Assembly (NCBI GenBank): GCA_020161065.1
Contig: JAIUPH010000028.1
Coordinates: 434,001 to 498,000 of the forward strand
DNA length: 64,000 bases
Direction of reading: 5' to 3'
Origin: Pseudomonadota bacterium
GTDB lineage: Bacteria; Pseudomonadota; Gammaproteobacteria; Burkholderiales; Burkholderiaceae_C
Both the position numbers and the translations under genes were made by a program. This document shows positions 1-64,000 of this stretch, one piece after another (position 1 is the stretch's first letter; every line of letters starts with the position of its first letter). Under the pieces are notes generated by a model that worked only from the letters and a program-made list of their open reading frames with translations, was not told the DNA's origin and ran no database searches.

Positions 1-30
1 GGACACCCTGTCTGACACCGGAGCATCGAC

Positions 31-1077
31 ATGTCCGTCAGCGACGTCCAACTCACCCAGGCCTGGCAGCAGGTGCTGCGCCTGTCCCGGCTGCAGCCGG
101 GACAAAGCGTCACCATCCTCACCGGTGCCGCCACCCATGCGCAGACGCTGCGCGCCGCCACCTTCGCGGCGCAGGCCGCGGGCGCCGTCGTCAGCCGCAT
201 CGACCTGCAGCCGGTCAACGCCGACAAGGCGCTCAGCCGCGACGCCTTGTCCTACCTCGGCGAGACGCCGCTGACCGGCAATCCGCCGGCCATCGCGGCG
301 CTGAAGGCCAGCGACCTGGTCATCGACCTGATGACGCTGCTGTTCTCGCCCGAGCAGATCGACATCCTGCGCTCGGGCACCAAGATCCTGCTGGCCGTGG
401 AGCCGCCGGAGATCCTGGTGCGCACGGTGCCGACCGAGGCCGACCGCCGGCGCGTGCTGGCGGCCTCCGAGAAGCTGAAGAAGGCCAAGCAGATGCGCGT
501 GGTGTCCGACGCCGGCACCGACATCGCCTTCGACCTGGGCGACTTCCCCACCATCTGCGAATACGGCTTCGTCGACGAGCCCGGCCGCTGGGACCATTGG
601 CCGAGCGGCTTCCTGTTCACCTTCGCCAACGAAGGCGGCAGCAACGGCAGCATCGTCATCGACACCGGCGACATCCTGCTGCCGCAGAAGAGCTACACCA
701 CCGCGCCGATCCGCCTGACCGTGGAGGCCGGCTACGCGCGCAAGATCGAAGGCGGCATCGACGCGCAGTTGCTGAGCGAGTACATGGCCACCTTCAAGGA
801 CCCCGAGGCCTACGCCATCTCGCACATCGGCTGGGGGCTGCAGCCGCGCTGCCACTGGTCGACGCTGGCGCTCTACGACAAGGAGCAGACCATCGGCATG
901 GACGCGCGCGCCTTCGAGGGCAACTTCCTCTTCTCGCTCGGCCCCAACAACGAGGCCGGCGGCCAGCGCACCACGGCCTGCCACATCGACATCCCGCTGC
1001 GCCGCTGCACGGTGCTGCTCGACGACGTGATGGTGGTCGAGCGCGGCAAGGTGCTCGACGGGGGCGTCCGAGCATGA
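31..1077 (+). CDS. nicX: 2,5-dihydroxypyridine 5,6-dioxygenase NicX
   Basis: This is the extradiol-type enzyme that opens 2,5-dihydroxypyridine to N-formylmaleamate in aerobic nicotinate breakdown; it acts in the cytoplasm and uses Fe(II). The 348-residue product has the family's usual length. It aligns by eye along its whole length with my recollection of Pseudomonas putida NicX, including the stretches LLAVEPPE, DEPGRWDHWPSGFLF and HIGWGLQPR. The three iron ligands known for NicX fall at identical positions here: His265, His318 and Asp320. The ATG has a GGAG Shine-Dalgarno 7 nt upstream. The stop overlaps the nicF start (ATGA), so the two are translationally coupled. The other nic genes (hydroxylase, deformylase, isomerase) are not in the window and may lie upstream of base 1. 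Confidence 0.93.
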   Translation: MSVSDVQLTQAWQQVLRLSRLQPGQSVTILTGAATHAQTLRAATFAAQAAGAVVSRIDLQPVNADKALSRDALSYLGETPLTGNPPAIAALKASDLVIDLMTLLFSPEQIDILRSGTKILLAVEPPEILVRTVPTEADRRRVLAASEKLKKAKQMRVVSDAGTDIAFDLGDFPTICEYGFVDEPGRWDHWPSGFLFTFANEGGSNGSIVIDTGDILLPQKSYTTAPIRLTVEAGYARKIEGGIDAQLLSEYMATFKDPEAYAISHIGWGLQPRCHWSTLALYDKEQTIGMDARAFEGNFLFSLGPNNEAGGQRTTACHIDIPLRRCTVLLDDVMVVERGKVLDGGVRA

Positions 1078-1694
1078 GCGATGCCGAGGTCTATGCGCGC
1101 CAGGGCTTCGGCGCGGCGATGGCACCGAAGGCGCCCTACGGGCTGCTGATCGTCGACTTCGTCAACGGCTTCGCCGACCCGGCGCAGTTCGGCGGCGGCA
1201 ACATCGCGCAGGCCATCGAGCGCACGCGCGGCCTGCTGGCCGCGGCGCGCCAGCGCGGCTGGCCGGTGGCGCACAGCCGCATCGTCTACCAGGACGACGA
1301 TGCCGACGGCAATGTCTTCTCGCTGAAGGTGCCGACGATGCTGAGCTTGAAGGAGCGCCTCGCCGCCAGCCAGATCGTCGATGTGCTGAAGCCGGCCGCC
1401 GGCGAGCTGGTGGTGCGCAAGAGCGTGCCGTCGGCCTTCTTCGGCACCATGCTGGCGCCCTGGCTGGCGCAGCGCGGCGTGCAGACGCTGCTGGTGGCCG
1501 GCGCCGTCACCAGCGGCTGCGTGCGCGCCAGCGTCGTCGACGCGATGTCGTGGGGCTACCGGCCGCTGGTGGTGACCGACTGCGTCGGCGACCGCGCCCT
1601 CGCGCCGCACGAGGCCAACCTGTTCGACATGGGGCAGAAGTACGCGATCCTGATGGACCGCGATGCCACGCTGAACGCTGCCGCCGCAGGCTGA
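1074..1694 (+). CDS. nicF: Maleamate amidohydrolase NicF (isochorismatase-like)
   Basis: NicF hydrolyses maleamate to maleate and ammonia, two steps after NicX in the nicotinate pathway. The 206-residue protein is a cysteine hydrolase of the isochorismatase fold. The Asp-Lys-Cys triad is visible as Asp28 (LLIVDF), Lys116 (VVRKS) and Cys149 (VTSGCVRAS). The start is the ATG overlapping the nicX stop; a longer reading frame exists upstream but runs inside nicX. The neighbour and the length favour NicF over other family members. The stop codon sits in a 21-bp tandem duplication, so the C-terminal AAAG end may be variable. Confidence 0.88.
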   Translation: MSDAEVYARQGFGAAMAPKAPYGLLIVDFVNGFADPAQFGGGNIAQAIERTRGLLAAARQRGWPVAHSRIVYQDDDADGNVFSLKVPTMLSLKERLAASQIVDVLKPAAGELVVRKSVPSAFFGTMLAPWLAQRGVQTLLVAGAVTSGCVRASVVDAMSWGYRPLVVTDCVGDRALAPHEANLFDMGQKYAILMDRDATLNAAAAG

Positions 1695-1721
1695 ACACGG
1701 GCCGCCGCAGGCTGAACGCGG
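1680..1721 (+). repeat. Two 21-bp tandem units across the nicF stop
   Basis: Two adjacent 21-bp units (1680-1700 and 1701-1721) begin GCCGCCGCAGGCTGAAC and differ at one base. The first contains the TGA stop of nicF; the second would supply another TGA in the same frame. A degenerate GCCGCCGC-rich tail follows up to about 1745. It lies between the convergent nicF and marR genes and has no evident function. Confidence 0.7.
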
Positions 1722-1761
1722 GCCGCCGCCTGCCGCCGCGCCGCGGCGCGGCCCGCAATCG

Positions 1762-2292
1762 TCACAGCGACGAATGCGCCGGTGCGCGCGAATAGTCGTT
1801 GTTGGCGTCGACCAGTTCGCTCAGCAGCTTCAGGAAGATTTCCTGGTTGCGCGGCGACAGCGGCGCCAGCAGGCGCTGCTGGGCCTGGGTCATGCCCGCG
1901 TGCAGCTCCTTCATCACCTTGAAGCCTTCGTCGGTGATCAGCGACTGGCGCGAGCGCCGGTCCGCCGGATGCGGCCGCCGCGTGATCAACTGCTTTTCTT
2001 CCAGCCGCTTCAGCACGTCGGCCGTGGTCGTGCGGTCCAGCCCCAGCTCGGTGCCGATCTCCGTCTGATCGAGCCCCGGCTTCAGCGACAGCGCCGTCAG
2101 CACGCCGAACTGCACCGGCGTCATGTTGTGCGACTTGCACTCCTCGGCAAAGATCGCGTAGTGGATCTGGTTCAGGCGACGGACCAGGAAGCCCGGGCGC
2201 GACCACAGCACCTGGCGGATCGGGTCGAAGTTTTCCAGCCCCGACCGCCGGCGCGCGCGAGGCGCCTCGGAGACATCAGCTTTGCTCACCAT
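1762..2292 (-). CDS. MarR-family transcriptional regulator (NicR-like)
   Basis: A 176-residue winged-helix repressor of the MarR family. The core is visible: a helical N-terminal dimer segment (about 25-60), the recognition region LDQTEIGTELGLDRTTTADVLKRLEEKQLI (about 92-122) and the wing RRPHPADRRSRQSLITDEG. It converges on nicX-nicF. Pseudomonas nic clusters are repressed by the MarR protein NicR, so control of nicXF is a reasonable guess, but the effector and target are not shown by the sequence. A 2x6-bp inverted repeat lies 20 bp upstream of its ATG (2312-2335), consistent with autoregulation. The last residues (ANNDYSRAPAHSSL) look like a loose tail. Confidence 0.85.
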   Translation of the reverse strand: MVSKADVSEAPRARRRSGLENFDPIRQVLWSRPGFLVRRLNQIHYAIFAEECKSHNMTPVQFGVLTALSLKPGLDQTEIGTELGLDRTTTADVLKRLEEKQLITRRPHPADRRSRQSLITDEGFKVMKELHAGMTQAQQRLLAPLSPRNQEIFLKLLSELVDANNDYSRAPAHSSL

Positions 2293-2311
2293 GGCACTCC
2301 ACCGTCCGCAG

Positions 2312-2335
2312 AATATGACAGTGTACTTCCATATT
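2312..2335 (-). promoter_or_regulatory. Inverted repeat, likely MarR operator
   Basis: AATATG (2312-2317) and CATATT (2330-2335) form a perfect inverted repeat with a 12-bp spacer, 20 bp upstream of the marR start codon. AT-rich symmetric half-sites in this otherwise very GC-rich intergenic stretch are typical of MarR operators. Binding by the adjacent regulator is inferred. Confidence 0.5.
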
Positions 2336-2394
2336 TTGCCGCGCGGCGCGCTGTCGGCCCCGGGTTAGCGCTGGATCAAAGTCGGCGCTCGACA

Positions 2395-4197
<1,803 letters not shown>

Positions 4198-4376
4198 CGT
4201 CGGTCTCCTGCCGGTCTCTTCGCGGTCCAGACGTGCCGCCTGGAGGGGGGGCCGATCCAGTATAGGTTCGGCCCACGCCAGCGGCCCGGCCATCCGTACC
4301 TCGCGCGGCCGCTGGGGATCTCGAACACCGCGCCGGCGGACACGAGCGGCAGCTTCGCCCGTGCGCTCCGTGAGGT

Positions 4377-5156
4377 TCAGCTCAGGCGAAAACCCACCGA
4401 GCCCAGCGCACCGAGGTCGGCTTCGACGAGCTGCCCGGCCTTCAAGCCGACCATCGGGCCCAAGGCGCCGGACAGGATCACCTGCCCGGCCTGCAAGGGC
4501 CGGCCGCGCGCGGCCATCGTGCGTGCCAGCCAATACGCGGCGCGCAGCGGGTGGCCCAGGCAGGCAGCGCCGCTGCCGACCGAGACGGTGGCGCCGTCGA
4601 TGCGCATCGCCATGCCGATGCGGCCGCTGTCCAGCGCGCCCACGGCCACGGGCTGCGAACCCAGCACGTACAGCGCCGAACTGGCGTTGTCGGCCACCGT
4701 GTCGACGAGCGTGATCTTCCAGTCCTCGATCACGCTGTCGACGATTTCCAGCGCCGGCACGGCATAGGCCAGCGCGTTGATGAACTCGCCGTACGAAGGC
4801 GCGGCCTGCTCGACATCGCGGCCGACGATGAAGGCCACCTCGGCCTCGACGCGCGGCTGGATCAGGCGCGCCATCGGCACCGCGTCGCCGTCGAGGTATT
4901 CCATGTCGTCGAACAGAACGCCGAAGTCGGGCTCGTCGACGCCCAGTTGCTGCTGGATGGACGGGCTCGTCAGGCCCACCTTGAGCCCGACGATGCGACG
5001 GCCCGGCTGCGCCAGGCGCGCCTGGGTACAGCGCTCTGCCACCTGGTAGGCGGCGTCGGCGCCGGCGATGCCGTAGGTCTGCGATACGCGGGCGATGGTG
5101 CGGCGTTCGGCGCGCGCAGCCTGGATGGCGCGCGCGGCTTCTTCGATCGGGTTCAT
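4377..5156 (-). CDS. 2-keto-4-pentenoate hydratase / decarboxylase family (MhpD-like)
   Basis: A 259-residue member of the family that includes 2-hydroxypenta-2,4-dienoate hydratase (MhpD, BphH, XylJ) and 4-oxalocrotonate decarboxylase. These are cytoplasmic, divalent-metal enzymes of the lower meta-cleavage route. Family stretches are clear: IVGLKVGLTS, DFGVLFDDM, the metal-binding EAEVAFIVGRD region (about 107-117) and SGALGPM near the C-terminus. The context (hydroxylase, extradiol dioxygenase, C-C hydrolase upstream) supports the hydratase role. The 4-hydroxy-2-oxovalerate aldolase and acetaldehyde dehydrogenase that usually follow are absent, so the pathway must be completed elsewhere. 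Confidence 0.87.
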   Translation of the reverse strand: MNPIEEAARAIQAARAERRTIARVSQTYGIAGADAAYQVAERCTQARLAQPGRRIVGLKVGLTSPSIQQQLGVDEPDFGVLFDDMEYLDGDAVPMARLIQPRVEAEVAFIVGRDVEQAAPSYGEFINALAYAVPALEIVDSVIEDWKITLVDTVADNASSALYVLGSQPVAVGALDSGRIGMAMRIDGATVSVGSGAACLGHPLRAAYWLARTMAARGRPLQAGQVILSGALGPMVGLKAGQLVEADLGALGSVGFRLS

Positions 5157-5194
5157 GGGCTGCTCGTGATTGCGGGGTTTGGCAAATCGTAGCC

Positions 5195-6145
5195 TCAGTC
5201 GAAGACCATCAGGTCGCGCGCGACGACGACCGGGCCCTTGAAGTGCTTGCGCACGCCGTCGCTGTAGCGCGCATCGGGCTCGTCGCCACCGGGCACCAGG
5301 TGCGTCAGGATCACCCGCTTGACGCCGGCCGCCTGGGCCAGCAGGCCGATGTCTTCGGGCACCGTGTGCTCGTCGATCATGTGGCGCATCAGGCCGTCGG
5401 CCACCGGGTCGGGCACGTGCTGGCGTCGCAGCATGTCGCGCGTCAGCGGCAGGTCGATGGCTTCGTGCACCAGCACGTCGGCATCCTTGGCGAAAGCCGT
5501 CAGCGCCGGGCAGCGGCCGGTGTCGCCGCTGAACACGATGCTCTTGTCCGGCGTCTGGATGCGCAAGGCATACGACCGATCGCGCTCGTTGCGCTTGCGG
5601 TCGGCGTCAGGGTCGGTCTGGTAGTGGCAGTTCTCCTGTGCCGTGACGGTGATCAGCTCGTCCTTGAAGACCTGGCCGTTGCCCTGGATGTCGTGCGCCC
5701 GGAAGGCCTGCTCGGGCGGCAGCTTGCCGCTCTTGGAATCGGCCTGGCGGATGCGCGCATTGACCGCGAAGTACTGCAGGAAGCCTTGCATCATCGATTG
5801 CGCGCTCGGCGCGTAGACATCCACCGGCCAGATGCCCAGGTCCCATTGCACGCCGAGGATCGAGCCCCAGCCTGCGTTGTGATCGTCGTGGTCGTGGGTG
5901 ATGAAGATCTGCCGCACCTGGCGCAGGTCGATGCCGGCGGCGCGCAGTTGCCGCAAGGCGCCGTCGCCGGCATCGATGAGGTAGACCTTGTCGCGCACGA
6001 TCAGCGCATTGGCGGGCTGCGAACGCGTGGCCGACGGCAGCGGCCCGCCCAGCGTGCCCAGGGTGACGAGCCGCGTCTGCGCCAAGGCATGGCCGGCACC
6101 GGCCACCATCAGCAACAGCGCGCCGAGCAGCGAGGTCCATTTCAT
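5195..6145 (-). CDS. Exported metallo-beta-lactamase-fold hydrolase
   Basis: A 316-residue protein with a typical Sec signal peptide (KW, a hydrophobic run, cut after GHALA about residue 22) and an MBL-fold metal site: His84-x-His86-x-Asp88-His89 in THDHDDHNAG, VFSGDTG (about 201) and LTHLVPGG near the C-terminus. It resembles the RNase Z/arylsulfatase-like branch of exported MBL proteins. It sits inside the meta-cleavage operon between the C-C hydrolase and the hydratase. A periplasmic enzyme there is unexpected. It may open a lactone or ester before uptake, but the substrate cannot be read from sequence. Confidence 0.82.
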   Translation of the reverse strand: MKWTSLLGALLLMVAGAGHALAQTRLVTLGTLGGPLPSATRSQPANALIVRDKVYLIDAGDGALRQLRAAGIDLRQVRQIFITHDHDDHNAGWGSILGVQWDLGIWPVDVYAPSAQSMMQGFLQYFAVNARIRQADSKSGKLPPEQAFRAHDIQGNGQVFKDELITVTAQENCHYQTDPDADRKRNERDRSYALRIQTPDKSIVFSGDTGRCPALTAFAKDADVLVHEAIDLPLTRDMLRRQHVPDPVADGLMRHMIDEHTVPEDIGLLAQAAGVKRVILTHLVPGGDEPDARYSDGVRKHFKGPVVVARDLMVFD

Positions 6146-6158
6146 GTCGCCCTCCCGC

Positions 6159-6998
6159 TCAGCCGTGCGCCACGAAATCGGCCACCAGGCGGTTGAACTC
6201 CGCCGGGTGCTCGATCATCGCCCAATGCCCGCAGCGGTTGAGCAGCACGGCGCGCGAGTTCGGAATCTGCGCCAGCAGTTGCAGCGTGCCTTCGTAGTGC
6301 ACCACGCGGTCGTCGCGGCCGTGGATCAGCAGCGTCGGCACGGCGATCTCGTGCAGCCGCGTCGGGTTCAGCCACTGCGGGATGGGCGCGCCCTTGGGCA
6401 GCCCGTCGAGATAGTTCTTCAAGTGCTCGGGCCTGGCCTTGGCGGCGTCGCTGCGCGCCTTCAGCAGTTCGGGCGTGGCGAACTTCTTGTCGAAGACCAT
6501 GATCTCGATCAGCCGCGCCATCACCTCGGGGCTGGGGTCGCGGTAGGCCTGGATCAGGATCTTCAATCCTTCGCTGGGCCCGTCGCCGGGGCGCACGATG
6601 CTGGGCAGCGGCGCCGGCGGTCCCATCGTGATCAGGTGGCTGATGCGCTGCGGGTGCTGGATCGCGAAGTTCATCGAGGTGTGGCCGCCCATCGAGTTGC
6701 CGACGAAGGCCGCCTTCTGCAGGCCCAGGGCATCCATGAACTGCCGGGCCGCCTCGACGTGGTCGAGCCGGTCGACGGTGCAGGCGTCGCTCTGGCCCCA
6801 GCCGGGCATGTCGACGGCATAAACCTTGAACTGCTTGGACAGCGCTTCGATGTTGCCGGCGAAATTGCTCCAGCCGGTGGCGCCGGGGCCGCTGCCGTGC
6901 AACAGGATCAAAGGCTTGCCGGAACCGGCTTCGTGGTAATGGAGATGCCACTGCGGCGTCTTGACGGTGCGGCTGGTGTCGGATGCGGTGAGTGCCAT
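6159..6998 (-). CDS. Meta-cleavage C-C bond hydrolase (MhpC/BphD-like alpha/beta hydrolase)
   Basis: A 279-residue alpha/beta hydrolase of the type that splits ring-fission products (2-hydroxy-6-oxo-dienoates) into a carboxylic acid and 2-hydroxypentadienoate. The oxyanion motif LLHGSGPGATGWSNF (about 32-46) is the signature of this group. The catalytic triad is Ser102 (GNSMGG), Asp229 or Asp230 (HGRDDRVV) and His258 (RCGHWAMIEHP). It lies between the extradiol dioxygenase and the MBL-fold gene in the operon and feeds the hydratase. The exact ring-fission substrate is unknown. Confidence 0.9.
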   Translation of the reverse strand: MALTASDTSRTVKTPQWHLHYHEAGSGKPLILLHGSGPGATGWSNFAGNIEALSKQFKVYAVDMPGWGQSDACTVDRLDHVEAARQFMDALGLQKAAFVGNSMGGHTSMNFAIQHPQRISHLITMGPPAPLPSIVRPGDGPSEGLKILIQAYRDPSPEVMARLIEIMVFDKKFATPELLKARSDAAKARPEHLKNYLDGLPKGAPIPQWLNPTRLHEIAVPTLLIHGRDDRVVHYEGTLQLLAQIPNSRAVLLNRCGHWAMIEHPAEFNRLVADFVAHG

Positions 6999-7036
6999 GG
7001 TGTCGGGCTCTGGTGGGTTTGCTTTGCAGAACGCTT

Positions 7037-7942
7037 TCAGGCCGCGGCCTTCAGCAACTCGGCCACCACGTGGCCGGGCCGGTGGCCCCAGACGCTCAAC
7101 CGGTCGAGCTGCTTCACCGTCCAGGTCGCGTCGTCGATGATCAGACCGCCCCAGCCGAACTCGATGCTGAAGCCCGAGGGCGTGCGCACGTAGAAGCTGA
7201 ACATGCGGTCGTTGGGGTGCATGCCCAGCGTCATCTCGAACGGGCGCCGGTCATCCATGCAGCGGTCGTAGGCGAAGCCCACGTCGGACAGGTCGCTCAC
7301 TTCCATCATGAAGTGGTGCATCCGCTTCGGAAACGGCATGTTGGCCAGCGCCAGGCTGTGGTGGCGGCCGTTGCAGTGCAGGAAGCTGACGCTGGCCACG
7401 AAGCCCGGCGCCATCGGCTGGTCGATGTGGTCGCTCGGCTTGAAGCCCAGCCGCTCGTACCAGGCCATCACGGTCTTGCGGTCCTTGCCATGCTCCATCA
7501 GCACGTGGTGGCCGGCGCCGCCGCTGCCGGTGACGAAGCTGCCCACCAGCTTCGCGCTCTGGAACGGCGTGGCGGCGTCGGCGAGACCGACGACCAGCTC
7601 GACGCGATTGCCCAGCGGGTCGGTGGTGAAGGCGATGCGCTGCACGCCGCGCTGGCGCGCCAGCGCCGCATCGCCTTCGGTGACGGCCGAGCCGGCGGCC
7701 TTCAAGGCCTTGACGGTGTCGTCCAGCGCGGCGTCGCTGCCGCATTCGTAGCCCATGAAGGCCAGGTCGTCGGCCGGCCCGCGGGTCAGGATCCAGCGGT
7801 GCAGCTTCTGGTCCATGCGCAGGGTCAGCAGGTCGTCGCTGCGCGTGCCGATCTGCAGGCCCAGCAAGTCGGTGGCGAAGCGCGCCCACTCGTTCAGGTC
7901 GCTGGCTTCGACGCCGATGTAGGCGATTTCCTTGACGCTCAT
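7037..7942 (-). CDS. Extradiol (catechol 2,3-dioxygenase-type) ring-cleavage dioxygenase
   Basis: A 301-residue two-domain vicinal-oxygen-chelate protein of the BphC/HsaC type. The iron ligands are visible in the C-terminal domain at His146 (GHHVLMEH), His210 (MHHFMMEVSDLSDVG) and Glu261 (TPSGFSIEFGWGG), almost the same numbering as BphC. Length fits the family. The ATG at 7942 begins MSVKEIAYIG; the frame stays open upstream only inside the hydroxylase gene. It cleaves a catechol-like ring produced by the preceding FAD hydroxylase, and the ring-fission product passes to the C-C hydrolase. Position 2 in the operon. Confidence 0.93.
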   Translation of the reverse strand: MSVKEIAYIGVEASDLNEWARFATDLLGLQIGTRSDDLLTLRMDQKLHRWILTRGPADDLAFMGYECGSDAALDDTVKALKAAGSAVTEGDAALARQRGVQRIAFTTDPLGNRVELVVGLADAATPFQSAKLVGSFVTGSGGAGHHVLMEHGKDRKTVMAWYERLGFKPSDHIDQPMAPGFVASVSFLHCNGRHHSLALANMPFPKRMHHFMMEVSDLSDVGFAYDRCMDDRRPFEMTLGMHPNDRMFSFYVRTPSGFSIEFGWGGLIIDDATWTVKQLDRLSVWGHRPGHVVAELLKAAA

Positions 7943-7962
7943 GTGTGGTCTCCGTCGATCGT

Positions 7963-9522
7963 TCAAAGGGAAGGAACGGCCAGTCCCTGCGTGTCGGCCG
8001 CAGCGACGAACTTGTCCGGCCGCACCGCGACGACGCGGGCCCGGTAGCGCCGCATCCAGGGCAGCAAGGCGTTGTCCAGGTCGATCAGGTCGCCGGCGCT
8101 TTGCGAGTGCACGGTCTTCGGCCGCACGGCGACGTATTGCGCGCCCAGCCGGTCCCAGGCCGCCTTCTCGGCGGCGGACAGCAGCGTGGCGGGATCGAGG
8201 TCGTCGCCCAGCAGCACGAAGCCGTCGCCGAGCAACTCGTCCAAGCGCGCCATGCGGCCGATGGCGCTGGACATCAGCGGCTGCGGCAGCATGCGGCCGA
8301 CGACGCTGGCATCGCCCGGCTCGCCGCGGATCCAGCCGGCCGTCATCACCGGCGGCGCGACCAGCGGCGGCTCGAAAGGCGTGACCAGGCCCTCGGGCAC
8401 GCGGTTCATCGCCTCGATCTCTTCGGGCGTGGCCTCCTGCTTGATCACGCGGCCCAGCGCCACCGCCAGGCCGGTGAAGAACTCGACGTTGGGGCGGCGC
8501 TCGATCTCGTAAGTGTCCAGCCAGGCCTCGGGCAACTGGCCCTTGACGACGCGCGCCAGCTTCCACGCCAGGTTGTAGCCGTCGCGCATGCCGCTTTGCA
8601 TGCCGGCGCCGGCCCACGGCGGCATCAGGTGCGCGGCGTCGCCGGCCAGGAACACGCGCCCGCGCCGCCAGCGGTCGGCCATGCGCACGTGGTGCTGGTA
8701 GAAGGCGTGCTGGTGGATGTCGACGTCGTCCTCGCTGACGTTCATCGCCTTCAGCAGCGGCCACACCTCCTTGGCGGTCGGGTAGTCGGCGCGCGTCTCG
8801 TCGGGCTTGAGCGGGATCTCCCAGCGGTGGTTGCCGGCCGACAGCATGATGTCGACGACCGGCCGCTCCTGGTCACTCCAGAAGGTCAGGAAGTCGCGGT
8901 CGGGCCACCAGCGCTTGACGCGGCAGTCGATCACCACCCAGGTGGTGTCGACCGTGTCGCCCTTGAGGTCGATGTCGAGCAGCGTGCGCACCGGCGAGGA
9001 ACCGCCGTCGGCCGCGATCACGTAGCGCGCCCGGGTCGTCGTGGTCGTGCCGGTCTTCGCGTCGCGGCTGGTGACGGTCACGCCGCTGGCGTCCTGCGCG
9101 ATGCCGATCACCTCGTGCTCGTAGCGCACCTGCAGCCGCTCGCCGTGGTCATCGCCGCAGCGGCGCAATTCGGCTTCCATCGTCGGCTGGTAGATGTTGT
9201 AGAAGCGCGGCTTGGTGTCGCGCGTGCCTAACGACGAAGGTGGGTGCATGATGCGCATGATTTCCTGCCCGCCGTAGGTCACCCAGCGCAGGCCGCGCTG
9301 CGCCTCGATGAGCTTCTCGATGCGCTCGTCGATGCCCAGTTCCTGGAAGATGCGCATGGTCCAGTCGTTGACCGTCACGGCGCGGGCGCGGGCGTAGATG
9401 TCGCGCGTCTTCTCGAACGCGACCACCGAGACGCCCTTGCTGGCGAGCGTCAGCGCCGCCACCAGCCCGGTGGGTCCGTAGCCGACGATGGCCACGTCGG
9501 CGTCGTATGGGGTGTCAGCCAT
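7963..9522 (-). CDS. FAD-dependent aromatic hydroxylase (MhpA/PheA-like)
   Basis: A 519-residue class A flavoprotein monooxygenase. It has the N-terminal Rossmann motif GYGPTG (14-19), the DG motif VIAADGGSSPVR (about 170) and the GD motif GRVFLAGDAAHLMPPWAGAGMQSGMRDGYNLAWKL (about 288 on), followed by a C-terminal thioredoxin-like region. Such enzymes ortho-hydroxylate phenolic rings with NAD(P)H and O2 to give the catechol for extradiol cleavage; MhpA (3-(3-hydroxyphenyl)propionate hydroxylase) is the closest known style. The ATG at 9522 has AGGAG 8 nt upstream and removes a 47-residue unconserved extension. It is the first gene of the operon, 67 bp downstream of the sigma-54 promoter. Confidence 0.9.
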   Translation of the reverse strand: MADTPYDADVAIVGYGPTGLVAALTLASKGVSVVAFEKTRDIYARARAVTVNDWTMRIFQELGIDERIEKLIEAQRGLRWVTYGGQEIMRIMHPPSSLGTRDTKPRFYNIYQPTMEAELRRCGDDHGERLQVRYEHEVIGIAQDASGVTVTSRDAKTGTTTTTRARYVIAADGGSSPVRTLLDIDLKGDTVDTTWVVIDCRVKRWWPDRDFLTFWSDQERPVVDIMLSAGNHRWEIPLKPDETRADYPTAKEVWPLLKAMNVSEDDVDIHQHAFYQHHVRMADRWRRGRVFLAGDAAHLMPPWAGAGMQSGMRDGYNLAWKLARVVKGQLPEAWLDTYEIERRPNVEFFTGLAVALGRVIKQEATPEEIEAMNRVPEGLVTPFEPPLVAPPVMTAGWIRGEPGDASVVGRMLPQPLMSSAIGRMARLDELLGDGFVLLGDDLDPATLLSAAEKAAWDRLGAQYVAVRPKTVHSQSAGDLIDLDNALLPWMRRYRARVVAVRPDKFVAAADTQGLAVPSL

Positions 9523-9588
9523 GCGTGTCTCCTGAGCGAATCGTTTGAAGCGATCTGCCGTTTCGAAAGCGCAGATGCACCCCTTCAT

Positions 9589-9604
9589 CGCAAGCCGCAT
9601 GCCC
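9589..9604 (-). promoter_or_regulatory. Sigma-54 (-24/-12) promoter of the meta-cleavage operon
   Basis: On the minus strand the sequence GGGCATGCGGCTTGCG matches the -24/-12 consensus TGGCACGNNNNTTGCW at 9 of the 12 defined positions. It keeps the essential GG and GC with the correct 10-bp spacing. Transcription would start near 9578, giving a leader of about 55 nt before the hydroxylase ATG. The operon carries its own XylR/DmpR-type activator, which strongly supports the call. Confidence 0.82.
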
Positions 9605-9650
9605 GCGCGCGCCGAAGCACCGGACGACGCGGCGCGCCGTCTGTCAGGTG

Positions 9651-9744
9651 CTTGATATCTCAAGCGATTTCTCGAAAGCGCCGGCCACGGGCCGGCCCCG
9701 ACGCAGGGCGCGCCGGGCGCATCGGTTCGAGAAATTTATGAACC
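9651..9744 (-). promoter_or_regulatory. Inverted repeats upstream of the sigma-54 promoter (candidate activator sites)
   Basis: Three symmetric elements lie 47-140 bp upstream of the -24 box: CTTGA-N4-TCAAG (9651-9664); ATTTCTCGAA (9667-9676) with its exact reverse complement at 9726-9735; and GGTTC-N11-GAACC (9724-9744). The distance from the predicted start (about 75-165 bp) is where XylR/DmpR proteins bind their enhancer sites. The rest of this 353-base gene-free stretch (9523-9875) holds a TTTCGAAA palindrome at 9561-9568 and a CGAAATTTCG palindrome at 9773-9782, and no gene that I recognise. Confidence 0.6.
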
Positions 9745-9875
9745 AGGCGGTGTCGACAACGGGTGCGGCCGTCGAAATTTCGCAAGCGCGATGGGCAAGA
9801 CTCCCGGCGTGCTCGGCCGCTGGCTGCGCGGCCAGCGCGGCACGGGCGACGGACCACCAGGGCGGAACGGCCCCA

Positions 9876-10823
9876 TCAGGGCCGCGCGGGCACTGGCGAG
9901 GCCAGCAGCTTCTTCACCGCGCCGAGCACGGTGGGCCACGCCGTCGATGCCGGGCTCGCGATCTCGAAATGGCCCAGGGCCGGTAGCACGATCAGATCGG
10001 CTTCGTCTCCGGCCCGGCGCGCGGCCGCAACGTAGTCCTCCACTTGGCGGCGGGGCACGTAGTCTTCGTGCTCGCCCCACACCATCACCTGCCGCACGCC
10101 GAGCGGCAGCAACTGCGGCAGCGACACCTGCGCGTAATGCTCGGGCACCTGCTCGGGCAGGCCGCCGACCAGCAGCCGCAACACCGGGATGCCGCAGGTG
10201 GCCTCGTAGGCCACGATGTCCACGGTCATGTCCATCTTGCCCGCCAGATTGAGGACACCGGCCGGGCGCAGCGGATCGGGCATGTAGAGCGCGCTGTCCG
10301 GCTTCAGGCGCGAGCGCGCCGCCGCCCAGTGCGCCAGGTGCGCACCGGCCGAGTGGCCCAGCAACACCACGCGGCTGAGGTCCAGCCGGTGCGCCTTGGC
10401 GAGGGTCCGCAGGTGGTCGACGCCGGCCGCCACGTCGCGGTAAGTGCCGGGCCAGCCGCTGCCGTCTTCGGGCAGCCTGCGGTACTCGATGCTCCAGCTT
10501 GCGATGCCTTCCTTCTTCAGCGCCTCGCCCATCGAGCCGATGGACTTGACGCCGGCGAAGGGCTTGCGGAAGCAGCCGCCATGCACCAGCACCACCACCG
10601 GATGCGGCCCCGGGCCCGGGGGCACGCGCAACTCGCCGAACTGGCTCTCGGCGCTGCCGTAAGGCTCCACGTGGTCAGGCGTGCCGGACGGCAGCGCCTT
10701 CAGCTCGGCCGCCGTCATCAGCCGCGGGCGGTCCTGCGCCCAAACCCATTGCGGGGCCCACTGCGGGGTCCATTGCGGGGCCGCCAGGACCGCGATGCAG
10801 AGAACCCGTCGCCAGCGCGTCAT
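9876..10823 (-). CDS. Exported alpha/beta hydrolase (BD-FAE/kynurenine formamidase-like)
   Basis: A 315-residue hydrolase with an N-terminal signal peptide that contains three PQW units, followed by an esterase fold. The oxyanion-hole HGG is in VLVHGGCFRKPFAG (about 80), the nucleophile Ser is in GHSAGAHLAHWAA (about 155), the acid Asp in WGEHEDYVP and His in ALGHFEIA. It looks like the carboxylesterase/formamidase group that acts on small esters or formamides. The start is the ATG overlapping the AraC gene stop (ATGA), with GGGAGG just upstream, so it is coupled to the regulator. Substrate unknown. Confidence 0.83.
   Translation of the reverse strand: MTRWRRVLCIAVLAAPQWTPQWAPQWVWAQDRPRLMTAAELKALPSGTPDHVEPYGSAESQFGELRVPPGPGPHPVVVLVHGGCFRKPFAGVKSIGSMGEALKKEGIASWSIEYRRLPEDGSGWPGTYRDVAAGVDHLRTLAKAHRLDLSRVVLLGHSAGAHLAHWAAARSRLKPDSALYMPDPLRPAGVLNLAGKMDMTVDIVAYEATCGIPVLRLLVGGLPEQVPEHYAQVSLPQLLPLGVRQVMVWGEHEDYVPRRQVEDYVAAARRAGDEADLIVLPALGHFEIASPASTAWPTVLGAVKKLLASPVPARP
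10746..10781 (-). repeat. Three 12-bp tandem units in a signal-peptide region
   Basis: Three consecutive 12-bp units of the pattern CCAYTGCGGGGY (10746-10757, 10758-10769, 10770-10781) encode the repeated Pro-Gln-Trp segment in the signal peptide of the alpha/beta hydrolase. In-frame expansion by slippage would leave the mature enzyme unchanged. Confidence 0.75.
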
Positions 10824-11680
10824 CGCATGCCTCCCGGACCGGGATAACTCAGATCGAATTCCTGGCGCAGGCCGAGCCGACACTCGGGGGCGCTGGCATG
10901 GGCTTGCAGCAGCTTCGGCGGCGTGCAGGCGGCGAACTCGCTGAAGTCGCGCGCCATGTGCTGGTAGTCGTGGTAGCCGCAGTCGAGTGCGATCTGCAGC
11001 CAGTCGCGCCGCGGATCCTGCAGCCTGGCATTGAAGGCGCGGTCGAAGCGCGCGAGGCGCTGCATCGTCTTCGGGCCGACGCCGGTGCGCTCGGCACACA
11101 GCCGCTCGAATTGGCGCACGCTGCGGCCGCCGGCCGCGGCCAACTCGCTGATGGAGGCGGACGGTTCGTCGCGCAGCGTTCGCAACAAGCCGCCGATGGG
11201 GCGCGGGTCGCGTTCGCGTTCGCGTGCTGCGAGCCGGGCGATGTAGGCGTCGGCGATGGCCAGCTGCTCCGCGGTGCCCGAGGCCTCGGCCAGCCGCTCC
11301 CACACCTCCAGCACACCGGGGCCGAGCAGCTCATCGGCACTCAGGTAGCGGTTGTGAATCTCGCCGCAGGGCAGGCCGGTCAGCCGGTGCAGGCCGTCGG
11401 GCTCGAAGCTGATCTGCAGCATCATGAATTCGCGCGACACGGTGCGGCGTGTGATCTCGTCGTGCGAACCCGTGATGGCGCCGCGGTACTGCAGGCAGCG
11501 GCCGTCGGCATACGCCACCCTTTCTTCGCCGCGGACGAAGAACTGAAGGCTGTGTTCGGCCTTCGGCGTGTAGAGCTTCACCGGCTGCGCACCCGTGCTG
11601 CCGAGCGAGAAATGCGCGATGCGGTAGCTGCGCACCACGCCCCTGGTCGCCATGCTGGCCGGAAACTCCTTGAGGATCAT
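10820..11680 (-). CDS. AraC-family transcriptional regulator
   Basis: A 286-residue regulator with an N-terminal sensing domain (about 1-150) and a C-terminal double-HTH AraC domain: SISELAAAGGRSVRQFERLCAERTGVGPKTMQRLARF, then LQIALDCGYHDYQHMARDFSEFAACTP, the canonical second HTH. I choose ATG 11680 (MILKEFPAS); the 25 upstream residues are Arg-rich and unlike the family. The stop overlaps the start of the alpha/beta hydrolase gene by ATGA, so the hydrolase is its likely target partner. The inducer cannot be deduced. Confidence 0.87.
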   Translation of the reverse strand: MILKEFPASMATRGVVRSYRIAHFSLGSTGAQPVKLYTPKAEHSLQFFVRGEERVAYADGRCLQYRGAITGSHDEITRRTVSREFMMLQISFEPDGLHRLTGLPCGEIHNRYLSADELLGPGVLEVWERLAEASGTAEQLAIADAYIARLAARERERDPRPIGGLLRTLRDEPSASISELAAAGGRSVRQFERLCAERTGVGPKTMQRLARFDRAFNARLQDPRRDWLQIALDCGYHDYQHMARDFSEFAACTPPKLLQAHASAPECRLGLRQEFDLSYPGPGGMR

Positions 11681-11838
11681 GGTCACCAGCGTACGGCGAA
11701 ATCGCTTGTGCGCAATGGTACGGAATCGACATGCGCGCCGCCTGGCCGGCGCCAACTTGGACCGACACGCGTCCAGGCCACGCTCCCTGCGCTCCGGCAG
11801 GCGACCGGAATTCCGTTGCCCGCGGCCCCAGAAAGCAC

Positions 11839-11871
11839 AAAGGGTTAGCCGGCGTTAACCGGCTAACCCTT
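11839..11871 (-). terminator. Rho-independent terminator after tRNA-Pro
   Basis: A 13-bp perfect stem (11840-11852 pairs with 11859-11871, AAGGGTTAGCCGG/CCGGCTAACCCTT) with a 6-nt loop begins about 8 nt after the tRNA 3' end. On the minus strand it is followed by the T-rich TTTGTGCTTTCT. It ends the translation-gene transcription unit and may also stop plus-strand transcripts. Confidence 0.85.
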
Positions 11872-11879
11872 ATCAACAA

Positions 11880-11956
11880 TGGTCGGGGTGGCGGGATTCG
11901 AACTCGCGACCCCTTGCACCCCATGCAAGTGCGCTACCAGGCTGCGCTACACCCCG
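11880..11956 (-). tRNA. tRNA-Pro (GGG)
   Basis: A 77-nt cloverleaf on the minus strand. The acceptor stem is CGGGGTG...CACCCCG, the D arm contains AGCGCAGCCTGGTAGCGC, and the anticodon stem-loop CTTGC-ATGGGGT-GCAAG places GGG at 34-36. The T arm is GCGAG-TTCGAAT-CCCGC with the standard TTCGA. The 3' CCA is encoded. The position after the merR-like gene is the usual one in Burkholderiales. GGG reads CCC/CCU proline codons. Confidence 0.97.
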
Positions 11957-11967
11957 ACGGAGCTCGC

Positions 11968-11973
11968 ATTATA
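11968..11973 (-). promoter_or_regulatory. -10 box of the tRNA-Pro promoter
   Basis: A perfect TATAAT on the minus strand lies 11 nt before the tRNA 5' end, in the 35-bp gap after the MerR-like gene. A hairpin CCCGC-GAT-GCGGG (11975-11987) lies just upstream, between the MerR stop and the -10 box. The -35 region is weak. The tRNA can therefore be made independently of read-through. Confidence 0.55.
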
Positions 11974-11991
11974 GCCCGCGATGCGGGCCCT

Positions 11992-12456
11992 TTAGACGGT
12001 TAGCAGCTCGCGGATCGACAACAGCTCGCTGCGCAGGTGCTGCGAGTCCATGTGCCTGGCGGTCGCGATGGCGGCCACATCGGCATCGACGGCCGCGGCT
12101 TCGGGGGTCGCTGCGTGGCCGTTGCCGCCACGGGAGCCATCGGGACCGCGGCTCTGGGCCACCGGCTCGGCATCCGGCAGGGGGTCGGGCTCCGCCGCCG
12201 CCACCGCGTCGGACAGCCGGTTGCGCGCGCCGCTGATGGTGAAGCCCTGGTCGTACAGCAGCTCGCGGATGCGGCGCACCAGCAGCACTTCGTGGTGCTG
12301 GTAGTAGCGGCGGTTGCCGCGCCGCTTCATCGGCTTGAGCTGCGTGAACTCCTGCTCCCAGTAGCGCAGCACATAAGGCTTGACGCCACACAGCTCGCTC
12401 ACCTCACCGATCGTGAAGTAGCGTTTGGCGGGAATGGCTGGGAGCGCTTTCTCCAT
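11992..12456 (-). CDS. MerR-family regulator next to ihfA
   Basis: A 154-residue MerR-type protein: the N-terminal winged helix RYFTIGEVSELCGVKPYVLRYWEQEFTQLKPMKRRGNRRYYQHHEVLLVRRIRELLYDQGFTISGARNRL fills residues 12-80. The rest is low-complexity and probably disordered, without metal-binding cysteines. A MerR gene of unknown role follows ihfA in many betaproteobacteria. The start is ATG 12456; a TTG at 12474 in the same frame is possible but neither has a good ribosome site. Confidence 0.85.
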   Translation of the reverse strand: MEKALPAIPAKRYFTIGEVSELCGVKPYVLRYWEQEFTQLKPMKRRGNRRYYQHHEVLLVRRIRELLYDQGFTISGARNRLSDAVAAAEPDPLPDAEPVAQSRGPDGSRGGNGHAATPEAAAVDADVAAIATARHMDSQHLRSELLSIRELLTV

Positions 12457-12491
12457 TGAAATCAATGGGATCAAAAGAGAAAGCTAAGACT

Positions 12492-12857
12492 TTACTCGAA
12501 GTCTTCTCCGCTCGGGGTGTCGCCTTGCACGATGGCCTTCAACTTGTGACTGGCATGGAAGGTGACGACGTTGCGCGCCTTGATCGGGATCGACTCGCCG
12601 GTGCGCGGGTTGCGCCCCGGGCGCGGCGCCTTGCGGCGGATGTTGAAGTTGCCGAAACCCGAGAGCTTGACGTCGTCGCCGCGCACCAGGGTCTCGTGGA
12701 TGATGTCGAAGAAGGCTTCGACCATGTCCTTGGATTCGCGCTTGTTGAGGCCCAGGCGGTCGAACAGCAGTTCCGACAGCTCGGCCTTGGTCAGCGTGGG
12801 CGTCTCCAGCGACGGCAGGATGACCTGGTGGTCTTGGGGGGTGTCCTCGGTGGCCAT
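12492..12857 (-). CDS. ihfA: Integration host factor subunit alpha
   Basis: A 121-residue HU/IHF-family DNA-bending protein. The core [32 protein letters not shown] is followed by the beta arm [26 protein letters not shown] with the intercalating-Pro motif RNPRTGE, then [14 protein letters not shown]. It has a 20-residue N-terminal extension and an acidic C-terminal tail relative to E. coli IhfA. ATG 12857 has GAGGAG upstream. It lies directly after pheT, as in E. coli. IHF commonly bends DNA at sigma-54 promoters such as the one at 9589-9604. Confidence 0.95.
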
Positions 12858-12898
12858 GGGGTGCTTGCTCCTCGATCCACGCTCGTTGTCGTCGGCCG

Positions 12899-15322
12899 TC
12901 AGGCGCGCAGCCGCGCGCCGAACGCCGCCTGCACGCGCGCCACGGCGGCGGCCTTGGCATTCTCGATGCGCTCGTCGGTCAGCGTCGTGTCGAAATCCAA
13001 CAGTTCCAGCCGAACGGCCAGGCTGCGCTCGTCGGCGGCGATGCCGGGCACCGCTTTCTCGGGCTTGTAGACATCGAACAGCGTGGCCGAGCGGATCAGG
13101 CCCTCGGGGTCGGCCAGCAGGCGGCCGACCAGTTCGTCGTGCGAGACGCCGTCGGCCACCACCAGCGCCACGTCGCGCACGGCGGCTTGCTGGCGCGACA
13201 CGGGGCTGAACGCCGGCACGGCGCCGTCGAGCACCGCTTTGAGGTCCAGTTCGAACAGCAGCGGCGCCTGCGGCAGCTCGTAGGCCTGGCGCCACTTGGG
13301 GTGCAGTTCGCCGAGGTGGCCGATCGGCTTGCCGTCCAGCTCCACGCGGGCGCAGCGGCCGGGGTGCAGCGCCGGGTGCTGGTCGGCCACGAAAACGGGC
13401 TTGCGCGGCGCCAGCAGCGCCTCGACGTCGCCCTTGACGTCGAAGAAGTCGACGCCACGCTCGCGCCGGCCCCATTGCGGCGCCTCGGCCGGCCCGTAGG
13501 CCAGGCCGCCCACGCGCGTGGGCTGGCGCAGGCCGGCCACGGCGCGTTCGCCGGCGGGAGCATCGGCGTCGCGCAGGAACACGCGGCCCAGCTCGAACAC
13601 GCGCACGCGCGTGGCCTTGCGCGCCAGGTTGTGGCGCAGCACGCCGACCAGGCTGCCGAACAGGCTGGAGCGCATCACCGCCAGCGGCGCGGCGATCGGG
13701 TTGAGCACGCGGATCGGGTCGGCGTTGCCGGCCAGTTCCTGCTCCCAGCGCGCCTCGACGAAGCTGAAGTTGATGGTCTCCAGGTAGTCCAGCGCGGCCA
13801 ACGAATGACGCAAGGCGTTGGCGCCGCGCCGCGCCTCGGGCCGCACCCTGGCCGTCACCGGCGCCAGCGGCGGCGTGGTCGGCAGCTTGCCGTAGCCGAT
13901 GACGCGGATCACCTCCTCGATCAGGTCTTCCTCGATCTTCAGGTCGAAGCGCCAGCTCGGCGGCGTGACCTGCAGCGTGCCCTCGCCCTGCGTGAACGCC
14001 AGCCCCAGGCGGCCGAAGACTTCGGCGCACTGCGCCTGCGTGACCGGCATGCCGATCACCTTGCTCGCCCGCGCCACGCGCAGCGTGACCGGCGGCAGTG
14101 CCGGCAGCGCCAGCGTCTGGTCGTCCATCGGGCCCGGCTGGCCGCCGCAGATGTCCATGATCAGCGCGGTGATTCGCTCGATGTGTTGCACCGTCAACGC
14201 CGGGTCGACGCCGCGCTCGAAGCGGTGGCCGGCGTCGGTGCTGAAGTTGTAGCGGCGCGAGCGCCCGGCCACCGCGTCGGGCCACCAGAAGGCGGCTTCG
14301 ACGTAGATGTTCTTCGTCTCGTCCGACACCGCGGTGGCGTCGCCGCCCATGATGCCGGCCAGCGATTCCACGGCTTGCGCATCGGCGATGACGCCAACCT
14401 GCCCGTCCAACTCCACGGTGTTGCCGTTCAGCAGCTTGAGCGTCTCGCCCGGCCGGCCCCAGCGCACGACCAGCTTGTCGTGGATCTTGTCGAGGTCGAA
14501 GATGTGCGTCGGCCGGCCGTACTCGAACATCACGTAGTTGGAAATGTCGACCAGCGCCGTCACGCTGCGCTGGCCGCAGCGGGCCAGGCGATCGACCATC
14601 CACTGCGGCGTTTTCGCCCGCGTGTCGACGCCGCGCAGCACGCGGCCCGAGAAGCGGCCGCACAGGTCCGGCGCCAGCACCTCCACCGGCAGCACCTGGT
14701 CGTTTTGCGGCTTCACCGGTGCGATGGGCGGCGTGACGAGCGGCGCGCCGGTCAGCGCCGAGACCTCGCGCGCGATGCCGTAGACGCTGAGGCAGTGGCC
14801 TAGATTCGGGGTTAGCTTCAGCGTGAACACCGTGTCGTCGAGCGACAGGTACCGGCGCAGGTCGCTGCCCAGCGGCGCATCGGCGGCCAGCTCCAGCAGA
14901 CCACCGTGGTCGTCGGCGACGCCCAGCTCGCGCGCCGAGCACAGCATGCCGCGGCTTTCCACGCCGCGCAGCTTGCCGATGCCGATCTTGAACGGTTTGT
15001 CGTCGGGGCCCGGCGGCAGCTCGGCGCCCACCATCGCCAGCGGCACGCGGATGCCGGGCCGCGCATTGGGCGCGCCGCAGACGATCTGCAGCGGCCCATC
15101 GGGCGTGGCCGCGCCGGCGCTGACGCTGCACACGCGCAGGCGGTCGGCCTGCGGGTGCGGCTCGGCGCTCAGGATCTCGGCCACCACCACGCCGGAAAAC
15201 GGCGGCGCCACCGGGCGCAGGTCTTCGACCTCCATGCCCGACATGGTGAGCAGCTCGGCCAGCTCGGCCGTCGACAGCGGGGGGTTGCAGAACTCGCGCA
15301 ACCACGACTCGGGGAATTGCAT
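12899..15322 (-). CDS. pheT: Phenylalanyl-tRNA synthetase beta subunit
   Basis: A 807-residue beta chain of the (alpha-beta)2 PheRS. It contains the N-terminal tRNA-binding (EMAPII-like) domain at about 40-150, the B3/B4 editing region around 210-380 ([19 protein letters not shown]), B5 at about 405-475, the catalytic-like core and the C-terminal FDX-ACB anticodon-binding domain ([18 protein letters not shown]... to the end). Length agrees with the family (about 795-810). It charges tRNA-Phe together with PheS, encoded 24 bp upstream. Confidence 0.97.
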
Positions 15323-15346
15323 GTCGCTCTTTCTCGGCGCGTGGAT

Positions 15347-16402
15347 TCAGCGGAACTGCGCCAGGAAGCGCAGGTCGCCGTCGAACATCAGGCGCAGGTC
15401 GTCGATGCCGTAGCGCAGCATGGCCAGGCGGTCGGGGCCCATGCCGAAGGCGAAGCCGATGTGCGCTTGCGGGTCGAGGCCGAAGTTGCGCACCACGTTC
15501 GGGTGCACCTGGCCGGAGCCGGCCACCTCCAGCCAGCGGCCGGCCAGCGGCCCGCTGCCGAAGGCGATGTCGATCTCGGCCGAGGGCTCGGTGAAGGGGA
15601 AGAACGACGGGCGGAAGCGCACGTCGAAGTCGTCGGTCTCGAAGAACTGGCGCACGAAGTCGCTGAACACCACCTTCAGGTCCTTGAAGCTGACGTTCTC
15701 TCCGATCCACAGGCCTTCGCACTGGTGGAACATCGGCGAGTGCGTGGCGTCGCTGTCGACGCGGTAGGTGCGGCCCGGCGCGATGACGCGGATCTCGGGC
15801 ATCGCCTGGCCGGCGGCCACCGCCGGCGCGTGCTTGCGCGCATGCGCCTGGGCGTAGCGCACCTGCATCGGGCTGGTGTGCGGGCGCAGGTTGAGCCAGG
15901 CGCCGTGCTCGTCCTTCAGGTCGACGTAGAAGGTGTCCTGCATCGAGCGCGCCGGATGGTTCTCGGGGTTGTTCAGCGCGGTGAAGCTCATCCAGTCGGT
16001 CTCGATCTCGGGACCGTCGGCAACGTCGAAGCCCATCGAGCCGAAGATGGCCTCGATGCGCTCGATCGTGCGGCTGACCGGGTGCAGCCCGCCGGTGCCG
16101 CGGCCGCGGCCGGGCAGCGTGACGTCCAGCGCCTCGGCCTGCAGTTGCGCCTGCAGCTCGGCATCGGCCAGGCGCTCGCGGCGGGCCTGCAGCGCGGCCT
16201 CGATGCGGCCCTTGAGCTGGTTGATCTCGGCGCCGCGGGTCTTCTTCTGCTCGGGCGGCAGCGCGGCCAGGCCCTTGAGCAGCTCGGTCACGCGGCCGCT
16301 CTTGCCGAGGAAGCGCGCCTTGGCGTTCTCCAGCTCGGCCGGCGTCGGCGCGGCGTCGAAATCGGCGGTGGCCGCAGCCACCAGTTGATCGAGGTCGTTC
16401 AT
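15347..16402 (-). CDS. pheS: Phenylalanyl-tRNA synthetase alpha subunit
   Basis: A 351-residue catalytic alpha chain of PheRS. An N-terminal coiled-coil arm (1-95) is followed by the class II core with motif 2 ([30 protein letters not shown]) and motif 3 ([18 protein letters not shown]). Length matches the family. It is preceded by a terminator-like hairpin (16411-16444) and by a short reading frame whose TGA overlaps the pheS ATG, suggesting attenuation or coupling control. Confidence 0.97.
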
Positions 16403-16410
16403 GCGCTGGG

Positions 16411-16484
16411 AAAAGAAAAAAGGCCGCCCACGGGTGACGGCCTTCGAAGGACGACGTCGGCAGGGCGCCTGCGCGGCGCCCTGC
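16411..16484 (-). promoter_or_regulatory. Attenuator-like structures ahead of pheS
   Basis: Two hairpins lie between rplT and pheS on the minus strand. The first is a perfect 10-bp stem, GCAGGGCGCC/GGCGCCCTGC (16460-16469/16475-16484). The second is AAGGCCG/CGGCCTT (16420-16426/16438-16444) followed by TTTTTTCTTTT, the form of an intrinsic terminator only about 10 nt before the pheS start. A 30-codon frame (16399-16491) starts at an ATG overlapping the rplT stop, runs through both hairpins and ends in a TGA overlapping the pheS ATG; its Phe codons fall at residue 2 and in the U-run. E. coli pheST is attenuated by a leader peptide; here the arrangement differs. Confidence 0.6.
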
Positions 16485-16490
16485 GGAACA

Positions 16491-16847
16491 TCAGCTCAGT
16501 TGGGCCTTCACCTTGTCGACGATGCTGCCGAAGGCAGCCGGGTCGTGGACGGCCAGATCGGCCAGCACCTTGCGGTCGATGTCGATCTGCGCCTTCTTCA
16601 GGCCGGCCATGAACTTGCTGTAGGTGACGCCCAGTTCGCGGCTCGCCGCGTTGATGCGGGCGATCCACAGCTGGCGGAACACCCGCTTGCGGGTGCGGCG
16701 GTCACGGTAGGCGTACTGGCCCGCCTTCATCACCGCCTGCTTGGCGATGCGGAAGACGTTCTTGCGGCGACCCCGGAAGCCCTTGGCGAGCTTCAGGATC
16801 TTCTTGTGGCGGGCGTGTGCGGTGACACCACGTTTGACGCGAGGCAT
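16491..16847 (-). CDS. rplT: 50S ribosomal protein L20
   Basis: A 118-residue L20 with the hallmark start [51 protein letters not shown] and the globular C-terminal half containing [22 protein letters not shown]20 binds 23S rRNA early in assembly and, in enterobacteria, represses rpmI-rplT translation by binding the leader. Start ATG 16847 has a good ribosome site, 14 bp after rpmI. Confidence 0.98.
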
Positions 16848-16860
16848 GCGTGATCTCCTC

Positions 16861-17064
16861 TCAGAGGCCGGCGAAGGGCATCATCGACGCGATGTGGCCC
16901 ATGTTGGTCTCGTGCACGTTGGCCGCGCCGCGCAGGTGGCGCTTGCGGGTCGTGCTCTTCTTGGTGAGGATGTGGCGCTTGAACGCCTGACCGCGCTTGA
17001 CGGTGCCACCCGGACGCACGCGGAACCGCTTGGCCGCGCTCTTCTTGGTCTTCATCTTGGGCAT
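16861..17064 (-). CDS. rpmI: 50S ribosomal protein L35
   Basis: A 67-residue basic L35: [28 protein letters not shown] at the N-terminus and the [12 protein letters not shown] segment are diagnostic. The start is the ATG at 17064; a longer frame upstream covers leader RNA and is not conserved. It sits between infC and rplT as usual. Confidence 0.97.
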
Positions 17065-17187
17065 TGCTGCTCCTTCTAAGTGACCCCTGCAGGCGGCTTT
17101 CGGTGGACCCGAAAGCACTTGCCGGCCTGCAGCGGCTTCTGCATCGCCGCCACGGTGACCAGACCGCGGCGGCGAATCCTTCGAAAC
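17065..17187 (-). promoter_or_regulatory. Structured leader between infC and rpmI (candidate L20 control site)
   Basis: This 123-nt gap contains nested inverted repeats: CTGCAGGC (17087-17094) with GCCTGCAG (17125-17132), enclosing CTTTCGG (17097-17103) with CCGAAAG (17109-17115). A separate 7-bp stem CGCCGCC/GGCGGCG (17145-17151/17168-17174) follows towards infC. In E. coli a pseudoknot in this same interval lets L20 repress rpmI; equivalence here is inferred from position and structure only. Confidence 0.45.
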
Positions 17188-17736
17188 CTACTTCTTCTTG
17201 GGCGCCAGCACCATGATCATCTGGCGCCCTTCGAGCTTGGGCATGTGCTCGACCACCGAGACGTCGGCCAGCTCGTCGCGGATGCGTTCCAGCAGCCGCA
17301 TGCCGATGTCCTGGTGCGTGATCTCGCGACCGCGGAAGCGCAGCGTGACCTTGCCCTTGTCGCCGTCTTCGGCGATGAAGCGGCGCAGGTTGCGCATCTT
17401 GATGTTGTAGTCGCCTTCATCGGTGCCGGGCCGGAACTTGACTTCCTTGACCTCGATGACCTTCTGCTTGGACTTGGCCTCGGCCGCCTTCTTCTGCTCG
17501 ATGTACTTGAACTTGCCGTAGTCCATCAGCCGGCAGACCGGGGGGTCGGCGGTGGCCGCGATCTCGACCAGGTCCACGTCCAGCTCGCCTGCCATGCGCA
17601 GCGCGTCCTGCAAGCCCACGATGCCCAGCGGCTCGTTCTCGACCCCGTTCAGGCGCACCTGCGGCGCCATGATCTCGCGGTTGAGCTTGTGCTTGCGTTC
17701 GACGTTGGGAACGCGCCGGTCCATGAAGGTAGCGAT
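17188..17736 (-). CDS. infC: Translation initiation factor IF-3
   Basis: A 182-residue IF-3 (178 from the internal ATG). The N-domain has [23 protein letters not shown] and [19 protein letters not shown]; the C-domain has [39 protein letters not shown] and a linker rich in Lys/Glu. I place the start at an AUC codon (17736), which has GAGGAG 8 nt upstream. The first ATG (17724) has no ribosome site of its own at a proper distance. Non-AUG starts (AUU/AUC) are the known basis of IF-3 autoregulation. The gene follows thrS by 74 bp. Confidence 0.93.
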
Positions 17737-17810
17737 GGTTTGAACTCCTCATGCACCCGGCAAGGCAGGGCCGGGCACGGTGTCGACAAAAAGGTGGGCG
17801 CCGGCCGCCG

Positions 17811-19721
17811 TCACGACTTCCGGGCGATGTCACCAGCCAGCTTCGTTTGGAAGTCTGCGAGGGGCATCACACCGAGGTCTTGATTGCCCCGGGCGCGCAC
17901 CGCAACGGCGCCGCTTGCCTTCTCCTTGTCGCCCACGACCAGGATGAACGGCGCCTTTTGCAAGGAATGCTCGCGGATTTTATAGGTGATTTTTTCGTTG
18001 CGCAAATCGAGCTGGACTCTAACTCCTTGTTTTTGCAACGCTTTCGCCACCTCGGCGGCGTAGTCGGCCTGGTTTTCCGTGATCGAGGCCACCACCGCCT
18101 GCACCGGCGACAGCCAGACCGGCAGCGCGCCGGCGTGCTGCTCGATGAGGATGCCGATGAAGCGCTCCAGGCTGCCGACGATGGCCCGGTGCAGCATCAC
18201 CGGGTGGCGGCGGCCGCTGTCTTCGGCCACGTACTCGGCGCCCAGGCGCTCGGCCATGAAGAAGTCGACCTGCATCGTGCCGCACTGCCAGGGGCGGCCG
18301 AGCGCGTCCTTCAGCGTGTACTCGATCTTCGGGCCGTAGAAGGCGCCGTCGCCGGGCGCGACGACGAAGTCCACGCCCGAGCGCCGCAGGCTTTCCATCA
18401 GCGCGTGCTCGGCCTTGTCCCAGGCCTCGTCGCTGCCGATGCGGGCTTCGGGCCGCGTCGCCACCTTGTACTGGATGTCGTGGAAGCCGAAGTCGGCGTA
18501 GACCTTCTGCAGCAGCGCCGTGTAGGCCACGCACTCGTCGAGGATCATGTCTTCGGTGCAGAAGATGTGGCCGTCGTCCTGCGTGAAGGCGCGCACGCGC
18601 ATGATGCCGTGCAGCCCGCCCGTGGGCTCGTTGCGGTGGCAGGCGCCGAACTCGCCGTAGCGCAGCGGCAGGTCGCGGTAGCTCTTGATGCCCTGCTTGA
18701 AGATCAGGATGTGGCCGGGGCAGTTCATCGGCTTGAGCGCGTACTCGCGCTTCTCCGATTCCGTCGTGAACATGTTTTCGCGGTACTTGCCCCAGTGGCC
18801 CGTCTTCTCCCACAGGTGCTGGTCGAGGATCTGCGGGCCCTTCACTTCCAGGTAGCCGTTGTCGCGGTAGACGCGGCGCATGTACTGCTCCACCTCCTGC
18901 CACACCGTCCAGCCCTTGGGGTGCCAGAACACCGTGCCGGGGCTGTGCTCGTCCAGGTGGAACAGGTCCAGTTCGCGGCCGAGCTTGCGGTGGTCGCGCT
19001 TCTCGGCCTCTTCCAGCATCGTCAGGTACTTCTGCAGGTCGTCCTTGCTGGCCCAGGCCGTGCCGTAAATGCGCTGCAACTGCTCGTTACGGTGGTCGCC
19101 GCGCCAGTAGGCGCCGGCCACCTTCATCAGCTTGAAGTGCTTGAGCCGCCCCGTGCTGGGCACGTGCGGGCCGCGGCAGAGGTCTTCGAAACCGCCTTCG
19201 CGGTACAGGCTGACGTCCTCGCCGGCGGGGATGCTGGCGATGATCTCGGCCTTGTAGTGCTCGCCCAGGCTCTTGAAATAGGCCACGGCCTCGTCGCGCG
19301 GCAGCACGCGGCGGACCACCGGCTCGTCCTTCTTGGCGAGTTCCGCCATGCGCTGCTCGATGGCCGCCAGGTCCTCGGGCGTGAACGGACGCTTGTAGGC
19401 GAAGTCGTAGTAGAAGCCGTTCTCGATGACCGGGCCGATCGTCACCTGCGCGTCGGGAAACAACTCCTTCACCGCATAGGCCAGCAGGTGCGCCGTGCTG
19501 TGGCGGATCAGCTCCAGCCCGTCGGCGTCCTTGTCGGTGACGATGGCCAGTTTCGCGTCGTGGTCGACCAGGAAGCTCAGGTCGACCACCTTTCCGTCGA
19601 CCTTGCCGCCCAAGGCGACCTTGGCCAGACCGGGGCCGATGCTGGCGGCCACCTGGGCCACCGTCACCGGATGCTCGAAAGACCTGACGGCGCCGTCAGG
19701 CAGCGTGATGTTCACGGACAT
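17811..19721 (-). CDS. thrS: Threonyl-tRNA synthetase
   Basis: A 636-residue class II synthetase. It has the N-terminal TGS domain ([44 protein letters not shown]), the second editing domain (about 65-240, with [11 protein letters not shown]), the catalytic core with the zinc-ligand segments [20 protein letters not shown] and [24 protein letters not shown], and the C-terminal anticodon-binding domain. ATG 19721 has GGAG at about 9 nt; an in-frame upstream extension of 70 residues lacks family similarity. First gene of the translation operon. Confidence 0.97.
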
Positions 19722-19744
19722 GGGATGGGAACTCCAAAAGCAGC

Positions 19745-19769
19745 GAAGCGCGGGGATGAGCCGCGCTTC
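19745..19769 (-). promoter_or_regulatory. Hairpin in the thrS leader
   Basis: A perfect 9-bp stem, GAAGCGCGG/CCGCGCTTC, with a 7-nt loop lies 23 nt upstream of the thrS ATG, just before its ribosome site. E. coli ThrRS represses its own mRNA through a tRNA-like leader. The loop here does not contain a threonine anticodon, so only structure and position suggest control. Nothing else was recognised in 19770-19991 apart from the divergent promoter zone. Confidence 0.35.
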
Positions 19770-19991
19770 TTCTGTGGGGAATGCTGGACGTGACGGCGCG
19801 GCGGCGATCAGACCTCGGTAAGGGGTGTCGTCGTAGTCCGCGGTGTCATAACCGTCGTGCCTTTCCCTGCTCTTGTTGAGTGGCTGCGCGGCGCCGCCGG
19901 CCGAAAGCCGCCGACAGCGTGAATTGCACAACCCGGCAGTTTAGCGCAGCGCAATGCCGACCGGGGGGCATGCGCTACCATCGGTCGGACC

Positions 19992-22109
19992 ATGGCGCTC
20001 GGGGATGGGCCGGGGGCGCCGATTGAGGCCTGTGGCATGACCGACGCATCGGGTCCCGTACCCGGACTCGACATCCGGTCGCACGACGCCGCCGGCTGGC
20101 TGGAGCTGGCGCGCGGCCAATTCTTCCGCGGCGAAGGCGGGGCCGACAGCGACATGGCGCGCTACGGCCGCGCGGCGGCCGCCGCCGCGCAGGCCAGCGG
20201 CGACGTCGAGAGCGAGGCGCTGGCGCAGTTCTACATCTGGCACCGCGCCATCGTCACCGCGACGGCGAGCGATGGCGAACGCCTGCTCGACGCCGCCGTC
20301 CAGCAATGCCGCAAGCTGGGCGTGCCGCGCGGGCTCAAGCTGCTGCGCATCGCGCGGCTGGGTTGGCTGTTCGCCGCCTGCCGCTTCGTCGAGCTCGACC
20401 AGCTTGCCACGCGGCTGCTGAGCGACAGCGATGACCTGCACCCGATCGAGCGCACCCAGGCCATGCAGTACCTGGCGCACACGCACCTCGACCTCGGCCG
20501 CTACGACGACTTCTTCGCCCTCGCCGAGCAATCGCTGACGCTGGCCGACCAGACCGACAACCGCTACGCGCGCGCCGCCGTGCGCATCAACCTGGCCGCC
20601 GCGCTGTGCGAGATCGCGCTCGACCCCGAAGCGGCGCTGGCGCTGCTGGAGCCGGTGCGCGAGTTGATGCTGCTCGACCCGATCGCGCCGGCCTGGATCG
20701 TCGGCCTGCAGAACCGCGTGTTCGCGCTCGACATGCTGGGCCGCCACGAAGAGGCCTACCAGGCCTGGGAGACCGACATGGCGCGGCCGGGCGCGCAGGC
20801 GCTGGCCAGCCGCATGCCGCTGCTGGCGGCGCTGGCGCTGCTGTGCGTGGGCCGCTTCGACGAAGCCGAACGCGCGCTCGGCGGCGAGCCGCAGGACAGC
20901 AACACCCGCTTGCGCCTGCAGCGCCTGCGCAACTACCGCGTCTACCGGCTGCGCGCCCTGTGCGGGCAGCAGCGCTGGGTGGAAGCGCGCGACTACGCCC
21001 GCGACTGCCTCGACACCGCCGACGTCATGCATCTGACGCCGCTGCACGAGATGCGGCTGCTCGACGGCCTGCGCGAGGCCTGCGCGGCGCTGGGCGACAT
21101 GCCCGGTGCGCTGGACGCCGCCATCGCCGCGCGCAAGGCCTGCCTGCCGGCGGTGAAGCGCTCCAGCCGCGCGCGCTACCTGGTGGAACACTTGCGCGCC
21201 GGGCGGCCCGGCGCCGAGACGCTGCGCCCGATCGACCTGCAGCGCATCGAGGCGATGGAACGCGCCGCCGAATCGCGCTACCACCACGACATCGGCCAGA
21301 TCGCCGAGCTCAAGCGTCAGGCGCAGGCCGCCGCCGATGCCGATGCCGGCGCGGCGGCCAAGGTGCCGCCGTTCCTGGCGCACGTGGTGCACGAGTTGCG
21401 CAACCCGATCGGCGGCGTCATGGGCATGGCCGAGTTGCTGATGCGCTCGCCGCTCGACGCCAAGCAGCGGCGCTTCGTCGAGATCCTGCGCGGCTCGGCC
21501 GATACCTTGCTGCTGCTGGTCAACGACGTGCTCGACCTCGCCAAGCTCGAAGTCGGCCGCTTCCAGTTCCAGCCCACGCCCGTCGCGCTGGAGCCGTGGC
21601 TGCGCGCCGCGGTGGAGCCCTACATCGTGCAGGCGCAGCTCAAGAGCCTGGCCCTGGACTGGACGCTGGCGCCCACGCTGCCGGCGCAACTGGTGTTCGA
21701 CGAATTGCGGCTGCGCCAGGTGCTGGCCAACCTGTTGTCCAACGCCGTCAAGTTCACGCGCACGGGGCGCATCGACGTGGCGGTCGGCGGCGCCCCCGGC
21801 GCGACGCCCGAGCACTGGCGGCTGCGCGTGGAGGTGCGCGACACCGGGCGCGGCATCGCGCCCGACGCCCAGGCCCGGCTGTTCCAGGAATTCGTGCAGG
21901 CCGATGCCGGCATCGGCAAGGCCTTCGGCGGCACCGGCCTGGGCCTGGCCTTGTGCAAGCAGCTCGTCGAGCGCCAGGGCGGCCGCATCGGCGTCGACAG
22001 CGTGCCCGACCAGGGCAGCACGTTCTGGTTCGAGCTCGAACTGCCCGTGCACCCGCCGGCCAGCGGCGCCGACCCGCAGCACAGCGACCAGCAACTGCCG
22101 GCCGCCTGA
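19992..22109 (+). CDS. Cytoplasmic sensor histidine kinase with TPR-like N-terminus
   Basis: A protein of up to 705 residues. The N-terminal ~420 residues form helical, Ala/Leu-rich repeats like a tetratricopeptide or helical solenoid. Then come HisKA with the phospho-acceptor His467 in FLAHVVHELRNPIGGVMGMAELL and a HATPase_c domain with N box NLLSNAVKFT, G1 DTGRGI, F box FQEF and G2 GGTGLGLALCKQL. No transmembrane segment or receiver domain is seen, so the sensor is soluble. The start is ATG 19992 or ATG 20037 (MTDASG, with GAGG upstream). No response regulator is adjacent. It is divergent from thrS; partner and signal unknown. Confidence 0.82.
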   Translation: MALGDGPGAPIEACGMTDASGPVPGLDIRSHDAAGWLELARGQFFRGEGGADSDMARYGRAAAAAAQASGDVESEALAQFYIWHRAIVTATASDGERLLDAAVQQCRKLGVPRGLKLLRIARLGWLFAACRFVELDQLATRLLSDSDDLHPIERTQAMQYLAHTHLDLGRYDDFFALAEQSLTLADQTDNRYARAAVRINLAAALCEIALDPEAALALLEPVRELMLLDPIAPAWIVGLQNRVFALDMLGRHEEAYQAWETDMARPGAQALASRMPLLAALALLCVGRFDEAERALGGEPQDSNTRLRLQRLRNYRVYRLRALCGQQRWVEARDYARDCLDTADVMHLTPLHEMRLLDGLREACAALGDMPGALDAAIAARKACLPAVKRSSRARYLVEHLRAGRPGAETLRPIDLQRIEAMERAAESRYHHDIGQIAELKRQAQAAADADAGAAAKVPPFLAHVVHELRNPIGGVMGMAELLMRSPLDAKQRRFVEILRGSADTLLLLVNDVLDLAKLEVGRFQFQPTPVALEPWLRAAVEPYIVQAQLKSLALDWTLAPTLPAQLVFDELRLRQVLANLLSNAVKFTRTGRIDVAVGGAPGATPEHWRLRVEVRDTGRGIAPDAQARLFQEFVQADAGIGKAFGGTGLGLALCKQLVERQGGRIGVDSVPDQGSTFWFELELPVHPPASGADPQHSDQQLPAA

Positions 22110-22171
22110 CGACCGGGCGGCGCCGGCCGCTCGCTCGGCGCCGGCCCGGCCCGGCCCCTGCCCCGCAACCT

Positions 22172-24502
<2,331 letters not shown>

Positions 24503-24594
24503 GAAAACCGGGGGCGAAAAACGAAGCGGCGGAGTGTGCCACGGCGCGCGGCGCGGCTGCCGGGCACGGCTGCCGGGGCATCAGCCGCGCGGCT

Positions 24595-25110
24595 TCAGCG
24601 CTTGGCGCCGGCCGCCAGGTGCGACAGCGGCAGCTCGCTGCCCTGCTTGAGCGTGCGCAGCGCAAAGCAGCTTTGCAGGCCGCTGACGCCGGGCAGCCCG
24701 CCCAGGCGTTCGAGCATCACCTCGGCATAGTCGTCGAGCGAGCGCGCCACCACTTCCAGCAGGAAGTCGTAGCTGCCGGTCAGCACGTGGCAGGCCACGA
24801 TCTGCTCGATCGCCAGCGCCGCCTCGACGAAGGCCTGCGTCGCCCGCGGGCCGTGGCGCTCGATGTTGACGAAGACGAAGGCGGTCATCCCCAGGCCCAG
24901 CGCGCGGCGGCCCAGCTCGGCGCGGTAGCCGGCGATCACGCCCTGCTCTTCCAACCGCTTGACGCGGCGCAGGCAGGGCGTGGGCGACAAGGCCACGCGC
25001 TCGGCGAGGTCGACGTTGGAGATGCGCCCCTCGCGCTGCAGCACGGCCAAAATGCGCCGGTCGATGCGATCCAGCTCCACGGGCTGGCTGGTTTGAGCCA
25101 TATCAGTCAT
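24595..25110 (-). CDS. Lrp/AsnC-family transcriptional regulator
   Basis: A 171-residue feast/famine regulator: HTH at about 20-60 (LDRIDRRILAVLQREGRISNVDLAERVALSPTPCLRRVKRLEEQGVI) and the RAM/ligand-binding domain (VNIERHGPRATQAFVEAALAIEQIVACHVLTGSYDFLLEVVARSLDDYAEVM). Start ATG 25110 (MTDMAQ) or 25101. It is divergent from the PhyH-SHMT-ABC-Rieske operon and is the natural candidate regulator, probably responding to an amino acid or a related compound carried by that transporter. Confidence 0.87.
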   Translation of the reverse strand: MTDMAQTSQPVELDRIDRRILAVLQREGRISNVDLAERVALSPTPCLRRVKRLEEQGVIAGYRAELGRRALGLGMTAFVFVNIERHGPRATQAFVEAALAIEQIVACHVLTGSYDFLLEVVARSLDDYAEVMLERLGGLPGVSGLQSCFALRTLKQGSELPLSHLAAGAKR

Positions 25111-25242
25111 TCTTCGGATGGTTCTTGGTGATTTCAACCATCATTGTTGGAGATCAAGGCTGAAATGGCAATCACATGCTCAGCCGCCGTCACTACGATG
25201 GCCTTCATTCGCGACCATCCCGCGGCTCGCCCGCGCCAGGCC

Positions 25243-26025
25243 ATGACGCTGACCGAAACCCAACTGCAGCAACTCGACCGCGACGGCTTCCTGGTGATCC
25301 CCGGCGCCTTCTCCAACGAGGAAGTCGAGGTGCTGCGCGCCGAAGTGCCGCGGCTGATGGCCGAGGACCGCCCCGAGAACCAGCGCGAAGCCGGCGGCGG
25401 CGCCATCCGCAACCTGCTGTCGCTGCACCGGCGCAGCGAGGTCTACGCGCGGCTGGTGCGCCACCCGCGGCTGGTGCGGCCGGCGATGCAGATCCTCGGC
25501 GAGCGCGACCTCTACGCGCAGCAGGTCAAGATCAACCCGAAGGCCGGCTTCGACGGCATCGGCTTCGACTGGCACACCGACTTCGCCACCCACCACAAGC
25601 GCGACGGCGTGCCGCGGCCGCTGGCGCTGAACCTGCACATCCTGCTCGACGACGTCGACGAGTTCAACGGCCCGCTGATCTTCGTGCCCGGCTCGCACAA
25701 GCGCGAGATCCCGCTGCAGCGCAGCGTCGACGGCGAGAAGTGGGAGCTGTGGACCGTGCCGCGCGAGGCCGTGGCCGCGCTGGTGCGCGAACTGGGCATG
25801 GTCTCGGCCAAGGGGCCGCGCGGCACGCTGCTGATCTTCGGCGACAACCTGCTGCACGTCTCGGCGCAGAACATCACGCCGTACTCACGCTGGATCTTCT
25901 CGCTGATCCTCAACCCCGTGGCCAACGCCGCCACCAAGGACGTGGCCGCCTACGCGCACGAGCGCGACCGCAGCCCCGTGCGGCCGCTGGCCGACGACTG
26001 CCTGCTGCAACCGCTGGCCGCCTGA
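25243..26025 (+). CDS. Phytanoyl-CoA dioxygenase (PhyH/EctD-like) family oxygenase
   Basis: A 260-residue Fe(II)/2-oxoglutarate dioxygenase. The facial triad is visible as His-x-Asp in GIGFDWHTDFATHH and the distal His in GDNLLHVSAQNITPYSRW, followed by the Arg that binds 2-oxoglutarate. The N-terminal LTETQLQQLDRDGFLVIPGAFSNEEVEVLRAEV is typical of PhyH/ectoine-hydroxylase relatives. The start is uncertain: ATG 25243 fits the family; ATG 25165 (AAGG upstream) and 25198 are in frame. First gene of a plus-strand operon; the SHMT-like gene follows after 18 bp. Substrate unknown. Confidence 0.83.
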   Translation: MTLTETQLQQLDRDGFLVIPGAFSNEEVEVLRAEVPRLMAEDRPENQREAGGGAIRNLLSLHRRSEVYARLVRHPRLVRPAMQILGERDLYAQQVKINPKAGFDGIGFDWHTDFATHHKRDGVPRPLALNLHILLDDVDEFNGPLIFVPGSHKREIPLQRSVDGEKWELWTVPREAVAALVRELGMVSAKGPRGTLLIFGDNLLHVSAQNITPYSRWIFSLILNPVANAATKDVAAYAHERDRSPVRPLADDCLLQPLAA

Positions 26026-26043
26026 AACGCTGCGAGAGCGCGC

Positions 26044-27387
26044 GTGGACGAACGCGGCGACGACGACGGCCAGCGGCACTTCCACGCGCCGCTGGCGCAG
26101 GCCGACGCGGCGGTGGCGCGGCTGCTGGCGCTGGAGTCGCGCCGCCTCGTCGGCCGGCTGGAGCTGGGCGCCTCGGAAAACTACGTCAGCCTGGCGCAGC
26201 AGCAGGCCAGCGCGTCGGCGCTGGGCAACGTCACGGTGGAAGGCTATCCGGGCGCGCGCTTTCTCGGCACGTCGCCGTATGTCGACGCGCTGGAGCAACT
26301 GGCCATCGAGCGCGCCTGCCGCGTGTTCGGCGCGCGCCACGCCAACGTGCAGCCGCATTCGGGCACGCAGGCCAACCAGGCGGTGTTCATGGCCGTGCTG
26401 CGCCCGGGCGACTGCGTGCTCGCCATGGGCCTGGCCGACGGCGGCCACTTCAGCCACGGCGACCCCGCCACCCTCAGCGGCCAGCGCTACCGCGCCGTGC
26501 ACTACGGCGTGCGCGCCGACGGCTTCATCGACGAGGACGAACTGCAGGCCCTGGCCCGCCAGCACCGGCCGCGGCTGATCGTCGCCGGCGGCTCGGCCTA
26601 CCCGCGCGCCATCGACTTCGCGCGCCTGGCCGCCATCGCGCGCGAGGTCGGCGCGCGGCTGATGGCCGACATCGCCCACGTCGCCGGGCTGGTGGCCGCC
26701 GGCCTGTTCCCGAACCCGCTGCCGCATGCCGACGCGGTGACCACCACCACCTACAAGAACCTGCGCGGCGTGCGCGGCGGCCTGGTGCTGACGATGGACG
26801 ACGCGCTCGCACGCCGCGTCGACGAAGCGCTGTGCCCCACGCTGCAGGGCACGCCCATCCTCGGCCTCGTCGCCGGCAAGGCGGTGGCGCTGGGCGAGGC
26901 GCTGACGCCCGCCTACGCCGACTACCACCGCCGCGTGCTGGCCAATGCGCGCGCGCTGGCCGCGGCGCTGCAGGCGCAGGGGCTGCACGTGCAGACCGGC
27001 GGCACCGACGTGCCCTTCGCCGTGGTCGACGTGCGCCCGCTCGGCCTCGACGGCCGCCGCGCCGCGGCCTGCCTGGACGCCTGCGGCATCGGCGCCAACG
27101 CCGTGCCGCTGCCCGGCGACGCCGACTTCGCGCGCGCCAGCGGCCTGCGCCTGGGCACCTCGGCGGTCACCACGCGCGGCTTCGGCGCGGTCGACTGCGC
27201 GCAGGCCGCCGCCTGGGTGGCTGCGGCGCTGCAGCCCGGCAGCGACCACGCCCACATTGCCGAGGCGGTGGCCGCGCGCGTGCGCCAGTTGCCCTTCTAC
27301 GCCGATCCCGAACGCGATCCCGTGCACCATCCAATACGGCCCGCCGCGGCCGCCCTGTCCCGTCCGACCGACCCACCGAGGAGATGA
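26044..27387 (+). CDS. SHMT-like PLP-dependent enzyme with altered active site
   Basis: A 447-residue fold-type I PLP enzyme close to serine hydroxymethyltransferase: ENYVS (45-49), EGYPG (66-70), NVQPHSGTQANQAVF (101-115), GGHFSHG (133-139), DIAHVAGL (209-216) and the PLP lysine Lys238 in TTTTYKNLRGVRGG. Against E. coli GlyA recalled from memory, three active-site residues differ: Tyr55 is Thr64, Tyr65 is Leu74 and His228 is Tyr237. The reaction is therefore probably not ordinary serine-glycine exchange. Start GTG 26044 with a GAGAG ribosome site. It lies 18 bp after the PhyH gene and 2 bp before the transporter's binding-protein gene. Confidence 0.8.
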   Translation: MDERGDDDGQRHFHAPLAQADAAVARLLALESRRLVGRLELGASENYVSLAQQQASASALGNVTVEGYPGARFLGTSPYVDALEQLAIERACRVFGARHANVQPHSGTQANQAVFMAVLRPGDCVLAMGLADGGHFSHGDPATLSGQRYRAVHYGVRADGFIDEDELQALARQHRPRLIVAGGSAYPRAIDFARLAAIAREVGARLMADIAHVAGLVAAGLFPNPLPHADAVTTTTYKNLRGVRGGLVLTMDDALARRVDEALCPTLQGTPILGLVAGKAVALGEALTPAYADYHRRVLANARALAAALQAQGLHVQTGGTDVPFAVVDVRPLGLDGRRAAACLDACGIGANAVPLPGDADFARASGLRLGTSAVTTRGFGAVDCAQAAAWVAAALQPGSDHAHIAEAVAARVRQLPFYADPERDPVHHPIRPAAAALSRPTDPPRR

Positions 27388-27389
27388 TC

Positions 27390-28364
27390 ATGTTGCGAGT
27401 CTGGTTCCGATGCGCGCTGGCGCTGCTGCTCGCGCCGCTGGCCGCGGCGCAGGCACAAGCCCAAGCGCCGATGCCTTACGTGGCCTTCACCGCCATCGTC
27501 GAGCACCCGGCGCTCGACGACGTGCGCAAGGGCGCGCTCGAAGAGCTGGCGGCGCTGGGCTACAAGGACAAGCAGACGCTGCGCACCAGCTTCGACAGCG
27601 CCCAGGGCCAGCCGGCCAATGCGGCGCAGATCGCCGCCAAGCTGGTCGGCCAGCGGCCGAGCGTGATCGTGGCCATCTCCACGCCGTCGGCGCAGTCGGT
27701 GCTGGCGGCCACCAACGAGGTGCCCATCGTCTTCTCGGCCGTCACCGACCCGGTGGCCGCCAAGCTGGTGGCCGACCCCGCGCGGCCCGGCGCCAACGTC
27801 ACCGGCGTCACCGACATGGCGCCGGTGGCCCAGCAGGTCGAGCTGGCGCGCCAGCTGGTGCCGTCGCTCAAGCGCCTGGGCGTGATCTACAACCCCGGCG
27901 AGACCAACTCCATCGCGCTGATCGCCGTGCTGCGCCGCGCCGTCAAGGACGCCGGGCTGGAGCTGGTGGAATCGGCGGCCAACCGCAGCGCCGACCTCAG
28001 CGCCGCCGCCGAACGGCTGGTGGGCCGCGTCGACGCGCTGTACCTGCCCACCGACAACGTGGTCGCCAGCGGGCTGGAGGCGGTGGTCGCGGTGGCGCGG
28101 CAAAACCGCATGCCGACCATCGGCGACGCCGGCTACGTGCCGCGCGGCGTGCTGGTCGGCAGCGGTTTCAACTACGTCGACCTCGGCCGCATCACCGGCC
28201 GGCTGGTGGCCGACATCCTCAAAGGCCGCAAGCCCGGCGACCTGCCGGTGGCCTCCAGCACCAACCTCGACGTCGTGCTCAACGCGCAGGAGGCGCAGCG
28301 CATCGGCCTGGCGGTGCCGCCGGCCTTGGCCGCGCGCGCCAAGCCGGTGGCGGCCAACAAGTAA
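27390..28364 (+). CDS. ABC transporter substrate-binding protein (TrpX-like)
   Basis: A 324-residue periplasmic binding protein of the ABC_sub_bind family (TrpX/YP_ type). The signal peptide is MLRVWFRCALALLLAPLAAAQAQAQA. Family motifs include IVEHPALDDVRKGALEEL, ISTPSAQSVLAATNEVPIVFSAVTDPVAAKLV and LGVIYNPGETNS. The start is the second of two close ATGs (27390), because GAGGAG then sits at 6 nt. Such proteins with their cognate permease and ATPase are thought to import aromatic amino acids or related small molecules; here the ligand should be the operon's substrate. Confidence 0.88.
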   Translation: MLRVWFRCALALLLAPLAAAQAQAQAPMPYVAFTAIVEHPALDDVRKGALEELAALGYKDKQTLRTSFDSAQGQPANAAQIAAKLVGQRPSVIVAISTPSAQSVLAATNEVPIVFSAVTDPVAAKLVADPARPGANVTGVTDMAPVAQQVELARQLVPSLKRLGVIYNPGETNSIALIAVLRRAVKDAGLELVESAANRSADLSAAAERLVGRVDALYLPTDNVVASGLEAVVAVARQNRMPTIGDAGYVPRGVLVGSGFNYVDLGRITGRLVADILKGRKPGDLPVASSTNLDVVLNAQEAQRIGLAVPPALAARAKPVAANK

Positions 28365-28445
28365 GCCGCCAGGCCAGAGAACCCAGGCGCGGCGCGCGCG
28401 CCGCCGCGCATCGGCGATCATCCGCCGCCAGGGAGAGCCACGCAC

Positions 28446-29378
28446 ATGTCTTCGTTCGCCGCGCTGGGCGCCTTGCAGCTCGGCTTTTTGTATGGCCTGG
28501 TGGCCATCGCCGTGCTGCTGTCGTTTCGCATGCTCAACTTCCCCGACCTCACGGTCGACGGCAGTTTTCCGCTCGGCGCGGCCTGCTGCGCGGCGCTGGT
28601 GGTGGCCGGCGCCAACCCCTGGCTGGCGCTGCTGGCCGGCGCGCTGGCCGGGGCGCTTGCCGGGCTGCTGACCGCCTTTCTCAGCGAGCGGCTGAAGATC
28701 CTCAACCTGCTGGCCGGCATCTTGAGCATGACGGCGCTGTACTCCATCAACATCCGCGTGATGGGGCGCCCCAACCTGCCGCTGCTGGGCCACGACACGG
28801 TGGTCGGCAGCTTCACGGCGCTGGGCCTGGGCACGCCGGCGGCCAAGCTGGCGGTGGCCGCGCTGCTGTGCCTCGCCACCGGCGTGCTGGTGGGGCTGTT
28901 CCTGGCCTCGCGCTACGGCCTGAGCCTGCGCGCCATCGGCGCCAACCCGCGCATGGCCTCGGCCGTGGGCGTGCCGGCGGCGCAGCGCATCTACGTCGGG
29001 CTGGCGCTGTCCAACGCGCTGGCCGGGCTGTCGGGCGCGCTGTTCGCGCAGCTCTACGGCTTTGCCGACGTGTCGATGGGCGTCGGCACCATCGTCATCG
29101 GCCTGGCGGCGGTGATCCTCGGCGAGGCCTTCGTGCGCAGCTGGTCGCCGCTGGCAGCGGTGGCGGCCTGCGTGGCCGGCGCCATCGTCTACCGCTTCAC
29201 CATCTCGCTGGCGCTGGAGAGCGAGGCGATCGGCCTCACCACCTCCGACCTCAACCTGATCTCGGCCGTGGTCGTCACCGCGGCGTTCCTGTTCACCAAG
29301 CACAGCCGGCGCCGGCATTTGAAGCCCAAGCCCGAGCCCAAGCCCGAGCCGGCGCGCCCGCCGCGGGAGGCGCGATGA
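28446..29378 (+). CDS. ABC transporter permease (TrpY-like)
   Basis: A 310-residue membrane protein of the branched-chain-type permease family, with eight or nine hydrophobic segments (for example LGFLYGLVAIAVLLSF, ALAGALAGLLTAFL and MGVGTIVIGLAAVILGEAFV). The EAA-like motif region GLSLRAIGANPRMASAVGV (about 160-178) contacts the ATPase. It carries a charged cytoplasmic tail made of Lys-Pro-Glu-Pro repeats. It follows the binding protein by 81 bp and overlaps the ATPase gene by ATGA. Confidence 0.9.
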   Translation: MSSFAALGALQLGFLYGLVAIAVLLSFRMLNFPDLTVDGSFPLGAACCAALVVAGANPWLALLAGALAGALAGLLTAFLSERLKILNLLAGILSMTALYSINIRVMGRPNLPLLGHDTVVGSFTALGLGTPAAKLAVAALLCLATGVLVGLFLASRYGLSLRAIGANPRMASAVGVPAAQRIYVGLALSNALAGLSGALFAQLYGFADVSMGVGTIVIGLAAVILGEAFVRSWSPLAAVAACVAGAIVYRFTISLALESEAIGLTTSDLNLISAVVVTAAFLFTKHSRRRHLKPKPEPKPEPARPPREAR

Positions 29379-30166
29379 TCGACATCGAAGGCCTGCACGT
29401 CGTCTTCAACGCCGGCACGGCCAACGAGAACCACGCGCTGCGCGGCCTCGACCTGCACATCGCCGAGGGCCGCTTCGTCAGCGTGATCGGCTCCAACGGC
29501 GCCGGCAAGTCGACGCTGCTGAACGCGCTGGCCGGCGACGTGGCGGCCGCGCAAGGGCGGCTGTGCGTCGACGGCCGCGACATCACGCGCGTGCCCACGC
29601 ATGCCCGCAGCGGCCTGTGCGCGCGCGTCTTCCAAGACCCGCTGGCCGGCACCTGCGGCCCGTTGACGATCGAAGAGAACCTGGCGCTGGCCGACGACCG
29701 CGGCCGCCCGCGCAGCCTGCGCGCCGCGCTCGACGCGCCGCGCCGCGCGCGTTACCGCGAGCTGCTTGCGCCGCTGGGCCTGGGGCTGGAGCAGCGCCTG
29801 GGCGACCGCATGGAGCTGCTGTCCGGCGGCCAGCGCCAGGCGGTGAGCCTGCTGATGGCGACGATGCGGCCCTCGCGCCTGCTGCTGCTCGACGAGATGA
29901 CCGCCGCGCTCGACCCGACGATGGCCACCTTCGTGATGGAGCTGACGCGGCGCATCGTCGCCGAGCGGCGGCTGACGGTGCTGATGGTCACGCACTCGAT
30001 GGCGCAGGCCCTGGCCTACGGCGACCGCACGCTGATGATGCACCGCGGCCAAATCGTGCTGGACCTCGCCGGCGAGCAGCGCGCGTCGATGACCGTCGAG
30101 CGCCTCGTGGAGATGTTCGGCCAGGCGCGCGCCGGCACGCTCGACCAGGACAGCCTGCTGCTATGA
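29375..30166 (+). CDS. ABC transporter ATP-binding protein (TrpZ-like)
   Basis: A 263-residue ATPase with Walker A GSNGAGKST (about 40), Q-loop RVFQDP, signature LSGGQRQAVSLLMATM, Walker B LLLLDEMTAALDP and the H-loop VTHSM. It is the energising subunit of the preceding permease and binding protein. Its start overlaps the permease stop and its stop overlaps the Rieske gene start (both ATGA), showing strong translational coupling through the operon. Confidence 0.94.
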   Translation: MIDIEGLHVVFNAGTANENHALRGLDLHIAEGRFVSVIGSNGAGKSTLLNALAGDVAAAQGRLCVDGRDITRVPTHARSGLCARVFQDPLAGTCGPLTIEENLALADDRGRPRSLRAALDAPRRARYRELLAPLGLGLEQRLGDRMELLSGGQRQAVSLLMATMRPSRLLLLDEMTAALDPTMATFVMELTRRIVAERRLTVLMVTHSMAQALAYGDRTLMMHRGQIVLDLAGEQRASMTVERLVEMFGQARAGTLDQDSLLL

Positions 30167-31218
30167 ACGACGGCTTCTTGCGCAACGCCTGGTACGTGAT
30201 CGCCTGGGACCACGAGATCCCGGCCGACGGCCTGTTCGCGCGCACCGTGCTCGGCGAGCCGGTGCTGGTCTACCGCACCGCCGACGGCGGCCTCACGGCG
30301 CTGGCCGACCGCTGCTGCCACCGGCTGGCGCCGCTGTCGGCCGGCCGCAAGGAAGGCGACGCCGTGCGCTGCGGCTACCACGGCCTCAAGTACGGCCCCG
30401 ACGGCCGCTGCATCGAGGTGCCGGGCCAGGACCGCGTGCCGCCGCGGGCGCGCGTGCGGCGCTACCCGCTGGCGCTGAAGAACCGCTGGGTCTTCGTCTG
30501 GATGGGCGACCCCGAGCGCGCCGACCCCGCGCTGCTGCCCGACAACTTCTCGTGCGACCACGCCGACTGGTGCTACCTGCCAGGTTACATGCACTACCAG
30601 GTGCCGTGGCTGCTGATCGCCGACAACCTGCTCGACTTCTCGCACCTCAGCTACGTGCACGACAAGACCTTCGGCGGCACGCCCGAGATCGCGCGCGCGC
30701 AGCCGCTCATCACCGAGATCGAGCGCGGCCTGCGCATCGCGCGCGAGGTGCGCAACGTGCCGCCGTCGCCGTACTACCAGTCGTTCCGCCCGTTCGACAC
30801 GCCGATCAACCGCTGGATCGTCTACGACTTCGTGCTGCCGGCCACGCTGCTGATGCACTCCGGCGGCCGCCCGGCGGCCGATGCCGACGACGACCTGCGC
30901 CGCGCCGTGCAGTTGCACAGCTGCCAGGCGCTGACGCCGGAGACGGCGACCTCCACGCACTACTTCTTCCAGGAATCGCACCGCGCCGACCAGGGCGACG
31001 CGCAGACCCGGCAGCGCATCTTCGACAGCCTGCTCACCGCCTTCGAGGAAGACCGCCAGATGATCACCGCGCAGGCGCGCAACCTCGCGCTGGACCCCGC
31101 GGCGCCGATGCTGCCGCTGGCGATGGATGCGGCGCTGGTGCGCTTCCGCCGCCTGCTGCAGCAGCAGCTGCAGGCCGAAGCGGCCGCCGGCGCGGCGGGC
31201 GCGGCCGGCGCGGCCTGA
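30163..31218 (+). CDS. Rieske non-haem iron oxygenase (VanA-like)
   Basis: A 351-residue ring-hydroxylating or O-demethylating oxygenase subunit. The Rieske [2Fe-2S] ligands are Cys-x-His in RCCHRLAPLSAG and Cys-x2-His in CGYHGLKYG (about 46-70). The mononuclear iron site is ADNLLDFSHLSYVHDKTFGG (Asp-x2-His-x4-His, about 160-175). The domain order and length resemble vanillate demethylase VanA and related single-component-oxygenase clades. No reductase or ferredoxin gene is adjacent, so electrons must come from a partner encoded elsewhere. It is the last gene of the operon. The C-terminus ends in Ala/Gly repeats. Confidence 0.9.
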   Translation: MNDGFLRNAWYVIAWDHEIPADGLFARTVLGEPVLVYRTADGGLTALADRCCHRLAPLSAGRKEGDAVRCGYHGLKYGPDGRCIEVPGQDRVPPRARVRRYPLALKNRWVFVWMGDPERADPALLPDNFSCDHADWCYLPGYMHYQVPWLLIADNLLDFSHLSYVHDKTFGGTPEIARAQPLITEIERGLRIAREVRNVPPSPYYQSFRPFDTPINRWIVYDFVLPATLLMHSGGRPAADADDDLRRAVQLHSCQALTPETATSTHYFFQESHRADQGDAQTRQRIFDSLLTAFEEDRQMITAQARNLALDPAAPMLPLAMDAALVRFRRLLQQQLQAEAAAGAAGAAGAA

Positions 31219-31231
31219 TTCAGTCAGTCCG

Positions 31232-32491
31232 TCAGCGGCCCGCCAGCCAGCGCAAGGCGCCCTCGCCCGCCGCGTGCCCGGTGGCCAGGCAGGCCGTCAG
31301 CAGGTAGCCGCCGGTCGGCGCTTCCCAGTCGAGCATCTCGCCGGCGCCGAAGACGCCGGGCAGCGCCTGCAGCATCAAGCGCTCGTCCAGCGCCTCGCGG
31401 CGAATGCCGCCGGCGCTGCTGATGGCCTCGGCGATCGGCCGCGCCCGCCGCACGGTGATGGGCAAGGCCTTGACGCGCGCGGCCAGCGCCGGCACGTCGT
31501 CCAGCGTGCGGCGGTCCACGCCTTCCCACAGCAGCGCGGCCTTCACGCCGTCGAGCTTCAGCCGCGTCTTCAAATGCGTGGCCAGCGAGCGCGTGCCGCG
31601 CGGGTGCGCCAGCTCGGCGGCCACCCAGGCCGCGTCGCGCGCCGGCAGCAGGTCGAGCTGGAACACCGCTTGCCCGTCGCGCGCGATCTGCTCGCGCAGC
31701 GCGGCCGAGGCGGCGTAGACCAGGCTGCCTTCGACGCCGCCTTCGGTCAGCACGAACTCGCCCGCCTGGCGCTGCGGGCGGCCGTCGGCCGCGGTCCAGA
31801 CGATGGCCACCGACTTCAGCGGCGCGCCGGCGTGGCGGCTGCGCAGGTGCTCGCTCCAGCCGACGTCGAAGCCGCAGTTCGACGGCTGCAGCGGCGCCAG
31901 CGCCACGCCGCGCGCGGCCAGCAGCGGCACCCAGGCGCCGTCGGAGCCCAGCCGCGGCCAGCTGGCGCCGCCCAGCGCCAGCACGGTGGCGGCGGCCTGC
32001 GCCGTCACCGGGCCGCCGGGTGCGTCGAAGCGCAGCGCGCCGTCTTCCGTCCAGCCGGTCCAGCGGTGGCGGCTGTGCAGCCGCACGCCGCGCCCGCGCA
32101 GGCGGTGCAGCCAGGCGCGCAGCAGCGGCGCGGCCTTCATCTCGTCGGGAAACACGCGGCCCGAGCTGCCGACGAAGGTGCCGATGCCGAGGCCGGCCGC
32201 GAACTCGCGCACCGCCGGCGCGCCGAAGCGCTGCAGCAGCGGGCGCAGCCAGCCGGCCGCGGCGCCGTAACGTTCGACGAAAGGCTCGAACGGCTCGCCG
32301 TGCGTCAGGCTGAGGCCGCCCTTGCCGGCCAGCAGGAACTTGCGGCCGACCGACGGCATGGCGTCGAACAGGTCCACCGCCACGCCGGCGGCGGACAGCA
32401 CGTCGGCCGCCATCAGGCCGGCCGGGCCGCCGCCGATGACGGCGGCCGTGCGGCCGTCGCGGCGGGCCGGGATCGGGGTTTGCGCGGTCAT
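31232..32491 (-). CDS. BaiN/HI0933-like FAD flavoprotein (TIGR03862 type)
   Basis: A 419-residue NAD(P)/FAD-dependent oxidoreductase-like protein. The N-terminal dinucleotide motif AAVIGGGPAGLMAADVL (about 16-32), GRKFLLAGKGGLSLTH (about 52), the middle LALGGASWPRLGSDGAW and the C-terminal FGAGEMLDWEAPTGGYLLTACLATGHAAG are hallmarks of the HI0933/YhiN group. Its physiological substrate is unknown. Start ATG 32491; the longer upstream frame is unconserved and overlaps the next gene on the other strand. It converges with the Rieske gene. Confidence 0.87.
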   Translation of the reverse strand: MTAQTPIPARRDGRTAAVIGGGPAGLMAADVLSAAGVAVDLFDAMPSVGRKFLLAGKGGLSLTHGEPFEPFVERYGAAAGWLRPLLQRFGAPAVREFAAGLGIGTFVGSSGRVFPDEMKAAPLLRAWLHRLRGRGVRLHSRHRWTGWTEDGALRFDAPGGPVTAQAAATVLALGGASWPRLGSDGAWVPLLAARGVALAPLQPSNCGFDVGWSEHLRSRHAGAPLKSVAIVWTAADGRPQRQAGEFVLTEGGVEGSLVYAASAALREQIARDGQAVFQLDLLPARDAAWVAAELAHPRGTRSLATHLKTRLKLDGVKAALLWEGVDRRTLDDVPALAARVKALPITVRRARPIAEAISSAGGIRREALDERLMLQALPGVFGAGEMLDWEAPTGGYLLTACLATGHAAGEGALRWLAGR

Positions 32492-32570
32492 GGGGGCCTG
32501 GACTGTAGCCCTCAAGTCGCGCCGCCGGCGGCCGATATGTCCTGACACGACACCGATTGCGAGGTGATGC

Positions 32571-33014
32571 ATGGGTTCGACTGCCGGCCTGTTGATGTTG
32601 AGCGCGGCCGCCGTGGCGGCGCTTGGCGGCGTCGGCGTGTGGGCGGCGCTGCGCCGCCCCACGCGCTTGCGGCAACGCCGCCAGCGCGACGAGGCGCTGG
32701 CCGCCGCCGCGCTGTACACGCCGGCGACGCGCGTGCCGCCCTATGGCGACCCGGCGCCCGACCCCTGCGCGCCCGGCCTGAGCGACCACCAGCGCGTGGA
32801 CGCGATGCGCGCCTTGCTGCTGCGCGGCGACCACGCGGCGGCCGCGGAAGCGGCCACGGCCACCGAACCCGCGCGGCTGCGCGACGAGACGATGAGCACC
32901 GCGCCGATGGCCTGGAAGCCCACGCTGCCGCCCGACGAGGCCGACCTGATCGAAGCCCGCCGCGGCCTGAAGCTGCGCGTGCGCCTGGGCGACCACGAGC
33001 ACATCACGGTCTGA
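32571..33014 (+). CDS. Hypothetical single-pass membrane protein
   Basis: A 147-residue protein I do not recognise. One hydrophobic segment (about 5-27, LLMLSAAAVAALGGVGVWAAL) is followed by a basic stretch (RRPTRLRQRRQR), so the remaining soluble part is probably cytoplasmic. The rest is Ala/Pro-rich with a short helical segment LSDHQRVDAMRALLLRGDHAAAAEAA. A GAGG ribosome site precedes ATG 32571 and codon composition matches neighbours, so it is probably real. No function assigned. Confidence 0.6.
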   Translation: MGSTAGLLMLSAAAVAALGGVGVWAALRRPTRLRQRRQRDEALAAAALYTPATRVPPYGDPAPDPCAPGLSDHQRVDAMRALLLRGDHAAAAEAATATEPARLRDETMSTAPMAWKPTLPPDEADLIEARRGLKLRVRLGDHEHITV

Positions 33015-33069
33015 CCGCGCCGCGCCACACGGCATCATCGGGCGCTTGGCGTCCGATGCAGGCCTTCGC

Positions 33070-33912
33070 GTGATCTCGGTTTCGATCTCCTCCTTTCTAC
33101 AGTCATTTGCCGGTCGCTGGCGGCTGGCGCCGCTGCTCGCCTGCGCGGCGCTGCTGGGCGGCTGCGCGTCGTTGCCCGGCACCGCCACCATCGCCGTCGA
33201 CGGCCGCCCGGTGGAGTACCTCGTCGCCCGCCATGGCGGGCCGGTGGTCGTCTTCGAGAACGGCCTGGACGGCACGCTGGACTGGTGGGCGAAGGTCTGG
33301 CCCGAGGTGGCGCGCGATTCGAGCGCCCTCGCCTACAACCGGCCGGGCTACGGCCGCAGCCAGGCGGTGGCCACGCCGCGCGACGGCACGCACGTGGTGG
33401 CCGAACTGCGCGCGCTGCTGCAGGCCACGCAACTGCCGCCGCCCTACGTGCTGGTGGGCCACTCGCTCGGCGGGCTGTACCTGCAGCAGTTTGCCCGCCA
33501 GTACCCGGGCGAGGTGCAGGCGCTGGTGCTGGTCGACTCGACGCACCCCGAACAACTGCGCGGCCAAGGGGCGCCCGAGAACTGGCCGGCGTGGGTGCGC
33601 GTCGGCTTCAACGCCTTGACCTCGGAGACGGCGAAGCAGGAGTTCCAGGCCATCGACGCCACCGGCCAGCGCGTGCTCGCCCTGCCGCCGCTGCCGCCCG
33701 CCACCGCGGTGCTGATCCTCAGTGCGCTGCGGCCGCTGCAGGAACGCTCGGCCCTCGCCGACGACGGCAACGGCAAGCGCGCCGACCTGCTCAGGCTGTA
33801 CCCGGGCGCCAAGGCGATCGGCGTGGACAGCGGGCACGCCATTCCGCTGGACCAGCCGGAGGCGGTGATCGCCGCCATCCGCGAAGCGCTGGGCCGCGGC
33901 CCGGGTCGATAG
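33070..33912 (+). CDS. Alpha/beta-hydrolase lipoprotein
   Basis: A 280-residue hydrolase with a lipoprotein signal: hydrophobic WRLAPLLACAALLGG followed by the lipobox Cys (LLGGCAS). The hydrolase core has VVVFENGLDGTLDWWAKV, the nucleophile Ser in VLVGHSLGGLYLQQFA, and the C-terminal His in VDSGHAIPLDQPEAV. It is expected to be anchored to the inner face of the outer membrane or the outer face of the inner membrane. Start taken as GTG 33070 (AGG upstream); a TTG at 33046 is in frame. Substrate unknown. Confidence 0.8.
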   Translation: MISVSISSFLQSFAGRWRLAPLLACAALLGGCASLPGTATIAVDGRPVEYLVARHGGPVVVFENGLDGTLDWWAKVWPEVARDSSALAYNRPGYGRSQAVATPRDGTHVVAELRALLQATQLPPPYVLVGHSLGGLYLQQFARQYPGEVQALVLVDSTHPEQLRGQGAPENWPAWVRVGFNALTSETAKQEFQAIDATGQRVLALPPLPPATAVLILSALRPLQERSALADDGNGKRADLLRLYPGAKAIGVDSGHAIPLDQPEAVIAAIREALGRGPGR

Positions 33913-33915
33913 CGC

Positions 33916-34833
33916 CTACCAGCCCAGCAGCACGTCGCGCCCGTCCACCAGCAACTGCGCGCGCCGGCCGACCGGCAGGCTGACCTTGGTGGCGATGTGC
34001 CCGAACGGCAGGCCGCTGAGGATGGGCGGCATGCCGGGCAGCCCGCGCAGGTGCTGCACCACGGCGGCCAGGCGGTAGCCGCGGTCCAGCGGCGTCGGGC
34101 GCACGCGGCCGAAGTCGCCCAGCAGCAGCGCCTTCTGAGTCTGCAGCAGCCCGGCTTGCGCCAGCTGCAGCAGCAGGCGCTCGACGCGATAGGGGTGCTC
34201 GTTCACGTCTTCCAGGAACAGCAGCCCGCCCTTCACCCGCGCCGGCCGCGGCAGGTGCGGCGTGCCGACCAGCGCGCACAGCATCGACAAATTGCCGCCC
34301 CACAGCAGGCCGCGGCATTGCAGCCCGTCGAAGCCGGCCTCGGTGCGCCAGCCCACGGCTTCCAGCTCGCCGCTCATCGCCTCGGCGAAGCAGGCGGCGG
34401 TGACGTCGTCGACGCCGCCGTCGGCGTCGCTGCGGCCGAAGTCGTCCAGCGCCATCGGCCCGGCCCAGCTGGGCGCGCCGGCGTGCGCCAGCAGCCCGAG
34501 CTGCAGCGCCGTGAAGTCGCTGTGCCCCACCCAGCGCGTGCCCAGCGTCGCGGCGCGCGCCAGCAAAGGCCAGTCGATGGCGTCCAGCAGCCGGCTGAGG
34601 CCGTAGCCGCCGCGCGCCGCCATCGCCACCGACGGCGCGGCACGCGCCACGCGGTGCAGCGCCGCCAGGCGCACCGCATCGTCGCCGGCAAAGCGCTGGT
34701 GGCGGGCCAGCGCCGCTTCGTCCAGCGTCGACACGAAGCCCAGCGCGGCCAGCCGCCGCACCGCCAGGCGCAAGGCCGCCGGCCGCGCCACCACGCCGGA
34801 GGGGCTGAAAACGGTGAGCGCGGCAACGGTCAT
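33916..34833 (-). CDS. ldcA: Muramoyltetrapeptide (LD-) carboxypeptidase
   Basis: A 305-residue serine peptidase of family S66 that removes the terminal D-Ala from murein tetrapeptides during cell-wall recycling. The nucleophile Ser is in WVGHSDFTALQLGLL (about 106), with the family's ARGGYGLSRLLD before it, LLFLEDVNEHPYRVERLL containing the catalytic Glu region and the catalytic His in GLPFGHIATKVSLPVG. Start ATG 34833 (MTVAALTVFSPSGVV). It lies 38 bp after tadA on the same strand. Confidence 0.88.
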   Translation of the reverse strand: MTVAALTVFSPSGVVARPAALRLAVRRLAALGFVSTLDEAALARHQRFAGDDAVRLAALHRVARAAPSVAMAARGGYGLSRLLDAIDWPLLARAATLGTRWVGHSDFTALQLGLLAHAGAPSWAGPMALDDFGRSDADGGVDDVTAACFAEAMSGELEAVGWRTEAGFDGLQCRGLLWGGNLSMLCALVGTPHLPRPARVKGGLLFLEDVNEHPYRVERLLLQLAQAGLLQTQKALLLGDFGRVRPTPLDRGYRLAAVVQHLRGLPGMPPILSGLPFGHIATKVSLPVGRRAQLLVDGRDVLLGW

Positions 34834-34871
34834 GGTCGGGTCAATCGTCGTCAATCGATCGTGGTCGATCG

Positions 34872-36514
<1,643 letters not shown>

Positions 36515-36552
36515 GGGCGGGTGGCGGCGGCCGCGAGGCGTACAGCGGCGGC

Positions 36553-36840
36553 ATGGGTACGGCTGGCGCTGTGTTCGAGGCGAGCCGCGATCTTGGCGCC
36601 GAGCTTCTTCAGTCCATCCGCGACATGAGGCCGGCAAGGTTCGCGTCGTTCGCAGCCCTGCGACCGAGGCTCGCGAGAAGACCGGGCTTTCCCAAAGCCG
36701 GTTCGCGGCGTTGCTGGGCGTATCCGTGCGCACGCTGCAAGGCTGGGAGCAAGGGCGCAAGCAGGCCAGCGGAGCTGCGCGCACGCTGCTGACGATTGCG
36801 CGCGCCAATCCGAAGGCGTTGCTTGCTGTACCCGGGAAGT
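36553..36840 (+). pseudogene. Frameshifted HTH antitoxin (HigA/NadS-like) remnant
   Basis: The first frame from ATG 36553 gives MGTAGAVFEASRDLGAELL and reads to about 36627. The sequence then continues in another frame from about 36630: AGKVRVVRSPATEAREKTG, then LSQSRFAALLGVSVRTLQGWEQGRKQASGAARTLLTIARANPKALLAV. Together they form a complete XRE-type antitoxin of the HigA/NadS kind. One base appears lost in ATGAGGCC (36625-36632). There is no toxin gene beside it, and the normal C-terminal stop is missing. A decayed toxin-antitoxin remnant is the simplest reading; a sequencing error is an alternative. Confidence 0.7.
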
Positions 36841-37181
36841 GGAGCGGTCAGTTGCGGCGCTGTGATGGCTGCAGCGTCAAGCAATGGCGTTTGCCAATGA
36901 AATCGAGGAGGCATTCGCCAAAGAGAGTCGCGATGGAGCTCAATTTCGCCTCATTCCCTGCACGCTGGATGACTTCGTCTTCAGACACTGGTCGCCCGAG
37001 AATGCTGGATTGGCGTCCGCCTTGCGCGCGCGCGATCGCCGACTTCCGCAGCGCACAGCATCCTGGCGGGGGCTTCGAGAAGGTCTTCCCAAGGCTGCTC
37101 CTTGTACTTGCTAACGCGTGAATGGATCGCACGGATGACCTTGATCAGCGTTGCTTCAGATCGACTGTTGCCTGCCATCAA
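36841..37181 (+). other. Gene-free stretch of lower GC
   Basis: No gene is recognised here. GC content drops compared with the flanks. A plus-strand frame at 36884-37114 (76 codons, beginning MAFANEIEEAFAKESRD) and a minus-strand frame at 36848-37132 (94 codons) overlap each other, and neither shows family features or a convincing ribosome site. It marks the left edge of the accessory region and is probably decayed sequence. Confidence 0.5.
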
Positions 37182-37601
37182 TCACGTCAGCTCCTCGATC
37201 GTGAGCCGACGGTAGCGATGCACGAAGACGAACGGCACTCGCCGGATCACGTTCATGACGCGCGCCGCATCCACATCCGTTGGTGCGTAGATCAGCAGAA
37301 AGGAGGCACCCTGCGCAGCCGCCTCCAAGTGCACGCGCAGCGCGTCATCGCTCCACCCCAGACGGGGCAAGCCTGCGTGCGCAGCAAGGTTCCTCTGCGC
37401 GCCGGCTTTGACGACCTCGTGCCCATAGAGCGCGCAGTCAGCATCGTCGAAGCCACCGGTCATCAAGTCGCGCCGGACTCGCGCCGCATCTTCTTGCCGA
37501 GAGAATGCTGCGGCCAGTTGGCCGACGGGATAGAAGATGCCGAAGTCAGTGGTACTCACTGGCGGCCTCAGTGCGTCGGACTCAAGTTTCGAGTTGGTCA
37601 T
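37182..37601 (-). CDS. Hypothetical protein, stress-protein (YflT-like) fold
   Basis: A 139-residue cytoplasmic protein without signal peptide. It shows a repeated alpha/beta pattern with FYPVGQLAAAFSRQEDAARVRRDLMTGGFDDADCALYG in the first half and GASFLLIYAPTDVDAARVMNVIRRVPFVFVHRYRRLTIEEL in the second. The segment resembles small general-stress proteins of the YflT type by eye; that is a weak assignment. Last gene of the TetR-controlled operon, 13 bp after the ABM-like gene. Confidence 0.6.
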   Translation of the reverse strand: MTNSKLESDALRPPVSTTDFGIFYPVGQLAAAFSRQEDAARVRRDLMTGGFDDADCALYGHEVVKAGAQRNLAAHAGLPRLGWSDDALRVHLEAAAQGASFLLIYAPTDVDAARVMNVIRRVPFVFVHRYRRLTIEELT

Positions 37602-37614
37602 GTGCGTACAGTCG

Positions 37615-38007
37615 TCACTGAGAGAAAGCCGCGGGCTTGAAAAGCCGTGCAGCGTCGAAGGTGACGGCCGTGTTGTCGCGCAGGGCGATCTGGAATCGGT
37701 TCTCGCCGAACATGCGGCTCCAATCATCTATGCTCTTCCACCGCATCACATGGACGAAGCGCGGAACGCCATTGGAATCCTGGTTTTCGAGCACGTGTTG
37801 CTCGATGAGCCCGGGCTGACCAATGACCGCGCGCGCGATGTTGCTCGCGCCGGTCTGAACTTCCGCCGCCGACCGGCCCGGCACGGCATGCAGCGGCACG
37901 GCCAGCATCACACCGGTTGAGTTGCTCTTGTCCTGGGCCGTCGATGCGCCGGCTTGGCAGAGCATTGCCGCGGCGAGGACGGGCGAAAGCAGATGGATGA
38001 TTTTCAT
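37615..38007 (-). CDS. Exported antibiotic-biosynthesis-monooxygenase-like (ABM) protein
   Basis: A 130-residue protein: signal peptide MKIIHLLSPVLAAAMLCQAGASTAQ, then a dimeric alpha/beta-barrel domain (MLAVPLHAVPGRSAAEVQTGASNIARAVIGQPGLIEQHVLENQDSNGVPRFVHVMRWKSIDDWSRMF). Members act as small cofactor-free monooxygenases or haem/quinone-binding proteins; here the location is periplasmic. Codes in the same operon as the molybdoenzyme. Function unassigned beyond fold. Confidence 0.68.
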   Translation of the reverse strand: MKIIHLLSPVLAAAMLCQAGASTAQDKSNSTGVMLAVPLHAVPGRSAAEVQTGASNIARAVIGQPGLIEQHVLENQDSNGVPRFVHVMRWKSIDDWSRMFGENRFQIALRDNTAVTFDAARLFKPAAFSQ

Positions 38008-38030
38008 GATGCAGCTTCCTTTGAGGCGTC

Positions 38031-38630
38031 TCAGATCGGCGGGTTGTCGATGGACGGCAGGTCATGCGTGAGGATCTGCAGCAGGGCGGCGCCCTCCGGG
38101 CGGCTCCAATCACGTGCCAGTTCGGCGATCAGCGTCGTGGTCGCGGTCAGGATCACGCCAGCGCGCTCCATGCGTCGACGGGCGAGTTCCTCCGAGACTT
38201 CGAACGGCGAGCCCGATGCGTCGATCACCGCCTGCACCTGGTAGCCGGCCTCGCGCGCGCTGATGGCCGGCGAGTACAGGCACACGTCAGTCGTCACGCC
38301 CGCCATGATCAGGTTGCGCCGCTGCGTCTTTTCGACCGCCGCGCGGAAGTCGGCGTCCTCCCAGGAGTTGACGGCGCCGCCGCGGCTGATGCGCGCCGCA
38401 TAGGCCTCGGGCAGGATGTCCTTCAGTTCGGGCATCAGCGGGCCCTGGAAGCTGTTCTCGGTGCCCGAGGTGAGCACCACCGGCATGTTCAATGCCTTGG
38501 CCACCTTGGCCAGCGCCAGCGTGTTCTTCTTTGCCACTTCGAGTGGCATCGTCTTGATGAGCTTCATCGTGCCGACCTGGTGGTCGATCAGCAGAAGCGC
38601 CGAGTTGGACGCGTTGAATGTTCCCCACAT
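38031..38630 (-). CDS. Isochorismatase-family (YcaC-like) hydrolase
   Basis: A 199-residue cysteine hydrolase of the YcaC type. The catalytic residues are Asp16 in LLLIDHQVG, a Lys/Arg-region RISRGGAVNSWEDADF and the nucleophile Cys in MAGVTTDVCLYSPAISA. AGGAG precedes ATG 38630. It follows the cytochrome b561 gene by 38 bp. YcaC-like proteins have no firmly known substrate; amide hydrolysis is the usual guess. Confidence 0.85.
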   Translation of the reverse strand: MWGTFNASNSALLLIDHQVGTMKLIKTMPLEVAKKNTLALAKVAKALNMPVVLTSGTENSFQGPLMPELKDILPEAYAARISRGGAVNSWEDADFRAAVEKTQRRNLIMAGVTTDVCLYSPAISAREAGYQVQAVIDASGSPFEVSEELARRRMERAGVILTATTTLIAELARDWSRPEGAALLQILTHDLPSIDNPPI

Positions 38631-38668
38631 GGTGGATCTCCTGGTTGAGGGTTGCGCGGACTGGAGCT

Positions 38669-39199
38669 TCAGAACCACATGCGCCGCAGCAGGTGGTCGC
38701 GTTGAATGAACTGGTGGAACAAGGCAGCGCCTGCGTGCAGCGCGACCAGCCCCGCGAGCACCACGCCGCCGATGGCATGGCCGACGGCTGCGGGTGAAGC
38801 CGAGAAGTCGGGCAGGTCGGCCGGCGAGCCGCCGAAGATCGCCGGCCCGGCGCCGGTGGTTGCGACGAGGCCGATGCCGAGGCTGCACTGCACCAGGATG
38901 GCCACGTACAGCGCGCGGTGCACGAACCACGCGAGTCGTTCCTGCCAGGCGGGCGAGCCGGCGACCGGCTCGGGGCGCTTGTCGGCCAGCCACCACCAGA
39001 GGATGCGGGCCAGCGTGAGAACCAGCACCACGATGGCCAGCGGCAGGTGCAGGCGCAGCAGCGCGGCCTTCGAGGCAGCGTCGGGCGCTGTCGCGATGCC
39101 AAGACCGAGGCCGAGCAGCGTGAAGATCGAGAGCGCGGTAAGCCAGTGGATGGTCACCACCACGGCGCCGTAGCGGTTGGAGACGCTCTTGAGTTGCAT
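38669..39199 (-). CDS. Cytochrome b561
   Basis: A 176-residue, four-helix membrane cytochrome of the bacterial b561 family. Candidate haem-ligand histidines are in VVVTIHWLTALS (helix 1), LLRLHLPLAI (helix 2), WFVHRALYVA (helix 3) and LVALHAGAALFHQFI (helix 4). These proteins exchange electrons with ubiquinone. It lies 11 bp after the iron-sulphur subunit, so it probably connects the molybdoenzyme to the quinone pool. Confidence 0.88.
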   Translation of the reverse strand: MQLKSVSNRYGAVVVTIHWLTALSIFTLLGLGLGIATAPDAASKAALLRLHLPLAIVVLVLTLARILWWWLADKRPEPVAGSPAWQERLAWFVHRALYVAILVQCSLGIGLVATTGAGPAIFGGSPADLPDFSASPAAVGHAIGGVVLAGLVALHAGAALFHQFIQRDHLLRRMWF

Positions 39200-39210
39200 G
39201 GTTGCGCCTT

Positions 39211-40080
39211 TCAGATGCGAGACAGTCTTGTGAAAGGCTGCAACTCGATGGCGCCCAGGTAGGTGCTGCCATCGAGCGTGCCGGCCGCCTGTGCCGTGCC
39301 GGCACCCGGCTTCTCGATACGCAGCGTGTAACGCGCGCCGCGATCGTCCAGCCCGTCGAACTTGAAGTCGCCGAAGGCGTCCGTCGGGGCACGGCGCGGC
39401 TGCGGATCGCCTTCCACCGTCAATTCGACGAGCGCGTTCGACACGTTGTCGGCCTGCCCGTCGGGCGATCGTGCGAACACATTGCCGCCGACGAACTCGC
39501 TGGTGACCAGACTCATGTTGCGGTAGTAGACGCGGGGGCTGGTGCCGAGCTCCGGCTTCGCCACCGTGAGGTTCTGCTGCGCGGCCAATGCACGCATCTC
39601 GTCGTCGCTGACGTGGGCCACGCTCATCGCCCCGCTCGCGCAGGCCTGCGCGCAACGCGGTTGCGTCCAGCCGGCATCGATCAGGTGCGCATCGAAGGTC
39701 CAGTGCTGCGGCAACTCCAGCTCTTCGTTCCAGACCACCGCGCCGTAGGGGCAAGCCTGCACCAGATCGCGGCGGCCGCGCGCCTTGACGGGGTCGATGA
39801 CGACGATGCCGTCCGGGCGCTTCGTCACGGCGCCCTGGCCGGCCTTCACGCACGGCGCGTCGTCGCAGTGGTTGCAGGTGCGCGGCACGTAGGTGACGTC
39901 GACCATGCTGCCGTTGCCACGCACGTGGCGGTCGATGACGAGCCACTCATGCCCGTGCTGCGGCTGCGGGGCCGAGTAGCCGGGAAAGTCGTTGCCGACG
40001 TACTCGTCCTTCATCGCCATCGTGCAGTTGTTGCAGTTGCTGCACTTGGCGACGTCAATGATCAGGTTCCACTTCTTCAT
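39211..40080 (-). CDS. Iron-sulphur subunit, transhydroxylase-beta (AthS/BthS)-like
   Basis: A 289-residue protein. Residues 1-155 form a four-motif ferredoxin region: Cys13-Cys16-Cys19, Cys69-Cys72-Cys77, Cys110 and Cys143-Cys147. Residues ~175-289 are a beta-rich C-terminal domain starting KPELGTSPRVYYRNM, as in the small subunit of Pelobacter pyrogallol transhydroxylase. Compared with that protein (recalled), three cluster ligands are replaced: Met23, Trp127 and Asp130. They would all belong to one cluster, so I expect two [4Fe-4S] clusters instead of three. The start ATG overlaps the stop of the large subunit (ATGA). Confidence 0.88.
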   Translation of the reverse strand: MKKWNLIIDVAKCSNCNNCTMAMKDEYVGNDFPGYSAPQPQHGHEWLVIDRHVRGNGSMVDVTYVPRTCNHCDDAPCVKAGQGAVTKRPDGIVVIDPVKARGRRDLVQACPYGAVVWNEELELPQHWTFDAHLIDAGWTQPRCAQACASGAMSVAHVSDDEMRALAAQQNLTVAKPELGTSPRVYYRNMSLVTSEFVGGNVFARSPDGQADNVSNALVELTVEGDPQPRRAPTDAFGDFKFDGLDDRGARYTLRIEKPGAGTAQAAGTLDGSTYLGAIELQPFTRLSRI

Positions 40081-43052
40081 GCAGCCTCCGCCAGGACGAT
40101 GCCGTCCCACTTCGCGACTTCAACCAGGCAGTTGTTCGGCGCGATGCCGTCCGAGGTCGCAGAGATCGGCTCGCCCGAGGTGAGCAGGTTCATGCAGCCG
40201 CCGCGGTCCACCGGACCGTCAGGGGTGGCGATCAGGTCGAACTCCGCCGACGAGCTGTACGACTTCACCGTGCCGGCGGGCAGGGTCGCCGCGATGTCGA
40301 CCCCGCAAATCACCGCGCCGCGGTCGTTGCGGACCTTGACCAGATCGTTCTGCCGCAACCCGCGCGTTGCGGCGTCTTGCGGGCTCATGCGCAGGATCCA
40401 GTAGGCACGCCCATCCACCGTGATGCGTTGATCATGGATGCCGCTGACCGCCGCGTTCTTGCCGTCGTTCTGCGTGTGGAAGCTGAAGGACGGGTGCGAG
40501 GTCAGCAACTGCAGCGGGAAACGCGCGAGGCGCTCGGGCGTGTGACGCCCCTCGCGCGGCGGCAGGTAGCGATTGACGCTCGGCCGCTTCGGATCCTCGT
40601 CCTCGATGGCCGCCAGCGACTGCGGCACGAACTCGAACTTCGACGACGGGGTGCCCAGGCCGCGACCGACCCCTTCGGCATGCTGCGCGGGGGCCGTGGA
40701 CGTGTCAGGGGTGTCCTTGACGCGACCTTCGGCGAACCAGCGCATCTCGGTCGGGAACTCCATCTCGTCGGGAATGGGCGGCAGGACGTAGTAGCCCTTC
40801 TTCAAAAACTGCCGCCAACTGATCTTCTTGGCCAGGTCGCTGCCGTCGAAGATGCGCTTGCACCAGGTGAGATCGGTGTTGCCGCCTTCGGTGAACATGC
40901 TGGCGCCGCCCAGGCGCTCCAGGATGTCGGCGAAGATCTGGTAGTCCGACTTCGACTCGCCCAGCGGCTCGATGGCCTTGTGCTGCATCACGAAGACGCG
41001 GTGGTTCAGCTGGTAGTGGCACAGCGGCAGCACACCGCCCGAGGCCGCCGCCTCGGAGATGTCGTAGCGCTCGAACGAGGTGCACGCCGGCAGGATGACG
41101 TCGCTGAACTTCGCGTCGCCTTCCATGTAGATGCACTGGCTGACCGCGAACTCCAGCCGCGGGCTGCGGAAGGCCTCGACCATGCGGCCCGATTCGAGGA
41201 TCGCGCCCATGTTCGAGGTGCCGTAGCGGTACAGCATGTGCACCGTCGAATAGCCGGGCGCCGGGTACTCGTAGGGCTGCATCTGCGCCTGGAACGAGGA
41301 CGGGTCCATCGGCCGGCCCTCGACGTGCTCGCCCAGGATGGCCTCGGCGATGCGCTGGCGCGGCACCAGCTGGCGGCACGTGTCCAGCGTGATCACGTTG
41401 GGCATGCGCTGGTAGTTGTTCACCGCCGCCGCGCTGTTGACCAGATCGCCCGAGATGCCGCCTTCCGAGTAGCCGGGGAAATAGAAGGTCAACTCCATGC
41501 GTGCGCTGGTGCCGAGGCTGCCGAAGTTGATGCCGGGCTTGCCCCAACCCTGCATGGCCATCATCTGCACCATGCAGCGCGTCCACATCGGGCCGGTGTC
41601 GGCACGGCAGGCGCCGCCGAGGCCGGCGCCCAGGCCGCCCGCAGCGAGGTAGGTCTTGCGGCTGGCCCAGCGGCGCGCGAGGCTGCGCACGTCCTTGGCG
41701 GGCACGCCGGTCTCGGCTTCCTGCCACTCAGGCGTCTTGGGCAGGCCGTCGGTCTTGCCGAGCAGGTAATCGCGCCAGGTGTCGAAGCCGGTGGTGCGCT
41801 GGGCGACGTACTCCTTGTCGTAGGTGCCCTCGATCACCCACTGGTACATGATGGCCTGGGCCATCGCGGCGTCGGTGCCGGGGCGGATCGGGATCCACTT
41901 GCCGGGGAACATCTGCGCCGTCATGTTCAGGTGCGGATCGATGTGCACGAACTCGATGCAGAGCTCCTGCGCCCACTGCCTGCGTTGCGTTCCTTCCTGG
42001 CCCGCATACACCCCGGCGGTGCTTTCCGGGTCGCTCGACCAGAACACGATCATCTCGGCGTTCTGCAGGCAATCCTCGGTGGTGCCGACGAAGCCGGGCA
42101 GGCCCAGCCGGACGTTGTTGCCGAAGTGGTGCATTGCGCCCTGGTACCACCCCTCCCAGCTGATGGCGGAGAAGCCGACACGGCTGGCACCGATGACGTT
42201 GGTGAAGCGCCAGAGCGCCGACAGCCAGTAGTTCACGTTGCCCCACTGGTGGTGCGCCGGGTAGGTCACCAGCATCGATCCCGGCCCGTGCTCTCGCTTC
42301 TGGCGCTTGATCTCCGAGGAGACGATGTCCAGCGCCTCGTCCCAGCTGATGCGCTGATAGCCGGAGATGCCGCGCGTGTGGGTGTTGCGCTCGCCGTTGG
42401 GATCGAAGTCCACCCGCTTCATCGGGTACAGCACGCGGCGGTCCGAGTAGACCTGCGACTTGAAGGCCAGCGCATGCGCCGAAACGGTCGACTGGCGGCG
42501 CGGCGTAAACGACTTTCCGCGCGCCTTGATCGTCCACGGCTGCGGGTCGCTGTCGTCGAAGTCGATCGGCGTCGTGCGAATGATCTTGCCGTCCTTCACG
42601 TAGACGAAGATCGGGCCGCCGTTGGTCAGGTTGGTGTAGCGCGTGGTGCCGTCACGCATGGTCGTGCCGAAGCGCCAGCTCGCGGTCTTGATCTGGTTCA
42701 TCAGCGTGCTGAACCAGACCAGCCCGGCGTCGGAGCCGCTTGCGGTCGCCTTGTAGGTCTTGAGTGCGTCGACGACGGTCAGCGGGTCCGGCGCCAGGCT
42801 GAGGATGCTCAGCGCCACCTCGGCGTCGCGGAAGCCGAGCACGGCATCGGGCTTCGGGTGCAACCCAGACGCACCCCTCACCTTGCCGCCTTTGAAGATG
42901 AGCTGGTGGGCGACGCTGCCGTCGCGCAACCGGATCTGCAGGACCAGATCGCGTGACTGGAGCTTGCGGCGCACGCCGGCATCGAGCCGCGCGGCGGCGG
43001 TGATCACCAGCGGCAGGGCCTTCAGGATCGTTCTGAGGATCGTCTTCTTCAT
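40077..43052 (-). CDS. SCP2-fused molybdopterin oxidoreductase, transhydroxylase/resorcinol hydroxylase-like
   Basis: A 991-residue protein. Residues ~138-991 match, from start to end, the large subunit of pyrogallol-phloroglucinol transhydroxylase (DMSO-reductase superfamily; about 875 residues). Active-site landmarks are kept: His267/268 in PAHHQWGN, the Mo-ligand Ser298 in SWEGW and Tyr in FYFPGYSEGG. No Tat signal and no N-terminal cluster Cys motif, so it is cytoplasmic. Residues ~30-125 are extra and look like an SCP2 (sterol carrier) domain: LVLQIRLRDGSVAHQLIFKGGKV then PDAVLGFRDAEVALSIL. A shift in substrate towards a hydrophobic phenol or terpenoid is inferred. Divergent from tetR; start ATG 43052. 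Confidence 0.87.
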   Translation of the reverse strand: MKKTILRTILKALPLVITAAARLDAGVRRKLQSRDLVLQIRLRDGSVAHQLIFKGGKVRGASGLHPKPDAVLGFRDAEVALSILSLAPDPLTVVDALKTYKATASGSDAGLVWFSTLMNQIKTASWRFGTTMRDGTTRYTNLTNGGPIFVYVKDGKIIRTTPIDFDDSDPQPWTIKARGKSFTPRRQSTVSAHALAFKSQVYSDRRVLYPMKRVDFDPNGERNTHTRGISGYQRISWDEALDIVSSEIKRQKREHGPGSMLVTYPAHHQWGNVNYWLSALWRFTNVIGASRVGFSAISWEGWYQGAMHHFGNNVRLGLPGFVGTTEDCLQNAEMIVFWSSDPESTAGVYAGQEGTQRRQWAQELCIEFVHIDPHLNMTAQMFPGKWIPIRPGTDAAMAQAIMYQWVIEGTYDKEYVAQRTTGFDTWRDYLLGKTDGLPKTPEWQEAETGVPAKDVRSLARRWASRKTYLAAGGLGAGLGGACRADTGPMWTRCMVQMMAMQGWGKPGINFGSLGTSARMELTFYFPGYSEGGISGDLVNSAAAVNNYQRMPNVITLDTCRQLVPRQRIAEAILGEHVEGRPMDPSSFQAQMQPYEYPAPGYSTVHMLYRYGTSNMGAILESGRMVEAFRSPRLEFAVSQCIYMEGDAKFSDVILPACTSFERYDISEAAASGGVLPLCHYQLNHRVFVMQHKAIEPLGESKSDYQIFADILERLGGASMFTEGGNTDLTWCKRIFDGSDLAKKISWRQFLKKGYYVLPPIPDEMEFPTEMRWFAEGRVKDTPDTSTAPAQHAEGVGRGLGTPSSKFEFVPQSLAAIEDEDPKRPSVNRYLPPREGRHTPERLARFPLQLLTSHPSFSFHTQNDGKNAAVSGIHDQRITVDGRAYWILRMSPQDAATRGLRQNDLVKVRNDRGAVICGVDIAATLPAGTVKSYSSSAEFDLIATPDGPVDRGGCMNLLTSGEPISATSDGIAPNNCLVEVAKWDGIVLAEAA

Positions 43053-43082
43053 TGCTGATCTCACGGAAGAGATGGTTTATCA

Positions 43083-43104
43083 TACTGTACCGTCTAGTAA
43101 AGTA
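43083..43104. promoter_or_regulatory. TetR operator 1 (between molybdoenzyme and tetR genes)
   Basis: TACTGTAC (43083-43090) and GTAAAGTA (43097-43104) form an inverted repeat with a 6-bp spacer, 30 bp upstream of the molybdoenzyme start and about 100 bp upstream of tetR. It has the same architecture as the perfect repeat at 44011-44032, which identifies both as binding sites of one regulator. Confidence 0.7.
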
Positions 43105-43201
43105 AAAAGACCCTTCGACGAACTCGACTCACTTCGACGGTCGCTTCGATGCGGAACGACCACCCCGTGCACCGAAAGCCGCCCCATAAAATTCGATTGC
43201 C

Positions 43202-43846
43202 ATGCCTGCCAAACAGACATCCCCTACCAGCGGATCACGCGGCCGCCCGCGCGATCCCGCCCGCGTCGAGCGAGTGATCGATGCCGCGAAGCGCGCGTTC
43301 CTGGCTGATGGCTTCGAGAGAACCAGCGTCGACGCGATCGCGCGCGACTCAGGCATCTCCAAGGTGACGATCTACAACTACTTTCCGACCAAGCGGGCGC
43401 TGTATGCCGCTGCCATGCAGTCCGCAGATCGGGTCGAACAAGTCGAGTTCGCACCGGTTCGCCTGGATCCGGAAATGCCGAAGGAAGGCCTGAGGCGAAT
43501 CGCGCGGCAGTTCCTGAAGTTCCAGCGGGACGACGCGACCCTCAGCAAACACAGGACCATCTACGCCGAAGGCGCAGCGCAGCCTGAAGTGGCGCTAGCC
43601 TTCTATCAGCAAGGTCCGAGTCGGAAGATGAGCCAAGTTGCCGGGTACCTGCGCGCCTGCAGTGAAGCCGGCAGCCTGTCGGTACGCGACCCGGATTTGG
43701 CAGCTGAGCAGTTCCTCTGCCTCTTCTTTGGCCGGGGACACGTGAAGGCGCTGCTGGGCCTGGGTAAGCCCACCGCAGCCGAAGACGAGAGCCTGGTGCG
43801 CTCGAGCGTCGACCTCTTCCTATGCGTATACGGCTTGGGGCGTTGA
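43202..43846 (+). CDS. TetR-family transcriptional repressor
   Basis: A 214-residue TetR protein: the N-terminal HTH (RVIDAAKRAFLADGFERTSVDAIARDSGISKVTIYNYFPTKRALYAAAM, residues ~21-70) and a C-terminal ligand-binding domain of the AcrR/AefR-like type (FLKFQRDDATLSKHRTIYAEGAAQPEVALAFYQQGP). It is divergent from the six-gene molybdoenzyme operon and has two matching inverted-repeat operators on either side, so it almost certainly represses that operon and probably itself. Inducer unknown. Confidence 0.92.
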   Translation: MPAKQTSPTSGSRGRPRDPARVERVIDAAKRAFLADGFERTSVDAIARDSGISKVTIYNYFPTKRALYAAAMQSADRVEQVEFAPVRLDPEMPKEGLRRIARQFLKFQRDDATLSKHRTIYAEGAAQPEVALAFYQQGPSRKMSQVAGYLRACSEAGSLSVRDPDLAAEQFLCLFFGRGHVKALLGLGKPTAAEDESLVRSSVDLFLCVYGLGR

Positions 43847-44183
43847 ACGTGCCGCGCTTTCAGGTTCACGGCTACGCTCGTGCCAAACGGTACCAGTCGC
43901 TTCGAGCGGAAGCGTCGGTCGACTTGCGTTGACGAGCGCGTCGCGAAGCTTCACCGAGATCGTCGCCGTGACGCTATCAATAGCAATCGCGGAAGACTAG
44001 ACCTTTGCTTTACTGTACTTTTCAGTACAGTATCCATGCGCAGCACGACATCCACTCGGCTGGTGGAGTTTCTGACCGCCAGCCTGATGGTGGTTTCGGC
44101 CGACGCAAGCCGCCACCCTCCGCAGCCCGCACGGCGCGTCCTCTACGGCCGCGACACACGCTGCTCCCCACCCCCAAGCCCCC
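43847..44183 (+). other. Gene-free stretch with an orphan operator and a possible gene remnant
   Basis: No intact gene is recognised. GC content is clearly lower than average between 43950 and 44035. It contains the second TetR operator (44011-44032). A plus-strand frame begins at ATG 44036, three bases after it (MRSTTSTRLVEFLTASLMVV at the start), and runs for only 55 codons before a stop at 44203, inside the oppositely oriented acyl-CoA dehydrogenase gene. This may be the 5' stub of a gene once controlled by the TetR protein and lost by deletion. Confidence 0.5.
44011..44032. promoter_or_regulatory. TetR operator 2 (orphan)
   Basis: TACTGTAC (44011-44018) and GTACAGTA (44025-44032) are perfect 8-bp arms with a 6-bp spacer. 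It lies 165 bp downstream of tetR with no intact gene behind it. It differs from operator 1 only by two bases in the right arm and the spacer. Confidence 0.75.
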
Positions 44184-45326
44184 TCAAAGCGCCCTGGCAA
44201 TGATCAACTTCTGAATGTGGCTCGTGCCTTCGTAGATCTTGGTCACGCGCACGTCGCGCCAGTAGCGTTCGACGGGGAAGTCGTTCAGGTAGCCGTAGCC
44301 GCCGTGGATCTGCAGGGCGTCGGAGCAGACGGCTTCGGCGATCTCGCTGGCGAACAGCTTGGCCATCGAGGCTTCCTTGGCGCAAGGGATGCCGGCCTGG
44401 CACAGGCGAGCGGCGTGCAGCATGAAGCGTTCGGCCACTTCCACCTTGGTGGCCATGTCGGCGAGGTCGAAGCTCACGCCCTGCAGCTTGATGATGGGCG
44501 CGCCGTAGGCCTCGCGCTGCTTGGCGTAGGCGATGGCCGCGTCCAGCGCGGCGCGCGCCGCGCCGATGGCCACGGCGGCGATGGCCACGCGGCCTTCCGA
44601 CAGGCTGGCCATGATGCGGCGGTAGCCCGAGCCTTCCTCGCCGATCAGGTCGTGCACCGGCACGCGGCAGTCGTCGAGCTGGATCTGCGCGACATGCGCC
44701 GAACGTTGGCCCAGCTTGTGCTCGACGCGCGCCACCTGGTAGCCGGGCTGCTTGGCGTCGACGATCAGCAGGCTGGCGCCGTTCTTGCCCGCGGCCTTGT
44801 CGGTCACCGCCAGCACCAGGCCGACGCTGGCCTCGCTGCCGTTGGAGATGAACTGCTTGCTGCCGTTGATGACGTAGTGGTCGCCGTCGCGCCGCGCGAA
44901 GGTGCGGAAGGCCGCCGTGTCGGAGCCGGCATGCGGCTCGCTCAGCAGGAAGGCGCCGATGTGCTCGCCGCTGGCCAGCCGCGCCAGGTACTGGCGCTGC
45001 TGCGCCTCGGTGCCGACGCGGCTGAGCATGAAGCCCACCGAGTTGTGCACGTGCAGCAGCGTCGCGAAGCCGGCGTCGGCGGCGGCGAAGGCTTCGATGG
45101 CCAGGCAGTACTCGACGAAGCTGGCGCCCGAGCCGCCGTGCGCTTCGGGCGTCAGCATGCCCATGAAGCCCAGCTCGCCCACGGTCTTCAGCTCGGCGCG
45201 CGGCCAGGCGGCGCTGCGGTCGCGCTCGGCGGCGGTCGGCGCCACCACGTCCTGCGCCACGCGGCGGGCGCTGTCGCGGATGAGGATTTCCTGCTCGCTC
45301 AGGAAGGCGGTCGAGGGGTCGCTCAT
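44184..45326 (-). CDS. Acyl-CoA dehydrogenase (paralogue A)
   Basis: A 380-residue FAD enzyme of the acyl-CoA dehydrogenase family. Visible signatures are AFLLSEPHAGSDTAAFRT (FAD/substrate region, about 125), INGSKQFISNGSEA, REAYGAPIIKLQGVSFDLADMATKVEVAERF and the C-terminal QIHGGYGYLNDFPVERYWRDVRVTKIYEGTSHIQ, in which the Glu of YEGTS is the short-chain-type catalytic base. It is nearly collinear with the dehydrogenase at 62416-63558. ATG 45326 has GGAG upstream. Last gene of an eight-gene operon, 13 bp after the RND transporter. Confidence 0.93.
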   Translation of the reverse strand: MSDPSTAFLSEQEILIRDSARRVAQDVVAPTAAERDRSAAWPRAELKTVGELGFMGMLTPEAHGGSGASFVEYCLAIEAFAAADAGFATLLHVHNSVGFMLSRVGTEAQQRQYLARLASGEHIGAFLLSEPHAGSDTAAFRTFARRDGDHYVINGSKQFISNGSEASVGLVLAVTDKAAGKNGASLLIVDAKQPGYQVARVEHKLGQRSAHVAQIQLDDCRVPVHDLIGEEGSGYRRIMASLSEGRVAIAAVAIGAARAALDAAIAYAKQREAYGAPIIKLQGVSFDLADMATKVEVAERFMLHAARLCQAGIPCAKEASMAKLFASEIAEAVCSDALQIHGGYGYLNDFPVERYWRDVRVTKIYEGTSHIQKLIIARAL

Positions 45327-45339
45327 GGTCGGGGCTCCT

Positions 45340-47775
45340 TCAGGCCGGTTCGGCGTGGGCGGCGGCGGCATCGGCGGCCGGCCGCGGTTGGGCACGCTGC
45401 GCCACGCGCGGCAGCAGGAAGTGCGAGAGGGCCGGAATCAGCACCAGCGCGCCGAGCATGTTCCACACGAACATGAACGTCAGCAGGATGCCCATGTCGG
45501 CCTGGAACTTGATGGGCGACCAGGCCCAGGTGATGACGCCGGCGGCCAGCGTCACGCCGACCAGCGCCACCACCTTGCCGGTGAAGCGCAAGGCGTGGCG
45601 GTAGGCCTCGGCGAGCGGCGCGCCGGCGCGCTGCAGCGCCAGCTGGATGCTCAGCAGGTACAGCGCATAGTCGACGCCGATGCCCACGCCGAGCGCGATC
45701 ACCGGCAGCGTGGCCACCTTGACGCCCATGCCCAGCGCGACCATCAGCGCCTCGCACAGCACCGAGGTGATGATGAGCGGCACCACCGTCACCACCACCG
45801 CGCGCCAGCTGCGGAAGGTGATGAAGCACAGCACGATGACGGCGGCGTACACGTACAGCAGCATGGTCACGTTGGCCTGGCGCACGACGATGTTGGTCGC
45901 CGCCTCGATGCCGGCCGAGCCGGCGGCCAGCTTGAACTGGCGCTCGGGCGTGCTGTGCGCGCGCGCAAAGGCGTCGGCCGCCTGCACCACGCGGTCCAGC
46001 GTCTCGGCCTTGTGGTCGGCCAGGTAGGCCACCACGGGCATCACCGAGCATTCGGTGTTGAAGAGGTCGGGGTTGGTCGTGCTGGCAGTGCGCGCGGCGT
46101 AGTTCAGCACGTCCTGGTTGGGCGACAGCGTCAGCCACTTGTTGCTGCCTTCGTACGAGCCGGCGGTGATCTTGCGCACCGCGTCGGGCAGCGACACCGT
46201 GGTCTGCACGCCGGGCACCTGCTGCAGCGTCCAGCCCAGGCGGTCGGCCTCGATCAGCGTGGCGTACTCCAGGCAGCCTTCGGGCTTGGTCTTGACGATC
46301 ACCGCGAACTGGTCGCTCGACAGCGCGTAGCGGCTGGTGACGTAGGCGTTGTCGAGGTTGTAGCGCGAGTTGGGCCGCAGCTCGGAGGCGCCGGCATCGA
46401 GGTCGCCCACCTTCAGCTGCGTGCTGACCGCGAAGCCGACGACCAGCAGCACGGCCGACGCGCCAATCGCCGCCAGCGCCCAGCGCCGCTCGGTGAAGCG
46501 CGCCAGCAGCGCCCACATCCCTTGGTTGGGCTGCTGCTCGGCGCGCAGGCTGCGCTGCGCGGCCGCCGCGCTGACGCCGGTGTACGACAGCATCACCGGC
46601 AGCAGCACGAGGTTGGTGAAGACCAGCAGCGCCACGCCGATGCTGGCGGTGATGGCCAGTTCCTGGATCACCGCGATGTCGATCAGCATCAGCACCGCAA
46701 AGCCCACCGCATCGGCGGCCAGGGCCGTCAAGCCGGCGAGGAACAGGCGGCGGAAGGTGTAGCGCGCGGCCACCAGGCGGTGCGTGCCGCGGCCCACGTC
46801 CTGCATGATGCCGTTCATCTTCTGCGCGCCGTGGCTGACGCCGATGGCGAACACCAGGAACGGCACCAGGATCGAATACGGGTCGAGCGAGTAGCCGAGC
46901 GCGGTGACCAGCCCCAGTTGCCACAGCACCGCGATCAGCGAGCAGCCCAGCACCAGCACCGTGCTGCGCACGCAGCGCGTCCACCAGAAGATGATGGCGG
47001 CCGCGATGGCCGCGGCCACCGCGAAGAACACCATCACCTGCTGCAACCCGTCGAGCAGGTCGCCCACCACCTTGGCGAAGCCGACGATGCGGATCTCGAC
47101 ATCGCCGCCGGCCTTTGCGTACTTGGCGCGGATGTCTTCCAGCCGGCGCGACAGCTCCCAGTAGTCCAGCGGCTTGCCGCTGGCAGCTTCCTTGTCGAGC
47201 AGCGGCACGAAGATCATGCTGGACTTGTAGTCGTTGCCGACCAGGCTGCCCAGGATCTGCGCGCGCGCGATGTTCTGCTTGAGCTGGTCGATGTCCTTGG
47301 CCGATCCGGCGTAGCGGTCGGGCATCACCGGGCCGCCGGCAAAGCCTTCCTCGGTGACCTCGTTCCAGCGCACCACCGGCATCCACAGCGACTTGACGTT
47401 GGCGCGGTCGACGCCCGGCGTCAGGAACAGCTCGTCGTTGATCTGCTTGAGCGTCTGCAGGTAGGCCGGGTCGAAGATGTCGCCGCGGCGGTTTTCCACC
47501 ACCACGCGGATCGCGTTGCCCAGGCCCTTCAGGTCCTTGCGATATTCGAGGAAGTTCTTGATGTACGGCTGCTGGTGCGGAATCGTCTTCTCGAAGGCGG
47601 CGTTCAGCGTCAGCTTGGTCGCCTGCCAGCCCAGCAGCAGCGTCAGCAGCAGGCACAGCGCAATGACCAGCGGCCGGTGGTTGAAGATCAGCCGCTCGAA
47701 GCGGTTGCCCGATTCGCGGTCGAAGTCCTTCAGCTCGCGGATCGCGGGCATGTCGTCGATGGGGGTGCTGATCAT
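45340..47775 (-). CDS. RND-superfamily (MMPL/HpnN-like) membrane transporter
   Basis: A 811-residue inner-membrane protein with the duplicated RND layout: TM1 (NHRPLVIALCLLLTLLLGWQ), a first periplasmic domain (~60-240), a bundle of TM helices around VLVLGCSLIAVLWQLGLVTALGYSLDPYSILVPFLVFAIGVSHGAQKMN, then a second copy from ALLARFTERRWALAAIGASAVLLVVGF with its own periplasmic domain and GVKVATLPVIALGVGIGVDYALYLLS. There is no membrane-fusion or TolC partner. Relatives move lipids or hydrophobic molecules. It is co-transcribed with the DUF1302/DUF1329/YCF48 genes, a recurrent set. Confidence 0.88.
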   Translation of the reverse strand: MISTPIDDMPAIRELKDFDRESGNRFERLIFNHRPLVIALCLLLTLLLGWQATKLTLNAAFEKTIPHQQPYIKNFLEYRKDLKGLGNAIRVVVENRRGDIFDPAYLQTLKQINDELFLTPGVDRANVKSLWMPVVRWNEVTEEGFAGGPVMPDRYAGSAKDIDQLKQNIARAQILGSLVGNDYKSSMIFVPLLDKEAASGKPLDYWELSRRLEDIRAKYAKAGGDVEIRIVGFAKVVGDLLDGLQQVMVFFAVAAAIAAAIIFWWTRCVRSTVLVLGCSLIAVLWQLGLVTALGYSLDPYSILVPFLVFAIGVSHGAQKMNGIMQDVGRGTHRLVAARYTFRRLFLAGLTALAADAVGFAVLMLIDIAVIQELAITASIGVALLVFTNLVLLPVMLSYTGVSAAAAQRSLRAEQQPNQGMWALLARFTERRWALAAIGASAVLLVVGFAVSTQLKVGDLDAGASELRPNSRYNLDNAYVTSRYALSSDQFAVIVKTKPEGCLEYATLIEADRLGWTLQQVPGVQTTVSLPDAVRKITAGSYEGSNKWLTLSPNQDVLNYAARTASTTNPDLFNTECSVMPVVAYLADHKAETLDRVVQAADAFARAHSTPERQFKLAAGSAGIEAATNIVVRQANVTMLLYVYAAVIVLCFITFRSWRAVVVTVVPLIITSVLCEALMVALGMGVKVATLPVIALGVGIGVDYALYLLSIQLALQRAGAPLAEAYRHALRFTGKVVALVGVTLAAGVITWAWSPIKFQADMGILLTFMFVWNMLGALVLIPALSHFLLPRVAQRAQPRPAADAAAAHAEPA

Positions 47776-47812
47776 GATGCGGTGCGCCTCGGGTACGCGT
47801 CGGGGGCCGGCG

Positions 47813-48865
47813 TCAGGGCGCCGGCTTCAGCGGCTGGATGCGAACGCCGCCGATGCCGGCCAGCGCAATGGCGCCGCCGGCCGCCTCGGCCACGGCGAAG
47901 GTCGGCGCCGCGGCGCGCTGTTCAACGCGGCTGAAGCTGGCGCCGTGGTCGCTGCTGCGCAGCAGGTGGCCGGCCTGGCTGGCCAGCAGCAGCGTGCCGT
48001 CGGCGCGCAGCAGCGCGCTGCTCAGGCCGGCGGCCACGCCGGTCTCGGCCTTGGTCCAGCTGGCGCCGCCGTCGGTGCTGCGCCAGGCGTTGCCGCGCAG
48101 GCCGTAGACCAGCGTCAGGCGCTCGTCGCCCACCACGCCGAACAGCGTGCCCTGGTAGGGCAGCGGCACGGCGGTGAAGCGCTGCTTCTGGCGGTCGAGC
48201 TTGAGCACCAGCCCCTGCTCGCCGACGATGAACAGCGTGCCGCCGGCCGGGCGGATGGCGTACAGGTGCATGCCCTTGGGGTTGTCGCTGCGCTCGCTCC
48301 ACGCCGTCCAGCGGGCGCCGCCGTCCTCGGTGCGCAGGATCAGGTTGAACGCGCCGACGGCCCAGCCGTCCTTCTCGTTCTCGAACCACACGTCGAGCAG
48401 CGCCTTGTCGGTGCCGGCATCGGCCGCCGCGCCGCCGGCCGGCGCCAGCAGCGCGCCGATGGCGCGGCCGTCCAACTGGCGCTGCCAGGTGGCGCCGCCG
48501 TCGCTGGTGTGGAGCACCACGCCTTCGTGGCCCACGGCCCAGCCGAGCTTGGGCGTGGCGAAGTGCAGCGCCGTCAGGTCGGCGCTGACCGGCACCTCGG
48601 CCTGCGCCCAGGCCACGCCGTCGTCGCTGTACAGCACGTGGCCGCGCTGGCCGGCGACGACCAGCCGCGTGCCGGCGCGGACCATGGCGTTCAAGGGCGC
48701 GCGGATGGCCAGCGCGCTCTTGGTGGCCGGCACGTCCAGCGGCGTGCGCACCGCTACGTCGGCGGCGGCGGCGGCGGCGGCGGACACCGCGGCAGTGGCC
48801 GCGGCCGCGACCGCGACCACGCCGAGCACCATCGCGGCCAGCGCGGCGGATGGGGATGTCTTCAC
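47813..48865 (-). CDS. YCF48-like beta-propeller, exported
   Basis: A 350-residue protein with an N-terminal signal segment (AALAAMVLGVVAVAAAATAAVSAAAAAAADVAV) and repeated BNR/YCF48 blades marked by SDDGVAWAQAE, TSDGGATWQ, TEDGGARWTAW, STDGGASWTKAE and SSDHGASFSRVE. YCF48/Hcf136-type propellers act as assembly factors for membrane complexes. Here it accompanies the RND transporter and may help assemble the envelope export or import route. Start GTG 48865 with AGGCG upstream. 37 bp before the RND gene. Confidence 0.83.
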   Translation of the reverse strand: MKTSPSAALAAMVLGVVAVAAAATAAVSAAAAAAADVAVRTPLDVPATKSALAIRAPLNAMVRAGTRLVVAGQRGHVLYSDDGVAWAQAEVPVSADLTALHFATPKLGWAVGHEGVVLHTSDGGATWQRQLDGRAIGALLAPAGGAAADAGTDKALLDVWFENEKDGWAVGAFNLILRTEDGGARWTAWSERSDNPKGMHLYAIRPAGGTLFIVGEQGLVLKLDRQKQRFTAVPLPYQGTLFGVVGDERLTLVYGLRGNAWRSTDGGASWTKAETGVAAGLSSALLRADGTLLLASQAGHLLRSSDHGASFSRVEQRAAAPTFAVAEAAGGAIALAGIGGVRIQPLKPAP

Positions 48866-48894
48866 GATCGCCTGCCTTCGCCGGGCGCCGGGTG

Positions 48895-50244
48895 CTAGCG
48901 CACGCCGGCGGCGGCCAGCGAATCGGCCGTCCACTGCGAGTCGGGGCTCAGCGTGTCGGACACCTTCATGCCGCTGGCGCCGGGCCAGACGTTGATGTAG
49001 TAGCCGCCGCCGATCAGGTCGTAGTGGCCCGAGGGGATGCTGATCGGCGCCGGCACGTCGTAGCTCTGCGTGATGTACGCAAAGCCCGGGCGCCAGAGCT
49101 GGCCGCGGCCGTCGTACTGGTCGGCCGCCAGCACGTTCCAGCTGTCCTCGTCCAGGTAGAAGGTGCGGCGCGAATACACGTGGCGCTGGCCTTCCTTGAG
49201 CGTGGCTTCCACCACCCACATGCGGTGCAGTTCCCAGCGCACGAGGTCGGGATTGATGAACTTGGCCTGGAACAGCTCTTCGGGCTTGTCGTAGTAGGTG
49301 AAGCGGTAGGTGTTGTAGGGCACGTACACCTCCTTCTTGCCGACCAGCTTCCAGTCGAAGCGGTCGGGCTTGCCGTTGAAGAGGTTCACGTCGTCGACGG
49401 TCGAGATGCCGGCGGTGCTGGGGTTGGGCGTGTCGTAGGCCAGGTCGGGCGCCAGCCGCACGCGGCGCTGCCCCGGCAGGTACTGCCAGGCGCGGCGGCC
49501 CTTGGCGCCGTCGAAGCTCTCGGCGGTCATCACCGACTCGCCGGCACGCCGCGCCGGCGCCATGTAGTTGGCGCGCGCGCGCGTCAGCACCTGCAGCTCT
49601 TTGGTCTCGTCGTAGTACGGCCGCTCGATGGTCCACACGCCGCCGGTGGACATCACCATCTGGCCGGCGCTGTTGACGTTGTAGGCCGAGTACTTGGGCA
49701 GCACCACCGACATGCCGTCGAAGCGCGCGATGTAGTTCATCATCGCCTCGCCGCCGGTCTTCGGAATCGGGAACGGAATGCCGGCGCGGCTGCCGGTGAA
49801 GCCGAAGCCGTCGTCGGTCATCTTGGCGCGCACGGCGTTCTTGACGGTGTTGTCGATCACGAACTTCGGATAGGCCGCCGTGCGGTGCGTGGGGTACACG
49901 TCGATGCGGTAGCCGGGCAGCGACTTCATCAGCGCCTTGGTGCCCTCGGTCAGCTTGTCGGCATGCTTGTCCATGCTCTTGGCGTCGATCGAGAACAGCG
50001 GCTTCTCGTTGGCGTAGGGGTCGGGGCGCACGCCGCGCGCCTTGTCGAAGCCGGCCGGCGCGCTGGTCAGGCCGCCGGTGTATTCGGGGATCGTGCCGTC
50101 CTTGTTGCCGGCCTTTTCGGCGCCCACGGGCGTCAGCGTCGTGCCCAGCTTGCGGGCTTCGTCGGCCGACAGCGCGGCGTGGACGAAGCCGACCTGGGCG
50201 CACAGCAGGCCTGCGCCCAGCATGGCCATCACCAGCTTTTTCAT
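48895..50244 (-). CDS. DUF1329 periplasmic protein
   Basis: A 449-residue protein with signal peptide MKKLVMAMLGAGLLCAQVGFVHA and full-length DUF1329 similarity: LGTTLTPVGAEKAGNKDGTIPEYTGGL near the N-terminus, then Tyr/Trp-rich strands such as HRMWVVEATLKEGQRHVYSRRTFYLDEDSWNVLAADQYDGRGQLWRPG. The fold resembles LolA/LolB-like lipid carriers as far as I recall. It is always found with DUF1302 outer-membrane proteins, as here. Probably shuttles a hydrophobic substrate across the periplasm; that is inference. Confidence 0.9.
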   Translation of the reverse strand: MKKLVMAMLGAGLLCAQVGFVHAALSADEARKLGTTLTPVGAEKAGNKDGTIPEYTGGLTSAPAGFDKARGVRPDPYANEKPLFSIDAKSMDKHADKLTEGTKALMKSLPGYRIDVYPTHRTAAYPKFVIDNTVKNAVRAKMTDDGFGFTGSRAGIPFPIPKTGGEAMMNYIARFDGMSVVLPKYSAYNVNSAGQMVMSTGGVWTIERPYYDETKELQVLTRARANYMAPARRAGESVMTAESFDGAKGRRAWQYLPGQRRVRLAPDLAYDTPNPSTAGISTVDDVNLFNGKPDRFDWKLVGKKEVYVPYNTYRFTYYDKPEELFQAKFINPDLVRWELHRMWVVEATLKEGQRHVYSRRTFYLDEDSWNVLAADQYDGRGQLWRPGFAYITQSYDVPAPISIPSGHYDLIGGGYYINVWPGASGMKVSDTLSPDSQWTADSLAAAGVR

Positions 50245-50273
50245 GGTTCGTGTCTCCGGTATCAGAAGGTGGA

Positions 50274-51992
50274 TCAGAAGGTGGTCTTGAAGGTGAAGTA
50301 CACGGCGCCGCGGTCCTTGAGCATGGCGGTGCTGCCGTTGTAGACCGCCACCGCGCCGGTGGTGGCGTTGGTGTTGAAGCTGCCGAAGTAGTCGACGTAC
50401 TTGAGGTCGAAGCGGTAGCGGCTTTGCACGTCCAGCGCCAGGCCGATGGCGTAGCTGCCGGCGCCCTTGTTGCCGCCCAGGCTGACGGCCGAGTTGCCGT
50501 CGACGCCGATCGACGCGCTCACCGGCAGCGCCAGGTCGGCGCCTGGGAACACCTGGTACCAGGTGGGCGTGAAGCCGATCGCGATGCCCACCGCGTCCTT
50601 GGTCACGCGGTCGATGTTGGCGGCGTTGGCGGCGTAGGTCGCCGAGCCCTTGAACACGTTGTACGGGTCGCTCGTGACCTTGCTCCAGTGGCTCCAGGTC
50701 AGCTCGGCGTTCCAGCTCGCGGCGTTGTACAGCGGCGTGCTCGGCAGGCTGCCGATGGCGTTGACCACGGCGTGCCAGGTGTTGCCGCGGGCGCCCAGCG
50801 TCTGGCCCGGCTGCGGCAGCGCGGTGGTGGCCGTCACGAGGTTGACGCCGCCGCTCACCAGCGGCATGTTGCGGCGGTGGTTGAGGTCCACGCCGACGCT
50901 GATGCCGGCGATCTGCCGCGTCAGGCTCAAGCCCAGCATCTCGATGTCCGAGCCGTACATCAGCAGGTACTGCTGCGGAATGGGCGGCGATGCCGTCGGC
51001 CGCAGCGTGGCCTGCTGCGGCACCTTGTCGCTGAACTTGCGGTAGTACAGGCCCGCGGTGCCGTCCAGCCACTCGGGGCTCCAGCGCATGGCCAGGCCCC
51101 AGTCGCCGCGGTCCTTGGGCTTGACGTCGGCGGCGCGCGTCACCAGCCGCGTCGTGCCGCCCACCGGCAGCAGGATGGCCTCGCCGCCGTCGAGCAGCGC
51201 GTCGCTGAAGCCCAGGTAGCTGCCGGCCTCGGGGAAGCGGTAGCTCTTCCATTCCAGGTAGTACTGCGCAGCGAGCGACAGCGTCGGCGTGACCTGGATC
51301 TGGCCCGACACCTGGTTCAGCGGCCGGTACAACTCCTTGGCCTCGATGCCCGGCGTGGCCAGTGCCTTGGCCTGGTCGAGCGGCGCCTGGCCGTACGAGA
51401 TGCCGTGGATGGCGCCGCCGCCGAGCAGTGCCTCGCCCCAGTTGATGGTGTGGCGGCCCAGGCGCAGCGTGGCCGCCATGCCGCCCACGTCGCCGGCGGC
51501 GAAGACGAAGGCATCGAGGAACTCGCCCGAGGCGCCCTTGAAGTAGCGCCGCGTGACGTTGCTGAGCCCCAGCGCCTGCACGCCGCCGGCCAGGTGGTTG
51601 GAGGTGGCCACGCTGGTGTTGTCCAGCGCGCCGGTGTAGGCCTGGTCGTACCACGCGGCGCCGCTGACGCGCGCGCCCAGCGACTTGCGGTAGACCACGT
51701 CGAACTCGCTGAGCAGGTCGATGCGGTTGGTGACGATGGCGTGGCGCTTGAAGTTGCGGTCGCCGTCGTCGTTGTTGATGGCGCGCAGGATCGCCTCGTT
51801 CTGGCTGTCGGCGCGCAGGCCCAGGTTGTAGCGCACGGTGTTGTCGAAGCGGACCTGCACGTCGTCGTTGCCGACGTCGATGCCGATGGCCGAGGCGGCC
51901 GTGCAAAGGCCCAGGCAGCAGGCGGCCGCGGCCAGGCCGACGGCGCGCCGGCGCGGCGCTTTGCGCAAAGTCATCACTCGGTCGATGGACAT
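50274..51992 (-). CDS. DUF1302 outer-membrane beta-barrel protein
   Basis: A 572-residue protein with a signal peptide (RRAVGLAAAACCLGLCTAASA) and a long series of amphipathic strands ending in the aromatic C-terminal AVYFTFKTTF expected for outer-membrane barrels. DUF1302 motifs such as VQVRFDNTVRYNLGLR, LRLGRHTINWGEALL and WSPEWLDGTAGLYYRKFSDK are present. It is likely the outer-membrane pore of a transport route with DUF1329 and the RND protein. GAGGAG precedes the ATG. Confidence 0.9.
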   Translation of the reverse strand: MSIDRVMTLRKAPRRRAVGLAAAACCLGLCTAASAIGIDVGNDDVQVRFDNTVRYNLGLRADSQNEAILRAINNDDGDRNFKRHAIVTNRIDLLSEFDVVYRKSLGARVSGAAWYDQAYTGALDNTSVATSNHLAGGVQALGLSNVTRRYFKGASGEFLDAFVFAAGDVGGMAATLRLGRHTINWGEALLGGGAIHGISYGQAPLDQAKALATPGIEAKELYRPLNQVSGQIQVTPTLSLAAQYYLEWKSYRFPEAGSYLGFSDALLDGGEAILLPVGGTTRLVTRAADVKPKDRGDWGLAMRWSPEWLDGTAGLYYRKFSDKVPQQATLRPTASPPIPQQYLLMYGSDIEMLGLSLTRQIAGISVGVDLNHRRNMPLVSGGVNLVTATTALPQPGQTLGARGNTWHAVVNAIGSLPSTPLYNAASWNAELTWSHWSKVTSDPYNVFKGSATYAANAANIDRVTKDAVGIAIGFTPTWYQVFPGADLALPVSASIGVDGNSAVSLGGNKGAGSYAIGLALDVQSRYRFDLKYVDYFGSFNTNATTGAVAVYNGSTAMLKDRGAVYFTFKTTF

Positions 51993-52040
51993 GCCAACAA
52001 TCTCCTCGGTTAGTTCGTTATTTGGACGTGCAGCCGCCGC

Positions 52041-52946
52041 TTACTTGGCGGCGCCGCCCATCACCGCCTGCACCAGCGCGGCCACCTGCTGGTTCGAGTC
52101 GTCGTAGTAGCGGCTGGTGCTCCAGTCGGCGATCTGCTCGAAGTGCTCCGCCAGCGCCTCGGGCGTCGGCTGCGCGAAGAAGGTCGGCGCGGTGTCGACG
52201 ATGCGGGCGGTGGAAAAGGCGCCGCCGCCGGCCGACATCGTCACCTTCGAGGGCGCGTTCTCGCTCACCAGGAACAGCGCCGCCGGCGTCACCGCCTCGG
52301 GCTTGAGGGCGGCGAACATCTCGGGCGTCAGGATGTCCTCGGTCATGCGCGTGGCGCCGATCGGGGCCAGCGTGTTGACGCGGATGTCGTTCTTCCTGCC
52401 CTCGATGGTGAGCATGTGCATCAGGCCGACCAGCGCCACCTTGGCGGCGCCGTAGTTGGCCTGGCCGAAGTTGCCGAACAGGCCCGAGGCCGAGGTGGTC
52501 ATCAGGATGCGGCCGTAGTTCTGCTCGCGCATCAGTTCCCACACCGCCTTGGTGCAATGGACCGAGCCCATCAGGTGCACGTCGACCACGGCGCGGAAGT
52601 CGGCCATCTCCATCTTCGAGAAGGTCTTGTCGCGCAGGATGCCGGCGTTGTTGATCAGCACGTCGACGCGGCCGAACTCGGCCTTGGCCTGCTCGACCAT
52701 GCCCAGCACCTGTTCGAAGTCGCAGACGTTGGCGCCGTTGGCAATGGCCTGGCCGCCGGCGGCGCGGATCTCGTCCACCACCTTGGCGGCGGCTTCCGAC
52801 GAGCCGCCCTTGCCGTCGCGGCTGCCGCCGAAATCGTTGATCACCAGCTTGGCGCCGCGGCGCGCCAGCTCCAGCGCGTGCGAACGTCCCAGGCCGTTGC
52901 CGGCACCCGTCACGATGGCCACGCGGCCGTCGAATCGAATCGTCAT
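52041..52946 (-). CDS. SDR dehydrogenase (multifunctional-enzyme-type 3-hydroxyacyl-CoA dehydrogenase)
   Basis: A 301-residue short-chain dehydrogenase. The cofactor motif is VAIVTGAGNGLGRSHALELARRGAKLVINDFGG (about 9-41); NNAGILRD (about 99), catalytic Ser in TTSASGLFGNFGQ and Tyr-x3-Lys in NYGAAKVAL follow. The long, Asp/Gly-containing N-terminal segment and length match the dehydrogenase domain of peroxisomal multifunctional enzyme 2 (HSD17B4), which oxidises (3R)-hydroxyacyl-CoA. Next to MaoC and enoyl-CoA hydratase it fits beta-oxidation. Confidence 0.92.
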   Translation of the reverse strand: MTIRFDGRVAIVTGAGNGLGRSHALELARRGAKLVINDFGGSRDGKGGSSEAAAKVVDEIRAAGGQAIANGANVCDFEQVLGMVEQAKAEFGRVDVLINNAGILRDKTFSKMEMADFRAVVDVHLMGSVHCTKAVWELMREQNYGRILMTTSASGLFGNFGQANYGAAKVALVGLMHMLTIEGRKNDIRVNTLAPIGATRMTEDILTPEMFAALKPEAVTPAALFLVSENAPSKVTMSAGGGAFSTARIVDTAPTFFAQPTPEALAEHFEQIADWSTSRYYDDSNQQVAALVQAVMGGAAK

Positions 52947-53066
52947 CTCGTCACCTTCGAAGAATCGAGAGAAAAGGGCTGCCCGTGCCGTGCGTTCGAA
53001 TGCCCCGCACGGGCTGCATGCGTGTTGGCGCCCGCGGGCGCCGCAGGGGTGGCGTCAGTACCGCCG

Positions 53067-53519
53067 TCAGTACCGCCGCGTGATGGACTCGGCCACGCAG
53101 ACGGGCTTGTCGCTGCCGGCGATCTCCATCGTCACTTCGATCGTCAGCTGCGCGCCGCCGTTGTCGATGGGCTCCCAGGCCAGCAGCTTGAAGTGCCCGC
53201 GCAAGCGGCTGTCCACCGGCACCGGCTTGATGAAGCGCACCTTGTTGAAGCCGTAGTTCACGCCCATCACGCCCTTGCGGATTTCGAAGGCGCTGACCAT
53301 CAGCGCCGACATCAGGCTGAGCGTGAGGAAGCCGTGCGCGATCGGCGCGCCGAAGGGGCCGCTCTTGGCGCGCTCGGGGTCGACGTGGATCCACTGGTGG
53401 TCGCCGGTGGCCTCGGCGAACAGGTCGATGCGCCGCTGGTCGACCAGCAGCCAGTCGCTGCTGCCGATGACCTGGCCCACCAGGGGCTTGAGGTCGGCGA
53501 CGGTGTCGTAGCTCTTCAT
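53067..53519 (-). CDS. MaoC-like (R)-enoyl-CoA hydratase
   Basis: A 150-residue hot-dog-fold dehydratase. The MaoC catalytic motif is visible as the Asp/His pair in FAEATGDHQWIHVDPERAKSGPFGAPIAHGFLTLSLM (about 37-73). Such enzymes hydrate trans-2-enoyl-CoA to the (3R)-hydroxy product, which the neighbouring MFE-type SDR would oxidise. 13 bp after the enoyl-CoA hydratase gene. Confidence 0.93.
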   Translation of the reverse strand: MKSYDTVADLKPLVGQVIGSSDWLLVDQRRIDLFAEATGDHQWIHVDPERAKSGPFGAPIAHGFLTLSLMSALMVSAFEIRKGVMGVNYGFNKVRFIKPVPVDSRLRGHFKLLAWEPIDNGGAQLTIEVTMEIAGSDKPVCVAESITRRY

Positions 53520-53531
53520 GTCGCCTCCCGG

Positions 53532-54302
53532 TCAATAACCCTTGAATTGCGGGGCGCGCTTTTCCACGAAGGCGCGCAGGCCTTCCTGGATGTCCCACGA
53601 GCGCTGGTGGTCGCGCAGCTCCAGCAGCTCGTGGCGCAGCGCGTCGGCGGTTGACTTGTCGGCGGCCTCGTCGGCCACCTTCTTCATGCGCGCCAGCACC
53701 AGCGGGCTCTTCTTGGCCAGCTGCTCGCCGAGCGCCTGCACGCGGTCGGCCAGCTCGCCATCGGCGACGACCTCGTTGACCAGGCCGTAGCCCTGCAGCG
53801 CCTCGGCGGCGATCGCCTCGCCGGTGAACAGCAGGTACTTGGCCACGTTGGGCGGCAGCTTGCGCGGCAGGATGGCGGCGCCGCCGCCGCCAGGGAACAC
53901 GCCGAAGTTGGAATGCGCGTCGCCCAGCCGCGCGCTGCGCGCCGCGATGACGAGGTCGCAGGCCAGCACCACTTCCATGCCGCCGGCCAGCGCCAGGCCG
54001 TTGACGGCGGCGATGGTCGGCTTCGGAAAGCCGCGCAGCGCGTCGAAGAAGACGACGATCTGGTCGAGGAAGTCGCGCTCGCCGGGCGCCGCCGGGGCGC
54101 CGGCGGTCTTCAGGTCGGCGCCGGCGCAGAAGGCCGGGCCGCTGCCGGTGACGACCACCACGCGCACCTGCGGGTCGTCGCGCCACGTGCGCAGCGTGGC
54201 CGTGATGCCCTCGATCATCTCGCGGTTCAAGGCGTTCATCGCCTTCGGCCGTTCGAGCGTGATCCAGCCCACCGCGCCATGGCGTGAATGGGAAAAACTC
54301 AT
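53532..54302 (-). CDS. Enoyl-CoA hydratase/isomerase (crotonase family)
   Basis: A 256-residue crotonase. Oxyanion-hole segments are GSGPAFCAGADLKT (about 56-69) and ALAGGMEVVLACDLVIAARSARLGDAHSNFGVFPGGGGAAILPRKLP (about 97-145). At the Glu144/Glu164 positions of hydratase the sequence shows Asp/His-Ser and Gly-rich residues, so the exact activity (hydratase, isomerase, or other) is open. Start ATG 54302; the preceding 50 residues of open frame are not conserved. First gene of the eight-gene operon. Confidence 0.88.
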   Translation of the reverse strand: MSFSHSRHGAVGWITLERPKAMNALNREMIEGITATLRTWRDDPQVRVVVVTGSGPAFCAGADLKTAGAPAAPGERDFLDQIVVFFDALRGFPKPTIAAVNGLALAGGMEVVLACDLVIAARSARLGDAHSNFGVFPGGGGAAILPRKLPPNVAKYLLFTGEAIAAEALQGYGLVNEVVADGELADRVQALGEQLAKKSPLVLARMKKVADEAADKSTADALRHELLELRDHQRSWDIQEGLRAFVEKRAPQFKGY

Positions 54303-54366
54303 CGGTGCCTCCAGGTCGTGCAGTGATCGACTGGAGGTCAGCTTAGGGGCGCGGCCGGCGCGCGCG

Positions 54367-54385
54367 CCCCTTACTTTGGGATGGG
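54367..54385 (-). promoter_or_regulatory. Shared promoter element, copy 1
   Basis: On the plus strand CCCCTTACTTTGGGATGGG lies 65 bp upstream of the enoyl-CoA hydratase ATG. A 15/19 identical copy is found 60 bp upstream of the acyl-CoA dehydrogenase gene that starts the other minus-strand operon (63618-63636). Same orientation and nearly the same distance point to a binding site for one activator, plausibly the MalT-like regulator encoded between them. Confidence 0.55.
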
Positions 54386-54459
54386 TGGGCGGGGGGGCGC
54401 TCGCAAACCCTAGGCGCTGCCGGACAACGGTCAACGCCCTTTCGCCCCCCAAAGCCTCG

Positions 54460-55104
54460 CTACGGCTTCTTGCCTTCGAAGCTGGCCTTGATGCGGTCGC
54501 CCAGCGTCGTGAGGCGGTCGCCCATCTCGTCCTTCCAGTGGTCGAACTTGTCGCGCCACTCGGCGCGCTGCTTGGCGTGCAGCACCTTGCGCGCCTCGCG
54601 CGTGGCCGCGTCCTGCGCTTCGACGGCGGCTTCGACCTCGGCGACCACCGCGTCGGTGGGGCGGCGCAGCACCACGGCGCCCAGGCTCTTGGCGATGCCG
54701 TCGAGCACCTCCACCGCGCTTTCGCTCACGTTGGCGAACACCGCGGTGCTGCCGGGCGGCAGCGTGCGCGTGATCTGGTCGAGCAGGCTCAGCCGGTTGC
54801 CCACCACGTCGGCCGAAGCCAGCGAGCCGAGCACCGCGCCGGTGGAGCCGAGCAGCAAGATGCCCAGCGGCCCGCCGAGCACGCCCAGCAGGCTGCCGAG
54901 CAGCGTGCCCACCAGCGGCGCGTCGCTGGCGGCACCGTCGCTGAAGCCGTCGCGCACGCGCAAGGCGCCGCCCGCCTCGCGCTCGACGACGGCGGCATTG
55001 ACCAGACGGACGCGCCCTTCGAGGGCGGCGCGCTTGATTTCACTGAGCGCCTGATAAGCCTTGCTCGTTTCCTCGAAGGTGAGCAAGACGATGTTCTCCT
55101 GCAT
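54460..55104 (-). CDS. DUF1269-family membrane-associated protein
   Basis: A 214-residue protein. A ferredoxin-like N-terminal part (ENIVLLTFEETSKAYQALSEIKRAALEGRVRLVNAAVVERE) is followed by a Gly-rich hydrophobic hairpin (PLVGTLLGSLLGVLGGPLGILLLGSTGAVLGSLA, about 64-98) and a charged helical C-terminus that may form a coiled coil (EVEAAVEAQDAATREARKVLHAKQRAEWRDKFDHWKDEMGDRL). DUF1269 proteins are widespread and of unknown role. Start ATG 55104. It stands alone between the LuxR gene and the beta-oxidation operon. Confidence 0.8.
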   Translation of the reverse strand: MQENIVLLTFEETSKAYQALSEIKRAALEGRVRLVNAAVVEREAGGALRVRDGFSDGAASDAPLVGTLLGSLLGVLGGPLGILLLGSTGAVLGSLASADVVGNRLSLLDQITRTLPPGSTAVFANVSESAVEVLDGIAKSLGAVVLRRPTDAVVAEVEAAVEAQDAATREARKVLHAKQRAEWRDKFDHWKDEMGDRLTTLGDRIKASFEGKKP

Positions 55105-55303
55105 GGCCGGTTCCTCTTTCGTTGTCTGTCGACGCCCGACGTTTGCCGCGCGCGGGCCCCGGGGCGCAGGCGGGGCGCGGGTCGCCGGGCCGGCCTTGAT
55201 GGACCACGGCGCGTCTTTGCGGCCAGCCCAGAATAGGCTTGCGCCGAGCACGGGTCAACCGGCGCGCGCAAGCCTCCTGCCGTACATCAAGCGTCGCCGT
55301 TGG

Positions 55304-58015
55304 CTAGCGAATCAGCCCCTGCTTGCGCGCCCAGGTCATCGCGTCGTAGCGGCTGGACAGGTCGAGCTTGGTGAGGATGTTGCGCACGTTCCACTTGACG
55401 GTGTCGACCGAGATGTTGAGCGTGAGCGCGATGCGCTTGTTCGACATCGCCTGCGACACCAGGCCCAGGATTTCCAGCTCGCGCGGGGTCAGGCTGACGC
55501 CTTTGCCGGCAGCGCCGCCGGCCTCGCCGCCATGGGCGGCCGCCGCGCCGCGCGCGCTGGGGCCGAAGCGCGCGAGCAGCGCATCGAGGTGCGCGGTGGT
55601 GGCCTCGTCGAGGCGCGGGTCGCCGCGCAGCGCGGCCAGCAGCGCCGCGGCGCGCTCGCCTTCGTCCAGCACGGTGCGCACCAGCCCCAGGCGCGCGGCC
55701 AGCGCCACCGCGTCGACCAGCCGCGCGCTCATCTCGTCCAGCCGCTTGAGCAGGTCCAGCGCGAAGGCGGCGAGCAAGGCCTCCTGTACCTGCAGCCGGC
55801 CGCGCCCGAACTGGCGCGCATGGTCGCGCACGACGGGCAAGGCCGCCAGCGCCGCATGCGGATCGTTGGCGGCCAGCGCGACGCGCGCCGCGGCCAGCGC
55901 CGCCAGCGCCGGGATCTCGGCGCGCGCGCCGTCGGCGTTGCGGTGCTGCACGCCCAGTTCGGCCAGCCGCGCCGACAGCTCGGCCGCGCGCGCACGCTGC
56001 CCCAGGCCGAGCAGCAGGCGCACGCCTTCGGCCTGCATCCAGGCCACCAGCCGCGGCAGCCCGAGGCTGCGGAAATGCGCGGCCTGCGCCTCGACGAAAG
56101 CGACGCCGGCTTCGGTCGGCGCCGGCAGCGCGTCGAGCCGCACCTTGACCAGCACCGCGCCCAGCATCACCGCCGGCATCGAGGCCTGCATGACGCCGCG
56201 CGCGCGGTTGGCCAGCACGTCGCGCGCGTCGTCGACGCGGTCCATCTCGTAGTAGCAATCGGCCAGCGACGAGGCCATCACCGAAGCCGACACCGAACGC
56301 CGCCCGTGCAGCGCCTCGGCGCGCGCCAGCATCGGCGCCGACAGCCGCGCCGCGGCCACCACCTCGCCTTGCATCAGCAGGACCAGGCAGCGCGAACTCT
56401 CGGCCACCAGCGCCAGGTCGTTCTTGCGCTCGGCGGGGTCGATGGGGTTGTCGTCGAGCAGGCGAAAGGCGTCGGCGTAGCGGCCCGAGGCCGAGTACGC
56501 ATACGACAGCAGCGGCAGGTGCACGTGCTGCAGGTACTTGCTGTCGGCCACCAGCGCCTGCAGCGGCTCGAGCAGGTCCAGGCACAGCCGCGTGTCGTCG
56601 CGCTGCATGGCCACCGCGCCGTCGGCCAGCGGCAGCTTCGACGAGATGGCGGGGTCCTTGGCGGCGCCGCTTTCGCGCACCTGCGCCAGCCAGCGCTCGG
56701 CCTTGTCGTGGCGCGCCGTCATCGCCAGCGTCAGGCAGCCCAGGAAGAACAGCCGCGGGTGGCCGTACACCGTCTGCAGCGGCAGGCGGTCCAGCAGGTT
56801 GAGCATCAGGCTCAGGAAGTGCAGGCTCCAGGTGTCCTTGGCGGCCTGCTCCATGGTCTCGGCGGCGAACTCGATTTCGTCGCCCCAGATCGCGTGGCGC
56901 ACCGCCTCGACCAGCAGCCCATGCTCGGCAAACCAGCGGCTGGCGCGCGCATGCAGTGCGTTGACGGCGGCGCTGCCATGGCGCGCCAGCCGGGTGGCCA
57001 GGAACTCGCCGAACAGCGGGTGGAAGCGGTACCAGGGCAGCCGGTCGTCCGACTCCACGCGGTACATCAGCAGGTTCTCTTCCTCGGCGCGCGCCAGCAG
57101 CGCCGCGGCCTGCGCGCTGCCGGTGACGGCGGCGGCCAGCTCGACGTTGAAGCGCCGGCACACCGAGACCTGCTCCATGAAGTCGATCATCTCGGCCGGC
57201 AGGTGGGCCACCACCTCCTCGGCCAAGTAGACCTGCAGGTCGGCCGAACTCCAGCCCAGCTCGCGCAGGCGCGAGCGCGTCTCGGGCCGCGAGCGCAGCA
57301 TGATGGCCAGCAGCTCCAGGCTGGCCGGCCAGCCGCCGGTCTTGTCGTGCACCAGGCGCAGTTCGTCGGCGTCGAGCTTCACGGTGCCGAGGTTGCGCTC
57401 CAGGAAGCTGCGCGTCTCGTCCAGGTTGAAGGGCAGCTCGCCGAAGCCGATTTCGGTGACGCGGCCCAGCACGCGCAGGCGGCCGATGGCCAGCGGCGGC
57501 GCCGCGCGCGCGGCAATCGCGATGTGCAGGTTGGCCGGGCAGTGGTCGATCAGCTTCTGCACCAGGCGGTGCGCGCGCTGGTCGTCGACGTGGTGGTAGT
57601 CGTCGACGATCAGGTACAGGTCCTTCGGGATCGCGGCGGCGGCGTTGAGCGTGGTCGCCACCACGGTGTCCAGCGCCTTGGCGATGTTGCCGTCGACGCC
57701 GTCGAGCAGCATCTCGTCGTCGATCGGCAGCCCCAAGCGGCGCAGCGCCGCCGTCAGGTAGGTGGCGAAGTTGGCCAGCTGCTTGTCGTCGTGGCTGAGC
57801 GACAGCCACGAGACTTCGTCGCCGGCCTTCATCAGCTCCAAACGCCATTGCGCCAGCAGAATGGTCTTGCCGAAGCCGGCGCCGCCGGTCACCAGCACGA
57901 AGCTGCAGCGCTGGCCGTCGCGCAACTGGTCGAGCAGGTGCTCGCGCGAGATGAAGCGCGAGCCGACGTGCGGCGGCGCGAACTTCGTGGAGACGAGGAG
58001 CTTGTCGAAATCCAT
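55304..58015 (-). CDS. MalT/AlkS-like ATP-dependent LuxR-family activator
   Basis: A 903-residue signal-transduction ATPase. The N-terminal opening MDFDKLLVSTKFAPPHVGSRFISREHLLDQL leads to Walker A GGAGFGKT (44-51) and later LYLIVDDYHHVDD (Walker B-like). A long helical TPR-type middle (about 330-800) follows. The C-terminal LuxR HTH is LTPRELEILGLVSQAMSNKRIALTLNISVDTVKWNVRNILTKLDLSSR. The closest described styles are MalT and the alkane-pathway activator AlkS. Start ATG 58015; a TTG at 58096 adds 27 unconserved residues. It follows the acyl-CoA dehydrogenase pair and probably activates both flanking operons. Confidence 0.87.
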   Translation of the reverse strand: MDFDKLLVSTKFAPPHVGSRFISREHLLDQLRDGQRCSFVLVTGGAGFGKTILLAQWRLELMKAGDEVSWLSLSHDDKQLANFATYLTAALRRLGLPIDDEMLLDGVDGNIAKALDTVVATTLNAAAAIPKDLYLIVDDYHHVDDQRAHRLVQKLIDHCPANLHIAIAARAAPPLAIGRLRVLGRVTEIGFGELPFNLDETRSFLERNLGTVKLDADELRLVHDKTGGWPASLELLAIMLRSRPETRSRLRELGWSSADLQVYLAEEVVAHLPAEMIDFMEQVSVCRRFNVELAAAVTGSAQAAALLARAEEENLLMYRVESDDRLPWYRFHPLFGEFLATRLARHGSAAVNALHARASRWFAEHGLLVEAVRHAIWGDEIEFAAETMEQAAKDTWSLHFLSLMLNLLDRLPLQTVYGHPRLFFLGCLTLAMTARHDKAERWLAQVRESGAAKDPAISSKLPLADGAVAMQRDDTRLCLDLLEPLQALVADSKYLQHVHLPLLSYAYSASGRYADAFRLLDDNPIDPAERKNDLALVAESSRCLVLLMQGEVVAAARLSAPMLARAEALHGRRSVSASVMASSLADCYYEMDRVDDARDVLANRARGVMQASMPAVMLGAVLVKVRLDALPAPTEAGVAFVEAQAAHFRSLGLPRLVAWMQAEGVRLLLGLGQRARAAELSARLAELGVQHRNADGARAEIPALAALAAARVALAANDPHAALAALPVVRDHARQFGRGRLQVQEALLAAFALDLLKRLDEMSARLVDAVALAARLGLVRTVLDEGERAAALLAALRGDPRLDEATTAHLDALLARFGPSARGAAAAHGGEAGGAAGKGVSLTPRELEILGLVSQAMSNKRIALTLNISVDTVKWNVRNILTKLDLSSRYDAMTWARKQGLIR

Positions 58016-58134
58016 GGCTTGAGACACCGAGGGCCGCGCCGCGAACGGCACCGAGGACGGCGCCGCGGGCGGCGCCGGCAGCGGAGTATCGACCAAGCCT
58101 GCGCCGCCCCCCTGCCCCGCGCTCAGCCCCGCGC

Positions 58135-59286
58135 TCAGCCCAGCGCCAGCGCGCAGGCCGCCTCGTGGCGCTCGCTGCTGCCGAGCACCAGGTCGGCCAC
58201 CACGGCGCGCTTGAAGTAGTGGCCCACGGCGTACTCCTCGGTCATGCCGATGCCGCCGTGCAGCTGGATGCCCTGGCCGCAGACGAAGCGCGCCACGCGG
58301 CCGATCAAGGCCTTGGCGCCCGACAGCGTGCGCTGCCGCTGCGCGCCGCCGTCTGCCTCACTGCCGGCCATCGCGGCCAGCGCCGCATACAGCATCGAGC
58401 GCGCCATCTCCATCTCGGCGGCCATGTCGGCCACGCGGTGCTGCAGCGCCTGGAAGCTGCCGATCGCCACGCCGAACTGGCGCCGCGTCTTCAGGTACTC
58501 GACGCTCAGCTCGATCACGCGCTCCATCGCGCCGACCAGCTCGGCGCCCTGCGCGACGATGCCGTGCGCCAGCCCCGTGCGCAGCGCCGGCAGGCCGCCG
58601 CCGGGTTCGCCGAGCACGGCATCGGCGTCGACGGCCACGTCTTCCAGCACCAGCTCTTCGGCCCAGCGGCCGTCGTGCAGCGGCAGCGCCTGGCGGCGCA
58701 GGCCGGCGGCCGCGGCGTCGACGACGAACAGCGTCAGCGCGCCGGCGCCTTCGACGCGCGCGCTGACCAGGTAGGCATCGGCCAGGCCGCCGCTCAGCAC
58801 CAGCGTCTTGCGCCCGCCCAGCACGTAGCCGCTGCCGCGCCGCTGGGCCGCCGTCGTCAACGGCAGTGGCAGCCCGCGCGAGCCCGGCTCGCTGTAGGCC
58901 AGCGCCATGCGCCGCGAGCCGTCGGCCAGCGCCGGCAGCCAGCGCTGCAACTGCGCGGCGCTGCCGCCGGCGGCCAGCGTCTGCGCCGCCAGCACGGCGC
59001 AGCCGAGGTAGGGCTCGAGCAGCAGGCCGCGACCCAACTCGTGGGCAATCAGCGCCGTCTCGACCAGGCTGCCGCCCAGGCCGCCATGGGTCTCCGGCAG
59101 CGCGGCGGCCAGCCAGCCGTTGTCGGCAAAGGCCTGCCAATGCGCGAGGCCGGCCTCGCGCCGAGTCGCCGCTTGCGCCATTGGCGCCAGTTGCGCGGCG
59201 CGCACCTCGAAGCCGTACGCCTTGTCGACGTAGCGGCGCACGCTGTCTTGCAGCAGTTGCTGCTCCGATGTCAGTTTGAAGTCCAT
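58135..59286 (-). CDS. Acyl-CoA dehydrogenase, FadE subunit B of a pair
   Basis: A 383-residue acyl-CoA dehydrogenase-family protein of the type that occurs as one half of a tandem pair. Seen: KLTSEQQLLQDSVRRYVDKAY, ALPETHGGLGGSLVETALIAHELGRGLLLEPYL, and the C-terminal GIQLHGGIGMTEEYAVGHYFKRAVVADLVLGSSERH. The FAD-binding Gly-Ser-Asp motif expected at the middle (usually EPxxGSD) is replaced by SEPGSRGLPLP, suggesting weakened FAD binding. It starts 7 bp after the other subunit, which suggests a heteromeric (alpha2-beta2) enzyme as in bacterial steroid side-chain oxidation. Confidence 0.88.
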   Translation of the reverse strand: MDFKLTSEQQLLQDSVRRYVDKAYGFEVRAAQLAPMAQAATRREAGLAHWQAFADNGWLAAALPETHGGLGGSLVETALIAHELGRGLLLEPYLGCAVLAAQTLAAGGSAAQLQRWLPALADGSRRMALAYSEPGSRGLPLPLTTAAQRRGSGYVLGGRKTLVLSGGLADAYLVSARVEGAGALTLFVVDAAAAGLRRQALPLHDGRWAEELVLEDVAVDADAVLGEPGGGLPALRTGLAHGIVAQGAELVGAMERVIELSVEYLKTRRQFGVAIGSFQALQHRVADMAAEMEMARSMLYAALAAMAGSEADGGAQRQRTLSGAKALIGRVARFVCGQGIQLHGGIGMTEEYAVGHYFKRAVVADLVLGSSERHEAACALALG

Positions 59287-59293
59287 GGCACGC

Positions 59294-60508
59294 TCACAGT
59301 CCGAACAGCAACTTGGCGACGATGCCGCGTTGCACCTCGCTCGTGCCGCCGTAGATGGTGGAGGCACGGCGGAAGAACATCTGGCTGGCCATGCCTTGCG
59401 CCAGCGCCTGCTGCGGCAGCGGCTCGTGCGCCGCCGCGTCGTGGTCGTCGGGGTGCGGGTAGGCCACCGCGCCGTGGTCGCCCAGCGCCTCGACCTGCGC
59501 CTCGGTCAGGCGCTGCTGCAGCTCGGTGCCGCGCACCTTCAGCATCGATCCCAGCGGATGCGCCAGCGGGTCGTGCGCCGTCTCCAGCGCAGCGACGCGC
59601 TGCACGAACATGGCAATGGCCTGCACCTCGGCTTCCAGCCGCGCCAGCTTGAGCGCGAACTCGGGCCGCTCGCGCAGCCGCTCGCCGCCCAGCCGCGGCG
59701 TGTCGGCCAGCTCCTGCAGCTGGCGCAGGTAGTGGCGCAGCAGCGGCAGGTCGGCGGCGCTGGCGTGCTCGTTGTTGAGCAGGAACTTGGTGATGGCCCA
59801 GCCCGCGCCTTCGTCGCCCACGCGGTTGGCCACCGGCACGCGCACGTTGTCGAAGAAGGTCTCGTTGAGGTGGTGCGCGCCGTCGATGCTGCGGATCGGC
59901 CGCACCGTGATGCCCGGCGTCTTCAGGTCGACCAGCAGGAAGCTGATGCCGGCCTGCTTCTTCACTTCGGGGTCGGTGCGCACGAGCAGGAAGATCCAGT
60001 CCGACTCGTGGGCGTGGCTGGTCCAGATCTTCTGGCCGTTGACGAGGTAGTGCTCGCCGTCGCCGTCCACGCCGCGCACGGCGCGCGTGCGCAGCGACGC
60101 CAGGTCCGAGCCCGAGCCCGGCTCCGAGAAGCCCTGGCACCACAGCCGCTCGCCGTTGAACACCGGCGGCAGGTGCGCCGCCTTCTGCTCGGGCGTGGCG
60201 AACTGGTTGAGCACCGGGCCCAGCAGCTTGTGCACGAAGCCGTCCAGCGTCGGCGCGCCGGCGGCCACGCATTCCTCGTCGAAGACCAGGACCTGCTGCA
60301 TCGTCCAGCCGGTGCCGCCCTGCTCGGCTGCCCAGTACGGCGCGCCCCAGCCGCGCGCGGTGAGGATGCGCTGCCAGCGCGCGACCGCCTCGCGCCGCGA
60401 ACGCGAGAAGGTCGGCATGACGCGCAGGTCGGCCGGCAGCTTGTCTTTCAGGAAGCGGCGCAGTTCCTGGCGGAAGGCGTCGAGTCCGGGGTCGGGTTGG
60501 AAGTCCAT
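59294..60508 (-). CDS. Acyl-CoA dehydrogenase, FadE subunit A of a pair
   Basis: A 404-residue acyl-CoA dehydrogenase. The FAD/substrate segment FSEPGSGSDLASLRTRAV (about 139-156), IWTSHAHESDWIFLLVRTD, ITKFLLNNEHASAAD and the C-terminal TIYGGTSEVQRGIVAKLLFGL are present. This is the FadE17/FadE26-like style used on branched or steroid-type acyl-CoAs. It precedes the smaller subunit by 7 bp and follows the short thiolase-like gene by 16 bp. Confidence 0.92.
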   Translation of the reverse strand: MDFQPDPGLDAFRQELRRFLKDKLPADLRVMPTFSRSRREAVARWQRILTARGWGAPYWAAEQGGTGWTMQQVLVFDEECVAAGAPTLDGFVHKLLGPVLNQFATPEQKAAHLPPVFNGERLWCQGFSEPGSGSDLASLRTRAVRGVDGDGEHYLVNGQKIWTSHAHESDWIFLLVRTDPEVKKQAGISFLLVDLKTPGITVRPIRSIDGAHHLNETFFDNVRVPVANRVGDEGAGWAITKFLLNNEHASAADLPLLRHYLRQLQELADTPRLGGERLRERPEFALKLARLEAEVQAIAMFVQRVAALETAHDPLAHPLGSMLKVRGTELQQRLTEAQVEALGDHGAVAYPHPDDHDAAAHEPLPQQALAQGMASQMFFRRASTIYGGTSEVQRGIVAKLLFGL

Positions 60509-60524
60509 GGCAGCGTTGCCTTAT

Positions 60525-61106
60525 TCAGTTTCGATACAGGGTCACGACGGCGGCAGCGCCGGCCACGCGCCAGGCCGGCTGGCCGCGCAGCTGCTGCACC
60601 TGCTGGTGGCACTGGGCCAGGCCTTCATAACCCAGCGGTTCATCGGTCGGCGCGCGGTCGACGAGCTCGACGCCGTCGATGCGCACGCGCGTGTCAAGGC
60701 CGTGGCGGCGCGCATAGCCTTCGCTGCACAGCACGGCGGCCGCCGCACCGCCCACGCGGCCGGCGCCGGCCGGCGCCGGCTCGAAGCCCAGCGCCAGCAC
60801 GATCTCGGCCTCGCCGGCGACGATGGCCTGGCGCGCCAGCCACAGCGCCGAGGCGCCGTCGCTGCGCAGGTTGACGATGGGGATGCCGGTGAGCCCGATG
60901 TCGTACAGCACGCGCTGGCCGGCGCAGGAGTCGCCGCCGCCGTAGCTGGCGAAGGCCTGCTGCACCGACTCGTAGCCGGCGCGCGCATCGGCCAGCGCCA
61001 GCCGCACGGCCTGCGCGCCCATCGCCGCATAACCGGCATGATCGGCGGTCTGGCGCAGCGGGATCAAGCCGACCCCGGCCACCACGATCGTGCGTGCCAC
61101 GTCCAA
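60525..61106 (-). CDS. Short thiolase-like protein with internal deletion and no catalytic Cys
   Basis: A 193-residue protein, half the length of a thiolase. Residues ~1-145 match the N-terminal thiolase domain (VVAGVGLIPLRQTADHAGYAAMGAQAVRLALADA, SVQQAFASYGGGDSCAGQRVLYDIGLTGIPIVNL), and the last ~35 residues match the extreme C-terminus (GLAQCHQQVQQLRGQ then AAAVVTLYRN). The middle ~200 residues are missing. At the nucleophile position (ACASS in the next gene) it reads RSDGASA, so there is no catalytic Cys. A non-catalytic partner or a decaying gene; the frame is intact. Start TTG 61106 or GTG 61100. Confidence 0.75.
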   Translation of the reverse strand: MDVARTIVVAGVGLIPLRQTADHAGYAAMGAQAVRLALADARAGYESVQQAFASYGGGDSCAGQRVLYDIGLTGIPIVNLRSDGASALWLARQAIVAGEAEIVLALGFEPAPAGAGRVGGAAAAVLCSEGYARRHGLDTRVRIDGVELVDRAPTDEPLGYEGLAQCHQQVQQLRGQPAWRVAGAAAVVTLYRN

Positions 61107-61133
61107 GGCCCGCGCCGCTGGTTGCCCGTGCGC

Positions 61134-62375
61134 TCAGGCACGGGCGAAGATGCCGATGTGCTCGGTGGCCTCTTCCACGCGCCACAGGCCACCGCCGTTG
61201 CTCTGCAGCGCCAGGCGCGCGCCCTGCACCTGGCGCGGGCCGTTCTCGCCGCGCAGCTGGCCCACCAGCTCGAAGATCTGGCCGATGCCGGTGGCGCCGA
61301 TCGGGTGGCCCTTGGACTCCAGCCCGCCCGAGGGGTTGATGGGGATCGAGCCGCCCAGCGTCGTCTCGCCGCGCTCGGCCATGAAGCCGCTGGCGCCGCT
61401 CTCGCGCAGGCCCAGGCTCTCGAAGCTGAGCAGCTCGCCGATGGCGGTGGCGTCGTGCACCTCGGCAACGTTGATCTCGGCCGGCGCGACGCCGGCCTGT
61501 TCGAAGGCGTCTTTCGCGGCCAGCTTGGTGCAGCCGTGGTCGTAGTCGAGCGCGTCGCGCGCCGAGGCCGAGCGCACCACGCTGGCCAGCACCTTGACGG
61601 CGCGCCGGCGGTCGAAGCCGTACTTCTTCAGCGCCGACTCGGTGCAGACGACGACGGCCGACGCGCCGTCGGAGATCGGCGAGCACATCGGCATGGTCAG
61701 CGGGTAGGTGATCGGCGGCGCCGCCAGGATCTCCTCGATCGTCATCGGCTTGCGGTACTGCGAGCGCTCGTTGTGCACCGAGTGGCCGTGGTTCTTCGAC
61801 GCCACCGCGGCCAGCTGTTGCTGGGTGATGCCGAAGCGCTCCATCAGCCCGCGGCCGAGCGCGGCGTAGACGTCCATGAACGGGCTGTAGGGCTTGTCGG
61901 ACTGGGTGCCGGCCGGCGGCACGATGCCCTGGCCCATGGCCGCCAGGTAGCCCTTGTTGGCCTCGAAGGTCTCCAGGTCCCAGGCCGACTCGAAGCACGA
62001 GAACATCTTGGACTTGTCGCTCGAATACATCTTCTCGGCGCCGACGGCCAGCACCACGTCGGCGGCGCCGGCGCGCAGCTGCATGACGGCCAGGTTGAAG
62101 GCATGGCTCGACGAAGCGCAGGCGCCTTCGAGGTTGTAGATGGGAATGCCCTCGATGCCCAGCGGCAGCAGCGCCACCTGGCCGCGGATCATGTGCTGGC
62201 CGTCGAAATGGCCTTGCGTGGTGTTGCCGAAGAAGGCGGCGCGGATCGCCTTGCGGTCGCAGGCGGCGTCCTTCAGCGCGTCTTCCACCGCCCAGGCGGT
62301 GAGCTGCTTGACGCTCTTGTCGAGGTGGCGGCCGAAGGGCGTCATGCCGGCGCCGACGATGTAGAGGTTGTCCAT
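61134..62375 (-). CDS. Thiolase (acetyl-CoA acetyltransferase / SCP-x type)
   Basis: A 413-residue thiolase. Nucleophile Cys is in NLEGACASSSHAFNLAVMQL (about 91-95), the His of the C-terminal region is in NPSGGLESKGHPIGATGIGQIFELVGQLRG. The expected second Cys (CxG) motif near the C-terminus is not evident (QSNGGGLWRV instead), as in SCP-x-type thiolases. It should cleave 3-ketoacyl-CoA at the end of each beta-oxidation round. 41 bp after the upstream dehydrogenase gene. Start ATG 62375. Confidence 0.9.
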   Translation of the reverse strand: MDNLYIVGAGMTPFGRHLDKSVKQLTAWAVEDALKDAACDRKAIRAAFFGNTTQGHFDGQHMIRGQVALLPLGIEGIPIYNLEGACASSSHAFNLAVMQLRAGAADVVLAVGAEKMYSSDKSKMFSCFESAWDLETFEANKGYLAAMGQGIVPPAGTQSDKPYSPFMDVYAALGRGLMERFGITQQQLAAVASKNHGHSVHNERSQYRKPMTIEEILAAPPITYPLTMPMCSPISDGASAVVVCTESALKKYGFDRRRAVKVLASVVRSASARDALDYDHGCTKLAAKDAFEQAGVAPAEINVAEVHDATAIGELLSFESLGLRESGASGFMAERGETTLGGSIPINPSGGLESKGHPIGATGIGQIFELVGQLRGENGPRQVQGARLALQSNGGGLWRVEEATEHIGIFARA

Positions 62376-62415
62376 GGCGGTCTCTGGTGTCCTGTGATGG
62401 GAAGGGTTGGCGGGG

Positions 62416-63558
62416 TTACAGGCTGCGGCCGATGATGAGCTGCTGGATGTGGCTGGTGCCTTCGTAGATCTTGGTGACGCGGGCGTCGCGGGCATAGCGC
62501 TCGACCGGGAAGTCGCTCAGGTAGCCGTAGCCGCCGTGGATCTGCAGCGCGTCGGAGCAGACCTTCTCGGCCATCTCGCTGGCGAACAGCTTGGCCATCG
62601 ACGCTTCCTTGGTGCAAGGCAGACCCGCCTGGTGCAGCCGCGCGGCGTGCAGCATGAACTGCTCGGCCACCGCCACCTGGGTGGCCATGTCGGCGAGGTC
62701 GAAGCTCACGCCTTGCAGCTTGATGATGGGGGCGCCGTAGGCCTCGCGCTGCCTGGCGTAGGCGACGGCCGCGTCGAGCGCGGCGCGGGCCACGCCGACG
62801 GCCACCGCGGCAATGCCGATGCGGCCTTCGGACATGCCCGACAACATGCGCGCATAGGCGCTGCCTTCCTCGCCCAGCAGGTTCTCGGCCGGCACGCGGT
62901 GGTCTTCCAGCACGATTTGCGCGACGTGGGCCGAGCGCTGGCCCAGCTTGTCCTCGACGCGGGCCACGTTGTAGCCCGGCGCCTGGGGGTCGACGATGAA
63001 GAGGCTGGCGCCGTGCTTGCCGGCTTGCCGGTCGGTGATCGCCAGCGCGAAGGCGAAGCCCGCCTCGCTGCCGTTGGAGATGAACTGCTTGGTGCCGTTG
63101 AGCACGTAGTCGGCGCCGTCGCGGCGCGCCGTGGTGCGGAAGTTGGCGGTGTCGGAGCCGGCCTGCGGCTCGGTCAGCAGGCCGCAGGCGATGGTCTTGC
63201 CGCTGGCGATGCCGCGCAGGTAGCGGCGCTTCTGCGCCTCGCTGCCGAAGCGGTGGAGCCAGTCGCCCATGCCGTTGTGGACGTGCACGATGGTCGCGAA
63301 GCCGGCGTCGGCGGCGGCGAATTCCTCGATCGCCAGGCAGTACTCGACGAAGCCCAAGCCGCTGCCGCCATAGGCCTCGGGGATGTGCATGCCCAGGAAG
63401 CCCAGGTCGGCCACCGCCTGCAGCTCGCGCCGCGGCCAGGCGGCGCTGCGGTCGCGCTCGGCCGCCGTCGGGGCCACCACTTCCTGCGCCACCTTGCGCG
63501 CCGAGTCGCGGACCATGCGCTCCTGCTCGCTCAGGAATGCGCCCGAGTTGTCTGCCAT
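62416..63558 (-). CDS. Acyl-CoA dehydrogenase (paralogue B)
   Basis: A 380-residue dehydrogenase of the same subfamily and length as 44184-45326; both share VVAPTAAERDRSAAWPR, EAYGAPIIKLQGVSFDLADMAT and SDALQIHGGYGYL. Here the FAD/substrate motif is LLTEPQAGSDTANFRT and the catalytic-base region is TKIYEGTSHIQQL. It is the first gene of the minus-strand operon (dehydrogenase, thiolase, thiolase-like, dehydrogenase pair) and is divergent from the acyl-CoA synthetase. Start ATG 63558 with a GGAGAG ribosome site. Confidence 0.94.
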   Translation of the reverse strand: MADNSGAFLSEQERMVRDSARKVAQEVVAPTAAERDRSAAWPRRELQAVADLGFLGMHIPEAYGGSGLGFVEYCLAIEEFAAADAGFATIVHVHNGMGDWLHRFGSEAQKRRYLRGIASGKTIACGLLTEPQAGSDTANFRTTARRDGADYVLNGTKQFISNGSEAGFAFALAITDRQAGKHGASLFIVDPQAPGYNVARVEDKLGQRSAHVAQIVLEDHRVPAENLLGEEGSAYARMLSGMSEGRIGIAAVAVGVARAALDAAVAYARQREAYGAPIIKLQGVSFDLADMATQVAVAEQFMLHAARLHQAGLPCTKEASMAKLFASEMAEKVCSDALQIHGGYGYLSDFPVERYARDARVTKIYEGTSHIQQLIIGRSL

Positions 63559-63617
63559 CGTCGTCTCTCCTGGCCTTGCCATGGACGACGACTGTGGCCG
63601 AGCGCGCGCCGCCAAAG

Positions 63618-63636
63618 CCCCTCCCTTTGGAGTGGG
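63618..63636 (-). promoter_or_regulatory. Shared promoter element, copy 2
   Basis: CCCCTCCCTTTGGAGTGGG on the plus strand, 60 bp upstream of the acyl-CoA dehydrogenase ATG and in the divergent region shared with the acyl-CoA synthetase. It matches copy 1 (54367-54385) at 15 of 19 positions, in the same orientation. Confidence 0.55.
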
Positions 63637-63674
63637 CGCGCGCGGCCGGCCGGGCCGCTCCGGACCAACCCGCC

Positions 63675-63696
63675 CCACCCCGTTGTAGCGGGGTGG
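63675..63696. promoter_or_regulatory. GC-rich inverted repeat in the divergent promoter region
   Basis: CCACCCCG (63675-63682) and CGGGGTGG (63689-63696) form a perfect 8-bp inverted repeat with a 6-bp spacer (TTGTAG), 60 bp upstream of the synthetase start. It could be an operator for the synthetase gene or a leader hairpin. Confidence 0.4.
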
Positions 63697-63756
63697 CGGC
63701 GATAGGGGCGCCGAAACAATGGCCATCGGCTCGCTGCACCGTTTGGAGACAAGACG

Positions 63757-64000
63757 ATGAAGATGAACTTCGCCCGCATGATGGGCCAGCTGGCGCTGCG
63801 CTTCGCCGACCAGGAAGCGCTGGTCAACATCGAGCGCCGGCGCCGCTACACCTACCGCGAGCTGCAGGCGGCGACCAACCGCATCGTCAACATGATGCGC
63901 GAGCGGCTGGGCCTGCGGCGCGGCGACGTCTACCTGTGCATCCTGGAGAACGACAACCTGTCGCTGATGCACGTGTGGACGGCCTTCAAGGGCGATGCCG
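63757..64000 (+). CDS. Acyl-CoA synthetase (AMP-forming), 5' part only
   Basis: The window ends inside this gene after 81 codons. The visible part reads MKMNFARMMGQLALRFADQEALVNIERRRRYTYRELQAATNRIVNMMRERLGLRRGDVYLCILENDN, the N-terminal start of an AMP-dependent ligase (the TYRELQ and GDVYLCILENDN strands are family landmarks). GGAG lies 7 nt before ATG 63757. It would activate the substrate to its CoA ester for the divergent beta-oxidation operon. The ATP-binding motif is beyond the edge, so substrate class cannot be judged. Confidence 0.85.
   Translation, partial: MKMNFARMMGQLALRFADQEALVNIERRRRYTYRELQAATNRIVNMMRERLGLRRGDVYLCILENDNLSLMHVWTAFKGDA

Follow-up and report, generated by a model that had tools for sequence, protein, structure and literature searches.

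A transhydroxylase-like molybdenum enzyme with an SCP2-fold N-terminal domain in a Pseudomonadota bacterium

Why would a molybdenum enzyme of a branch known from anaerobic polyphenol metabolism carry a built-in SCP2 fold, in proteobacteria with aerobic traits and, in several cases, beside oxygenases? The question is raised by a gene in the window, the whole stretch of 64,000 nucleotides analysed here, which encodes a large molybdenum subunit of 991 aa (40077..43052, minus strand) made up of an SCP2-fold N-terminus and a transhydroxylase-like bis-MGD core. The initial annotation took the organism for an aerobe, and its genome, with four COX1-family matches, supports this view.

The fused large subunit

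The protein is one of the two subunits of a bis-MGD molybdenum enzyme that falls on the branch of pyrogallol transhydroxylase. The core of transhydroxylase (TH, PDB 4v4c) aligns full-length with the window large subunit, with an E value of 9e-261 as opposed to 6.9e-10 for acetylene hydratase. Moreover, the AhtL-like_1st domain (PF21423; residues 146-199, 42456..42617, minus strand), a feature of the AhtL/transhydroxylase large-subunit branch, reaches 97.6 bits against a Pfam cut-off of 27.

The domain in front of this core comprises residues 1 to about 126 (42675..43052, minus strand), as delimited by a structure model, fold matches, hhalign and the homologue alignment. Its predicted model has an SCP2 fold, and the fold matches include the SCP2-type domains of SdsA1 and Pisa1 as well as UbiJ. 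Comparison by hhalign with pooled SCP2 members gave a probability of 94.2 (E 1.1e-7; all 50 shuffled controls scored lower), and the separate SCP2 subgroups gave weaker values than the pooled set (62, 42, 9, 0.5 and 0.2). PF02036, the curated SCP2 model, does not recognise the domain of the window protein, with no match at E<=1 and the gathering score not reached, and among 38 homologues it matches 12 weakly (best E 0.0078). A profile search with the N-terminus against PDB sequences returned no hits. The SCP2 similarity first proposed for this segment is thus upheld by hhalign and the predicted fold, but not by PF02036. As a member of the SCP2 superfamily the domain may contain a hydrophobic cavity that binds lipid; docking is another possible role for SCP2 folds. 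Judged by eye, the first helix, which carries charges in most rows of the homologue alignment and forms part of the SCP2 model, is unlikely to be a signal peptide.

The same fusion of SCP2-fold domain and core is present in 38 sequences, which rules out an assembly or frame artefact as its source and confirms the architecture originally noticed as one common to independent homologues. By the criterion set in the initial annotation, the N-terminal domain is not shared by the whole branch: it is missing from 4v4c_A and from a distant 874-aa homologue (L029/L044), so that an N-terminus common to all transhydroxylase-like proteins is ruled out by two sequences only, one of which, L029, also lacks PF21423. 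Across the phylum PF21423 was found in one of 398 genomes, that of the organism itself.

The SCP2 part has a history shared with the core, the two being co-inherited with a Pearson coefficient of 0.95 over 703 pairs. Small proteins resembling the domain alone occur in 24 of the 398 genomes, and most simply the large subunit gained such a protein at its N-terminus by one fusion event. Within the organism's class, the fusion enzyme is found almost throughout one bacterial family (35 of 37 genomes matched, fragments included); among relatives of the organism itself it is sporadic (4 of 148 genomes, the count including its own). In all nine pairs analysed the omega of the SCP2 part was 0.07-0.23, indicating purifying selection, and in eight of them it was higher than that of the core. 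Mean pairwise identity is 47% for the SCP2 part versus 65% for the core.

This lower conservation would be expected of a docking or membrane-anchoring module with no role in ligand binding, attached to an enzyme whose substrate is an ordinary small phenol. Some precedent comes from UbiJ, an SCP2-type protein that also has an organising role in a protein complex (PMC6747719) and that modelling places at the membrane (PMC9499169). However, several homologues have outer-membrane transport proteins as neighbours, which are easier to reconcile with a lipophilic substrate, and we consider such a purely structural role rather unlikely.

Active site and iron-sulfur subunit

Ser298 (codon 42159..42161, minus strand) aligns with TH Ser175, the molybdenum-ligand serine of the (D)SWEGW motif, which is a feature of the AhtL/transhydroxylase branch. 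Indeed, the alignment to TH bears out the conservation of Ser298, His267/268 and the tyrosine (Tyr528) recorded in the initial annotation. The catalytic residues of TH, which we take to be His144, Asp174 and Tyr404, are not all retained: His267 and Tyr528 are kept, whereas Asp174 is replaced by Ile297 (codon 42162..42164, minus strand). Among 42 aligned sequences, the window protein and four relatives have Ile at this position and 37 have Asp. Arg is found at the position of TH Arg153 in none of the 42, and Trp at that of TH Trp354 in one.

The small Fe-S subunit (289 aa; 39211..40080, minus strand), whose gene overlaps the end of the large-subunit gene by 4 bases, contains eight family-invariant Cys residues and aligns with the TH small subunit over 279 residues. 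The latter presumably holds three 4Fe-4S clusters. Nine of the 12 cluster-type Cys seen in 4v4c_B are kept in the window protein, which lacks the full ligand set for three clusters that is characteristic of TH proper. A CxxC pair is lost in all 33 small subunits of the group, the Cys at position 23 is kept in three of them and that at 143 in 14, including the window protein. The small subunit has lost ligands of one cluster and probably binds one cluster fewer.

Since the window subclade has Ile in place of Asp and a reduced Fe-S relay, its reaction is probably redox-neutral and different in detail from pyrogallol transhydroxylation, although the neighbouring cytochrome b561 would be a better match for a redox reaction. 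The substitution of Asp by Ile, probably with one cluster fewer, would offer a natural experiment on the mechanism. The earlier label of aromatic hydroxylase becomes less secure with Ile297 in place of Asp174 and with the lost cluster ligands of the small subunit. The enzyme could be essentially a resorcinol or pyrogallol hydroxylase that works when oxygen is low and can dispense with its extra domain, as the full-length TH alignment and the conserved Mo-ligand Ser, His267/268 and Tyr528 would allow. This is quite unlikely given the Ile of the window clade, the residues found at the Arg153 and Trp354 positions, the lost Fe-S ligands and the purifying selection on the SCP2 part.

Gene neighbourhood and proposed function

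The two subunit genes share an apparent operon, all on the minus strand, with a cytochrome b561-type membrane protein (38669..39199; PF01292, and spacing), an isochorismatase/YcaC-like hydrolase (38031..38630), a 130-aa protein without Pfam match at 1e-4 (37615..38007) and a 139-aa protein (37182..37601; the longer frame from 37727 also has no Pfam match at 1e-4). The hydrolase is 41% identical over 188 aa to its counterpart beside the Salipiger homologue. A TetR/AefR-type regulator is divergent (43202..43846, plus strand), and further genes on the minus strand (44184..60508) encode an acyl-CoA dehydrogenase, MMPL transporter, YCF48-like, DUF1329 and DUF1302 proteins and an SDR, as well as an enoyl-CoA hydratase, a LuxR-type regulator and two more acyl-CoA dehydrogenases. 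A scan of 17 window proteins encoded between 37182 and 60508 found no ring-cleaving enzyme.

On annotated plasmids, homologues are adjoined by outer-membrane transport or OmpW proteins, an acyl-CoA synthetase, and VOC and FAH-type proteins. Rieske oxygenase and P450-family genes adjoin some homologues, a VOC protein beside a homologue is closest to HpaD, below the HpaD cut-off, and MoeA, a DMSO-reductase-type chaperone and VOC lie near part of the group around G882. A search of the organism's own genome gave no close homologue of the L016 Rieske enzyme (best 40% over about 200 aa). Four annotated plasmid records name the enzyme only "molybdopterin-dependent oxidoreductase". Neighbours vary from clade to clade, and a hydrophobic substrate would fit them.

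We tentatively propose, with somewhat less than even confidence, that the fusion enzyme handles a lipophilic phenol-like substrate without O2 and feeds an aerobic catabolism of hydrophobic aromatics or isoprenoid/steroid-like compounds. The SCP2 domain would take the compound from the membrane or an uptake system and present its ring to the Mo centre, which would add, move or remove a hydroxyl group without O2, and the product would enter the catabolic route. The DUF1302, DUF1329, MMPL and acyl-CoA dehydrogenase genes of the window were counted in favour of a lipophilic phenol; the lack of a ring-cleaving enzyme among the scanned proteins, the lack of a close homologue of the L016 Rieske enzyme in the genome, the variable neighbours, the adjacent cytochrome b561, the cysteines kept at position 23 or 143 in some small subunits and the faster evolution of the SCP2 part were counted against it. 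The enzyme might instead serve biosynthesis and modify a membrane lipid, for instance a precursor of an isoprenoid quinone, as UbiT-UbiU-UbiV do (a functional precedent in PMC6747719). This would explain a near-universal presence in one family that is unlike an accessory catabolic gene, but is very unlikely in view of the sporadic distribution among the window's own relatives and the catabolic appearance of the neighbours on annotated plasmids.

If the substrate is indeed lipophilic, the enzyme would provide a route by which the rings of greasy phenols or of isoprenoid-like compounds are modified without oxygen. It is doubtful, yet conceivable, that the enzyme represents a new class, a lipid-handling, O2-independent Mo hydroxyl-transfer enzyme of aerobic proteobacteria for membrane-borne or lipophilic phenols, without the catalytic Asp and with a reduced Fe-S relay. 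A literature search found no description of this architecture or its function at the level of titles and abstract openings.

Comparison with known systems

TH of Pelobacter acidigallici catalyses hydroxyl transfer between phenols (pyrogallol, tetrahydroxybenzene). It shares with the window enzyme the full-length core, the Mo-ligand Ser, His144/145, Tyr404 and a paired Fe-S small subunit, but differs in lacking the SCP2 domain and in having Asp174, Arg153, Trp354, Tyr560 and the 12 cluster-type Cys. PMC10100899 lists the resorcinol hydroxylase RhLS of Azoarcus anaerobius among the relatives of transhydroxylase, as a cytoplasmic enzyme with a Ser ligand. The catechol dehydroxylases of gut Actinobacteria are also bis-MGD enzymes acting on aromatic hydroxyls; PMC7028382 groups them close to acetylene hydratase and apart from pyrogallol hydroxytransferase, whereas the window enzyme is far closer to TH by the E values given above.

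As regards the SCP2 fold, PMC6747719 describes an SCP2 protein, UbiT, that works with the O2-independent hydroxylases UbiU-UbiV in ubiquinone hydroxylation, and a ubiT-ubiU fusion in Zymomonas mobilis. The pairing of an SCP2 protein with an O2-independent aromatic hydroxylase is similar to that proposed here; unlike the window enzyme, UbiU and UbiV are U32-type 4Fe-4S proteins and not molybdenum enzymes. The alkylsulfatases SdsA1 and Pisa1, and UbiJ, share with the window protein the SCP2-type domain matched by its model and are otherwise different; in the alkylsulfatases this domain is C-terminal, as opposed to N-terminal in the window protein.

The window enzyme and its active site

The molybdenum-binding large subunit (991 amino acids, minus strand, 40077-43052) is an open reading frame with its ATG at 43052, and the small Fe-S subunit (289 amino acids, minus strand, 39211-40080) has a start that overlaps the large-subunit gene by 4 bases. 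In a phmmer search of PDB sequences, large-subunit residues 137-984 align with residues 5-869 of the large subunit of pyrogallol-phloroglucinol transhydroxylase (TH, 4v4c chain A; E 9e-261), a match to which the second best, TMAO reductase, is far inferior (E 1.1e-71). Pfam finds AhtL-like_1st, Molybdopterin and Molydop_binding domains in this subunit, and 279 residues of the small subunit align with 4v4c chain B (E 4.9e-64). The alignment places TH Ser175 at Ser298 of the window protein, His144/145 at His267/268, Trp176 at Trp299 and Tyr404 at Tyr528. Both the collinear core and the conserved molybdenum-ligand serine, histidines and tyrosine proposed in the initial annotation are borne out.

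The catalytic residues of TH are His144, Asp174 and Tyr404. The position of Asp174 is occupied by Ile297 in the window protein, and by Ile also in L016, L017, L018 and L030, homologues that form with it one side of a branch in the tree (support 100/98); the other 37 of the 42 large subunits examined have Asp. Moreover, TH Arg153, Trp354 and Tyr560 are replaced by Trp276, Leu478 and Val674. Since Arg153 is retained in none of the 42 sequences and Trp354 in only one, these two changes are group-wide.

Distribution and history of the SCP2 fusion

The fusion of an N-terminal SCP2-fold domain to this core is widespread in a single family and rare outside it. With the own genome counted each time, 4 of 148 relatives have a match, as do 2 of 369 genomes at the level of the class and 6 of 399 at that of the order; one of the last six (G1159) also holds the distant homologue L029, which has no SCP2 domain. 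Around the genome G882, which shares the GTDB class but not the order, a match is present in 35 of 37 genomes of one family, fragments counted (38 of the 60 genomes searched there). Full-length homologues occur in three genome records (in a fourth the gene is truncated at a contig edge), on plasmids of Salipiger, Burkholderia, Paraburkholderia, Ensifer, Rhizobium and Cupriavidus, and in relatives; a second one, 54% identical, lies in the own genome.

The 42 sequences represent the G882 group by 21 of its 39 listed matches. In 38 of them the N-terminus is intact and the domain is present, the remaining four being L016 (cut by a contig end), L034 (interrupted), L062 (with a stop) and the domain-less L029. 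Independent homologues of the same fusion, asked for in the initial annotation, exist, including on plasmids of several proteobacterial genera, and the N-terminus is not common to the whole branch, as two sequences, TH (4v4c chain A) and L029, lack it. The L034 copy (6088-10586, Sinorhizobium terangae plasmid) is not intact because a transposase gene (6592-7692), IS110-like as judged by eye, interrupts it near the junction of domain and core.

Identity in the domain follows identity in the core (r = 0.95; 703 pairs, 38 sequences). The domain is under purifying selection, with omega of 0.07-0.23 in nine of nine pairs; values for the core were 0.02-0.20, the domain lying above it in eight of nine. 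Short stand-alone proteins similar to the domain (123-248 amino acids as open frames, a few containing a stop) were found in 24 of 398 genomes of the phylum, every one in the own GTDB class. A 130-residue hypothetical protein of a Pseudomonas aeruginosa plasmid record (L035, 9995-10387) resembles the domain (25% identity, E 6e-8) and has no Pfam match at 0.01; rubredoxin genes lie near it. The simplest account of the origin would be a single fusion of a small domain-like protein with the molybdo subunit.

Iron-sulfur relay and gene neighbourhoods

By our count, 4v4c chain B has 12 cysteines in cluster motifs, eight of which are invariant among 34 small subunits. Of the 34, 33 have a WTFD-like sequence where TH has the CxxC pair CTMC, among them L016 and L034, which have incomplete large subunits. 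Among these 33, the cysteine at position 23 is retained in three and that at position 143 in 14, the window among them. In the usual ferredoxin pairing these four positions belong to a single cluster, so the chain has probably lost one. This points to redox-neutral chemistry, or at least makes it less likely that electrons leave along a TH-like chain. The neighbouring cytochrome b561 gene points in the opposite direction. The pair is kept only in L044 (8448-11911), where the distant large subunit lacks both SCP2 and PF21423 and the small subunit retains further cluster cysteines as well; this is possibly another hydroxylase of the TH-like branch.

Downstream of the Fe-S subunit come four further genes of the same orientation, separated by gaps of 11 to 38 bases. 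They encode the cytochrome b561 protein, a hydrolase of the isochorismatase family that is YcaC-like, and two small proteins with no Pfam match at 1e-4. A TetR-type regulator is divergently oriented upstream of the large subunit. Farther along, the family scan (37182-60508) found an acyl-CoA dehydrogenase, an MMPL transporter, YCF48-like, DUF1329 and DUF1302 proteins, an SDR, an enoyl-CoA hydratase and, side by side at 58135-60508, a further two acyl-CoA dehydrogenases assigned by Pfam; enzymes of this kind occur in pairs in steroid side-chain degradation. The paralogue in the own genome (L036, C37:320501-340000), which retains Asp at the Asp174 position, is flanked by homologues of the window's MMPL, YCF48 and DUF1329 genes.

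Within the window-type clade, a Rieske oxygenase (best NCBIfam matches HcaE/HcaF, alpha subunits below cut-off) is encoded near L016 and L018, accompanied by an SDR and a protein of ferredoxin-reductase type (the L018 SDR and L016 reductase assigned by eye). L017 has a P450-family gene after the small subunit, and L030 an isochorismatase-family gene that shares 41% identity with its counterpart in the window. In the other alpha/beta clade, the annotated plasmids have genes for VOC and FAH-type proteins, acyl-CoA synthetase and OmpW or outer-membrane transport proteins among the neighbours; the L066 VOC protein comes closest to HpaD, below its cut-off. Among 13 clustered loci of the G882 group, with family names taken from L107, VOC occurs in six and MoeA, a DMSO-reductase-type chaperone, a high-potential iron-sulfur protein and MFS in four each, counts that are lower bounds because gene calls were mechanical. 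The iron-sulfur protein, MoeA and the chaperone recur beside the fused enzyme at L107, L106, L040 and L097. Four COX1-family matches in the own genome are in line with an aerobic life of the host, as had been supposed.

Comparison with known systems

The window enzyme is not to be classed as a pyrogallol transhydroxylase. Its kind is already known. RhL and transhydroxylase appear as cytoplasmic, Ser-liganded hydroxylating enzymes in a survey of the molybdoenzyme superfamily, in whose text no mention of SCP2 was found (PMC10100899). A literature search by titles and abstract beginnings, with most subscription journals outside its coverage, returned no description of the fusion. As far as could be seen, novelty lies in the architecture, in the loss of cluster ligands and in the clade with Ile in place of Asp. 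Most likely, the SCP2-fold domain would hold the lipophilic moiety of a phenol-like substrate close to the molybdenum site. The closest precedent is UbiT, an SCP2 protein required alongside the hydroxylases UbiU-UbiV for O2-independent ubiquinone synthesis; ubiT and ubiU are fused in two genomes of Zymomonas mobilis (PMC6747719). For UbiJ, binding of polyisoprenoid intermediates by the SCP2 domain has been proposed (PMC9499169).
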